From Candidatus Brocadiaceae bacterium (GTDB taxonomy: Bacteria; Planctomycetota; Brocadiia; Brocadiales; Brocadiaceae), in NCBI GenBank assembly GCA_030650655.1, contig JAUSDH010000198.1, positions 1-34,069 of the forward strand: a stretch of 34,069 nt of DNA, read 5' to 3'. The notes under the pieces are model-generated. The model worked only from the letters and a program-made list of their open reading frames with translations. It did no database searches and had not been told where the DNA came from. The position numbers and the translations under genes are program-made. The stretch's first letter is position 1; each line of letters begins with the position of its first letter. Of the stretch, positions 1 to 34,069 are shown piece by piece.

Positions 1-306
1 ATTTGATTTTATTAATACCTTCCAGCGATTTTCTCCACTCTCCTCAATGAATAATAATTCAATTGAAGCGCCACCAATCCTTTTCCCCGGTAAACGGGCA
101 GGAAGTACCTTTGTATCATTCAAGACCAAAAAATCCCCTGGCGAAAAACAATCGGTAATTTCATAAAATTTCCGATGCTCTATCTTGCCCGTATTTCGAT
201 AAAGTACCAGTAACCTGGAATCATCACGATTTTCAAGCGGTTGTTGGGCAATCAACTCCTTTGGAAGATTATAGTCGTAGTCGGATAGTTTTGTATAAAT
301 TTCCAC
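1..306 (-). CDS. queA: QueA, S-adenosylmethionine:tRNA ribosyltransferase-isomerase (N-terminal 102 residues, runs off left edge)
   Basis: QueA transfers and isomerises the ribosyl part of S-adenosylmethionine onto 7-aminomethyl-7-deazaguanine in tRNA, making epoxyqueuosine. The reverse strand translates from a GTG at 306-304 through the family's N-terminal pattern: LSDYDYNLPKELIAQQPLE, then DDSRLLV, then SPGDFLVLNDTKVLPARL (the conserved 'LNDT(R/K)V.PARL' signature). An in-frame stop lies a few codons upstream and no ATG is available, so GTG is the likely start; the ribosome site is weak. The gene continues beyond base 1. It is divergent from mraZ across an AT-rich spacer. Identity is secure; only the N-terminal third is visible. 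Confidence 0.93.
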   Translation of the reverse strand, partial: MEIYTKLSDYDYNLPKELIAQQPLENRDDSRLLVLYRNTGKIEHRKFYEITDCFSPGDFLVLNDTKVLPARLPGKRIGGASIELLFIEESGENRWKVLIKSN

Positions 307-532
307 AAGCCTAGTTTCAGTTGTTCAGCATTTATTTAAAACAGGATACATCTAAAAAAATAATATCAGATTTGTACAATTTGTGAATTTAAAAATAATT
401 TTTAAATATTTTATAAGAATACCATAACAAGAAATACACAATATGTTGTATTCATAAAAATAAATAGTACAACGATTGTGGTAGCAAATAAATACAACTA
501 ATTTGTGTTTAAAATAACAATAAAAATATTTC
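307..532. other. AT-rich divergent intergenic region between queA and mraZ
   Basis: This stretch is very AT-rich and has no convincing gene. It separates the divergent queA and mraZ. A reverse-strand open frame at 352-615 is mostly Phe/Tyr/Ile/Leu in low-complexity AT sequence, has no ribosome site, and overlaps the mraZ promoter, so it is not called. Besides the mraZ promoter just to the right, nothing else distinct is seen. Confidence 0.6.
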
Positions 533-560
533 TTGACAAATAAATAAAAAAGTATATTGT
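533..560 (+). promoter_or_regulatory. Candidate sigma-70-type promoter of the dcw cluster (Pmra)
   Basis: A perfect TTGACA (533-538) is followed 16 nt later by TATTGT (555-560). An overlapping TATATT at 553-558 is closer to consensus but spaced only 14 nt. Transcription would begin near 567, about 40 nt before the mraZ start. This is the only strong promoter-like signal before the cluster. Inferred from sequence match only. Confidence 0.55.
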
Positions 561-570
561 CATAGCCGTA

Positions 571-599
571 TGTGGTAAAAAGTGTGGACAAGTGGGGAG
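571..599 (+). promoter_or_regulatory. Candidate MraZ operator: tandem ~10-bp repeats overlapping the mraZ ribosome binding site
   Basis: AGTGTGGA (581-588) and AGTGGGGA (591-598) repeat with an exact 10-bp period, and a third TGTGG lies at 571-575. MraZ proteins are known to bind short G-rich direct repeats (TGGGN-like) spaced one helical turn apart just before mraZ, and to repress their own cluster. Here the last repeat contains the Shine-Dalgarno sequence of mraZ, so binding near the transcription start would silence mraZ. The protein-site match is inferred. Confidence 0.5.
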
Positions 600-607
600 A
601 AATGACA

Positions 608-1054
608 ATGTTCACTGGTGAGTACCATCACACGATTGATGACAAAAATAGACTGGCCATACCAGTTCCTCTTCGAGATAGTATTGATGTGAAGACGGAA
701 GGAAAAGGATTCTTCGTAACTCGAGGACTCGACGAGTGCCTATTCATGTATACCTCCAGTGAATGGCAGAAAGTTGTATCGAAAATAGAACAAATCTCAT
801 TTACAAACAAAAAGGCGCGTCAATTCCAGCGCCTTTTTTTTTCTAAGGCACAAAAAATTCCAGATTGTGACCAACAAGGGCGTATTTTGATTCCGCAATA
901 TTTGAAAGAACTTGCTAAGATTCAAAAGAATGTTGTAATTGTTGGAGTCAGCAGTCGTATTGAAATCTGGGATGAGAAAAATTGGCAGAATTACGAGTTA
1001 GAACATGACAAGGGATTTGAAGAGATAGCGGAGGATTTATTTTCAATTGGGTAA
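608..1054 (+). CDS. mraZ: MraZ, transcriptional regulator of the division/cell wall cluster
   Basis: MraZ is a DNA-binding protein of the AbrB-like fold, usually a ring-shaped oligomer, that represses the dcw operon it heads. The 148-residue protein shows both internal half-repeats with their DxxxR signatures: DDKNRLAIP near the N terminus and DQQGRILIP near the middle. Start choice: an upstream GTG (572) and ATG (602) are in frame, but ATG 608 begins the family-typical MFTGEYHHTID and is 8 nt after the GGAG at 596-599, which lies too close to 602. It is the first gene of the cluster, followed 53 nt later by rsmH. Tandem repeats upstream probably form its own operator. Confidence 0.95.
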   Translation: MFTGEYHHTIDDKNRLAIPVPLRDSIDVKTEGKGFFVTRGLDECLFMYTSSEWQKVVSKIEQISFTNKKARQFQRLFFSKAQKIPDCDQQGRILIPQYLKELAKIQKNVVIVGVSSRIEIWDEKNWQNYELEHDKGFEEIAEDLFSIG

Positions 1055-1107
1055 TTCTCTCCCTGAAATTCGACAAAAAGAATCTATACAATACAATTGT
1101 AAACAGA

Positions 1108-2016
1108 ATGATAAAAATGGATAACATAACAGATACGCCTCTACACAAGCCAGTAATGGTTGAGGAGGTGCTCGATTACTTGAACCTGCAGTCAGGGCAA
1201 ACAATTTTGGATTGTACTGCAGGATGCGGTGGACATGCGATCAAGATACTGGACAAGATCAAACCCGATGGATTTTTGATTGGTATCGATAAAGATATGG
1301 AAATATTGCAAACTGCTAAGCAATCTCTATCAAAAACAACAGGTAAATTTAAGCTTTATCATGCAGATTATTCTGATATCGATGAAGTATTGCGTCAGGC
1401 AGAAGTTGATAAGGTTAACGGTGTGTTACTTGATTTGGGAGTATCCTCTCTGCAGTTTGATCAGGCAGATCGCGGTTTCAGTTTCGCGAAAGAAGCTCCG
1501 TTGGATATGAGAATGGATCGTTCGCGCGGCATTACTGCACAAAACTTAATCCAGAGGCTTTCTGAGACAGAGTTAGGAGAATTACTGTGGAAATATGGAG
1601 AAGAGCGATGGTCTAGAAGGATTGCAAGGGCCATACTAAAAGAAGAAAAGGAAGTAGGTATTATAACAACAAGACAGTTGGCTGGTGTCGTTGAACGAGT
1701 TGTACCAAGAGGCAAAAGTAAGATCCATCCTGCAACAAGAGTATTCCAGGCGCTGAGGATTGCAGTAAATAAAGAACTGGAAAATTTAGAAATCTTCTTA
1801 GACAAAATCTATAACTATATGGCAGTAGGCGCACGCATTGTAATTATAAGTTTTCATTCCCTAGAGGACAGGATTGTAAAGAATAAATTTATTGAAATGG
1901 TAAAACAAAACGTATTCCGAATACTTACGAAAAAACCAATAACTCCTTGTGAGGCTGAAATAAGGGAAAATATAAGAAGTAGGAGTGCAAAACTAAGGGT
2001 CGCGGAAAGGATTTGA
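1108..2016 (+). CDS. rsmH: RsmH (MraW), 16S rRNA m4C1402 methyltransferase
   Basis: RsmH N4-methylates C1402 in the decoding centre of 16S rRNA using S-adenosylmethionine. The 302-residue length matches the family. Visible signatures are HKPVMVEEVLDYL at the N terminus, the SAM-binding motif LDCTAGCGGH, the GVLLDLGVSSLQFD block followed by DMRMD, and the C-terminal VIISFHSLEDRIVKNKF. A second ATG nine bases on (1117) could also be the start; neither has a strong Shine-Dalgarno sequence. Position after mraZ is canonical. The stop TGA at 2014-2016 is one base from the next gene's ATG, indicating translational coupling. Confidence 0.97.
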   Translation: MIKMDNITDTPLHKPVMVEEVLDYLNLQSGQTILDCTAGCGGHAIKILDKIKPDGFLIGIDKDMEILQTAKQSLSKTTGKFKLYHADYSDIDEVLRQAEVDKVNGVLLDLGVSSLQFDQADRGFSFAKEAPLDMRMDRSRGITAQNLIQRLSETELGELLWKYGEERWSRRIARAILKEEKEVGIITTRQLAGVVERVVPRGKSKIHPATRVFQALRIAVNKELENLEIFLDKIYNYMAVGARIVIISFHSLEDRIVKNKFIEMVKQNVFRILTKKPITPCEAEIRENIRSRSAKLRVAERI

Positions 2017-2017
2017 T

Positions 2018-2389
2018 ATGGGTGTATCAAGAATGTTGTTAGTGTTCGCTATTGCTATCATTATGGCAATGTTTCTGGTATGGGAAAGAAATAAGATTAT
2101 AGAATTAGGATACCAGGAAGCCAAGCTTCAGAAAAATTGCACTGAATTATCTGAAAAAAACAGAAAATTGAACTATTATGTTAATCGGCTTAAGTCACTA
2201 CAGATTATTGTCTACAAAATACAATCACTAAAAATGCCCCTTGTTCCACAAGATGCAACGTCAGGAATTATCATGTTGGGACAGGCAAAGCTCCAAGAGA
2301 ATGTGGCTAAATCACTAAAAACGAGCTTGAATAAAGACCTATATACACAAAAAGACCAAATTTTAAATTGCTGTTCATTACACAATTAA
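2018..2389 (+). CDS. ftsL: FtsL-like small septal membrane protein
   Basis: A 123-residue single-pass protein. A short cytoplasmic N terminus is followed by a hydrophobic segment (about residues 5-22) and a polar, helix-prone extracytoplasmic part rich in Lys, Gln, Glu and Asn that could form a short coiled coil. FtsL is poorly conserved in sequence, so the call rests on topology, size and above all its place between rsmH and ftsI, where FtsL is found in most bacteria. FtsL partners FtsB and FtsQ to activate the FtsW-FtsI synthase. AAAGG at 2006-2010 is a suitable ribosome site for ATG 2018; ATG 2033 is an alternative. No leucine-zipper heptad is obvious. Confidence 0.65.
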   Translation: MGVSRMLLVFAIAIIMAMFLVWERNKIIELGYQEAKLQKNCTELSEKNRKLNYYVNRLKSLQIIVYKIQSLKMPLVPQDATSGIIMLGQAKLQENVAKSLKTSLNKDLYTQKDQILNCCSLHN

Positions 2390-2437
2390 AACTCAAATTA
2401 ATATATATTAAGAGTAGTTTCTGTTGTGCCCTCCTCC

Positions 2438-2480
2438 CGAACGCTTTCGGGGTAAGGTTGTTTTATCTCGAAAGCGTTCG
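2438..2480 (+). promoter_or_regulatory. Long RNA hairpin in the ftsL-ftsI spacer
   Basis: CGAACGCTTTCG (2438-2449) and CGAAAGCGTTCG (2469-2480) are perfect 12-bp inverted repeats. Pairing continues inward through 2450-2457 with 2461-2468 using G-U wobbles and A-U pairs, leaving a loop of about 3 nt and a stem of about 20 pairs. The wobbles only pair in RNA copied from the + strand, which suggests an mRNA element rather than a protein operator. No T-run follows (next bases TAAAATTTGA), so it is not a standard intrinsic terminator. It could be an attenuator, processing site or mRNA stabiliser. Confidence 0.75.
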
Positions 2481-2536
2481 TAAAATTTGATTGTAGGCGT
2501 CTGTTTTAGTTCGATGTAATTTTACGAATTGCCAAC

Positions 2537-4258
2537 ATGCTACCTTTAAAGAAACATAAATTTTGGGCAAATATTATTGGCGTTTTTCTCATTATGGCTT
2601 TTATTACGCTCGCTGTTCATCTGGGGCGTATTCAACTCACTGATCATGAGAAATATGTTAAACTCGCAAAAGCGCAGCAATGCAAAAAGATCGAATTACC
2701 CGCCAGAAGAGGTGCAATCCTTGATCGAAATGGAATTAAACTTGCCGAATCTTTACAGGTAGGATCTGTTTATGTAGATCCTGCAGAAATTGTAGACATC
2801 TCTACGGTTGCATATCAGTTAAGCAAGCTCTTAAAACTTAATTCATCAAAATTAGTAAAACAACTTAATAAAGACAAGCGATTTGTTTGGATTAAACGGA
2901 AGGTTAGCGATGAAGAACTTAACGCAGTCGCAAAATTGTCTCTAAAAGGTGTTTATATTAAATACGAGTATCACCGATTCTATTCCAATCAACAGTTAGC
3001 CAGTCATGTCCTTGGGTTTACCGATGTTGACGAGAAGGGACTTGAAGGTGTCGAACTGTCGTTTGATAGCGTATTATCCGGGGAACCCGGCTACAAGTTA
3101 ATTAACAGGGATGCGCTTCAACGGCAAATCATTACACCGGATGCAGAGGTGCAAATGCCAAAGCATGGGGATAATGTGATGCTGACGATTGACGCAAATA
3201 TTCAGCGTTTCGCTGAAGAAGAATTGGAAATTGCTTGTAAGAAATGGTCACCAACCTCTGCAACAGCCGTTGTAATGGATCCAATGACAGGTGAAGTGCT
3301 GGCTATGTGCAATTACCCCACATATGATCCCAATCATTTCAAGAAGTCTCCTTCTGGCAGCAGAAGGAATCTGGCCATCACCGATAGTTACGAGCCTGGA
3401 TCGTTAATGAAGCCCATTGTAGTTTCTGGTATTTTCGAACAAGGTTTAGTAAAACCTGACGATGTCCTTTTCTGTAATAATGGAGTTTGTGAACTGGAAG
3501 GCAGGATTCTGCACGATACTCATGGAGGATTTGGCAATCTTACTGTTTCTGAGATTATAACTTACTCCAGTAACATAGGGATGGCAAAGTTAGGTATGCT
3601 TATGGGAAATGAAAAGATGTATCGATATCTTAAACAATTCAATTTTGGGGAAAGAACGGGGATTGAGTTGCAGGGAGAAATTGGAGGTATCTTTCGTCCT
3701 TTAAAACAGTGGTCAAAAAAATACACTCTCATCTCTATTTCAATAGGACACGAGATAGCCGTTACTCCGCTTCAGTTTGTTACAGCTTTTTGTAGCATAC
3801 CAAATGGGGGGCTATTGCTTAAACCAACAATAATAAAATTAACGGTAAATAATGACAGCAAAACAAAAGAAGAAATTCAAAAGCTACAATTAGTGAGACG
3901 GGTAATTAATTCAAATATTGCACGTAATATAATGAACCCTATATTGATGAAAGTTGTTACAGAAGGTACAGGGAAAAATGCAAACCTGCTGGAATACGAT
4001 GTTGCAGGAAAGACGGGCACATCACAAAAAGCCAATGGTGCTGGTGGACGGTATTCTCATGAAAAATATGTTGGCTCTTTTATTGCCTATGCACCTGCAG
4101 AGAATCCTCGCCTTTGTACGTTAGTTATGATTAATGAGCCACAAAATGGTGCATACTATGGTGGGACTGTTGCAGCTCCCGTTGTAGGAGAAATTATTAA
4201 ACGTTCATTGCTTTATCTAGGGGTAGAACCTTCAAAATTTCAAATAGCAATGCAATAA
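2537..4258 (+). CDS. ftsI: FtsI / class B penicillin-binding protein, septal transpeptidase
   Basis: FtsI cross-links peptidoglycan at the division septum. The 573-residue protein has a short cytoplasmic end, one membrane anchor (about 10-30), the pedestal/dimerisation domain with PARRGAILDRNG (about 55-66), and a transpeptidase domain. All three catalytic motifs are intact: S289-L-M-K292 (active-site Ser), S344-S-N346, and K492-T-G494. There are no C-terminal PASTA repeats. ATG 2537 begins directly after a 147-nt spacer with a strong hairpin; a clear Shine-Dalgarno sequence is missing. Position after rsmH and ftsL makes FtsI (rather than the elongation enzyme PBP2) the best call; ftsW downstream is its likely partner. 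Confidence 0.95.
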   Translation: MLPLKKHKFWANIIGVFLIMAFITLAVHLGRIQLTDHEKYVKLAKAQQCKKIELPARRGAILDRNGIKLAESLQVGSVYVDPAEIVDISTVAYQLSKLLKLNSSKLVKQLNKDKRFVWIKRKVSDEELNAVAKLSLKGVYIKYEYHRFYSNQQLASHVLGFTDVDEKGLEGVELSFDSVLSGEPGYKLINRDALQRQIITPDAEVQMPKHGDNVMLTIDANIQRFAEEELEIACKKWSPTSATAVVMDPMTGEVLAMCNYPTYDPNHFKKSPSGSRRNLAITDSYEPGSLMKPIVVSGIFEQGLVKPDDVLFCNNGVCELEGRILHDTHGGFGNLTVSEIITYSSNIGMAKLGMLMGNEKMYRYLKQFNFGERTGIELQGEIGGIFRPLKQWSKKYTLISISIGHEIAVTPLQFVTAFCSIPNGGLLLKPTIIKLTVNNDSKTKEEIQKLQLVRRVINSNIARNIMNPILMKVVTEGTGKNANLLEYDVAGKTGTSQKANGAGGRYSHEKYVGSFIAYAPAENPRLCTLVMINEPQNGAYYGGTVAAPVVGEIIKRSLLYLGVEPSKFQIAMQ

Positions 4259-4280
4259 TGTAATCTCTTATATACTGGAA

Positions 4281-4292
4281 TAAGGAGGTGAT
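4281..4292 (+). promoter_or_regulatory. Perfect 12-nt complement of the 16S rRNA 3' tail, with possible mini-ORFs
   Basis: TAAGGAGGTGAT matches the full complement of the common bacterial 16S rRNA 3' end, far longer than a normal Shine-Dalgarno site. It lies 22 nt after the ftsI stop. No ATG/GTG/TTG start stands at the usual spacing: ATG 4291 is only 2 nt after the AGGAGG core (13-codon ORF ending 4332) and ATG 4304 is 15 nt after it (18-residue ORF MAWKCMKLCDKLLNMMAY ending 4360). The next real gene (4380) has its own GAGGAG site. It may hold a ribosome or drive a leader peptide. Confidence 0.5.
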
Positions 4293-4379
4293 GAGCGACT
4301 TTAATGGCTTGGAAATGCATGAAATTATGTGATAAATTACTTAATATGATGGCCTATTAATGGAACAGAGGAGATAAAG

Positions 4380-4661
4380 ATGACGAATAAAGAAATCGAA
4401 AAACAGAATTTCATTTTGTGGTACAGCCTGTATGCCACTGGAAAAGAGTTGGAAATGGCGAGGACCAATAACATAGAAACACTCAATAGACTTTTGAAAG
4501 AATATGCTGAAGAAATTGATAAAATTAACAAATCAAGACGTTTTTACGAACGGATTATTCAGCCAGCAAGCGGAAAAATACAGGGTTTCGATGCAGCATT
4601 GGAAATAAATTATTTTTCATCCGAGAGAAAAAGTACCGTTTTGGAGGGGATGTGCCAATAG
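4380..4661 (+). CDS. Small helical protein of unknown function between ftsI and murE
   Basis: I do not recognise this 93-residue protein. It is hydrophilic, has no membrane segment or signal peptide, and is rich in Glu, Lys, Asn and Arg; residues about 20-58 look like a continuous, possibly coiled-coil helix. An excellent ribosome site (AGGAG at 4369-4373, 6 nt before ATG 4380) and overlap of its end with the murE start support real expression. Its location in the dcw cluster suggests a role in wall synthesis or division, but sequence gives no function. It does not look like FtsB, which would need an N-terminal membrane helix. Confidence 0.7.
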   Translation: MTNKEIEKQNFILWYSLYATGKELEMARTNNIETLNRLLKEYAEEIDKINKSRRFYERIIQPASGKIQGFDAALEINYFSSERKSTVLEGMCQ

Positions 4662-6133
4662 GCATGAAATTAAGTGAGCTTTGTTCTTGTTTAAAAGAAC
4701 GCCAATCTTATGATTTTGTTGAAAAAGAAGTTTGTGGAATAACACATAACTCCAAAAAGGTAAAAAGGGGTTATGTATTTGTTGCCATTAAAGGTCATAA
4801 GTTGGACGGGCATGATTTTATTGTTGATGCAGTGGGAAAAGATGCTGCTGCTCTTGTTGTCGGAAAAAGGATAGAAATAACTCAACGGATACCACAAATT
4901 GTTGTATCGAATACCCGCAAGGCTTTGGCGTTTCTTAGCAATCATTTTTATGGTGAACCTTCTTCTAAAATGACGGTAATCGGTATTACAGGAACGAATG
5001 GAAAAACAACAACTTCATATCTCACAAAGTCAATAATTGAGGCCTCTGGCAAGAAGGCAGGACTGATTGGTACAATCCAATATCAAATAGGGAACAGGGT
5101 GATACCGGCTCAAGAAACGACCCCTGAATCCGTTGAAATTCAGAGTTATCTTTCCGAAATGCTTAAGTCAGACATAAAATATGCCGTAATTGAGGCATCC
5201 TCTCATGCCCTCTCTCAGCACAGATTAGATAGCGTCTGTTTTAGTTCAGCGATCTTTACAAATTTATCTATTGAACATCTCGATTATCATGAAAACATAA
5301 GAAATTATAGAACAGAAAGACTCAAACTGGTAAAAGGGCTAGGTAGAGATGCATTTGCTATACTCAATGCCGACGATAATGCCAGCAAACATTTTGCTGA
5401 GTGTACGAAATCACAAGTAGTATGGTATGGTATAAAAAGAAAGAAAGCAGAGGTAACAGCAGAAATTATAAATATGAATGCCGATACAACACAATTTTTA
5501 TTAAATTCCCCTTGGGGCAAAAATATAATCAACTTAAACTTGGTAGGTATACATAACGTTTATAATGCATTAGCTGCTGCTACAAATGGTCTGGCGCTAG
5601 GTTTCAAAATCGACACGATAAAAACCGGTATTGAATCTTTAAGCGGAGTACCTGGACGTTTGGAAAAAATTGACTACGGGCAGGATTTTCACATTTATAT
5701 TGACTTTGCACACACACACCAGGCGTTACAGACTATTCTGAGTACTATCCGTGCAACAACAACAGGACGCATCATATTGGTCTTTGGATGCGGTGGAGAC
5801 AGAGATAGAAAGAAAAGACCCAAGATGGGGCATATTGCAGAAAAATATTCAGACCTTTTCTGGATAACAAGTGATAATCCCCGTTCAGAGGATCCTCTCA
5901 AAATTATCCATGAGATTCAAAAAGGAATAAAGAAAAACGCATCTTGCCGGGTACAACCCGACAGAAAAATCGCTATCGAAGAGGCCATTTTGGAAGCAAA
6001 AAAGGGGGATGCTGTAGTCATTGCTGGAAAGGGTCATGAACAATATCAGATATTAAAAAATACCATTATTCCATTTGATGATCGTGAAGTTGTGATACAA
6101 ACCTTACAAAAGAATATGGCCTTACACAATTAA
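4652..6133 (+). CDS. murE: MurE, UDP-MurNAc-L-Ala-D-Glu:meso-diaminopimelate ligase
   Basis: MurE adds the third amino acid to the peptidoglycan stem in the cytoplasm. Three Mur-ligase domains are visible: an N-terminal UDP-binding part, the central ATPase with GTNGKTT (114-120) and EASSHAL (about 181-187), and the C-terminal domain with FGCGGDRDRKKRP and GKGHEQYQ (459-466). DNPR at 408-411 is the signature that selects meso-DAP rather than lysine. GTG 4652 is supported by GGAGG at 4643-4647 and overlaps the upstream stop by 10 nt; ATG 4664 (MKLSEL) is the family-like alternative. The usual carbamylated Lys after HLDYH appears to align with Arg223, with Lys225 nearby. Confidence 0.96.
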   Translation: MPIGMKLSELCSCLKERQSYDFVEKEVCGITHNSKKVKRGYVFVAIKGHKLDGHDFIVDAVGKDAAALVVGKRIEITQRIPQIVVSNTRKALAFLSNHFYGEPSSKMTVIGITGTNGKTTTSYLTKSIIEASGKKAGLIGTIQYQIGNRVIPAQETTPESVEIQSYLSEMLKSDIKYAVIEASSHALSQHRLDSVCFSSAIFTNLSIEHLDYHENIRNYRTERLKLVKGLGRDAFAILNADDNASKHFAECTKSQVVWYGIKRKKAEVTAEIINMNADTTQFLLNSPWGKNIINLNLVGIHNVYNALAAATNGLALGFKIDTIKTGIESLSGVPGRLEKIDYGQDFHIYIDFAHTHQALQTILSTIRATTTGRIILVFGCGGDRDRKKRPKMGHIAEKYSDLFWITSDNPRSEDPLKIIHEIQKGIKKNASCRVQPDRKIAIEEAILEAKKGDAVVIAGKGHEQYQILKNTIIPFDDREVVIQTLQKNMALHN

Positions 6134-6151
6134 TAAGGTAAGGGTAATAAA

Positions 6152-7558
6152 ATGGAAATCCTATCCCTCGATGAGATTGTAAAAGCCTTTTGCGGACAAA
6201 TAATATCCGGCGATAGAGACACAAAAATAAGGGGCATATCTACGGACAGTCGAACTCTTAAGCCTGGAGATTTATTTTTTGCACTCAAAGGAGAGCGTTG
6301 CGATGGCCACCAGTTTGTCATGCATGCAATGAACACAGACGCAGTGGGAGCTGTTATTTCAAATGAATTTAAAATAGAGCCAGAACATAAAAACTTTTCT
6401 GTAATTCGGGTAAAAGACACCACAACAGCGTTAGGAGATTTAGCGAAATATTATCGTCAAAAATTGAATACAAAGATTATCGGTATTACCGGAAGTAATG
6501 GTAAAACCACGACCAAAGAAATGACGTATCATATATTGTCCCGATTTGGTCCTACAGCAAAATCACAGAAAAGCTTCAATAATTTCATTGGTGTACCAGT
6601 GACAATATTTGAAATAGAAAATAGGCATCAATATGGCGTACTGGAAATGGGCACAAATGCTCCCGGAGAAATTCGACGTCTGTCTGAGATTGGTGCTCCT
6701 GATGTAGCAGTAATTGTTAATATTTCTAAAACGCACTTGGAAGGTCTCGGAAGTATTGAAGGAGTTGCACAGGCAAAAGCAGAAATATTAGAAAATCTCA
6801 GCAAGGGTGGAGTATTTGTATATAATGCCGATAATCCATGGTGTGCTAAAATTGCCAATTGTTTTAAAGGAAAAACAGTAGGCTTTGGTTTTAGCTCCCA
6901 GGCACATATTAGGTGTACGGACGTAAAGAAAAAAGACAAAGGGTATGTTTTCGAACTCAATGGACATTTTAAAATTCCCCTTCCCCTTCCTGGGTATCAT
7001 AATATTACGAACTGTTTGGGTTCTTTTGCGATTTGCAAGGCACTCGGTCACGATGTCTGCTCTGTAAAGGATGCCTTTTCCTCTTTTAAACTACCTTCAA
7101 TGAGAATTGAACAGCAACGAATAGGAAACATTACCATTATCAATGATGCTTACAATGCAAATCCTGAGTCTGTACGTGCAGCCTTACAATATCTTAGTGA
7201 AATTAATGCAGCGGGTAGAAAAGTTTTTGTATGCGGTGACATGCTGGAATTGGGAAAGGAGTCTGTTCAGTTACACAAAGAAATTGGAGAAACAGTATCT
7301 CAGCTAAATATTGATTTGTTATGGACTATAGGAAAATATGCATCTGAAATTGCAAAGGCGGCAAAATCATCAGGTACACCTGAAAGGCAAGTCATCAGTT
7401 TTCAGGATGTTTCAGAAATTACGGCTACCGAAATAAATGAACTAAGAGAGAATGATATAGTATTAATCAAAGGCTCCAGAGGTATGCATATGGAAAATAT
7501 TATTGAGAAGTTTAAGGAATTTTTCTCAAAGCGTGTGCCAGTCCATAATTGTAATTAG
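6152..7558 (+). CDS. murF: MurF, UDP-MurNAc-tripeptide:D-Ala-D-Ala ligase
   Basis: MurF joins the D-Ala-D-Ala dipeptide made by Ddl to the UDP-MurNAc tripeptide, finishing the soluble precursor. The 468-residue protein has the N-terminal DSRTLKPGDLFFALKG block, the P-loop GSNGKTT (114-120), LEMGTNAPGEI (about 164-174), THLEGLGSIEGVAQAKAEI with the carbamylated Lys (K209), and the C-terminal DAYNANPES motif. ATG 6152 follows an AGGG-type ribosome site by 7 nt and the murE stop by 18 nt. In most dcw clusters mraY comes next; here a sensor kinase intervenes. Confidence 0.97.
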   Translation: MEILSLDEIVKAFCGQIISGDRDTKIRGISTDSRTLKPGDLFFALKGERCDGHQFVMHAMNTDAVGAVISNEFKIEPEHKNFSVIRVKDTTTALGDLAKYYRQKLNTKIIGITGSNGKTTTKEMTYHILSRFGPTAKSQKSFNNFIGVPVTIFEIENRHQYGVLEMGTNAPGEIRRLSEIGAPDVAVIVNISKTHLEGLGSIEGVAQAKAEILENLSKGGVFVYNADNPWCAKIANCFKGKTVGFGFSSQAHIRCTDVKKKDKGYVFELNGHFKIPLPLPGYHNITNCLGSFAICKALGHDVCSVKDAFSSFKLPSMRIEQQRIGNITIINDAYNANPESVRAALQYLSEINAAGRKVFVCGDMLELGKESVQLHKEIGETVSQLNIDLLWTIGKYASEIAKAAKSSGTPERQVISFQDVSEITATEINELRENDIVLIKGSRGMHMENIIEKFKEFFSKRVPVHNCN

Positions 7559-7574
7559 CAAATAAATACTCACT

Positions 7575-9605
7575 ATGGATACCCAGAAAAAGGTACTGTT
7601 GGTGGAAAAAGACAATGCCATATGGCATTTTGTTCAAAGTGTACTTAAAAAAGATATATACGATCTAGACTTTGCCGATAATACCAAATATGCACTTACA
7701 AAAATTCAAAATAATACAACAGACCTGATTCTTTTTGATTGCGATTCTTTAGGGGTAAATATGTCAGAATTCATTTCCTTAATTAAAGACTCAACAGAAA
7801 ATATGCCTGGTATTATAGCGTTAACAAAGAATATTAACAACGATGTTGATTATACCCAACCCGCTGTAGATGATTTAATCACTAAACCGCTCAATTTGAC
7901 TGAATTACAGTACCGTGTAAACCGGGTTTTTGATCGTAGGAATATGATAGATTTGTTGAATAAAGACCTGGCAGATTCAGAAGCACTTCTCCAGATATCA
8001 GAAGCTGTATCATCAACACTGAGTAGCAGAGAAATTCTCCACATTATTGTCAAAAAAGTTGCTTCTCTTTTTGAAGCAACGCGTTGTTCTATTTTTCGTG
8101 TTGCTCATGACGAGAAATTTGCCCACGTAATTGCTTCTCACGATAATCCTGACATTGAGTTGGAGATAACGATTGATAATTACCCGGAAGTGAAGAAGGC
8201 GCTGGAGACAGGAGAGATGGTGATCGTTCAGTATATTCTCCTTGATCCATTAATGAAGGATGTGCAGGAAAATATAAAATCTCTAAAAAACAATGCGATT
8301 ATTGTTATTCCCATTATATTGAAAGACAACGTCATTGGAACTCTTTTTTTAAGAAGTGTTCGAGACAATAAATTCTTCAATGAAAGAGAAATAAAATTTT
8401 TGAAGGTCGTAGCTCGTATAGCTGCTAATTCGTTGGACAATGCCTTTCTTTACGAAAATCTAGAGTCTACACGGTTGCAGTTGGTACGGTCTGAAAGATT
8501 AAGGGCACTGGGAGAATTGGCTACTGGTGTAGCCCATAATTTTAACAATTTGTTGAGTGGTATTCTAGGGCACACACAAATGTTGCTTTCCAAGGACATC
8601 GACACCTCAATCCGTGAAAGATTACAAATTATTGAAAAAATCGTGTTAGATGGAGGTGAAGTTGTCAGAAGGATTCAGGAATTTACGAGAATTCGTACTA
8701 CACAGGATTTTTCAGAAGTCAATATAAAAGATATCATAGATGACGTCATTAGAATGACGGAGTCGAAATGGTCTGGAGGGTCTAATATCCCAAAAATAAC
8801 ACTTCGCGTTGATACCGATTCAATGGAAATCCCCACGGTAGAAGGGAACGCTTCGGATTTGAGAGATGTTTTTATTAACATTTTGTTTAATGCTGTTGAT
8901 GCGATGCCCAAAGGAGGAGAATTAACGATTCAAACAAAAACCAAGGGGAAGGATATTTTCGTTTATTTTTTTGATACGGGCGAAGGTATGTCCGAAGAGA
9001 CAAAGAAGAGAGTCTTTGACCCCTTTTTTACAACAAAGGGATCAAAGGGTACAGGTCTGGGGATGAGTCTTGCATACGGAATAATCATCAGGCACAACGG
9101 TCATATTAGCATAGACAGCGAACTTGGCGAAGGTACTACTGTTACCGTACAACTACCCATATCCGAAAAATTCATTAAAGAAATGGGGCGCAAATATAAT
9201 CTTAAACACGAAGAAAAAACGAAGATACTTCTCATAGATGACCACAAAATCACTCTGGATGTCCTTGCTGAGAACTTAGTAAATCTAGGCCACCACGTCC
9301 AGAAGGTCGACAGAGGTATGGCAGGTATTAAACTGTTTAAAGATGGGAATTACGATATTGTAATAACGGATGTTGGATTATCTGATATCTCTGGTTGGGC
9401 GGTCTCTAAAAAAATAAAAGATATATCACCTCAAGTACCGATTGTATTTATTACGGGATGGGGCAACCAACTCAGTTCATCCCAGTTAAAGGAATGTGGC
9501 GTGGATTACGTACTTACCAAGCCTTTTAAGATAGAAGAGATTTCTGCAATTATAAAAAAGGCTATTAAATCTAAAAAGATGTCTAAAGCTAAGAAAAGAG
9601 GTTAA
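7575..9605 (+). CDS. Hybrid histidine kinase, REC-GAF-HisKA-HATPase-REC, inside the dcw cluster
   Basis: The 676-residue protein is soluble (no membrane segment). Order: receiver domain (about 6-120; E11, phospho-acceptor D55, T84, K104, though the second acid of the pocket looks like K12), a GAF domain (about 140-295), HisKA with H321 in ATGVAHNFNNLL, and HATPase with N-box N439...D442-A443, DTGEGM (467-472), FDPFFTTK and GTGLGM (492-497). A C-terminal receiver (about 548-665) has D555/D556, phospho-acceptor D599, T627 and K649. The residue after the phospho-His is Asn where most HisKA kinases have Asp or Glu. It starts 16 nt after murF and ends 6 nt before mraY, so it is co-transcribed. The ligand of the GAF domain and the output are unknown; no output regulator is adjacent. 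Confidence 0.93.
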   Translation: MDTQKKVLLVEKDNAIWHFVQSVLKKDIYDLDFADNTKYALTKIQNNTTDLILFDCDSLGVNMSEFISLIKDSTENMPGIIALTKNINNDVDYTQPAVDDLITKPLNLTELQYRVNRVFDRRNMIDLLNKDLADSEALLQISEAVSSTLSSREILHIIVKKVASLFEATRCSIFRVAHDEKFAHVIASHDNPDIELEITIDNYPEVKKALETGEMVIVQYILLDPLMKDVQENIKSLKNNAIIVIPIILKDNVIGTLFLRSVRDNKFFNEREIKFLKVVARIAANSLDNAFLYENLESTRLQLVRSERLRALGELATGVAHNFNNLLSGILGHTQMLLSKDIDTSIRERLQIIEKIVLDGGEVVRRIQEFTRIRTTQDFSEVNIKDIIDDVIRMTESKWSGGSNIPKITLRVDTDSMEIPTVEGNASDLRDVFINILFNAVDAMPKGGELTIQTKTKGKDIFVYFFDTGEGMSEETKKRVFDPFFTTKGSKGTGLGMSLAYGIIIRHNGHISIDSELGEGTTVTVQLPISEKFIKEMGRKYNLKHEEKTKILLIDDHKITLDVLAENLVNLGHHVQKVDRGMAGIKLFKDGNYDIVITDVGLSDISGWAVSKKIKDISPQVPIVFITGWGNQLSSSQLKECGVDYVLTKPFKIEEISAIIKKAIKSKKMSKAKKRG

Positions 9606-9611
9606 AAAACT

Positions 9612-10688
9612 TTGTTATTTAGTTGGCTTTCTTCGATAAATTCATTAGAAATATTTAAATACATATCTTTTCGTTCTTGTCTGGCTGCTTTTACTGCTTT
9701 TTTAATCAGTATTTTTTTTGGTCACTGGTTTATTAAGAGACTGCGGATTTTAAAAATTGGTGAGGATACAACAAAAACAGACTCAGAAGAACTCAAACGT
9801 ATGCATTTCGATAAAAAAAATACACCGACAATGGGAGGAATTGTTGTGAATGTCTCTATTTTGATCTCCGTTTTGTTCTGGTGTAATATTTATAATGAAT
9901 ATGTTCTTCTCTTAATGTTTACGTTGATCTGGTTTGGTGTACTTGGGTTTATGGATGATTATATTAAACTTACGCAGAAGAATGCAGCCGGTTTGAGCGG
10001 TGTATCAAAGTTGTTATTTCAATCAGCATTGGGGCTCATACTGGGGCTGGTCTTATATTTCCATTTCAGTAAGTTTACCTGGGGCACACAACTGGTAATT
10101 CCTTTTGTAAAAGATTTTAGACCCGACATAGGTCCCTTTTACATATTGGCTGTTGGATTCTTTATCGTTGGGATGTCTAACGCAGTAAATCTTACTGATG
10201 GCTTGGATGGCTTAGCAATAGGGTGCAGCATTATTGCTGGAATTGCTTTTACTGTTATTGCCTATGCTTCAGGCAGGGTAGATTTTAGTGATTATTTAAG
10301 AATTCCTTATGTTCCTGGAAGTGGAGAATTAAGTGTTTTTTGTGCTGCGCTTGTAGGAGGAAGCTTGGGATTCTTGTGGTATAATTGTTTTCCTGCACAA
10401 ATTTTTATGGGTGACACAGGTTCATTGACATTAGGCGGTATGCTGGGACTAGTTGCTCTTATTGTAAAACAAGAACTGCTGATGGTTATTATCGGGGGTA
10501 TCTTTGTTACTGAGGCAGTTTCTGTACTGGTGCAAAAATTCTTTTATAAGATGACAAAGAGAAGGGTTTTCCGTTGTGCACCTTTACACCATCACTTTCA
10601 ATTTAAAGGATGGCCAGAGACGAAAATTACCCTCCGGTTTTGTATTATTGCAGCAATGCTGGCTGTATTTGGTCTTGTATTGCTATAA
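9612..10688 (+). CDS. mraY: MraY, phospho-MurNAc-pentapeptide translocase
   Basis: MraY transfers phospho-MurNAc-pentapeptide to undecaprenyl phosphate, making lipid I on the inner face of the membrane. The 358-residue, about ten-helix protein contains RMHFDKKNTPTMGG, the Asp pair D115-D116 in FMDDYIKL, NAVNLTDGLDGLA, FMGDTGSL, and the histidine motif APLHHHFQFKGWPE. The N terminus MLFSWLSS aligns with known MraY starts, which fixes the start at TTG 9612, 10 nt after a GAGG site. It begins 6 nt after the kinase stop. murD, usually next, is absent. Confidence 0.97.
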   Translation: MLFSWLSSINSLEIFKYISFRSCLAAFTAFLISIFFGHWFIKRLRILKIGEDTTKTDSEELKRMHFDKKNTPTMGGIVVNVSILISVLFWCNIYNEYVLLLMFTLIWFGVLGFMDDYIKLTQKNAAGLSGVSKLLFQSALGLILGLVLYFHFSKFTWGTQLVIPFVKDFRPDIGPFYILAVGFFIVGMSNAVNLTDGLDGLAIGCSIIAGIAFTVIAYASGRVDFSDYLRIPYVPGSGELSVFCAALVGGSLGFLWYNCFPAQIFMGDTGSLTLGGMLGLVALIVKQELLMVIIGGIFVTEAVSVLVQKFFYKMTKRRVFRCAPLHHHFQFKGWPETKITLRFCIIAAMLAVFGLVLL

Positions 10689-10699
10689 AGGAGATTTAT

Positions 10700-11899
10700 T
10701 TGAAACACTGGCATTTTATTATATACATTATGGTTGCTTTAATAGGGTTCAGTATTATCACCGTCTATAGTACGGATCTAGCAACTTTTGGGGCAGGGGG
10801 AAAAAGTTATCAATTAACGAAACATCTCTTATGGATATTAATAGGTTCGATTTTATTAATAACCATGTCAAAGGTGGATTATCGTTATTTACAGAAAGTG
10901 AGAATTCCTATTCTCGTTGTGTCCTTTCTGTTTCTTTTGTTTGTATTGATACCAGGGATTGGTACAGTTACCAATGGCGCACGCAGGTGGATTCGATTAA
11001 GCCATACTTTCGGTATACAGCCCTCAGAATTTGCAAAATTAGCAATTATAATATTTGTTTCTGCTTACATTGCAAAAAATCAAAGTCGCATGTCTGAGTT
11101 CAAATGTGGTTTTATGATACCCATTGTTATTATAGCGGTAACAGGTGCTCTTATAATCAAAGAGCCTGATTTTGGGAGTGCAGCGTTCATTACTATTCTT
11201 TCTGTAATTATGCTTATCGTTGGTGGCACGAGGATTGTTTATGTATTTTTTACGGTTCTCGCTCTTGTGCCTTTTGTGCACAAAATGTTATTTGAAGTTT
11301 CATATAGAAAAGACAGATTAATGGCATTCATGAACCCCTGGGAAGATCCTTCGGGAACTGGGTATCATATAATCCAGTCATGGATTGCCCTTGGCTCCGG
11401 TGGTTTGACAGGACTAGGTGTTGGAAGCAGCAAACAAAAACTATTCTTTTTGCCAGAAAGCAGTAGCGATTTTATCTTTACCATCATTGGTGAAGAGTTT
11501 GGGTTTATCGGAGTGTTAGTTATTATATGTCTCTTCTTGTTATTAATGTGGCAGGGATTAAGGATAGTACACGCAACCAAGGATGTATTTGGATTTTTTT
11601 TAGGATTTGGAATAACAGTGATGTTTGGATTACAGGCAATTATTAACATTGCAGTTGTCTCTGGCATTGTTCCAACAAAAGGCATCCCCTTGCCTTTTGT
11701 TAGTTCAGGTGGATCATCCTTGTTATTTTCGATGATAGGAATTGGGATACTAATTAATATTGCAAAACAGTCTTTGGAGTCAGGGGCTTTAAATCCACAG
11801 TTGAATAGAGAACCATCGGAAGATAAAGTTGCACGGTTGTTGCCTGCGAGAATTTGGCACAATATGACGTCTAAGATAGCAAGCTTTTCTTGGCGATAA
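10700..11899 (+). CDS. ftsW: FtsW, septal SEDS peptidoglycan glycosyltransferase
   Basis: FtsW polymerises lipid II at the septum with FtsI. The 399-residue protein has about ten membrane segments and the SEDS motifs: NGARRWIRL (92-100), EPDFGSA (155-161), YHIIQSWIALGSGGLTGLG, PESSSDFIFTIIGEEFG with the catalytic-type Asp257, and KGIPLPFVSSGGSSL. The start is TTG 10700: it lies 6 nt after AAGGAG (10688-10693), which begins at the mraY stop. A longer frame open from 10610 overlaps mraY and has no ribosome site. ATG 10730 is a weaker alternative that would cut into the first helix. FtsW over RodA is inferred from dcw context. Confidence 0.95.
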   Translation: MKHWHFIIYIMVALIGFSIITVYSTDLATFGAGGKSYQLTKHLLWILIGSILLITMSKVDYRYLQKVRIPILVVSFLFLLFVLIPGIGTVTNGARRWIRLSHTFGIQPSEFAKLAIIIFVSAYIAKNQSRMSEFKCGFMIPIVIIAVTGALIIKEPDFGSAAFITILSVIMLIVGGTRIVYVFFTVLALVPFVHKMLFEVSYRKDRLMAFMNPWEDPSGTGYHIIQSWIALGSGGLTGLGVGSSKQKLFFLPESSSDFIFTIIGEEFGFIGVLVIICLFLLLMWQGLRIVHATKDVFGFFLGFGITVMFGLQAIINIAVVSGIVPTKGIPLPFVSSGGSSLLFSMIGIGILINIAKQSLESGALNPQLNREPSEDKVARLLPARIWHNMTSKIASFSWR

Positions 11900-12025
11900 A
11901 TGCGTAAAACCAGTAACGCAGAATACTGGCTAGACACAAATTTTAAACATAGGTAGGCTTTTTTAACAGAATTCGTTTATTTTCTGTACAAAGCATTGTT
12001 CGGTTAAGGGAAAAGGGGTGTGAAA

Positions 12026-13150
12026 ATGAAAATCGCTTTTGCAGGAGGTGGTACCGCGGGGCATTTAATGGTGGGGTTGAGTACTGCCGAAGAGATCCGT
12101 TCCAGATTCAGCGAGGCAGAAATCATTTTTTTTGGCACAGATAAAGAATTTGAAAAACGATGTGTAGAACAGCGAGGATTCAGGTTTCGACAAATGCATG
12201 CTAAAAAGTGGGGCAAATCGTTTAAGCATTTATTTCCGTTTATCATTGCAACAGGTATCGGTATTATCGAGTCTCTCATTGCGCTTCGCAGATTTAACCC
12301 AGATATTGTGGTTGGATTGGGGGGATACGTCTCTGTTGCCCCAATTATCGCTGCTAAATTACTCAGCATACCATCTGTATTATTGGAACAAAATGTAATT
12401 CCTGGGAAGGCAAATCGATTCTTGGCTAAATGGGTTGATGAGGTATATTGTCATTGGCGGGGATCTCTCAAGTGGTTCAACAAAGCAAAAGTTGTAAGGG
12501 TAACAGGAACACCCATACGTAAAGATATCTTATATAGCCAAAGATGCCGTTCTGCCGAAAAATTCGGACTAAGTTCTTCTAAAAAAACGATACTGGTTAC
12601 AGGGGGAAGTCAGGGCGCACAGGCAATCAATGAAGTTATACTAAGATGTTTGCCCAAATTAGAGCCGTTATCAAGCGAATTGCAAATTATCCACTGTACA
12701 GGTGAATATGGATATGAAGCCGCAAAAGCAGCGTACAAGCAAACGGATATCAATGCGTTTGTTTGTAGTTTTTTAGATGATATGGGCGCTGCTTTTAGCA
12801 TGACAGATATAATCATTTGTAGAGCTGGCGCAACTACTATTGCTGAAATTACGGCGATAGGTATTCCGGCTATATTAATACCGTATCCGCACGCTGCGGA
12901 TAATCATCAATATTGGAATGCAATGGAATTAGTAAGCAACGGCGGTGGATATTTATTGCAGCAGATTGATTTGACGCCTGAAAAAATCATAGAACTTATT
13001 ACAGATCTTTTCAACAATAAAGAAAAGTACGACAGAATGAAGATGTTTAACAAAGGGATGGGAATACCAAATGCGGCCTCGAAAGTTGTTGATAATATAT
13101 GCAGAGTAATTGGTTTCAAAGGTACACAATTTGCTCTAATATTAGGCTAA
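12026..13150 (+). CDS. murG: MurG, lipid I N-acetylglucosaminyltransferase
   Basis: MurG adds GlcNAc to lipid I, giving lipid II, on the cytoplasmic face of the membrane. The 374-residue GT-B enzyme shows the N-terminal GGGTAGH loop (7-13; most MurG have GGTGGH, so one Gly is Ala here), GGYVSVAPIIAAK, LLEQNVIPGKANR, the second glycine loop TGGSQGAQAIN, and the donor-binding CRAGATTIAEI and IPYPHAADNHQ blocks. ATG 12026 is 7 nt after AAGGGG and begins the conserved MKIAFAGGGT; GTG 12020 is too close to that site. The 126-nt gap after ftsW holds no clear signal beyond an 18-residue ORF at 11900-11956 of doubtful reality. Confidence 0.97.
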   Translation: MKIAFAGGGTAGHLMVGLSTAEEIRSRFSEAEIIFFGTDKEFEKRCVEQRGFRFRQMHAKKWGKSFKHLFPFIIATGIGIIESLIALRRFNPDIVVGLGGYVSVAPIIAAKLLSIPSVLLEQNVIPGKANRFLAKWVDEVYCHWRGSLKWFNKAKVVRVTGTPIRKDILYSQRCRSAEKFGLSSSKKTILVTGGSQGAQAINEVILRCLPKLEPLSSELQIIHCTGEYGYEAAKAAYKQTDINAFVCSFLDDMGAAFSMTDIIICRAGATTIAEITAIGIPAILIPYPHAADNHQYWNAMELVSNGGGYLLQQIDLTPEKIIELITDLFNNKEKYDRMKMFNKGMGIPNAASKVVDNICRVIGFKGTQFALILG

Positions 13151-13190
13151 TTCATTTTTTATTGATTAAATAAATATCAAACTATTCCGA

Positions 13191-13196
13191 TATAAT
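13191..13196 (+). promoter_or_regulatory. Perfect -10 box (TATAAT) upstream of murC
   Basis: TATAAT stands alone in the murG-murC spacer. The nearest -35-like TTGATT (13162-13167) is 23 nt away, too far for a normal promoter. It might be an internal start for murC-ddl-ftsQ, but the evidence is weak. Confidence 0.25.
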
Positions 13197-13266
13197 ACTG
13201 TAGCGATAGCTCTTGATTGCCTTTACTACTGATTCAACAAAATAAATTGAGGGGTAAATCTATACC

Positions 13267-13308
13267 ATGACGCACTATTTCTATACAAAAAGAGGAAAAT
13301 TATTATGA
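13267..13308 (+). CDS. Possible 13-residue leader peptide coupled to murC
   Basis: ATG 13267 opens a 13-codon frame (MTHYFYTKRGKLL) whose TGA stop overlaps the murC ATG as ATGA. A GAGGGG site lies 12 nt upstream, rather far. The peptide's Lys-Arg-Gly codons are the murC ribosome site itself, so its translation could open or cover that site. It may be chance; the overlap and upstream G-rich site are the only support. Confidence 0.25.
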   Translation: MTHYFYTKRGKLL

Positions 13309-14750
13309 ATCTATCGGAAGGTATTGACGGGATGCACACACATACATCATCGTTAGATAACCAGTTCAATTATCGACCTATGCGTGGACATTGTGTATAC
13401 TTTATAGGAATAGGGGGTCTCGGGATGAGTGCGGTTGCACACATTCTTTTAAACGAGGGTTGTGTTGTTGCGGGTTCTGATACACGGCCATCTTCTTTAA
13501 CTTCAACACTGGAAAAAATGGGTGCTAGGATTAATACAAGACAAGATGGCACTTTTATGACATTAAATACGGATATGGTGGTAATCTCAGCGGCTATTTC
13601 TGAAGACAACCTAGATCTTAAAACTGCCCGCAAAATGGGTATAAAAGTAGTGAAATACTCTCAGATACTCGGTTCGTTAATGAAAGAAAAACGTGGTATT
13701 GCAATCAGTGGCACACACGGGAAAACAACTACAAGTGCAATGATCTCTAGCGTATTAAAAACGGCAGGATTGGATCCTACATTTGTTATTGGTGGGGAAG
13801 TACCTGATATTGGAGGTAACGCACATTTAGGAAAGGGAGATTTATTTGTTGCAGAGGCATGTGAATATGACAGGTCTTTTTTAAACCTCGTTCCACAAGT
13901 AGGTGTAATTACCAATATAGAAGAAGATCACTTGGACTATTATGAAAATATTGAGAAAATAATAAGTGCATTTGGTGATTTTGCATCATTGATTTCAAAA
14001 GAAGGTTTATTAGTCGTAAATAATCACGATAAAAATATATTACTTGCAATGCAAAGGGCAAATTGTAAGGTAGAAACATACTCTCTAGATAGTACCTCTG
14101 ATTGGTACGGCAAAGTTCTTTCTTCCAGTAACGGTAAAAATAGATTCAGCATCTTTAGAAAGAATACTTTTTTTGATGATTTTACGTTAAAAATACCAGG
14201 GTCCCATAATATCTTAAATGCGTTGGCCGCTACTGCGGTATGTACTTTTATTGGAGTCGATAAGGATTCTATCAAAGCTGCTTTAGCTTCTTTTGGTGGG
14301 GCGAATAGGCGATTTCAAATTATTGGGGTAAAGAACAATATTACAGTAATCGATGATTATGCACACCATCCAACAGAAATACGTGTTACACTAAAAGCTG
14401 CACGAGAACTTTATCCTGGGAAAAAGATATGGTGTGTGTTTCAACCGCATCAGTATAGCAGAACACGCCATTTATTAAGGGGTTTTTCAAAATCGTTCCA
14501 AGATGCGAATCAAGTACTTTTTGCCGATATTTATGCAGCACGTGACAATGACTATGAAAAAACTTCAATGAATTCTATGAGGTTGTATGAAGAAACCCGT
14601 AATGCAGGTGTAGACGTTCAATATATTCCACAATTGGGTGATATTGTCAAGGTCCTTTCATTACAGGTAAAACCAGGCGATGTTGTCATAACAATGGGTG
14701 CTGGGGATGTGTGGAAAGTTGCTTATGATTTAGTTGCAAAATTAGAATAA
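13305..14750 (+). CDS. murC: MurC, UDP-MurNAc:L-alanine ligase
   Basis: MurC adds L-Ala to UDP-MurNAc, the first step of stem synthesis. The 481-residue protein has the Rossmann-type YFIGIGGLGMSAVAH (32-46), SDTRPSSLT, the P-loop GTHGKTT (136-142), ITNIEEDHLDYY, NALAATAVC, and the C-terminal DDYAHHPTEI and FQPHQYSRT motifs. ATG 13305 lies 9 nt after AGAGG. The N terminus is about 27 residues longer than usual before the GIGG loop, with a His/Ser-rich piece of no clear role. Next gene ddl follows after 172 nt; murB, often between them, is absent. That gap holds a weak 7-bp inverted repeat (14858-14864 with 14882-14888). Confidence 0.97.
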   Translation: MNLSEGIDGMHTHTSSLDNQFNYRPMRGHCVYFIGIGGLGMSAVAHILLNEGCVVAGSDTRPSSLTSTLEKMGARINTRQDGTFMTLNTDMVVISAAISEDNLDLKTARKMGIKVVKYSQILGSLMKEKRGIAISGTHGKTTTSAMISSVLKTAGLDPTFVIGGEVPDIGGNAHLGKGDLFVAEACEYDRSFLNLVPQVGVITNIEEDHLDYYENIEKIISAFGDFASLISKEGLLVVNNHDKNILLAMQRANCKVETYSLDSTSDWYGKVLSSSNGKNRFSIFRKNTFFDDFTLKIPGSHNILNALAATAVCTFIGVDKDSIKAALASFGGANRRFQIIGVKNNITVIDDYAHHPTEIRVTLKAARELYPGKKIWCVFQPHQYSRTRHLLRGFSKSFQDANQVLFADIYAARDNDYEKTSMNSMRLYEETRNAGVDVQYIPQLGDIVKVLSLQVKPGDVVITMGAGDVWKVAYDLVAKLE

Positions 14751-14922
14751 TGGGTTAATATTTATCCTTTGTCTCTACTTGTTATTAAATGTATTTTCAA
14801 TCGATGACGATGGATAACCAGAGCTACACCAAAAACTAGTTATTGTTAAATAGATCATCATGCTACCGAGAGTCCTCACTAAGCATGAATAATACTGTTT
14901 TTAAATATTAGGAGAATATTAC

Positions 14923-15927
14923 ATGAAGCCAAATAATGTTGTTGTACTGATGGGGGGTATATCTCCTGAGCGTGAAATTTCTTTGCGTTCTGGTAATGCA
15001 GTAGCAAGGGCATTAAAAGAGGCTGGATTTAACGTTGCTTGCATCGATGTAAAAGACGAGAAGATAGAAGAACTTGATCATATGGACATAGATGTCGCAT
15101 TTATTGCCTTACATGGGTATTTTGGCGAAGATGGGGGTGTACAACAACTTTTAGAATCGAAAGGAATTCTTTACACTGGCTCAGGTATAAATGCCAGCAG
15201 GCTTGCAATGGATAAATTAGCAACAAAAAAATGTTTTATTGATGCGGGTCTTAAAACGCCAGATTATATTACCGTGACAGAATTTCAAGAGTTACAGGAG
15301 ATACAGCAGGAAATAAGCAAACTAGGGTTACCGATAGTTTTAAAACCCACAAGGAATGGTTCTAGCATAGGCATATCAATCATTAAAAATATTAACGATC
15401 TTCAAATAGGTTTAGAAAAGGCTTTTGAATTTGGATATGAATTACTTGTTGAAAAGTACATAAAAGGCAGAGAATTGACCGTTGGAATATTGGATGACAA
15501 GGCGCTGCCAATTATTGAGATCAAACCGGCGGTAGAATTTTTTAATTACGAAGCGAAATATAAGGATGATAGAACAAAATATATCATTGTAGAAAAAACC
15601 CTAAGCGAACGGAAAAATACCGTTGGTGATTCCTCACACACTGTTGGCTTTCTCTCGCCTGCTATGTATCATAACGCACAGGAGCTTGCTATCAATGCCC
15701 AAAAAGTCCTCGGCTGTAAAGGATTTTCAAGAGTAGATATGTTGCTGGACGATAGAGATAACTTGTATTTATTGGAAATAAATACCATCCCCGGTTTTAC
15801 AGAAAAAAGCTTGCTGCCGAAGGCGGCAAAGGCGGCTGGCATGTCATTCACTTCATTATGTGAAATAATTGTTGATCTTGCATTCCAGAATATTCTTGTC
15901 AGTGTAGATGAACCAATACAAAATTAA
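14923..15927 (+). CDS. ddl: Ddl, D-alanine:D-alanine ligase
   Basis: Ddl makes the D-Ala-D-Ala dipeptide used by MurF. The 334-residue ATP-grasp enzyme shows the N-terminal LMGGISPEREISLRSG, LHGYFGEDGGVQQLLE, KPTRNGSSIGI, EKYIKGRELTVGIL, the substrate loop FNYEAKY (its Tyr is typical of D-Ala-D-Ala rather than D-Ala-D-lactate enzymes), and the metal/ATP end FSRVDMLLD...LLEINTIPGFTEKSLLPKAA. ATG 14923 lies 8 nt after GGAG (14911-14914). Its last 20 nt overlap ftsQ, implying coupled translation. A standard D-Ala-D-Ala terminus, hence vancomycin-sensitive chemistry, is predicted. Confidence 0.97.
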   Translation: MKPNNVVVLMGGISPEREISLRSGNAVARALKEAGFNVACIDVKDEKIEELDHMDIDVAFIALHGYFGEDGGVQQLLESKGILYTGSGINASRLAMDKLATKKCFIDAGLKTPDYITVTEFQELQEIQQEISKLGLPIVLKPTRNGSSIGISIIKNINDLQIGLEKAFEFGYELLVEKYIKGRELTVGILDDKALPIIEIKPAVEFFNYEAKYKDDRTKYIIVEKTLSERKNTVGDSSHTVGFLSPAMYHNAQELAINAQKVLGCKGFSRVDMLLDDRDNLYLLEINTIPGFTEKSLLPKAAKAAGMSFTSLCEIIVDLAFQNILVSVDEPIQN

Positions 15928-16852
15928 GGATATTATCAATAGCACATTCAACTATAAGCTTTTTTTAGCCATCCTTTCCTCTAAAATAGGGTTAATAAAA
16001 AAAGTTCTATATCCCTTTTTGCTTCAATTTGTTGTTTTTGCATGTATAATAATCTTTGGAATATGGGGTATCAATAAGACATGGCATTCATTAACGGATT
16101 TAAATATCTTCAAAATCAGCCCTTCTACCTTCTCCTTTCACACTCCATCATGGGTGACTGCCCGTTTTTCTGACGACATAAAACACGTAGCAGCCCTGAA
16201 CGAACAGTACGGCATGTATGAAAATAATTTGACTCAAAGAATAGCAGAGGTTTACGGAGGGATTGTTTTAATAAAAAAAATAGATTCGATCAAAAGGACA
16301 TTCCCCAATAAGTTAAATATTAAACTTGTGTTACGCAAGCCCACAGCTACCGTTAAAACTGGAAATTATACGTATCTTGTGGATGATGAATGTGTCTTAT
16401 TACCAAAAGAATATTACACATTACCAAATGCTGAATATGATATACCTTACATCCAAAGTAATAAATTGGCAAGAATACCCTTATATGGAAGTGAATGGAA
16501 TGACAAGGGAATTAAGGCAGGGATAGATATGGTGAAATTTCTCAGGGCAAATAATATTCATAACATTTTTAAGATTCTAGCAGTAGATGTATCAAATGTG
16601 TGTAAAAGGAGGTTTACTGGTAAAAGTGATATCGTTTTTTGGACAGAGAATAATACTCAGATACGGTGGGGATGCTCTTCCCTCTGTAACGAACCTAACG
16701 AACGCTCCAATGAAGAGAAGCTACAAAACCTGCTGAGTATTGCAAAAACTGAAGGAACCAACCTAAAACAAATGGAATATGTTGACGTACGTTGGAAAAA
16801 ACCTTCGGGAAAGCGTTGGGCAAAGGTTAATAATATATTAGAAGAACGTTAA
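15908..16852 (+). CDS. ftsQ: FtsQ/DivIB-like division protein
   Basis: FtsQ links early and late division proteins and binds FtsL-FtsB. The 314-residue protein has a cytoplasmic N terminus, one membrane segment (about 36-54) and a periplasmic domain. The stretch ending IKRTFPNKLNIKLVLRKPTA, then YLVDDECVLLP, matches the C-terminal part of the POTRA/FtsQ pattern ('.P..L.I.V.ER.P.A ... LVD..G.VL'). Sequence similarity is modest, so the position directly after ddl (as in murC-ddl-ftsQ of many bacteria) carries weight. No ribosome site is seen; translation probably couples to ddl. In most bacteria ftsA and ftsZ follow, but here the next gene is on the other strand. Confidence 0.82.
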   Translation: MNQYKIKDIINSTFNYKLFLAILSSKIGLIKKVLYPFLLQFVVFACIIIFGIWGINKTWHSLTDLNIFKISPSTFSFHTPSWVTARFSDDIKHVAALNEQYGMYENNLTQRIAEVYGGIVLIKKIDSIKRTFPNKLNIKLVLRKPTATVKTGNYTYLVDDECVLLPKEYYTLPNAEYDIPYIQSNKLARIPLYGSEWNDKGIKAGIDMVKFLRANNIHNIFKILAVDVSNVCKRRFTGKSDIVFWTENNTQIRWGCSSLCNEPNERSNEEKLQNLLSIAKTEGTNLKQMEYVDVRWKKPSGKRWAKVNNILEER

Positions 16853-16860
16853 AAACTTTT

Positions 16861-17577
16861 TTATGGTAAATTGGGATTTTCTGGATCCCAAATCAACTCC
16901 CGGCTTGCCTGCCTGTTTGACCAGCCTTCACTTGTCGTACCATCCGTATTACCATTTTGTATCCGTTCTATATGTCCGTCTATGAAAAGAATATTTGCAG
17001 CCTTTGAATGTCTTTGTGCAACACTTCCATACGAACCTTCATAATTGTCCGCCACGCTAGTGTTATTGATACGACCGTCAAACAGTAGCACAGTCCTGGT
17101 AGTCTCTCCAATAGTTTCAATAGACCGTTGACACTCAGATGCTGGCAAAAGATTTTGATTCATTTTTATTGTGCGTGTTGTATCTTGTTTTGAAAGAGGC
17201 ACTGTTTTAAAGACGGGATCTTGTTTTATAAGTAAAAGCCTCTCCTCCTGTGAGATTTCATTCCTTTCGCTGGGAAGTTGCAATGTTGTTAGATAGTTGT
17301 CAACGGCCTTAAACCATACCTCAGCACTGCAGATTTTCGTACCGTCCTTGCTTGTACCGCTGTTATTGGGACGAGGAAGTAATCCGTTGTTATCATTTGT
17401 ATACTGCTCAAATGCGAGAAATAGCTGGCGAAGATTATTAACACAAATAATTTGCTGCGCTTTTTGTTTGGCTGCGAAAATCGCTGGAATTACGATACAA
17501 ACCAGGACTGCAACAATAACAACAATTATCAATAACTCAATAACGGTGAATCCTCGTCCCTTAACGATTGCATACAT
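16861..17577 (-). CDS. DUF1559-like prepilin protein with H-X9-DG motif
   Basis: The 238-residue protein begins with a class III (prepilin) signal: basic leader, cleavage after G9, F10 as first mature residue, E14 as the conserved Glu5, then a hydrophobic helix to about 33. Near the C terminus H190 and D200-G201 form the H-X9-DG motif in RHSKAANILFIDGHIERI. Such proteins are highly multiplied in Planctomycetota and related phyla and are processed by prepilin peptidase; their role as pseudopilins or surface proteins is not settled. It is convergent with ftsQ (8-nt gap) and 0.6 kb from the T2SS operon, which lacks its major pseudopilin GspG here, so a link to that system is possible but unproven. 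Confidence 0.88.
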   Translation of the reverse strand: MYAIVKGRGFTVIELLIIVVIVAVLVCIVIPAIFAAKQKAQQIICVNNLRQLFLAFEQYTNDNNGLLPRPNNSGTSKDGTKICSAEVWFKAVDNYLTTLQLPSERNEISQEERLLLIKQDPVFKTVPLSKQDTTRTIKMNQNLLPASECQRSIETIGETTRTVLLFDGRINNTSVADNYEGSYGSVAQRHSKAANILFIDGHIERIQNGNTDGTTSEGWSNRQASRELIWDPENPNLP

Positions 17578-17925
17578 AGTTTACAGGTGCAAAAAGAATC
17601 CTTGTAAATATAAATATATTTTTAGTTAGGCATGTTGAATGCCAAGAATCTTCATAAAGAGAAGATAAACTTTAAATAGTAACTATGCTTGATACTTACA
17701 GTATTTATTAAAATAAAACAATTTTTGCAGTAATTAAAAAGGCAGGCTTGATAATACGAAAAAGGTATTTTTACAGTACATATGTGTAAATTCACTTTTA
17801 ATGAATGATATTAAGTATTCAAAAGTTAATAATTGCGTATAATAAAATATTTGACTTTTTATGGTGTAATGTTAAAATTTGTTAAATAGTTTTGGTTTAA
17901 TCAGATACGAACAATTCTATGAAAT
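17578..17925. other. Gene-free AT-rich spacer between the prepilin-like gene and tRNA-Leu
   Basis: No gene is seen in these 348 bases. A small perfect dyad, GGCAT-gttga-ATGCC (17629-17643), lies about 52-66 bases upstream of the reverse-strand prepilin gene and could be an operator or part of its promoter. The right end holds the tRNA promoter candidate. The rest is featureless AT-rich sequence. Confidence 0.5.
17851..17878 (+). promoter_or_regulatory. Candidate promoter of tRNA-Leu
   Basis: TTGACT (17851-17856) and TAAAAT (17873-17878) are spaced 16 nt, each one base from consensus. Transcription would start near 17885, about 40 nt before the mature tRNA. Match only; no other evidence. Confidence 0.5.
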
Positions 17926-18015
17926 GCGGAAGTGGCGGAATCGGCAGACGCGCTAGTTTGAGGGGCTAGTCCCGCTGATACCGGGGTGGGGGTTCAAATC
18001 CCCCCTTCCGCACCA
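17926..18015 (+). tRNA. tRNA-Leu (anticodon GAG), CCA encoded
   Basis: A complete class II tRNA. Acceptor stem GCGGAAG pairs with CTTCCGC; the anticodon stem CTAGT pairs with GCTAG around loop TTGAGGG, giving anticodon GAG; a long variable arm (TCCCGC...CGGGG region) is present; the T arm GGGGG-TTCAAAT-CCCCC is intact; discriminator A and CCA follow. It decodes CUU/CUC leucine codons. It stands between the prepilin-like gene and the T2SS operon. No integrase or duplicated 3' end is seen nearby, so it shows no sign of being an integration site here. Confidence 0.97.
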
Positions 18016-18033
18016 CTCTGTTTTGCCCTGCCT

Positions 18034-18078
18034 GAAGTACAAAAGCGTATACTTTATAAGCTATTTTAGTTGTACTTC
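18034..18078 (+). terminator. Inverted repeat downstream of tRNA-Leu, possible weak terminator
   Basis: GAAGTACAA (18034-18042) and TTGTACTTC (18070-18078) are perfect 9-bp inverted repeats with a 27-nt loop. They begin 19 nt after the tRNA CCA. There is only a short pyrimidine-rich tail (CTTAT), so it is at best a weak intrinsic terminator; it could instead be a processing stem. Confidence 0.4.
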
Positions 18079-18107
18079 CTTATAACGCATGACATAAATA
18101 AAAATAG

Positions 18108-18113
18108 TATAAT
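18108..18113 (+). promoter_or_regulatory. Perfect -10 box before the T2SS operon
   Basis: TATAAT lies 37 nt upstream of the gspD ATG, a good place for an operon promoter. No matching -35 box stands at 16-18 nt, so activator dependence is possible. Weak evidence. Confidence 0.35.
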
Positions 18114-18149
18114 GAATAAAAAGTTTACCCACTTACGGGAGATTTATTG

Positions 18150-20174
18150 ATGAACAAATGCATCTATGCATCGATTCTTGTTTTGTTTGCAATTGGTTGT
18201 AAAGAAACCCAAATAAAGCAGTCTGATTTTGTTCCATTCAAAAAACCAGTAACACTTTCTACAACAACTGAGGCGGTAGAGAAAAAACCCTGGGAATATG
18301 AAATCTCACCGAAAAAAGAGGTTATAGAGAAAAAGGAGGGTATACCGGATGAATTTGTATATCCAGAGGAACACAAAAAACCTGAACCCTCTCTTCAAAA
18401 ACCTGAATATACAGGCGATAAAATCGATGTCGCATTAAATTTCGATAACGCAGAAATAAAGGATGTTTTACAGGTTATTTTAGGTGAGATTCTTAATGTA
18501 AACTATATTTTAGATAAAAGAGTCGGAGGTACAATCAATCTTCATGCCACTGGGCAGGTCTATAAAGAAGAACTCCTTTCGATGCTCAACACATTACTCT
18601 TTGTGTATGATTTTGCAATAATAAAGGACGGTGATTTATATAGAATACTTCCTAAAGCAGAATCCAGACAGGAAACAAATATTGTTATTTCCGGGGACAA
18701 AATTCCCCCCTGGAGTAAAGATATAATGATTCAAATAGTTCCTCTGCAATACGAAAACCCAAAGAATTTGAATGCTACTATAAAACCATTTATGACTGGG
18801 ATTGGAAATATAGTTACTCACGGCGACTCTCCCTATATCATACTCATCGAATCAGCCTCAAACATGGAAAAACTGCTTACCTTAGTGAAAACCTTCGATG
18901 TCCCGTTTTTTGCCGGTAAAGCCGTGAAATTTTATGATTTCAAATATGTCGATGCAAGAAATATGGCAAAAGATCTTGCCGCTATAGCACAATCGATGGG
19001 AGGAAAGGCAGGTGGTGAGGGTGAATTTAACTTCGTACCCTTTTCTGACAGTAATAAGATGTTAGTTGTTACCAAAGTACCAGAACTTTTACCAAAAATC
19101 GACCTTTGGATAAAAAATGTAGATGTTCCTCCGTCAGTGTTAGAAGAGGAGACAAAAGTGTATGTATATAAAGTGCAACATCAAAAAGCCGAAACGATTG
19201 TGCCTGTTCTAACACAAATTTACAATGAAAAAATGGCTGCGCAACCTAAACCGCTGGGGAAGAAACAGCTTGAGGCAATGAAGATCGTTGCTGATGCAAA
19301 AACAAATACCATTGTCGTTAAGGCATTGCCGAGTGATTATAGGAGTATTAAAGCGATTATAGAGGCTATAGACGCAACTCCTCAACAAGTATTTATCGAA
19401 GTACTGATTTTAGAGGTCGATCTTAATAATAACTTGGACTATGGGGCACAGTGGGCATTGAACATGGGCAGTGTAAAATTACGGGGAATAACTGACTCTC
19501 AAAGTGGTAAAGTTACAACTACTGCTGGTACGCCATTTCTCAAGTTTACTAAAGGAAACTTTGAAATTCTGATGGATATTCTTGCAACAAATTCTAAGGC
19601 AAAGATATTATCGGCTCCCCATATCCTTGTGAGAGACGAACAGCCTGCAAGCATACAAGTGGGAAACGAAGTCCCTATTCTTTCTAGCTCCGGCCAACAA
19701 ACAGGTACCACGGTCACGTTTCAGCAAGTACAGTACCGTGATACGGGTATCATCCTTACGGTAACTCCTCATATTGGAGAAAATGATTTTGTAACATTAG
19801 AAATAAAACAAGAGGTAAGCAATGCCGAAACAACAACTACAGGAGTTAGTGATTCACCGACCTTTAGTACCCGCAAAGCAGGAACGTCTCTTGTAATAAA
19901 GAGTGGACATACCGTAAGTCTGGGTGGAATTATCGAACAAAGAAATGAAAAAAGTGTTAGTAAAATACCCATTTTGGGGGACATACCTTATTTGGGGAAT
20001 TTATTTAAAACTACCTCAATTGCCAATAGAAGAACAGAACTGATTATGTTAATAACCCCCTATATTGCAAACGATGCGGAAGATGCAGATTCTTTGACCA
20101 ACGCATTTCAAAAGAAGCTGAAGGAAATTGAGCCACTAATAACCCAAAGGGTGAATGAAGTTGAGAAATATTAA
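18150..20174 (+). CDS. gspD: GspD, type II secretion secretin (outer membrane channel)
   Basis: GspD forms the multimeric outer membrane gate of the T2SS. The 674-residue protein has a short hydrophobic signal ending AIGC with Cys17, so it may be a lipoprotein (Ala rather than Leu at -3 is a weak lipobox). A Pro/Lys/Glu-rich linker (about 25-88) follows, then an N0-type domain (about 90-170) and N1-N3-type domains (about 190-420). The secretin domain ends with VPILSSSGQQTGTTV, YRDTGIILTVTPHI, SGHTVSLGGII and KIPILGDIPYLGNLF, the secretin signature. ATG 18150 is 8 nt after GGAG (18138-18141); a TTG just before it is less likely. It heads the operon and overlaps the next gene by 20 nt. Confidence 0.95.
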   Translation: MNKCIYASILVLFAIGCKETQIKQSDFVPFKKPVTLSTTTEAVEKKPWEYEISPKKEVIEKKEGIPDEFVYPEEHKKPEPSLQKPEYTGDKIDVALNFDNAEIKDVLQVILGEILNVNYILDKRVGGTINLHATGQVYKEELLSMLNTLLFVYDFAIIKDGDLYRILPKAESRQETNIVISGDKIPPWSKDIMIQIVPLQYENPKNLNATIKPFMTGIGNIVTHGDSPYIILIESASNMEKLLTLVKTFDVPFFAGKAVKFYDFKYVDARNMAKDLAAIAQSMGGKAGGEGEFNFVPFSDSNKMLVVTKVPELLPKIDLWIKNVDVPPSVLEEETKVYVYKVQHQKAETIVPVLTQIYNEKMAAQPKPLGKKQLEAMKIVADAKTNTIVVKALPSDYRSIKAIIEAIDATPQQVFIEVLILEVDLNNNLDYGAQWALNMGSVKLRGITDSQSGKVTTTAGTPFLKFTKGNFEILMDILATNSKAKILSAPHILVRDEQPASIQVGNEVPILSSSGQQTGTTVTFQQVQYRDTGIILTVTPHIGENDFVTLEIKQEVSNAETTTTGVSDSPTFSTRKAGTSLVIKSGHTVSLGGIIEQRNEKSVSKIPILGDIPYLGNLFKTTSIANRRTELIMLITPYIANDAEDADSLTNAFQKKLKEIEPLITQRVNEVEKY

Positions 20175-20772
20175 AGTTGTGAATAAAAACGGCGTTACCC
20201 CAGTAGAAAGAAAGCTGCTCCATTTATGGTGGGGTGAAAGAAACAGAAAGTTTGAATGTGGTTTGAGATCCTATCCAAACTTTCAAACGGGGTTTACCAT
20301 CCTTGAAGTTATGGTCGCACTGGCAATCATGGGAATTTCTATTGGTATTTTCTTTGGTTTGGTTGGGAATTCTTCAAAATTAAGAGGAAAGATTGACGAG
20401 CACACAAAAATAGTGCTTCTTGCAAGAACCAAAACAGAAGAGGCTTTTCTGGGAATACTTGGTAAAAAATATGCGAAATTGAATGAGGAAAAGACCTTTG
20501 AAGGCGTGACGAAAGACGGTGTTCAATGGAAAATATCGCAGGTAGATAAATATAAAGAAGCCAGGAAAAAAATCACTATGGATGCATCAAATGAAGATGA
20601 AAGCGATGTAGAACTTCCACCCAAAGGAACTACAATGCTGAGCACACACGTTGAAGGAATAAATATCAACACCATTTTTTTCGTTGAAGAATCAGAAGAA
20701 GATGAAAACGATACTGAAGGATCGGTTGAAGAAAATGACGGTGGAAAATCTGGGAAAGAAATGGATGATTAA
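20155..20772 (+). CDS. gspI: GspI-like minor pseudopilin with an acidic tail
   Basis: A 205-residue pseudopilin. The prepilin site is TG-FTILEVMVALAIMG: cleavage after G46, Glu5 at E51. EVMVALAI is typical of GspI, and the order D-I-J-K supports this; GspH is the alternative. From ATG 20155 the leader would be 46 residues, unusually long, and overlaps gspD by 20 nt; an in-frame TTG about 9 codons before the cleavage site would give a normal leader but lacks a good ribosome site. The C terminus (about 178-205) is a strongly acidic tail rich in Glu, Asp, Asn and Gly, not usual for GspI. Minor pseudopilins I, J and K form the tip of the pseudopilus. Confidence 0.78.
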   Translation: MKLRNIKVVNKNGVTPVERKLLHLWWGERNRKFECGLRSYPNFQTGFTILEVMVALAIMGISIGIFFGLVGNSSKLRGKIDEHTKIVLLARTKTEEAFLGILGKKYAKLNEEKTFEGVTKDGVQWKISQVDKYKEARKKITMDASNEDESDVELPPKGTTMLSTHVEGININTIFFVEESEEDENDTEGSVEENDGGKSGKEMDD

Positions 20773-21505
20773 ACACAAAGAGGGTTTTACGTTATTTGAA
20801 CTACTTATAGCCCTTTTTATAGGTACAATTTTGATTATGTCAGGTGCTTACGCAATAAGAACAGGTTTGTTCTCGATGGAAAGAGAAGAGGCGTGGTTTA
20901 ATGACACAACAAAAGAAAAAGCCGCCTTCGACTTTTTCTGGCAACAGGTATCCTCATTACGTGTTCAAAAGATCCCAAGAAAGGATACCCTCCTTACCGA
21001 GGAAAACAAAACGACCAAAAAAAAGAAAACCAATTACTTCGCAGGTGAAAAAGATTTTCTTTCCTTTGTGTCCCCTCTTTCTTTTAAAAAACATTATGGA
21101 CAAGGATTGATAATAGCTAATTATAAAGTAAAATTAAATGGTAACGGCTTGTGGGATCTAATTTACATGGAAACCAGGGTTACCCCCACAATACTCATTA
21201 AATTATCTGAAGAATCTGAAAGCACATTAAATACGGATAAGGATTACACGATATTCCTTAAGGATTTTGATATGATTTCATACGCGTATCTTGACACAGT
21301 GGAAGAGGAAACCGATAATGAGGAAGAAGTCCAGGTAGCCACTCTAGATGCCGATGTTATTGAAGGTACTGATTTAAAATGGAAAGAAAAAATAGCACAG
21401 AAAATCCCGCAGGCGATAAAGTTGTCGGTTACAAAAAATGGAAAGGCACAAGAGCTTATATCACCAATCATGGCTACGTACTCATTTTTAGCCTCTGGGC
21501 AATAG
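20765..21505 (+). CDS. gspJ: GspJ-like minor pseudopilin
   Basis: A 246-residue pseudopilin from ATG 20765, with a six-residue basic leader, cleavage after G7 (KEG-FTLFELLIALFIG) and Glu5 at E12. The start overlaps the gspI stop by 8 nt; in-frame ATGs upstream (20684, 20735) would put the leader inside gspI and are less likely. The body matches GspJ in outline: a Trp/Phe-rich helix after the membrane segment, then the closing PQAIKLSVTKNG...SPIM strand pair. A Lys-rich loop (TEENKTTKKKKTN) is inserted around residue 80. GspJ binds GspI and GspK at the pseudopilus tip. Its last 127 nt are also read by gspK in another frame. Confidence 0.8.
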   Translation: MIKHKEGFTLFELLIALFIGTILIMSGAYAIRTGLFSMEREEAWFNDTTKEKAAFDFFWQQVSSLRVQKIPRKDTLLTEENKTTKKKKTNYFAGEKDFLSFVSPLSFKKHYGQGLIIANYKVKLNGNGLWDLIYMETRVTPTILIKLSEESESTLNTDKDYTIFLKDFDMISYAYLDTVEEETDNEEEVQVATLDADVIEGTDLKWKEKIAQKIPQAIKLSVTKNGKAQELISPIMATYSFLASGQ

Positions 21506-22440
21506 TAATCTTTGGGTTTATTGCGCTAAGTTTTACCCGGAATACTGGAATTGCTATAAAAACAGAAATTACTTCTACGGAACGCGTGAAAAATGTTTAC
21601 GCAGCGCGGGGAGCTTGTATTTATGCCACACAGATGCTGATGTTGCCGAAAAAACATGAAAAAGAAACCAAAGGCGGTAAAATCAAAAAATTGAAAAAGA
21701 ACAGAGATCGGGATGCAAGTAAAAAAGACAGAAACAGCGATCCCTGGACGCCAAGCAGTGATCCATACTCAGTACAAGTAGGCGACAGGAATTGTGATGT
21801 ATTTATCAGCGATGAAAGTGGAAAAATTAATGTAAATAAACTAACGGAAGATACAAGAGATAGTTTTATTAAATTTCTAATTGCTTATAAACTAGAAGAG
21901 CTTGCAGCACAGACTATAACAGACTCTATACTAGACTGGCTCGATGAAGATGATTTACATCATGTTAACGGCGCAGAAAAAGACTATTATGCAACACTGC
22001 CAGAGCCCTATGAGCCAAAGAACGGGTCGTTTGAATCTATAGAAGAATTGACCTTAATTAAAGGAATTACCCCACAAATATTTGAATTGCTACGAGATCA
22101 CCTGACGATTTACGGATCAGGCAAAATTAATGTCAACTTTGCATCTAAGGAAGTTCTTCTTTGTGTATCTGCAATTACCGAAGAAATAGCTAAGGCAATA
22201 ATTTACTACAGGGGAAAAAAAGGGAAAATTGCAAAAATTGATGATTTAAAAGAAATCTTTAGATACTTTGGCATTATCGGCGCAGATTTCCAAAAGATTA
22301 TGAATTATTTAACCGTATACGACTCAAACTATATGACGATCAATTCAATTTCTTCGTCAGACAAAATAAAAAATTCCTATAAAATAGTTGTTTTCAAAAG
22401 TGTGGATCATTGTAGAAGTATTGCGGCATATCCTGAATAG
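21379..22440 (+). CDS. gspK: GspK-like minor pseudopilin (tip protein)
   Basis: GspK caps the pseudopilus and typically lacks Glu5. Here the site is TNHG-YVLIFSLWAIVIFG: cleavage after G32, and residue 5 of the mature chain is Phe37, not Glu, as expected. The 353-residue protein then has a Lys/Arg-rich insert (about 92-117), SGKINVNKL, ILDWLDEDD, the PYEPKNGSFESIEEL block common in GspK, and a helix-hairpin-helix-like INVNFASKEVLLCVSAI...IYYRGKKG. No ATG/GTG/TTG exists in frame between 21379 and the membrane helix, so the start at 21379 and the 127-nt overlap with gspJ look real. Leader residues are encoded wholly inside gspJ. Confidence 0.85.
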   Translation: MERKNSTENPAGDKVVGYKKWKGTRAYITNHGYVLIFSLWAIVIFGFIALSFTRNTGIAIKTEITSTERVKNVYAARGACIYATQMLMLPKKHEKETKGGKIKKLKKNRDRDASKKDRNSDPWTPSSDPYSVQVGDRNCDVFISDESGKINVNKLTEDTRDSFIKFLIAYKLEELAAQTITDSILDWLDEDDLHHVNGAEKDYYATLPEPYEPKNGSFESIEELTLIKGITPQIFELLRDHLTIYGSGKINVNFASKEVLLCVSAITEEIAKAIIYYRGKKGKIAKIDDLKEIFRYFGIIGADFQKIMNYLTVYDSNYMTINSISSSDKIKNSYKIVVFKSVDHCRSIAAYPE

Positions 22441-22459
22441 TATTTAATATATTGTCATT

Positions 22460-23725
22460 ATGAATAAAATACCGTTCGTCAATTTATTTTCCCAAAGTTC
22501 AACTGGCTTGTCTATCAATGGGAATGACCTTATTATAACAATTGTTAGCAAAAAACTGGTTAAATATTCACACGAGACGCTCAAGATAGAAGATTTTATG
22601 CTTAAGGATACCCTGCAATTAAAACATGCACTAATACAGAAAAAGAAATTTGTGGGAGAAACTATCCTTTCCTTACCAAGGGAACTTGCTATTATCAGAG
22701 AAACAACTTGTCCATATTCGAACTTGAAAGAATTAAGAGAAGCACTCAGATACCAATTGGATAGTTTTATTCCTTTCAGCAATGAAGACGTTTATTTTGA
22801 TATTCATTCATTATCACAAAATAGACACGACACGAAAATCCTGATTGTTGCAATAAAGAAAACGGAATTGGATAATATTCTATCAAAATTGAAAGCCCTT
22901 GAAATTGTTCCTTCTCGAGTTATTATTTCACCTTTCGCCTTTCTTCCTATCCTTGAGGAAAGAAAAGGTTCGGTCGTAGTAGTTAGTAAAAACATAAACA
23001 ATTATAGTTATAATGTATTTGAAAATAACCATTTGGTTTTATCTTCGATTGCAAAAAATGAGGTTGAATTAACTAATCAGATTAAATCAAGGCACACTGA
23101 TGAAATACTGTTAACACATGTTACCGATGGATTTTTGCCAGATGCATACAAAACTCGTTATCAATTGTTAGATGATAATTCTGAATCCTATGGAGCAGCA
23201 CTTTACGGTTTAGCTGAATATCCATGCTATTTGAGTCTTGTTAAATCACATAAAAAGCGGCTAAATCCCCAAGTTGTATTAATATGTTTTCTTATCGGTA
23301 TTTTGATATTTTTCTCGTTCCTTATTCCTTACATACAGAAGATAAATAATCTGGCAATACTAAAAACAGTAAATACACAAGTTAAATCAATAAAAAAAGA
23401 CGTTGTAATCGTTGAGAAACTACAAGAACGCATAGTAGTGTTAGATGAAGTCGTTAACAAGGTCAATGCTATAAGAGGAAAATATATTCCCAGGATTGAC
23501 GTGATCCTCGAGTTGGCAAAGACGTTACCTAATGACGCCTGGGCAAAGGGCATTACAATCATGGACAATGCATTTGAAATAGAGGGAGATGCTGTATCCT
23601 CGACGAATTTGGTACCAATTTTAGAGAATTCTCCTGTTTTGTCAGGCGTGGGTTTAACTTCTCCCGTAACAAAAACACAGAGTGGCAGAGAAAAATTTAG
23701 AATTAAAGGAAATATCGAAAAATAG
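22460..23725 (+). CDS. gspL: GspL-like inner membrane platform protein (PilM-PilN type)
   Basis: The 421-residue protein has a cytoplasmic actin-like (PilM/GspL) domain (about 1-260), with the GETILSLPRELAIIRETTCP and LREALRYQLDSFIPF blocks typical of PilM/GspL, one membrane segment (about 271-292), and a periplasmic PilN-like part with a coiled coil (about 300-350) and a small ferredoxin-like domain (WAKGITIMDNAFEIEGDA). GspL recruits the GspE ATPase to the membrane in known systems. Start ATG 22460 lacks a clear ribosome site and follows gspK by 19 nt. It is the expected gene before gspM. Confidence 0.85.
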   Translation: MNKIPFVNLFSQSSTGLSINGNDLIITIVSKKLVKYSHETLKIEDFMLKDTLQLKHALIQKKKFVGETILSLPRELAIIRETTCPYSNLKELREALRYQLDSFIPFSNEDVYFDIHSLSQNRHDTKILIVAIKKTELDNILSKLKALEIVPSRVIISPFAFLPILEERKGSVVVVSKNINNYSYNVFENNHLVLSSIAKNEVELTNQIKSRHTDEILLTHVTDGFLPDAYKTRYQLLDDNSESYGAALYGLAEYPCYLSLVKSHKKRLNPQVVLICFLIGILIFFSFLIPYIQKINNLAILKTVNTQVKSIKKDVVIVEKLQERIVVLDEVVNKVNAIRGKYIPRIDVILELAKTLPNDAWAKGITIMDNAFEIEGDAVSSTNLVPILENSPVLSGVGLTSPVTKTQSGREKFRIKGNIEK

Positions 23726-23730
23726 GGAAT

Positions 23731-24333
23731 ATGGGACGATTCTTAGAACTATTTTACAGACTCAAAATAAGAGAAAGGATACTGTTGGTTGTTGCCCTTA
23801 TTGTTCTCTTGTATATGAGTCTTGATAGGGTTGTGATTACACCCTTTTTTAAATCAATTAATGAAACAAAAGAGCGATTAGAGACTCAAAAGAAACTGCT
23901 TATGAAATATTATTCATTTGCAGCTAATAAAAAACAATATGAGACCAGGCTGGTTGAACTGGAACAATATTATGCAAAACTTCAGGAAAAATTCCTGTCA
24001 GAAGAAACGGAAGAACTTGCCTCTGCAAAATTACAGGAAATGATAAATAATCTGGCTACGAAGAATGGATTAGTTGTGTCCAGAAGTACGGCATTAAAAA
24101 AAGAGGTAATTAACAAAAAACCATATCTTATTGCCATGTCAATTAATTTCGAAATAAGTGATTTAGATAGTTCTCAAAAACTTCAAAATTTTCTTTACGA
24201 TATAGAATACAATAACGGCAAACTACTTTTTATCGATAATTTGCGAATAAAAACCTTAGGTCTAAATGTTGTAAAAGGGGCGACAATTTCTTCTACCTTA
24301 ACGGCAATTGCCTCTATTGGAAAGAAGTTGTAA
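23731..24333 (+). CDS. gspM: GspM-like inner membrane protein (PilO type)
   Basis: A 200-residue bitopic protein: cytoplasmic N terminus, membrane helix at about 17-31, a long coiled coil (about 38-95) and a C-terminal ferredoxin-like domain (about 105-200). This is the GspM/PilO layout. GspM pairs with GspL in the assembly platform. It starts 5 nt after gspL and is followed 5 nt later by the GspC-like gene. Sequence conservation in this family is low, so topology and gene order carry the call. Confidence 0.8.
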   Translation: MGRFLELFYRLKIRERILLVVALIVLLYMSLDRVVITPFFKSINETKERLETQKKLLMKYYSFAANKKQYETRLVELEQYYAKLQEKFLSEETEELASAKLQEMINNLATKNGLVVSRSTALKKEVINKKPYLIAMSINFEISDLDSSQKLQNFLYDIEYNNGKLLFIDNLRIKTLGLNVVKGATISSTLTAIASIGKKL

Positions 24334-24338
24334 CGTAT

Positions 24339-24968
24339 ATGAAGCCTATTAACATTAATACGAAATCGTTACAGTTTTTTATAGGAACATTTGGTAAAAA
24401 AATAAAGCAATGGAAACACTACTTACCCATAATAAATTTAGCTTTTCTGATAGGAGTAGCTTGCCTGGCAATCACTTGTGTGCTGTTAGTTTATCACCCT
24501 CCTGAAAACATAACGAAACCAGAAAAGCAGGGAGAAGAAACCCTGGGAAAGAAAAATTCATTACCTCCTCTGTCCCCGAATGCTAAAACGACAGATTACT
24601 ATGAACTCATACTGTCAAATAACCCTTTTTCTCCCAATCGCACCGCCTGGAACCCCCCAGAAACAAAAACGGATTCCAAACATGAAGAAGGCGCCGCGCA
24701 AGCAGATGCACAAACAGCAGAAAATCAACAAAAACCAAAGGGCACTCCTAAAAAGATTACTTTACGAGGTATCATGATTCTTGGAGATACCAGAAAGGCA
24801 TTAATAGAAAATCCCGATAAAACAAAAAATAAAAATAATTTTATTTTTATCGAAGAAGGCGAAGAGGTTGCAGAATACAAGGTAAAAAATATAGAACAAG
24901 ATCAAGTAAAACTTGATTGGTACGGGGAAGAACATATTGTTATTATGAGATCCAACATTAAAAAATAG
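24339..24968 (+). CDS. gspC: GspC/PilP-like inner membrane protein
   Basis: The 209-residue protein has a cytoplasmic end, one membrane helix (about 30-52), a Pro/Lys/Gln/Glu-rich linker with the short SNNPFSPNR segment, and a C-terminal beta domain (about 139-207, ITLRGIMILGDTRKALIENP then EEGEEVAEYKVKNIEQDQVKL) matching the GspC homology region / PilP fold. This domain contacts the secretin N0 domain in known systems and bridges the two membranes. GspC is usually at the operon front; here it lies between gspM and gspF. It lacks a PDZ or coiled-coil end. Confidence 0.78.
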   Translation: MKPININTKSLQFFIGTFGKKIKQWKHYLPIINLAFLIGVACLAITCVLLVYHPPENITKPEKQGEETLGKKNSLPPLSPNAKTTDYYELILSNNPFSPNRTAWNPPETKTDSKHEEGAAQADAQTAENQQKPKGTPKKITLRGIMILGDTRKALIENPDKTKNKNNFIFIEEGEEVAEYKVKNIEQDQVKLDWYGEEHIVIMRSNIKK

Positions 24969-24974
24969 CTATTT

Positions 24975-26177
24975 ATGAGTACTTTTAAATATAAGTTATT
25001 AACGACATCCAGTGGCATTCTTGAAGGGGAAAAAGAGGCAATCAGTAAATTAGAACTGATTAATGATCTCCGCAAATCTGGTCATGTCATTTTGAATATT
25101 CAACAAGTAGATAAGAATAAGAAATTTGGAATATCTTTCAATCGTGTAAACAAGAAAGCCGTTTTACCTTTCACACAAGAATTAGCAACACTGCTTGAAG
25201 GCGGTATTCCCATTGACAAAAGCATGTCTATTTTATTATCAGGGCAGGATAATAACACAATTAAAAATGTTGTTGAAGATTTGCTGAATAGGATTAAATC
25301 CGGAAAATCCTTTGCTGAAGCACTCGCAAACCATACCAAACTATTCACCGGTGTTTACATAAACATGGTACGTGCAGGAGAAGAGGGTGGAGTATTACCA
25401 CAAGTACTTAAGAGGCTGGGGGCGTTTCAGGAACGCATACAAAAAGTCAGGGGTGAAATTATCTCTGCAATGATTTATCCACTCCTGTTAAGCAGTACTG
25501 GTCTCGTGTCAGTGGGTGCACTCATTGTCTATGTTATCCCTAAATTCTCTCAGATATTTGAGGGAATGGGAATTTCCCTTCCTTTTTCGACTATGATGCT
25601 CATGGGTATGAGCCGATACTCCATTAGATACGGCTGGATTTCTATTATTGTCGCCGGAATCGCATTCTTTTTGTATAAAAAAGCGATGAAGGATAAGAAA
25701 ACATCAATAAAAATAGATCAAAAAAAGTTAAAATTACCACTCATTGGTAATCTTCTATGGAAAATGCAAATATCCAGATTTGCGAGAACGCTCGGTACAT
25801 TGCTAGAAAACGGGGTACCGCTGCTTAAATCAATGGATATCGTTAAAGATGTGCTATCCAATCAATATCTTGCTGACATTCTCAGTGATGTAAAGTCTAA
25901 TGTGAAAGAAGGGGCGAGCCTTACAGTTTCACTCGCACAAAAAGGATTTCTACCAGAAATTGCTGTCCACTTATTAAAAGTAGGCGAAGAAACAGGGAAG
26001 TTGGATCAAATGCTCCTTAAAGTTGCAGATAATTTTGATGCCGACACGGAACAGCGAATGAAGCGACTGGTAACTATGGTAGAACCCTTACTTATATTGC
26101 TCATGGGTGCTGTCATCGGTGTAATTGTAATCTCTATGCTAACGGCAATCCTTAGTGTAAACGATCTACGATTTTAA
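24975..26177 (+). CDS. gspF: GspF, polytopic inner membrane protein of T2SS
   Basis: GspF is the integral platform protein on which the ATPase acts. The 400-residue protein has two T2SSF repeats (about 65-190 and 265-390), each with the family pattern (FTQELATLLEGGIPIDKSM and FARTLGTLLENGVPLLKSM), the AGEEGGVLPQVLKRLG / VGEETGKLDQMLLKVA motif, and three membrane segments (about 167-192, 218-238, 370-392). It is the last gene of the operon. No gspE or gspG follows: the window continues with a repeat and a sugar transferase. Confidence 0.96.
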   Translation: MSTFKYKLLTTSSGILEGEKEAISKLELINDLRKSGHVILNIQQVDKNKKFGISFNRVNKKAVLPFTQELATLLEGGIPIDKSMSILLSGQDNNTIKNVVEDLLNRIKSGKSFAEALANHTKLFTGVYINMVRAGEEGGVLPQVLKRLGAFQERIQKVRGEIISAMIYPLLLSSTGLVSVGALIVYVIPKFSQIFEGMGISLPFSTMMLMGMSRYSIRYGWISIIVAGIAFFLYKKAMKDKKTSIKIDQKKLKLPLIGNLLWKMQISRFARTLGTLLENGVPLLKSMDIVKDVLSNQYLADILSDVKSNVKEGASLTVSLAQKGFLPEIAVHLLKVGEETGKLDQMLLKVADNFDADTEQRMKRLVTMVEPLLILLMGAVIGVIVISMLTAILSVNDLRF

Positions 26178-26190
26178 TTTGATTAATTAG

Positions 26191-26271
26191 GACGCAGATT
26201 TTACAGATACCTCAGATAATAATTTTGTCTTTTCATGTTTTAAATCAAGGTAATTTGTGTTCATCTGTGTC
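26191..26271. repeat. Palindromic CAGAT-periodic repeat, divergent copy
   Basis: CAGAT occurs at 26195, 26204 and 26213 (9-bp period) in the left arm, and ATTTG (26253) and ATCTG (26263) in the right arm. The outer 9 bases pair with one mismatch (GACGCAGAT, 26191-26199, with ATCTGTGTC, 26263-26271). It is the same design as the better preserved copy at 29120-29216, and resembles the CAGAT-rich intergenic repeats common in several bacterial genomes. It lies after gspF and 20 nt before a sugar transferase gene. Confidence 0.65.
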
Positions 26272-26291
26272 AGAAACGAAAAAAAGTATAC

Positions 26292-27020
26292 ATGAAAGAA
26301 TGTTTCCTATCAGTAATAATTCCTGCCTATAACGAGGAGAAAAGGTTATTACCTACCCTTCGCAAGATTTGTGCGTATCTCTCCGCAAAAGACTTTCCTT
26401 GCGAAATTATTATAGTGGATGATGGCTCTACGGATAACACCTTACAAATGATAAAGAATTTTGCAAGTTCAAACAACCACTTGGTCATTTTGACAAATGA
26501 ACAGAACATCGGCAAAGGTTATTCAGTGCGAAAAGGCATGTTGTCCGCACGGGGTGAATACGCTTTCTTTACTGATGCAGACCTTTCCACCCCTATTGAG
26601 GAAATAGACAAATGCCTGCCGTACCTTCTAAATGGTTACGATGTGGTCATCGGATCAAGGAGTATGCCCGGCGCAGATATTATTGTTCATCAACCGTGGT
26701 ACAGGGAAAAGATGGGGAAGATATTTAATTTCATGGTAAATATGGTTTTGCTGAAAGGGATAATTGACACACAGTGCGGATTTAAAGGATTCAAAAGAGA
26801 GGCAGTTAAAACGATTTTTAGCAAATGTAAAATCGATGGATTTTCATTTGATGTGGAAGCTCTTTATTTATCACGAAAGTATAATTTCAAGATCAAGGAA
26901 ATCCCTATTCGCTGGGAAAACTCTACATTAAGTAAGGTCAGCCCTATAAAACACTCCCTTCAAATGTTCAAAGACCTGATAGGAATAAAAATTAAAGATT
27001 TAAAAGGCGATTATAAGTGA
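26292..27020 (+). CDS. Family 2 glycosyltransferase, ALG5/DPM1-like polyprenyl-phosphate sugar synthase
   Basis: The 242-residue soluble GT-A protein begins LSVIIPAYNEEKRL, then IIIVDDGSTDNT (D43-D44), GKGYSVRKGML, and the metal-binding FFTDADLSTPIEEI (D95-A-D97), followed by VVIGSRSM and DTQCGFKGFKR. DADLSTP and QCGFK patterns are typical of dolichyl-phosphate glucosyltransferase (ALG5)-like enzymes, which load a sugar from a nucleotide donor onto a polyprenyl phosphate. Such lipid-linked sugars feed GT-C enzymes, and two GT-C-like genes lie next to it on the opposite strand. It has no C-terminal membrane anchor, unlike eukaryotic ALG5 with its N-terminal helix. Sugar specificity is not readable. 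Confidence 0.9.
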   Translation: MKECFLSVIIPAYNEEKRLLPTLRKICAYLSAKDFPCEIIIVDDGSTDNTLQMIKNFASSNNHLVILTNEQNIGKGYSVRKGMLSARGEYAFFTDADLSTPIEEIDKCLPYLLNGYDVVIGSRSMPGADIIVHQPWYREKMGKIFNFMVNMVLLKGIIDTQCGFKGFKREAVKTIFSKCKIDGFSFDVEALYLSRKYNFKIKEIPIRWENSTLSKVSPIKHSLQMFKDLIGIKIKDLKGDYK

Positions 27021-27022
27021 TG

Positions 27023-29035
27023 TCATTTTTTATGAAATAGGACATGAACCGGAACAAGCGCTTCGCTTCCACCAGGCGGCGTCCATAAAAATTCCATAAC
27101 GGCCCCTCCTCCTCCGTCGAAATATTTAACTCTGACATGACGGAATCCCTCGTCAAGGGACACAACCCCGGAAATATGCCGCATTGCATGAAGGTCGTCA
27201 TTGTCTACGACCAGGTTCCCATCGATATAAACAACGGAACCATCATCCGATTTTGTCGCAAATTGATAGACTCCCTTTTGTGTTATGTGTAGATATCCTT
27301 CCCACTCAATACCAAAGGGAGATCTGTAGGGTTTTTGTGTTTCATCATTATAGGTAAAGGAAATAGCCTTATTTTCCACCTTGGATAAAAAAGGTGTTCC
27401 TATACATTCAATGTTGTAATAATATTTCCCTGATAAACCTGATTCTAGTTCATCCTTTGAGACTTTGGTAATTGGCAGTGCTGCAGCCTTTGACTCCGCT
27501 TCTTTACCATATACGGCGTTATACAGACCTTCTTGTATATAAGCTACAAGCCATACACCCGGTCGGAATACAAACCGCTCTTTCTTGTAGTTTCCCTTTA
27601 ATTTTTCCTTTAGTTTGTTTTCTCCACTCTTATCAACCAGGATAACTGGGGCATTGGGATTATCAATAACGTTGCCCCAGAACTTTGCATTTTTATACTC
27701 TCTGAAATACCAGGGTAATGGCCAATATTCTTTAGAAACAATATTGATTTCCATATTCTTGCCACAAGAGTTTGAGAGTGATTTCATTCTGTCTAATAAA
27801 TTAAAAACATCTCGTTTGGTCTGAACATAAACAAGTTCGTATCGTTCATCGTCGTAATTTATAAAATTTAACATAATGGACTGATAACAAATGAAACCAA
27901 AAATACAGATATAGATTGGATAAAAAATGGCGTAGTGCCATCTTTTTTTTAGTATTCCAAATATGCCATTTACAAAAATCCCGGCCAGAATGGAGAATGG
28001 AAGTATGATGTTCAAAATCAACCACGGCGTCTTGTATGGTATTAAGGAATAAATGATGTAGACAAGAATTGCCCATAGTGAAACGAATACGGTGAATTTG
28101 TTCCTGCGCCGGAATGCATAATAAAATCCAGCGATTCCAAGCACAAGAATAGGAAGTTCAAACTTATACAGCACCTTAAAATAATAAATAAAAGGCTTGG
28201 CATGGCCGCCTTTGTCGTGCATGCCCGTTTTCGACCATATCGCAAGGGTGGTCAAAATACCATGGATACCTTTATAATAGGTAAGAAAAGAGGAATAAAA
28301 CAGAAAATTGATAAGCAGGAATATTCCCACACTGATGACAATGGCATATTTATATTTCCTGCAATCACTCGCAAAGGCGCTGAATATCCCTTTAAAGTAG
28401 GGTAATCGTGAACCCTTTGATAAGGAAACCATCTCGTACAAATATGCAATTGCTAAAGATATTGCATAAATGATAAAGGTAATGATATATGTTTCTTTTA
28501 TGGTAACAACGCTTGCAATACTTGCCGCTGCAAAATAGATATACCTTGATTTCCTCGTTTCAGAGTAAAGAAAAAAGGAGACAACAACGGCGAGTGAAAA
28601 GAAGACGAAATAGGTTTCATGGATGGTATCCCTCGAAAAAAAAGAATTTGCCGGAGAAATGGCAATAAGCAATCCCGTTGTCAGTAAACCCATTTTGCCG
28701 ATTCTTCTTCGTAAAGGATACAACAATGCAACCACCATAATGCCAAACAGTATCGGCATAAGCCTGAATGAAAAATCTGAGATACCGAGAATATAAAAAG
28801 GAATTAATCCAATATAATAGAGGAATGGTCCGTGATAATTGGAGGGATCATAGTGGTAATAATTATTATTATATAAATTCAACAAGAAAAAACTATTTAC
28901 CCCCTCGTCCGAATGAAGAGGTCTGAGGCCAACGTCCCAAAAACGAATTAATGATGCAATGAAAATGGGCACAAAAAAAGCGATGAGTAATTGAATTCTC
29001 AGCTTATGCTGTTCTTCTCTAGATTCCATTGACAT
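27023..29035 (-). CDS. Agl23/TIGR03663-like GT-C membrane protein with C-terminal PA14 domain
   Basis: The 670-residue protein has about ten membrane segments in residues 15-400, preceded in the first loop by HSDEGVNSFF (acidic pair D43-E44, the GT-C catalytic position). NYHGPFLYYIGLIPFYILG and FFSRDTIHETYFVFF match TIGR03663/Agl23 family proteins, which in archaea are linked to protein glycosylation. Residues 534-670 form a PA14 domain: IEWEGYLHI, TKSDDGSVVYIDG with D597-D598, HAMRHISG, KYFDGGGGAVMEFLW. PA14 lectins bind sugar through a Ca2+ held by such a DD pair. The fusion suggests the enzyme recognises glycan outside the membrane. It is convergent with the GT2 gene (2-nt gap). Confidence 0.85.
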   Translation of the reverse strand: MSMESREEQHKLRIQLLIAFFVPIFIASLIRFWDVGLRPLHSDEGVNSFFLLNLYNNNYYHYDPSNYHGPFLYYIGLIPFYILGISDFSFRLMPILFGIMVVALLYPLRRRIGKMGLLTTGLLIAISPANSFFSRDTIHETYFVFFSLAVVVSFFLYSETRKSRYIYFAAASIASVVTIKETYIITFIIYAISLAIAYLYEMVSLSKGSRLPYFKGIFSAFASDCRKYKYAIVISVGIFLLINFLFYSSFLTYYKGIHGILTTLAIWSKTGMHDKGGHAKPFIYYFKVLYKFELPILVLGIAGFYYAFRRRNKFTVFVSLWAILVYIIYSLIPYKTPWLILNIILPFSILAGIFVNGIFGILKKRWHYAIFYPIYICIFGFICYQSIMLNFINYDDERYELVYVQTKRDVFNLLDRMKSLSNSCGKNMEINIVSKEYWPLPWYFREYKNAKFWGNVIDNPNAPVILVDKSGENKLKEKLKGNYKKERFVFRPGVWLVAYIQEGLYNAVYGKEAESKAAALPITKVSKDELESGLSGKYYYNIECIGTPFLSKVENKAISFTYNDETQKPYRSPFGIEWEGYLHITQKGVYQFATKSDDGSVVYIDGNLVVDNDDLHAMRHISGVVSLDEGFRHVRVKYFDGGGGAVMEFLWTPPGGSEALVPVHVLFHKK

Positions 29036-29119
29036 GGAACATTTTCCCCCTTTTTATCTTTAAAAATCTTTATTCGCAATTCAGCTTTATAAATAAGTTA
29101 AGTATTTAAGATGCCTATG

Positions 29120-29216
29120 GGAACCACAGATTGCACAGATTTCACAGATAAAAATAGAAACGATCTGCGGGATCGCATTGCCATAAATCTGTGTAATCTG
29201 CGAAATCTGTGGTTCC
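29120..29216. repeat. Long palindromic intergenic repeat with 9-bp internal period
   Basis: Left arm 29120-29149 and right arm 29187-29216 pair at 27 of 30 positions. Each arm contains three CAGAT/ATCTG units exactly 9 bp apart (29127, 29136, 29145; 29187, 29196, 29205). The 37-nt loop holds a second small hairpin, CGATC-tgcgg-GATCG (29161-29175). Element lies between two PA14-GT-C genes, 85 nt upstream of the first's ATG. No transposase is nearby. Confidence 0.85.
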
Positions 29217-29248
29217 AAACGTTTTTATTGGCCTGCGTCTATATCACG

Positions 29249-31654
29249 CTAGTCCTTTACCATTAATCTGTCTACCGGTATCTTTGATTCTCTGCCATTC
29301 GGTGGCAACCACAACAGGCTGAGCATCGCCCCGCCTCCGGCATCAAAATATTTGATCATTATTTTGTGTTTGCCGGGTTCTAAATTAACCATACCTGTTA
29401 CAGATTTCATCGCATGGTTGCCACCGTTGTCTACCACCAAAATATCATTTATGTAAAGCCATGAGCCATCATCTGAGGTTAACTTGAATGTATACTTACC
29501 CGGCGTGTTAATATCGATAAAACCTTTCCATAGAGCGCTAAAAGGGCTTGACACCGGCTTTTCATCTTCGTTCGACCAATTGAATCCTATATGTTCATTA
29601 ACATCTTGAAAAACAGACTCGTCTTGCCAATTGGCATTATCGTAATACCAAACACATAAACCGTATGTTTTGTCAGTCAAATCTTGCTTATTAGTTACGG
29701 TAGAATATTCATTTGATAAGGCAAGGGAATCCTTTTTTTGGGTAAGGTCGTAAACTTTATAGCTTTTCGTTGTTATAACACGGGTAAAGTTTGCATCAAA
29801 AAATTTACTGATTGCACCAATCCGCTTTTCGTGTGGACCAATCGTTACGTAGCTTGGCTTGTATTTATCTATGAGTGATTTTGCGTTTGGTTCGCCTTTC
29901 AGCATTATTTTTACATCCTGTTCCCTTTGATAAGACCCTTGATAACCGTGACTCCATATATGGCCAGGGAAACCCATCAATGTCTTTCTCCCAGACAAAA
30001 ACACAAGGTGGTTATGGACAGGCGCATTTAAGAATAGTGCTTCTGCGGGAGTTTCCATAGAGATACGTTTTGCAAGTTCTATTTCCTCTACAGAAAATTC
30101 CTTTGAGCCGCCAACAGGCGCTATTGCATACTTAAAAATATCAATTGCCCCTGAAATGGTTAAAAAAACCATAATTATGAAAAAGCCTATTCTTGAAAGA
30201 ATTTTGTACCGCCTGCTTTCATATAAGCAAGTCATAGCAAACGCCGCTATTGGTGTAACACCGAGAAACCAATAGATTAATATTTTTATATTATCCCAAT
30301 TCCACGGTGCAAAAAGTATCAGATTTGGCAGTAGAAAAAGTATTAAAAATGGCAGTACATAAAATCCCAACCGTAGGGGCGAACGGCCATTCTTCCTGAC
30401 AAAAATGACTACAAATCCACCGATAAGCACTGGCCAAAAAAGACTCGTATTCTTTAGCCAGAACCACAGAAAATTTTCCTTACCCGCCATCCATCCAAAA
30501 TTGGATTTGAAAAAACTTCCACCGCCCACGTGTCCGGAAAGATAGAGCACCTGCGGTAACGACAGGATAAAGGCAGGCATAAAAAACAGAAACCACTTGC
30601 GCCAGTCCCAAAATATAAGTCCTAATGGTATGGTGACCATCAGCACGGCCAGGAAACTGTGTGAGTGGAAGAACGGCAGTACGCCGGCAAGAACTCCTGC
30701 AAAGAGAAATTCTCTCCACTTTTTATGTTCGATGCCCGTATAAAGAAGGGTAAAGATTAACATTGTAATAGGGAAACCAAAGAGAAGTGCGCGCTGTGGC
30801 ACGTTGAGACATGTTAATGGCGTAATCCAGTAATAATTAAGTGGTTCTATTTTTGTGTAATCTCTTGGTAAGTGTGTGAGAAACGACCAGAAACTACCTG
30901 AAGTATGTGAAAGGTCCTGGAAGAAGTAATAAAAGCCAAACCCTCCGGTAAAAAAAAAGATAAATACAGAAATTATCGCAGCAAATCTTCTTTTCGTTAG
31001 ACGATAGGTAAAGTAATAGAGTATACAATAAAAAGCAACGGTTAAGAGAAGACCGGGAATAAACAGCATGTCTCTAAAATCTAAACCTAGCTTAAGAAAG
31101 ACGGCAGATAGAAAATCGGCTAGGAAGGGATAGACCAGTTTCTCACCCGCAAACGACGGATCCTGAGGAGGTATGTTATTTCCCCACACGAAAGAGGTAA
31201 TATATGCCAGATGCAGCGGCAGGTCGCCGTAATTATTTGTTAAACCGACATACATCCCATCCTTCTTCCAGATGATTGTTCTGTAAAACAACCGCCAGAA
31301 TATTGTAGTGAAGAACGAAAACACTGCAATATGGGCAAAATAGGATATCTTGTTCAGAAGGAAATCGGTTTTTATATCAATTGTTTCAGTGGTGATCTTT
31401 TCTTTGAAAGTTGACCATTTGGATATTAAAATTACGGAGCTAACCGCTACAAGTAAGGCAGCAGAGATGTATATGCTTTTACCAGAAAGTCCCCACAGTA
31501 ATGAGAATAGATAAACAATCCATGTGTGCAATCCTAACCCAATAACCGTTCCATACGCAACCCTTTCAAAGATTGAATACCTTGCTGATAGAAAATAGGT
31601 AAGTATAAACCCTGTTATAATTGAAATAATAATAAATGAAACGACTAACGTCAT
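29249..31654 (-). CDS. GT-C-like polytopic membrane protein with C-terminal PA14 domain
   Basis: I do not recognise the exact family of this 801-residue protein. It has about twelve or more membrane segments in residues 1-520. The extracytoplasmic loop NNYGDLPLHLAYITSFVWG with PPQDPSFAGEKLVYPFLADF resembles acceptor/metal loops of GT-C glycosyltransferases (Asp in GDLPLH). A soluble part (about 525-655) follows, then a PA14 domain (about 659-801) with SPFSALWKGFIDI, LTSDDGSWLYIND, HAMKSVTGMVNL and KYFDAGGGAMLSLLW. The PA14 closely resembles those of its two neighbours. AAGG 6 nt before ATG supports the start. It follows hepT by 12 nt, so it could be co-transcribed with the toxin-antitoxin pair. 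Confidence 0.78.
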   Translation of the reverse strand: MTLVVSFIIISIITGFILTYFLSARYSIFERVAYGTVIGLGLHTWIVYLFSLLWGLSGKSIYISAALLVAVSSVILISKWSTFKEKITTETIDIKTDFLLNKISYFAHIAVFSFFTTIFWRLFYRTIIWKKDGMYVGLTNNYGDLPLHLAYITSFVWGNNIPPQDPSFAGEKLVYPFLADFLSAVFLKLGLDFRDMLFIPGLLLTVAFYCILYYFTYRLTKRRFAAIISVFIFFFTGGFGFYYFFQDLSHTSGSFWSFLTHLPRDYTKIEPLNYYWITPLTCLNVPQRALLFGFPITMLIFTLLYTGIEHKKWREFLFAGVLAGVLPFFHSHSFLAVLMVTIPLGLIFWDWRKWFLFFMPAFILSLPQVLYLSGHVGGGSFFKSNFGWMAGKENFLWFWLKNTSLFWPVLIGGFVVIFVRKNGRSPLRLGFYVLPFLILFLLPNLILFAPWNWDNIKILIYWFLGVTPIAAFAMTCLYESRRYKILSRIGFFIIMVFLTISGAIDIFKYAIAPVGGSKEFSVEEIELAKRISMETPAEALFLNAPVHNHLVFLSGRKTLMGFPGHIWSHGYQGSYQREQDVKIMLKGEPNAKSLIDKYKPSYVTIGPHEKRIGAISKFFDANFTRVITTKSYKVYDLTQKKDSLALSNEYSTVTNKQDLTDKTYGLCVWYYDNANWQDESVFQDVNEHIGFNWSNEDEKPVSSPFSALWKGFIDINTPGKYTFKLTSDDGSWLYINDILVVDNGGNHAMKSVTGMVNLEPGKHKIMIKYFDAGGGAMLSLLWLPPNGRESKIPVDRLMVKD

Positions 31655-31666
31655 GGATACCTTATT

Positions 31667-32101
31667 CTAAACTTTTTCTTTTTCTCTTTTTAAAATCGAA
31701 TCAATTATTTTCAGTATAATGTCTTTACTATCAACATACGTTTTTATTGCCTGCCATCGGAAGTTGAGATACCTATGTGCAAGGCGATTTCTTTGAACGG
31801 CCAGTTTTGATAAACATTCCTGTTCTCCTGTAGATAATCCGAGAAGTTTGCTACACAAAGCAAGCGCTTCTCCGTAATTTTCCACTCCTATACCTTCTTG
31901 TACAAGCACCGTTCCGCAAACTTCTATTAAGGCTGTGAGAATGTTCTCGACGGTTTTATCCATTAATTTTTGTAATTTTTTGTCCTCTTGATAATTATTA
32001 AACTTCTTACTAGCGTATTCCGACTCAAATTCCTTAATTTCCCCCGTAATAAATTGAAGAGATTCCTCGATCCTGCCTCTGGCATAATTAAATTCAGGCA
32101 T
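31667..32101 (-). CDS. hepT: HepT-like HEPN toxin of an MntA/HepT module
   Basis: The 144-residue all-helical protein carries the HEPN active-site motif R-X4-H-X-Y: R104-NRLA-H109-R-Y111. HepT proteins are ribonuclease-type toxins; the partner MntA neutralises them by adding AMP units to the Tyr of this motif. The gene's ATG overlaps the mntA stop by 8 nt, the standard arrangement. The motif is intact, so an active toxin is predicted. Downstream, 12 nt away, is a PA14 glycosyltransferase-like gene. Confidence 0.88.
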   Translation of the reverse strand: MPEFNYARGRIEESLQFITGEIKEFESEYASKKFNNYQEDKKLQKLMDKTVENILTALIEVCGTVLVQEGIGVENYGEALALCSKLLGLSTGEQECLSKLAVQRNRLAHRYLNFRWQAIKTYVDSKDIILKIIDSILKREKEKV

Positions 32102-32540
32102 GTTTTATATCCTCCAGGTTCTTCTTCGCAATCTCTAATTGCCACTTGGTACCAAAAAGAGTAAAATCTTCCATTTGGAATATCGCTTGATTTCTTAAGG
32201 AGGTATACCTATCCTGGTTTCCAATAAAAACAGGCATACCCAATACAATGGCATTGTAATAAAGCATGGGCTTCCTGAAATCAGAATAGATTGGGAGAAC
32301 ATTCACATCTAATTTCAATCTCTTGCCAAGAACAAGAGATATATCTGTTATGATCGTAAATGCTTCATCCTCAGTACCGGGTTCTTCCGAAAATACAATA
32401 GCAATGTCTACATCGGAAAAACTTTTAGGGAGCCCCCGCGCCCATGAGCCATAGAGAAATGCCATTTCAATTTTATAAACCGGCGCCGATTCCTCAAAAA
32501 ATGCTTTAAGCAAGGCTAATATTTCTGGTTTCGTGTGCAT
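32094..32540 (-). CDS. mntA: MntA-like minimal nucleotidyltransferase antitoxin
   Basis: The 148-residue protein has the minimal nucleotidyltransferase motif GSX10DXD: G31-S32, then D43-V-D45, in YGSWARGLPKSFSDVDIAI. LDVNVLPIYS further on fits the third catalytic acid. In known MntA/HepT pairs it AMPylates HepT and blocks its RNase activity. It is the first gene of the reverse-strand unit mntA-hepT-GT-C. A small inverted repeat upstream (32604-32621) might be an autoregulatory operator. Confidence 0.88.
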   Translation of the reverse strand: MHTKPEILALLKAFFEESAPVYKIEMAFLYGSWARGLPKSFSDVDIAIVFSEEPGTEDEAFTIITDISLVLGKRLKLDVNVLPIYSDFRKPMLYYNAIVLGMPVFIGNQDRYTSLRNQAIFQMEDFTLFGTKWQLEIAKKNLEDIKHA

Positions 32541-32603
32541 ATATTTTTCTACAAAGCCATATAAATCGTTTGATTATTTACAAACAATATATATTATATT
32601 AAC

Positions 32604-32621
32604 ATTGTTTTGAATAACAAT
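32604..32621. promoter_or_regulatory. Small inverted repeat in the divergent mntA spacer
   Basis: ATTGTT-ttgaat-AACAAT is a perfect 6-bp dyad with a 6-nt centre, in the AT-rich spacer between mntA (leftward) and the PA14 gene (rightward). Toxin-antitoxin operons often self-regulate at such dyads. In AT-rich DNA this could be chance. Confidence 0.3.
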
Positions 32622-32663
32622 AGTGAATTTAAATTGCCTTTGCTATCTAGAGGTATATCGTAA

Positions 32664-34069
32664 ATCTATAACTCACCATTCTCAAAATCAAAAGGCCTCT
32701 TAATAACCCTTCTCATTATCCTGTTAATAGGAGGCATATACACAGGCATCAAACTATTGTTGCCCAGTCATGGATTGACTGGATACTACCTGTATCTTCC
32801 CGAAGAAGAAAATATACCCCTTCGCCCGATTGATATATCTTTATCAGAAACACATCCCTGCCTCAAAAAAAGGATTTATGAAGGAAACCCAAAAGGTTCT
32901 CTCATAGAAGAAACAACAGAAAAAATGCCAATAAATATTGAATGGCATTCTGATGATAATAAATCTTACCAATCTCCCTTTACCATTGAATGGGATGGTT
33001 TTTTAAAAATACAGCATCGCCGAAATTATACCTTTATATTAGGCTCCGACGATGGATCAGCACTGTTCCTCAATGGTAAGCTGATCGTCGATAATGGTGG
33101 GACTCACGGGCTTGAAGAAAAAACACAAATGCTATTCCTTGAGCCTGGGTTTTATCGGTTTCATTTAACATACTTTGATCAGGGTGGCGGTGCTGTGTTA
33201 TACCTCAAGTGGAAGTATTCAGATGTAGACGGAACATTAATCCCTACCTCTCAATTCTACCAGGAAACAACAACCCAGGATTTACACACGATCGATATCA
33301 CGACACCTTATACTTTGAAAATTGAACCCAATGACACCATTAATAAATCTTATGTCGTATTCAGAAAAAACGATCCCACCCTATCATTTAATAATTACGG
33401 AATACTCAGGACATATTATGTGAACTATTGGGATAATTACCGTTTTGAACCTCCCCCAGATATTCCCAACTATAACATCCTTTGGAGGGGATCTATTTGG
33501 ATACCAAAAGACGGCGAGTATACATTTAAAGTTAACACGAATGGTAATAATGTGCTTTTATTTATAGATGCACAAGCTGTTTTAAAATACCGTACTGGAG
33601 GTGATTCTGAAGTACAAATTCATTTAAAAAAGGGATGGAAACCTATCCAAATCAATTATTTTAATCAGGCAAAGTACGCTACCCTAAATTTGTTTTGGCA
33701 AAAGCCGGGTGATAGCAAGCTTTCGAACATTTCTTCACGGTATTTAATGCCTGCCGAGGACATAGGGGTCTTTGGTAGCGCTAAAGTGTGGTGTGCAATA
33801 GGATTTATTATTGCATCCCTATCTATTTGTCTTAGTTTCTTTCTCGTATTTAGAAATGTAATAAAAAATCGCATTTATGAATACTTTGCGTATGTAAACC
33901 AAAATTGGTCTATAGTTGCCTTGATTCTCATTGTTATTCTTGGTGCTACTTTGCGGCTTAAGGATTATAGTGTAGTTCCACCCCATGGAGATACCATGGA
34001 TGTTTATCAAGAGGCATGGAATGGTTATCATATTCTCCATGGTGATGGGCCTAAATCGTGGGAATATTT
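32664..34069 (+). CDS. Membrane protein with two PA14-type domains followed by a GT-C glycosyltransferase start (partial, start codon unclear)
   Basis: An open frame of 468 codons runs off the right edge. It begins with a membrane helix (about 12-35, LLITLLIILLIGG), then a PA14 domain (from GLTGYYLYLP; IEWDGFLKI, LGSDDGSALFLNG, YFDQGGGAVLYLKW), a second weaker PA14-like domain (about 240-365; LRTYYVNYWDNY, WRGSIWIPKDGEYTFKVN, WKPIQINYFN), a membrane helix near 375-395, and a helix plus loop with the GT-C pattern LRLKDYSVVPPHGDTMDVY. The frame opens at an ATC just after an in-frame TAA; no ATG/GTG/TTG precedes the helix. AGAGG (32649-32653) lies 10 nt before that ATC. The first TTG (32757) would remove most of the helix. 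Possible non-standard start, mutation or base error. Confidence 0.75.
   Translation, partial: MYNSPFSKSKGLLITLLIILLIGGIYTGIKLLLPSHGLTGYYLYLPEEENIPLRPIDISLSETHPCLKKRIYEGNPKGSLIEETTEKMPINIEWHSDDNKSYQSPFTIEWDGFLKIQHRRNYTFILGSDDGSALFLNGKLIVDNGGTHGLEEKTQMLFLEPGFYRFHLTYFDQGGGAVLYLKWKYSDVDGTLIPTSQFYQETTTQDLHTIDITTPYTLKIEPNDTINKSYVVFRKNDPTLSFNNYGILRTYYVNYWDNYRFEPPPDIPNYNILWRGSIWIPKDGEYTFKVNTNGNNVLLFIDAQAVLKYRTGGDSEVQIHLKKGWKPIQINYFNQAKYATLNLFWQKPGDSKLSNISSRYLMPAEDIGVFGSAKVWCAIGFIIASLSICLSFFLVFRNVIKNRIYEYFAYVNQNWSIVALILIVILGATLRLKDYSVVPPHGDTMDVYQEAWNGYHILHGDGPKSWEY

Follow-up and report, generated by a model that had tools for sequence, protein, structure and literature searches.

A hybrid kinase gene between murF and mraY

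The window, by which we mean the whole 34,069-nucleotide stretch of Candidatus Brocadiaceae DNA analysed here, contains a dcw cluster that runs mraZ, rsmH, a small ftsL-like open reading frame (ORF), a PBP/ftsI gene, a 93-aa ORF, murE, murF, a histidine kinase gene, mraY, ftsW, murG, murC and ddl. The kinase ORF (7575-9605, + strand) encodes 676 aa from an ATG start without an internal stop. Its 5' neighbour, murF (6152-7558, +; TIGR01143, 447 bits, cut-off 288.6), ends 16 nt before it, and its 3' neighbour, mraY (9612-10688, +; TIGR00445, 370 bits, cut-off 192), opens with a TTG at 9612, 6 nt after it; both gaps agree with those given in an earlier, sequence-only reading of this DNA. The murF-mraY-murD order which that reading called usual is not found here, as mraY leads into ftsW-murG-murC-ddl and a different contig carries murD. 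The AGAGGT ribosome-binding site of mraY falls within the last codons of the kinase gene (site, kinase TAA at 9603-9605 and mraY TTG together spanning 9596-9614, +), and this site and start codon are kept in relatives both with and without the kinase. A terminator would not fit into gaps of 16 and 6 nt, and no terminator-like site was detected at either kinase junction, though the total for the window exceeds that of shuffled sequences. This spacing suggests that the kinase is co-transcribed with murF and mraY. Across the window, sigma-54-like sites are no commoner than chance (17 versus 13.5 in shuffles) and sigma-70-like sites show no excess (62 versus 63).

Judged from its sequence, the ORF encodes an intact, soluble REC-GAF-HisKA-HATPase-REC hybrid histidine kinase, and the possibility of a chance ORF was rejected. 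All of its domains are on the + strand. The first receiver, REC1 (7593-7919; PF00072, 43.7 bits), contains D55, T84 and K104, with E11-K12 at the site where receiver domains usually have two acids. It is followed by a GAF sensor domain (8031-8435, residues 153-287; PF01590, 55.3 bits) and by the HisKA dimerisation and phosphoacceptor region (8508-8696, residues 312-374; PF00512), whose score of 25.5 bits is 1.4 below the Pfam curated cut-off of 26.9. Despite this sub-cut-off score, all ATPase boxes and the H-box His are present in every homologue (the His in 8/8), His321 lying in the motif HNFNN (HDFNN in genome G017). The HATPase_c domain (8847-9161, residues 425-529; PF02518, 79.7 bits) has intact N (N439/D442), G1 (D467/G469/G471), F (F484) and G2 (glycines) boxes, and the C-terminal REC2 (9225-9554, residues 551-660; PF00072) is a canonical receiver with D555/D556, D599, T627 and K649. 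The chain thereby holds what a hybrid kinase requires by sequence, namely the HisKA His, the HATPase_c boxes and a same-chain receiver with Asp, T/S and Lys. The prediction of an intact kinase with a receiver at each end is upheld by the two Pfam Response_reg matches and by the catalytic residues, and that of a soluble protein by the hydropathy profile, in which no transmembrane-like segment was found and the highest 19-residue value, 1.99, falls within the GAF domain. A structure prediction from five close sequences (mean pLDDT 40) was set aside. As a hybrid kinase the protein is unremarkable; what is unusual is its location inside dcw.

Three further ORFs of the cluster deserve mention. The 93-aa ORF (4380-4661, +), which follows the ftsI-type PBP gene and overlaps the GTG start of murE, matched no Pfam family; it is found in the same place in two other genomes of its genus at 85-90% identity and in genome G025 at 67%, and is likely an unannotated small dcw gene. 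ORFs at 2018-2389 and 15908-16852 (+) occupy the positions of ftsL and ftsQ and each carry an N-terminal hydrophobic stretch and no Pfam match; possibly, they are diverged FtsL and FtsQ proteins of an FtsZ-less lineage.

Distribution, decay and a probable single insertion

Homologues of the kinase were sought in 59 genomes (33 from the family and 26 from four sister families), in which murF and mraY were also placed. Matches spanning REC1 through the ATPase domain were confined to g1, the genus of the window, and to G017 and G025 of a second genus, g11. Six of the seven g1 genomes carry the kinase, so it is not the peculiarity of a single genome: murF, kinase and mraY share one contig in G000, G001, G003 and G004, while in G002 and G005 the locus is split at contig ends into pieces consistent with the same arrangement. 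The 11 genomes of g11, which is probably Candidatus Brocadia, comprise two with a kinase truncated in REC2, five with scraps only and four with nothing. Family-wide, six genomes have the gene, two a truncated version, six remnants and 18 no trace, murF lying next to mraY in these, with one (G007) unreadable. Among the sister families, murF adjoins mraY without a kinase in all 22 readable genomes of 26, the two genes being 42-247 nt apart. A phylum sample of 392 genomes added only distant kinases, the best of them (G061) aligning from residue 113 onward within an open frame of 2034 aa, and a peptide-pattern genome scan recovered, besides four g1 genomes, only unrelated kinases. The murF-kinase-mraY order, which was to be looked for across Planctomycetota, fails outside the two genera; a general planctomycete feature or dcw core gene was therefore rejected, as the position is not conserved across the phylum. 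The kinase is a real but lineage-limited addition, not a general regulator of wall building.

The source genome is a fragmented metagenome-assembled genome (MAG) of 310 contigs, which might invite the view that assembly or binning created the arrangement. The same junctions recur, however, in the independent MAGs nzgw514, NC_groundwater_411, M_DeepCast_100m and S40-1, and truncated orthologues occupy the same junction in g11; these independent genomes refute an artefact, whose probability we regard as negligible. One of these MAGs, nzgw514, has been described as an anammox bacterium and as one of two MAGs close to Candidatus Brocadia (PMC8862662).

The g11 copies show different stages of erosion. 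In G017 and G025 the kinase is a 573-aa version ending at the same point inside REC2 (..ENF(V/I)N*), directly before mraY; Thr84 of REC1 is replaced by Ile in both copies and Glu11 is also gone in one. Short remnants in G024, G032 and G027 reach the same REC2 end point, G028 retains a REC1 remnant at a contig end, and the g1 genome G006 (58% complete; the remnant comes from one MAG contig) has an H-box piece fused to a REC2 tail. For each of these five remnants, the observed score was reached by 0 of 60 shuffles. The remnant end is also kept in G031, as judged by DNA similarity to G027, and remnant tests were negative in G014, G026 and G030. No full-length kinase occurs elsewhere in the 33 family genomes, where the next matches cover only residues 280-670 or so at 34-36% identity; the gene was therefore lost rather than moved, and a relocated copy was rejected. 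In a MurF+MraY tree, the four g11 genomes without any kinase trace group as a single clade (support 1.0), so that after the insertion the gene must have been truncated or lost on at least five separate occasions. The family backbone of this tree is poorly supported and the depth of the insertion is not claimed from it. Because murF and mraY persisted through these repeated truncations and losses of the kinase, the wall pathway can do without it, and the kinase is dispensable.

Two local irregularities were observed at these loci. In G006, a GC-rich stretch unlike kinase sequence (locus L061, 1799-2172; CCCCCAGCTACGCCGGTGG) precedes the remnant and could be a sign of a repeat or mobile element at the site of the deletion. 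In G029, mraY (locus L070, 1605-2680) is split into three fragments lying in different frames, one of which contains a stop codon; the cause is either a sequencing error or the decay of an essential gene.

Estimates of dN/dS (Nei-Gojobori method) within g1 are 0.08-0.16 for the kinase, 0.11-0.16 for murF and 0.04-0.09 for mraY; the g1 kinase is under purifying selection as strong as that on murF. For the G025-G017 pair the values are 0.30, 0.15 and 0.06, respectively, and within this kinase pair the GAF (0.40) and REC1 (0.32) domains are relaxed, with HisKA (0.13) still constrained. Between the genera (G000-G025), dS of the kinase (1.11) is similar to that of murF (1.24) and mraY (1.58), which fits common descent over recent transfer. 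A single insertion before the split of g1 and g11 is the parsimonious reading, albeit not a proven one.

Taken together, we consider it probable that an orphan hybrid kinase entered the dcw operon once, in an old insertion, was kept in g1 and repeatedly discarded in g11, and works with an unlinked partner. By this account, one insertion in the common ancestor of g1 and g11 would have placed the kinase under co-expression with murF and mraY; REC2 would have been deleted early in g11 and the rest would have decayed repeatedly, and one g1 genome would have lost its kinase as well.

Proposed phosphate flow and candidate partners

The kinase would act as a cytoplasmic switch. Autophosphorylation of His321 would depend on a small ligand bound by the GAF domain, with REC1 tuning the response according to its own state; the phosphate would then go to D599 in the REC2 of the same chain, to an unlinked regulator, or to both. 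The identities of ligand and partner are guesses, and that REC1 is short of one of the two usual acids counts against the preferred account. No output or response regulator gene adjoins the kinase, in keeping with the expectation of a distant output protein. The genome contains 56 receiver matches (PF00072), including approximately 14 whose open frames, at 447-482 aa, have the length typical of NtrC-type regulators; because the kinase has an AtoS/ZraS/NtrB-type core, one of these regulators would be the likeliest partner. The NCBIfam models AtoS, ZraS, CckA and ArcB all match this core, each far under its cut-off, and the nearest solved chains are those of sporulation kinase B and ZraS. With kinases of the NtrB/AtoS/ZraS type, the protein shares the HxFNN H-box and the N, G1, F and G2 boxes, but it is soluble, senses through a GAF domain, bears receivers at both ends and has no linked NtrC-type regulator.

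Phosphate might instead travel through a histidine phosphotransferase (HPt) in the manner of CckA-ChpT, with REC2 as the intermediate. CckA has the same HisKA-HATPase-REC order and H-box type, and its models rank with the better-scoring ones of NCBIfam, but these equivalog scores (159.8 and 141.7 bits) lie far beneath cut-offs of 1000, and the present kinase has an additional N-terminal REC and GAF and lacks a membrane part. No stand-alone HPt (PF01627) was found in the genome, which is 87% complete and in which ChpT-type folds would fall outside the model; the sole Pfam HPt is within a 771-aa protein that has its own receiver. A relay via a stand-alone HPt is thus not borne out, and a direct, unlinked regulator is favoured over it; we rate the CckA-ChpT-style route as quite improbable.

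Comparable architectures are known from other settings. SgmT of Myxococcus xanthus is an orphan hybrid kinase whose primary sensor is a GAF domain at the N-terminus, and its partner regulator, DigR, is also an orphan; SgmT differs in its C-terminal GGDEF domain and in having neither an N-terminal receiver nor a dcw link (PMC3509222). GAF-HisKA-REC kinases of the sister families (L009-L013) are 34-35% identical to the kinase from GAF to REC2, but their N-terminal part is not receiver-like, and two of them (L010, L012) adjoin unrelated genes.

Relation to wall synthesis

The sequence-only reading had suggested a tie of the kinase to wall precursor supply or division, a proposal to which the present results add nothing beyond position, the gene having been lost repeatedly while murF and mraY stayed. 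In its explicit form, the proposal holds that the kinase responds to a signal from the cytoplasm and that its own regulator adjusts dcw transcription or the activity of the precursor enzymes, in a feedback loop with the kinase's own operon. Conserved embedding in g1 under strong purifying selection would fit, as would precedent for two-component control of dcw genes in Rhodobacter sphaeroides, where NtrX, of the NtrYX system, binds DNA ahead of mraZ-mraY and of ddlA-ftsA (PMC7240162) and CenKR has an effect on the dcw cluster (PMC9275681). Those systems have a known regulator of their own and a measured effect on dcw, whereas here position alone links the two. Moreover, the kinase is absent from other genera, has no regulator linked to it and lies in a window where sigma-54-like sites occur at chance frequency, and we judge such a regulator unlikely.

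Alternatively, the kinase may be a passenger that serves an unrelated pathway and borrows the steady, growth-linked expression of dcw, a narrower form of the explanation that we prefer. Patchy retention, erosion without effect on the neighbours and the absence of a nearby partner all speak for it, but six g1 genomes keep the exact position over synonymous divergence of up to about 1, an outcome that an important location would predict as well; we would give this reading roughly even chances. More speculatively, and with a probability slightly lower still than that of the wall regulator, the amount of this lineage-specific kinase could scale with the wall-precursor enzymes, so that a cytoplasmic metabolic signal is fed to wall synthesis or division through a circuit that g11 has abandoned.

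Anammox bacteria are planctomycetes without FtsZ. If the kinase does act on wall synthesis, it would offer a handle on growth control in these organisms; such control would be optional, given the repeated loss. A full-text search of open-licence papers found no description of a histidine kinase gene inside dcw. Comparative work portrays the cluster as an ancient locus whose history is one of loss and relocation, likely with no gene gain (PMC8871954); the kinase, in contrast, is a clear gain, that of a signalling gene, and its later decay can be seen at several stages.

Elsewhere in the window, the dcw cluster is followed by a type II secretion-like cluster (18147-26177, +) with GspD, a pseudopilin-like protein, GspK, PilM/PilN-like proteins, GspM and GspF. 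On the opposite strand are two large adjacent proteins with C-terminal PA14 domains, one of which also has a mannosyltransferase-like domain (27023-31654, -), and a HepT-like ribonuclease adjoining a nucleotidyltransferase (31667-32540, -), a probable HEPN/MNT toxin-antitoxin pair.

Follow-up and report, generated by a model that had tools for sequence, protein, structure and literature searches.

A gene cluster at the right end of the DNA studied here probably encodes an extracytoplasmic, polyprenyl-P-sugar-dependent three-component glycosylation system, the enzymes of which would be tethered to their glycan by a shared lectin cassette. The window, that is, the whole stretch of 34,069 nucleotides that was analysed, is one whole contig (G000:C205) of an anammox-group genome. 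Three PA14-bearing membrane proteins, termed A, B and C, are encoded at 27023-34069, with a polyprenyl-phosphate-sugar synthase (GT2) alongside at 26292-27020. The genes at this end are ordered GT2 (+), A (-), B (-), a HEPN/MNT pair (-) and C (+), the last of which is cut by the contig end. The features are the following:

26292..27020, + strand: GT2, a soluble polyprenyl-phosphate sugar synthase of the ALG5/DPM/ArnC type, the donor-charging enzyme by family (Pfam PF00535, 117 bits).
27023..29035, - strand: A, 670 aa, an Agl23-type (TIGR03663) GT-C core followed by a C-terminal PA14 (TIGR03663 and PA14 profile matches).
27026..27475, - strand: PA14 of A, with SDDGS and YFDGGGGA as Ca2+/sugar-site residues.
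28904..28909, - strand: D43-E44 of A, the candidate catalytic acid pair (HSDEG) in the first outer loop, from conservation.
29249..31654, - strand: B, 801 aa, a GT-C core without a Pfam family followed by a C-terminal PA14 (PA14 78 bits; structure model).
29255..29698, - strand: PA14 of B, aligned residue by residue to MhPA14 (6m8m).
31223..31225, - strand: D144 of B, the candidate catalytic Asp in the outer loop NNYGDLPLH, from conservation.
31667-32540, - strand: HEPN/MNT (HepT/MntA-like) toxin-antitoxin pair between B and C (Pfam/NCBIfam).
32664..34069, + strand: C, incomplete, with a probable ATC start, an N-terminal signal anchor, two PA14s and the start of a PMT_2-type GT-C core, as read from full orthologues.
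32829..33269, + strand: PA14-1 of C (C1), with an intact Ca2+ site (SDDGS and YFDQGGGA).
33468..33737, + strand: PA14-2 of C (C2), degenerate, with NG where DD is expected.

The initial annotation had described three polytopic proteins carrying PA14 domains, C-terminal in two of them and doubled at the N terminus of the third, and profile searches bear this out: the PA14s of A, B and C all score above the Pfam gathering cut-off (56-83 bits against 24, or 32-59 bits above it), A and B have one C-terminal PA14 each, and C has two N-terminal PA14s, followed in full orthologues by the GT-C core. The polyprenyl-phosphate sugar synthase that had been placed beside the trio was likewise recovered, both by PF00535 and by the best solved-structure relatives of GT2, which are the polyprenyl-phosphate glycosyltransferases ArnC and DPMS and then sll0501. 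A putative three-component system was recognised here by the presence of a polyprenyl-P-sugar synthase and GT-C proteins in one cluster; both are found, and A is the only flippase candidate seen among them. Directly before GT2 ends a run of T2SS/type IV pilus-like genes (18147-26177; secretin, pseudopilins, GspK, PilM/N-like, GspM and GspF).

All three proteins belong to the GT-C superfamily, as the initial annotation had proposed, A by TIGR03663 and fold, B by fold and C by PMT_2. A scores 255.7 bits with TIGR03663 (cut-off 126), 35.8 bits with PMT_2 and 56.5 bits with PA14, it is related to ArnT by sequence profile (E 1.6e-4), and its structure model (pLDDT 82.6) matches the folds of ArnT (TM 0.57 by target), ALG12 (0.65), PMT4 (0.56) and PA14 lectins. 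The core of B matched no Pfam or NCBIfam family and had no sequence-level match to A, C or the PDB; its model (pLDDT 89.9) is matched by Foldseek to DPY19, STT3, PglB, AftD and AftA as well as to PA14 lectins, the GT-C matches having E-values of about 3e-7 to 3e-5, a prob of 1.0 and a best TM of 0.54 by target. TM-scores for the GT-C fold matches as a whole are moderate, at about 0.3-0.65. Full orthologues of C (829-900 aa) consist of a signal anchor, two PA14s and then a PMT_2/PMT core, for which the full-length orthologue in L054 scores above both cut-offs (PMT_2 39.5 bits, PMT 28.1 bits), and in the window the start of the PMT_2-type core is matched at 33753-34064. The sequence relation between the cores of A and C is weak (67%).

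The initial annotation had named the lack of a catalytic acid in structure models of the GT-C parts as one finding that would speak against it, and at the sequence level candidate acids are conserved in all three proteins. D43/E44 of A is invariant in 15 anammox A proteins and at least 90% conserved in a set of 35 that includes Acidobacteriota; D144 of B is invariant in all 43 homologues, drawn from anammox bacteria, Acidobacteriota, Chloroflexota and others; and D80/D83 of C (alignment A3), in the first outer loop, are invariant or nearly so. The WWDYG motif of STT3/PglB/AglB oligosaccharyltransferases is absent from A and B as read by sequence.

The catalytic loops and the PA14 domains are predicted to share the outer face of the membrane. 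For B this follows from the positive-inside distribution of Lys and Arg, the density of which is 0.28 in the loops alternating with the D144 loop and the C-terminal domain, compared with 0.07, so that both the D144 loop and PA14 are predicted to be outside. The assignment is weaker for A, where the topology script took helix 71-84 for a transmembrane segment and yielded no clear orientation. A juxtamembrane helix is expected in ArnT-type enzymes, and if helix 71-84 is read in this way the DE loop and PA14 would both be outer, with the positive loops inside. It is also weaker than for B in the case of C, whose catalytic loop and PA14s would lie on the same outer face when the sequence is read by hand.

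PA14 was found in 27 of 59 relatives and the same cluster recurs in about 20 of them, so that its association with these enzymes is not a chance one. The neighbourhood survey in Brocadiales suggested by the initial annotation showed the cluster to be kept, with GT2, A and B co-occurring. It is conserved in Brocadiaceae and Anammoxibacter, where A and B are always fused to PA14, and the usual order in Brocadiaceae is T2SS-type genes, GT2, convergent A and then B, with C near in many cases. Within the order, 22 of 62 genomes have the A core, and the B core was found in 20 of these 22 and in no others; in the remaining two, the contig breaks off within B or A. Neither protein was seen without PA14 in these 62 genomes. 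Of the 22 genomes with A, 21 have a close GT2 orthologue (G006 being counted from its own locus), and genomes of the same family that lack A have a single partial copy (G019). Several genomes with both A and B do not have C. A second block, comprising GT2, radical SAM and methyltransferase genes, is often found in these loci.

Outside the order, a scan of one genome per species recovered B-core relatives in Acidobacteriota, Chloroflexota, Dormibacterota, Atribacterota and others, and in Acidobacteriota the B core is followed by an A-core gene of the same strand in almost every locus long enough to show it. Neither the A nor the B homologue carries PA14 in any of the 64 loci from outside the anammox group. 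In the B-core tree the 18 anammox proteins, including those of Anammoxibacter, group together as a single clade (SH-aLRT 100). Most simply, an ancient B-A pair probably acquired PA14 on both of its proteins in the anammox lineage, loss everywhere else being a less simple alternative. Among distinct PA14 proteins of at least 400 aa, none of 66 from other Planctomycetota had five or more predicted transmembrane segments, as against 65 of 73 from anammox loci (Fisher p 4e-31), a p-value that overstates independence because the anammox loci are mutually related and for which some background ORFs were cut at locus ends, the contrast itself being plain. A limited literature search found no account of PA14-GT-C fusions.

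Several other arrangements were seen in these loci. The adjacency of GT2 to the T2SS genes appears to be kept in Brocadiaceae and not in two Anammoxibacter loci. Further PA14-bearing GT-C-like proteins occur, designated D and E, together with fusions of 1167-1336 aa (L053:13300-16803, L054:4821-8327 and L059:5826-9836), which are single proteins with D-like and E cores and one or two PA14s. In the Kuenenia genus group, B carries two tandem C-terminal PA14s (L037:6953-9889 and L038:3743-6577). The B gene of Candidatus Brocadia carolinensis (G029) is interrupted by stops and split over three frames (L043:7966-10394), whereas A reads through in one frame.

Many PA14 domains are not lectins. Asp136, Asp137, Asp181 and the backbone oxygens of Gly183 and Ala185 coordinate the sugar-binding calcium of MhPA14, a Ca2+-dependent lectin (PDB 6m8m; PMC6650083); when B of the window is aligned to this lectin, Asp136-137 fall on SDDGS and Asp181/Gly183 on YFDaGGGA. 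All three Asp residues of the Ca2+ site are found in 21 of 22 A, 22 of 22 B and 12 of 12 C1 domains (55/56 together) and in only 3 of 56 background PA14s from other planctomycetes, a comparison in which the orthologues counted are not independent and many background domains have at the third position a Glu that may also bind calcium. These residues are therefore evidence of a lectin-like Ca2+ site in A, B and C1 and not proof of sugar binding. The same set of three is present in 7 of 7 domains of the E/DE type, in none of 6 of D, where the third residue is Asn, and in none of 11 C2 domains, which also lack the DD pair (0/11). The YF[DE]xGGGA signature likewise separates A, B and C1 (47/56 taken together) from the background (2/56).

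The DD pair, which the initial annotation had taken as the hallmark of a lectin, did not hold up as such. DDGS was considered as proof of lectin function and rejected, given that DDG occurs in 38 of 56 ordinary planctomycete PA14s (SDDGS in 18 of 56) and that the third Asp discriminates better. It is thus the retention of three Asp residues in A, B and C1 that favours a lectin-type Ca2+ site.

The PA14 cores had also been described as near-identical, which overstates the likeness: mean identity is only 39% between A and B and 34% between A and C1. These values nevertheless exceed the 26-29% found to other planctomycete PA14s, and the three groups are closer to one another than to the 56 background domains, the opposite of what had been put forward as grounds for giving up the initial reading. 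In the PA14 tree, A, B and C1 lie on one side of a branch with all others on the other (SH-aLRT 85, not decisive). The PA14s of D and E/DE stand apart from A/B/C1 in the free tree, and a tree that places all of them together is not rejected (p-AU 0.54), so that one origin for all GT-C PA14s is neither shown nor rejected.

Repeated spread of one PA14 cassette, as the initial annotation had suggested, is supported by two cases in which sequence comparison points clearly to PA14 exchange between GT-C genes. In G024, of the genus group that holds Brocadia, a gene termed Bp (L064:9524-11665) adjoins B on the same strand; the cores of the two are 28% identical and their PA14s 72%. The Bp core is not a member of the anammox B clade and branches near Chloroflexota/Atribacterota proteins (support 89 on a long branch, not decisive), whereas its PA14 is nested inside the B PA14 clade, and at the DNA level Bp and B share a single strong match of 413 bp at 78% that begins near the PA14 boundary. 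In 190 orthologous B pairs, PA14 identity is below core identity in all but one (mean 56 versus 69%; maximum excess 3 points), while in every Bp pair PA14 exceeds the core by at least 18 points. The second case is found in G017 (L061), where the PA14 of an E-type GT-C protein adjoining B is of the A type (54% to A), and E-type relatives carry another PA14.

On the proposed mechanism, GT2 would charge polyprenyl phosphate with sugar in the cytoplasm, as its family supports, and the lipid-linked sugar would cross to the outer face, perhaps by way of the Agl23-like A. B and C, and also A if it is a transferase, would then transfer sugars onto an extracytoplasmic glycan or glycoprotein, a reaction suggested by their fold and conserved acids. 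PA14 on the catalytic face may bind sugar through Ca2+, in keeping with its site residues, and hold a shared acceptor glycan near the active site. Priming or chain-length control, which the initial annotation had suggested for the transferase, finds no support here. The lectin would be a common cassette, which probably joined the older B-A pair in the anammox lineage and was later swapped with other GT-C enzymes of the locus, as in the two exchanges. More tentatively, and with some doubt on our part, the cassette might serve as a genetic address label: unrelated GT-C genes would enter one locus and have the resident lectin grafted on by recombination, whereby the enzymes would be directed to the same acceptor glycan, Bp being a case caught in this process.

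A itself may be a lipid-sugar flippase and not a transferase. It would then have Agl23 function, with B and C as the only transferases and the PA14 of A capturing or gating the emerging sugar head group. A belongs to TIGR03663, B-A is an old gene pair, and GT2 with an Agl23-type protein mirrors Agl22/Agl23. Haloarcula Agl23 suppresses the loss of yeast Rft1 and drives translocation of lipid-linked oligosaccharides in liposomes (PMC11182771), which makes this a serious rival; we nonetheless regard it as somewhat unlikely, as A retains the DE pair and the HGP motif, and two transferases, ArnT and ALG12, are among the solved structures nearest to it in fold. Far less probable is that the shared PA14 reflects mere gene conversion between neighbours, with no functional selection. 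The Bp exchange does involve adjacent genes of one locus, but in the anammox order neither A nor B was found without PA14, and since PA14 is less conserved than the core in orthologous B pairs, conversion is not general.

It is also doubtful, although less so than conversion, that PA14 is a structural or protein-protein module which holds A, B and C together as a complex and binds no sugar. The enzymes of one cluster do have one module in common, C2 lacks the Ca2+ residues, and the PA14 of anthrax protective antigen is, to our knowledge, not known as a lectin; against this, three separate PA14 clades retain the three-Asp Ca2+ site known from proven lectins, which few background domains have. 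A reading that we consider unlikely, but less so than such a complex, is that PA14 anchors the enzymes to an outside structural polymer (peptidoglycan, S-layer glycan or secreted polysaccharide), fixing their location with no reading of the acceptor. By sequence, the solved PA14s nearest to the present ones belong to RsgI3-type anti-sigma factors of Clostridium, described as sensors of substrates/biomass; the cluster adjoins T2SS genes and peptidoglycan genes lie on the same contig, peptidoglycan being present in anammox bacteria according to PMC4432595; and the carbohydrate-binding module (CBM) of GT136 is dispensable for activity in the assays used (PMC11127046). The presence of the same cassette on several neighbouring enzymes fits acceptor recognition as well, and sequence cannot separate the two. 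Taken together, we favour the glycosylation system with a shared, glycan-holding lectin cassette.

The proposed system combines parts known from elsewhere. Its PA14s have the fold of the lectins MhPA14/MpPA14, Flo5 and Epa1, and A, B and C1 have the D-cis-D and third-Asp Ca2+ site of MhPA14, but in those lectins the domains belong to adhesins and are not joined to membrane enzymes. The fold of A matches PMT4, and the eukaryotic PMT O-mannosyltransferases resemble the cluster enzymes in being GT-C enzymes with an outer beta domain (MIR), which is, however, a beta-trefoil inserted in a loop, unlike the PA14 of the cluster. The B-A pair of Acidobacteriota, for example in Pyrinomonas methylaliphatogenes K22 (L131), resembles the present pair in its homologous GT-C cores and in their order and strand, but carries no PA14 and has no close GT2 in the loci read. 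Agl22/Agl23 (TIGR03663) of Haloarcula hispanica is similar to A and GT2 in pairing a polytopic Agl23-type protein with a polyprenyl-phosphate-type GT2, a likeness by TIGR03663 family; outside anammox bacteria, PA14 is lacking in those A-core relatives that were examined.

The mycobacterial arabinosyltransferases EmbA/B/C and AftD are, as here, GT-Cs with carbohydrate-binding modules, and the fold of B matches AftD and AftA, but their modules have another fold and we know of no cassette common to unrelated GT-C cores among them. According to PMC11127046, the modules of EmbC and AftD interact with the acceptor polysaccharide. GT-C enzymes with such modules thus include EmbC, AftD and GT136 (PMC11127046, PMC6034362). 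The GT136 pentofuranose system of Citrobacter youngae (PMC11127046) is like the cluster in combining a polyprenyl-P-sugar synthase, a candidate flippase and a GT-C with an outer carbohydrate-binding domain; it differs in that its CBM is Ig-like and not PA14, there is a single GT-C, the flippase is of the MATE family and not Agl23, and the target is the LPS O antigen. GT-C enzymes with acceptor-binding modules have so far been known one by one; if the present reading is true, one lectin module placed on several unrelated GT-Cs, at either end and with visible transfer, would amount to a coordinated surface-glycan machine built by domain grafting.

With regard to the target, the initial annotation had named the S-layer or exported proteins. 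The S-layer of Kuenenia stuttgartiensis bears an O-linked hexasaccharide, and the paper describing this O-glycan names no glycosyltransferase (PMC5088730). In G015, a complete 4.4-Mb genome of the Kuenenia genus group and probably K. stuttgartiensis itself, A, B, C and a close GT2 are all lacking, and a fused D-E-PA14-PA14 protein is found instead. The A-B-C cluster is therefore probably dispensable for the anammox S-layer glycan in general, and the S-layer as its target is not supported. Exported proteins are a reasonable, putative target given the T2SS link. The cluster in any case supplies testable glycosylation-gene candidates for anammox bacteria.

The start of C deserves separate mention. 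The mechanically called ORF begins at a TTG at 32757 (32757-34069, +), and none of ATG, GTG and TTG precedes the signal anchor of C in the window (32649-32666). An ATC at 32664 behind AGAGGT is kept at the same place in all seven orthologues read (the window, L053, L054, L056, L062, L064 and L065), which suggests that C starts at a rare AUC codon.

Among further observations, the HEPN/MNT pair has a counterpart at the same position in L053, with ORFs of near-equal lengths (145 and 148 aa). The sole other PA14 protein found in the genome of the window (L049:3306-4901, 531 aa) has carboxypeptidase-regulatory-like domains and one predicted transmembrane segment. At 7575-9605 of the window, a hybrid histidine kinase with GAF and receiver domains lies between a Mur ligase gene and an mraY-type gene, within a peptidoglycan/division cluster.
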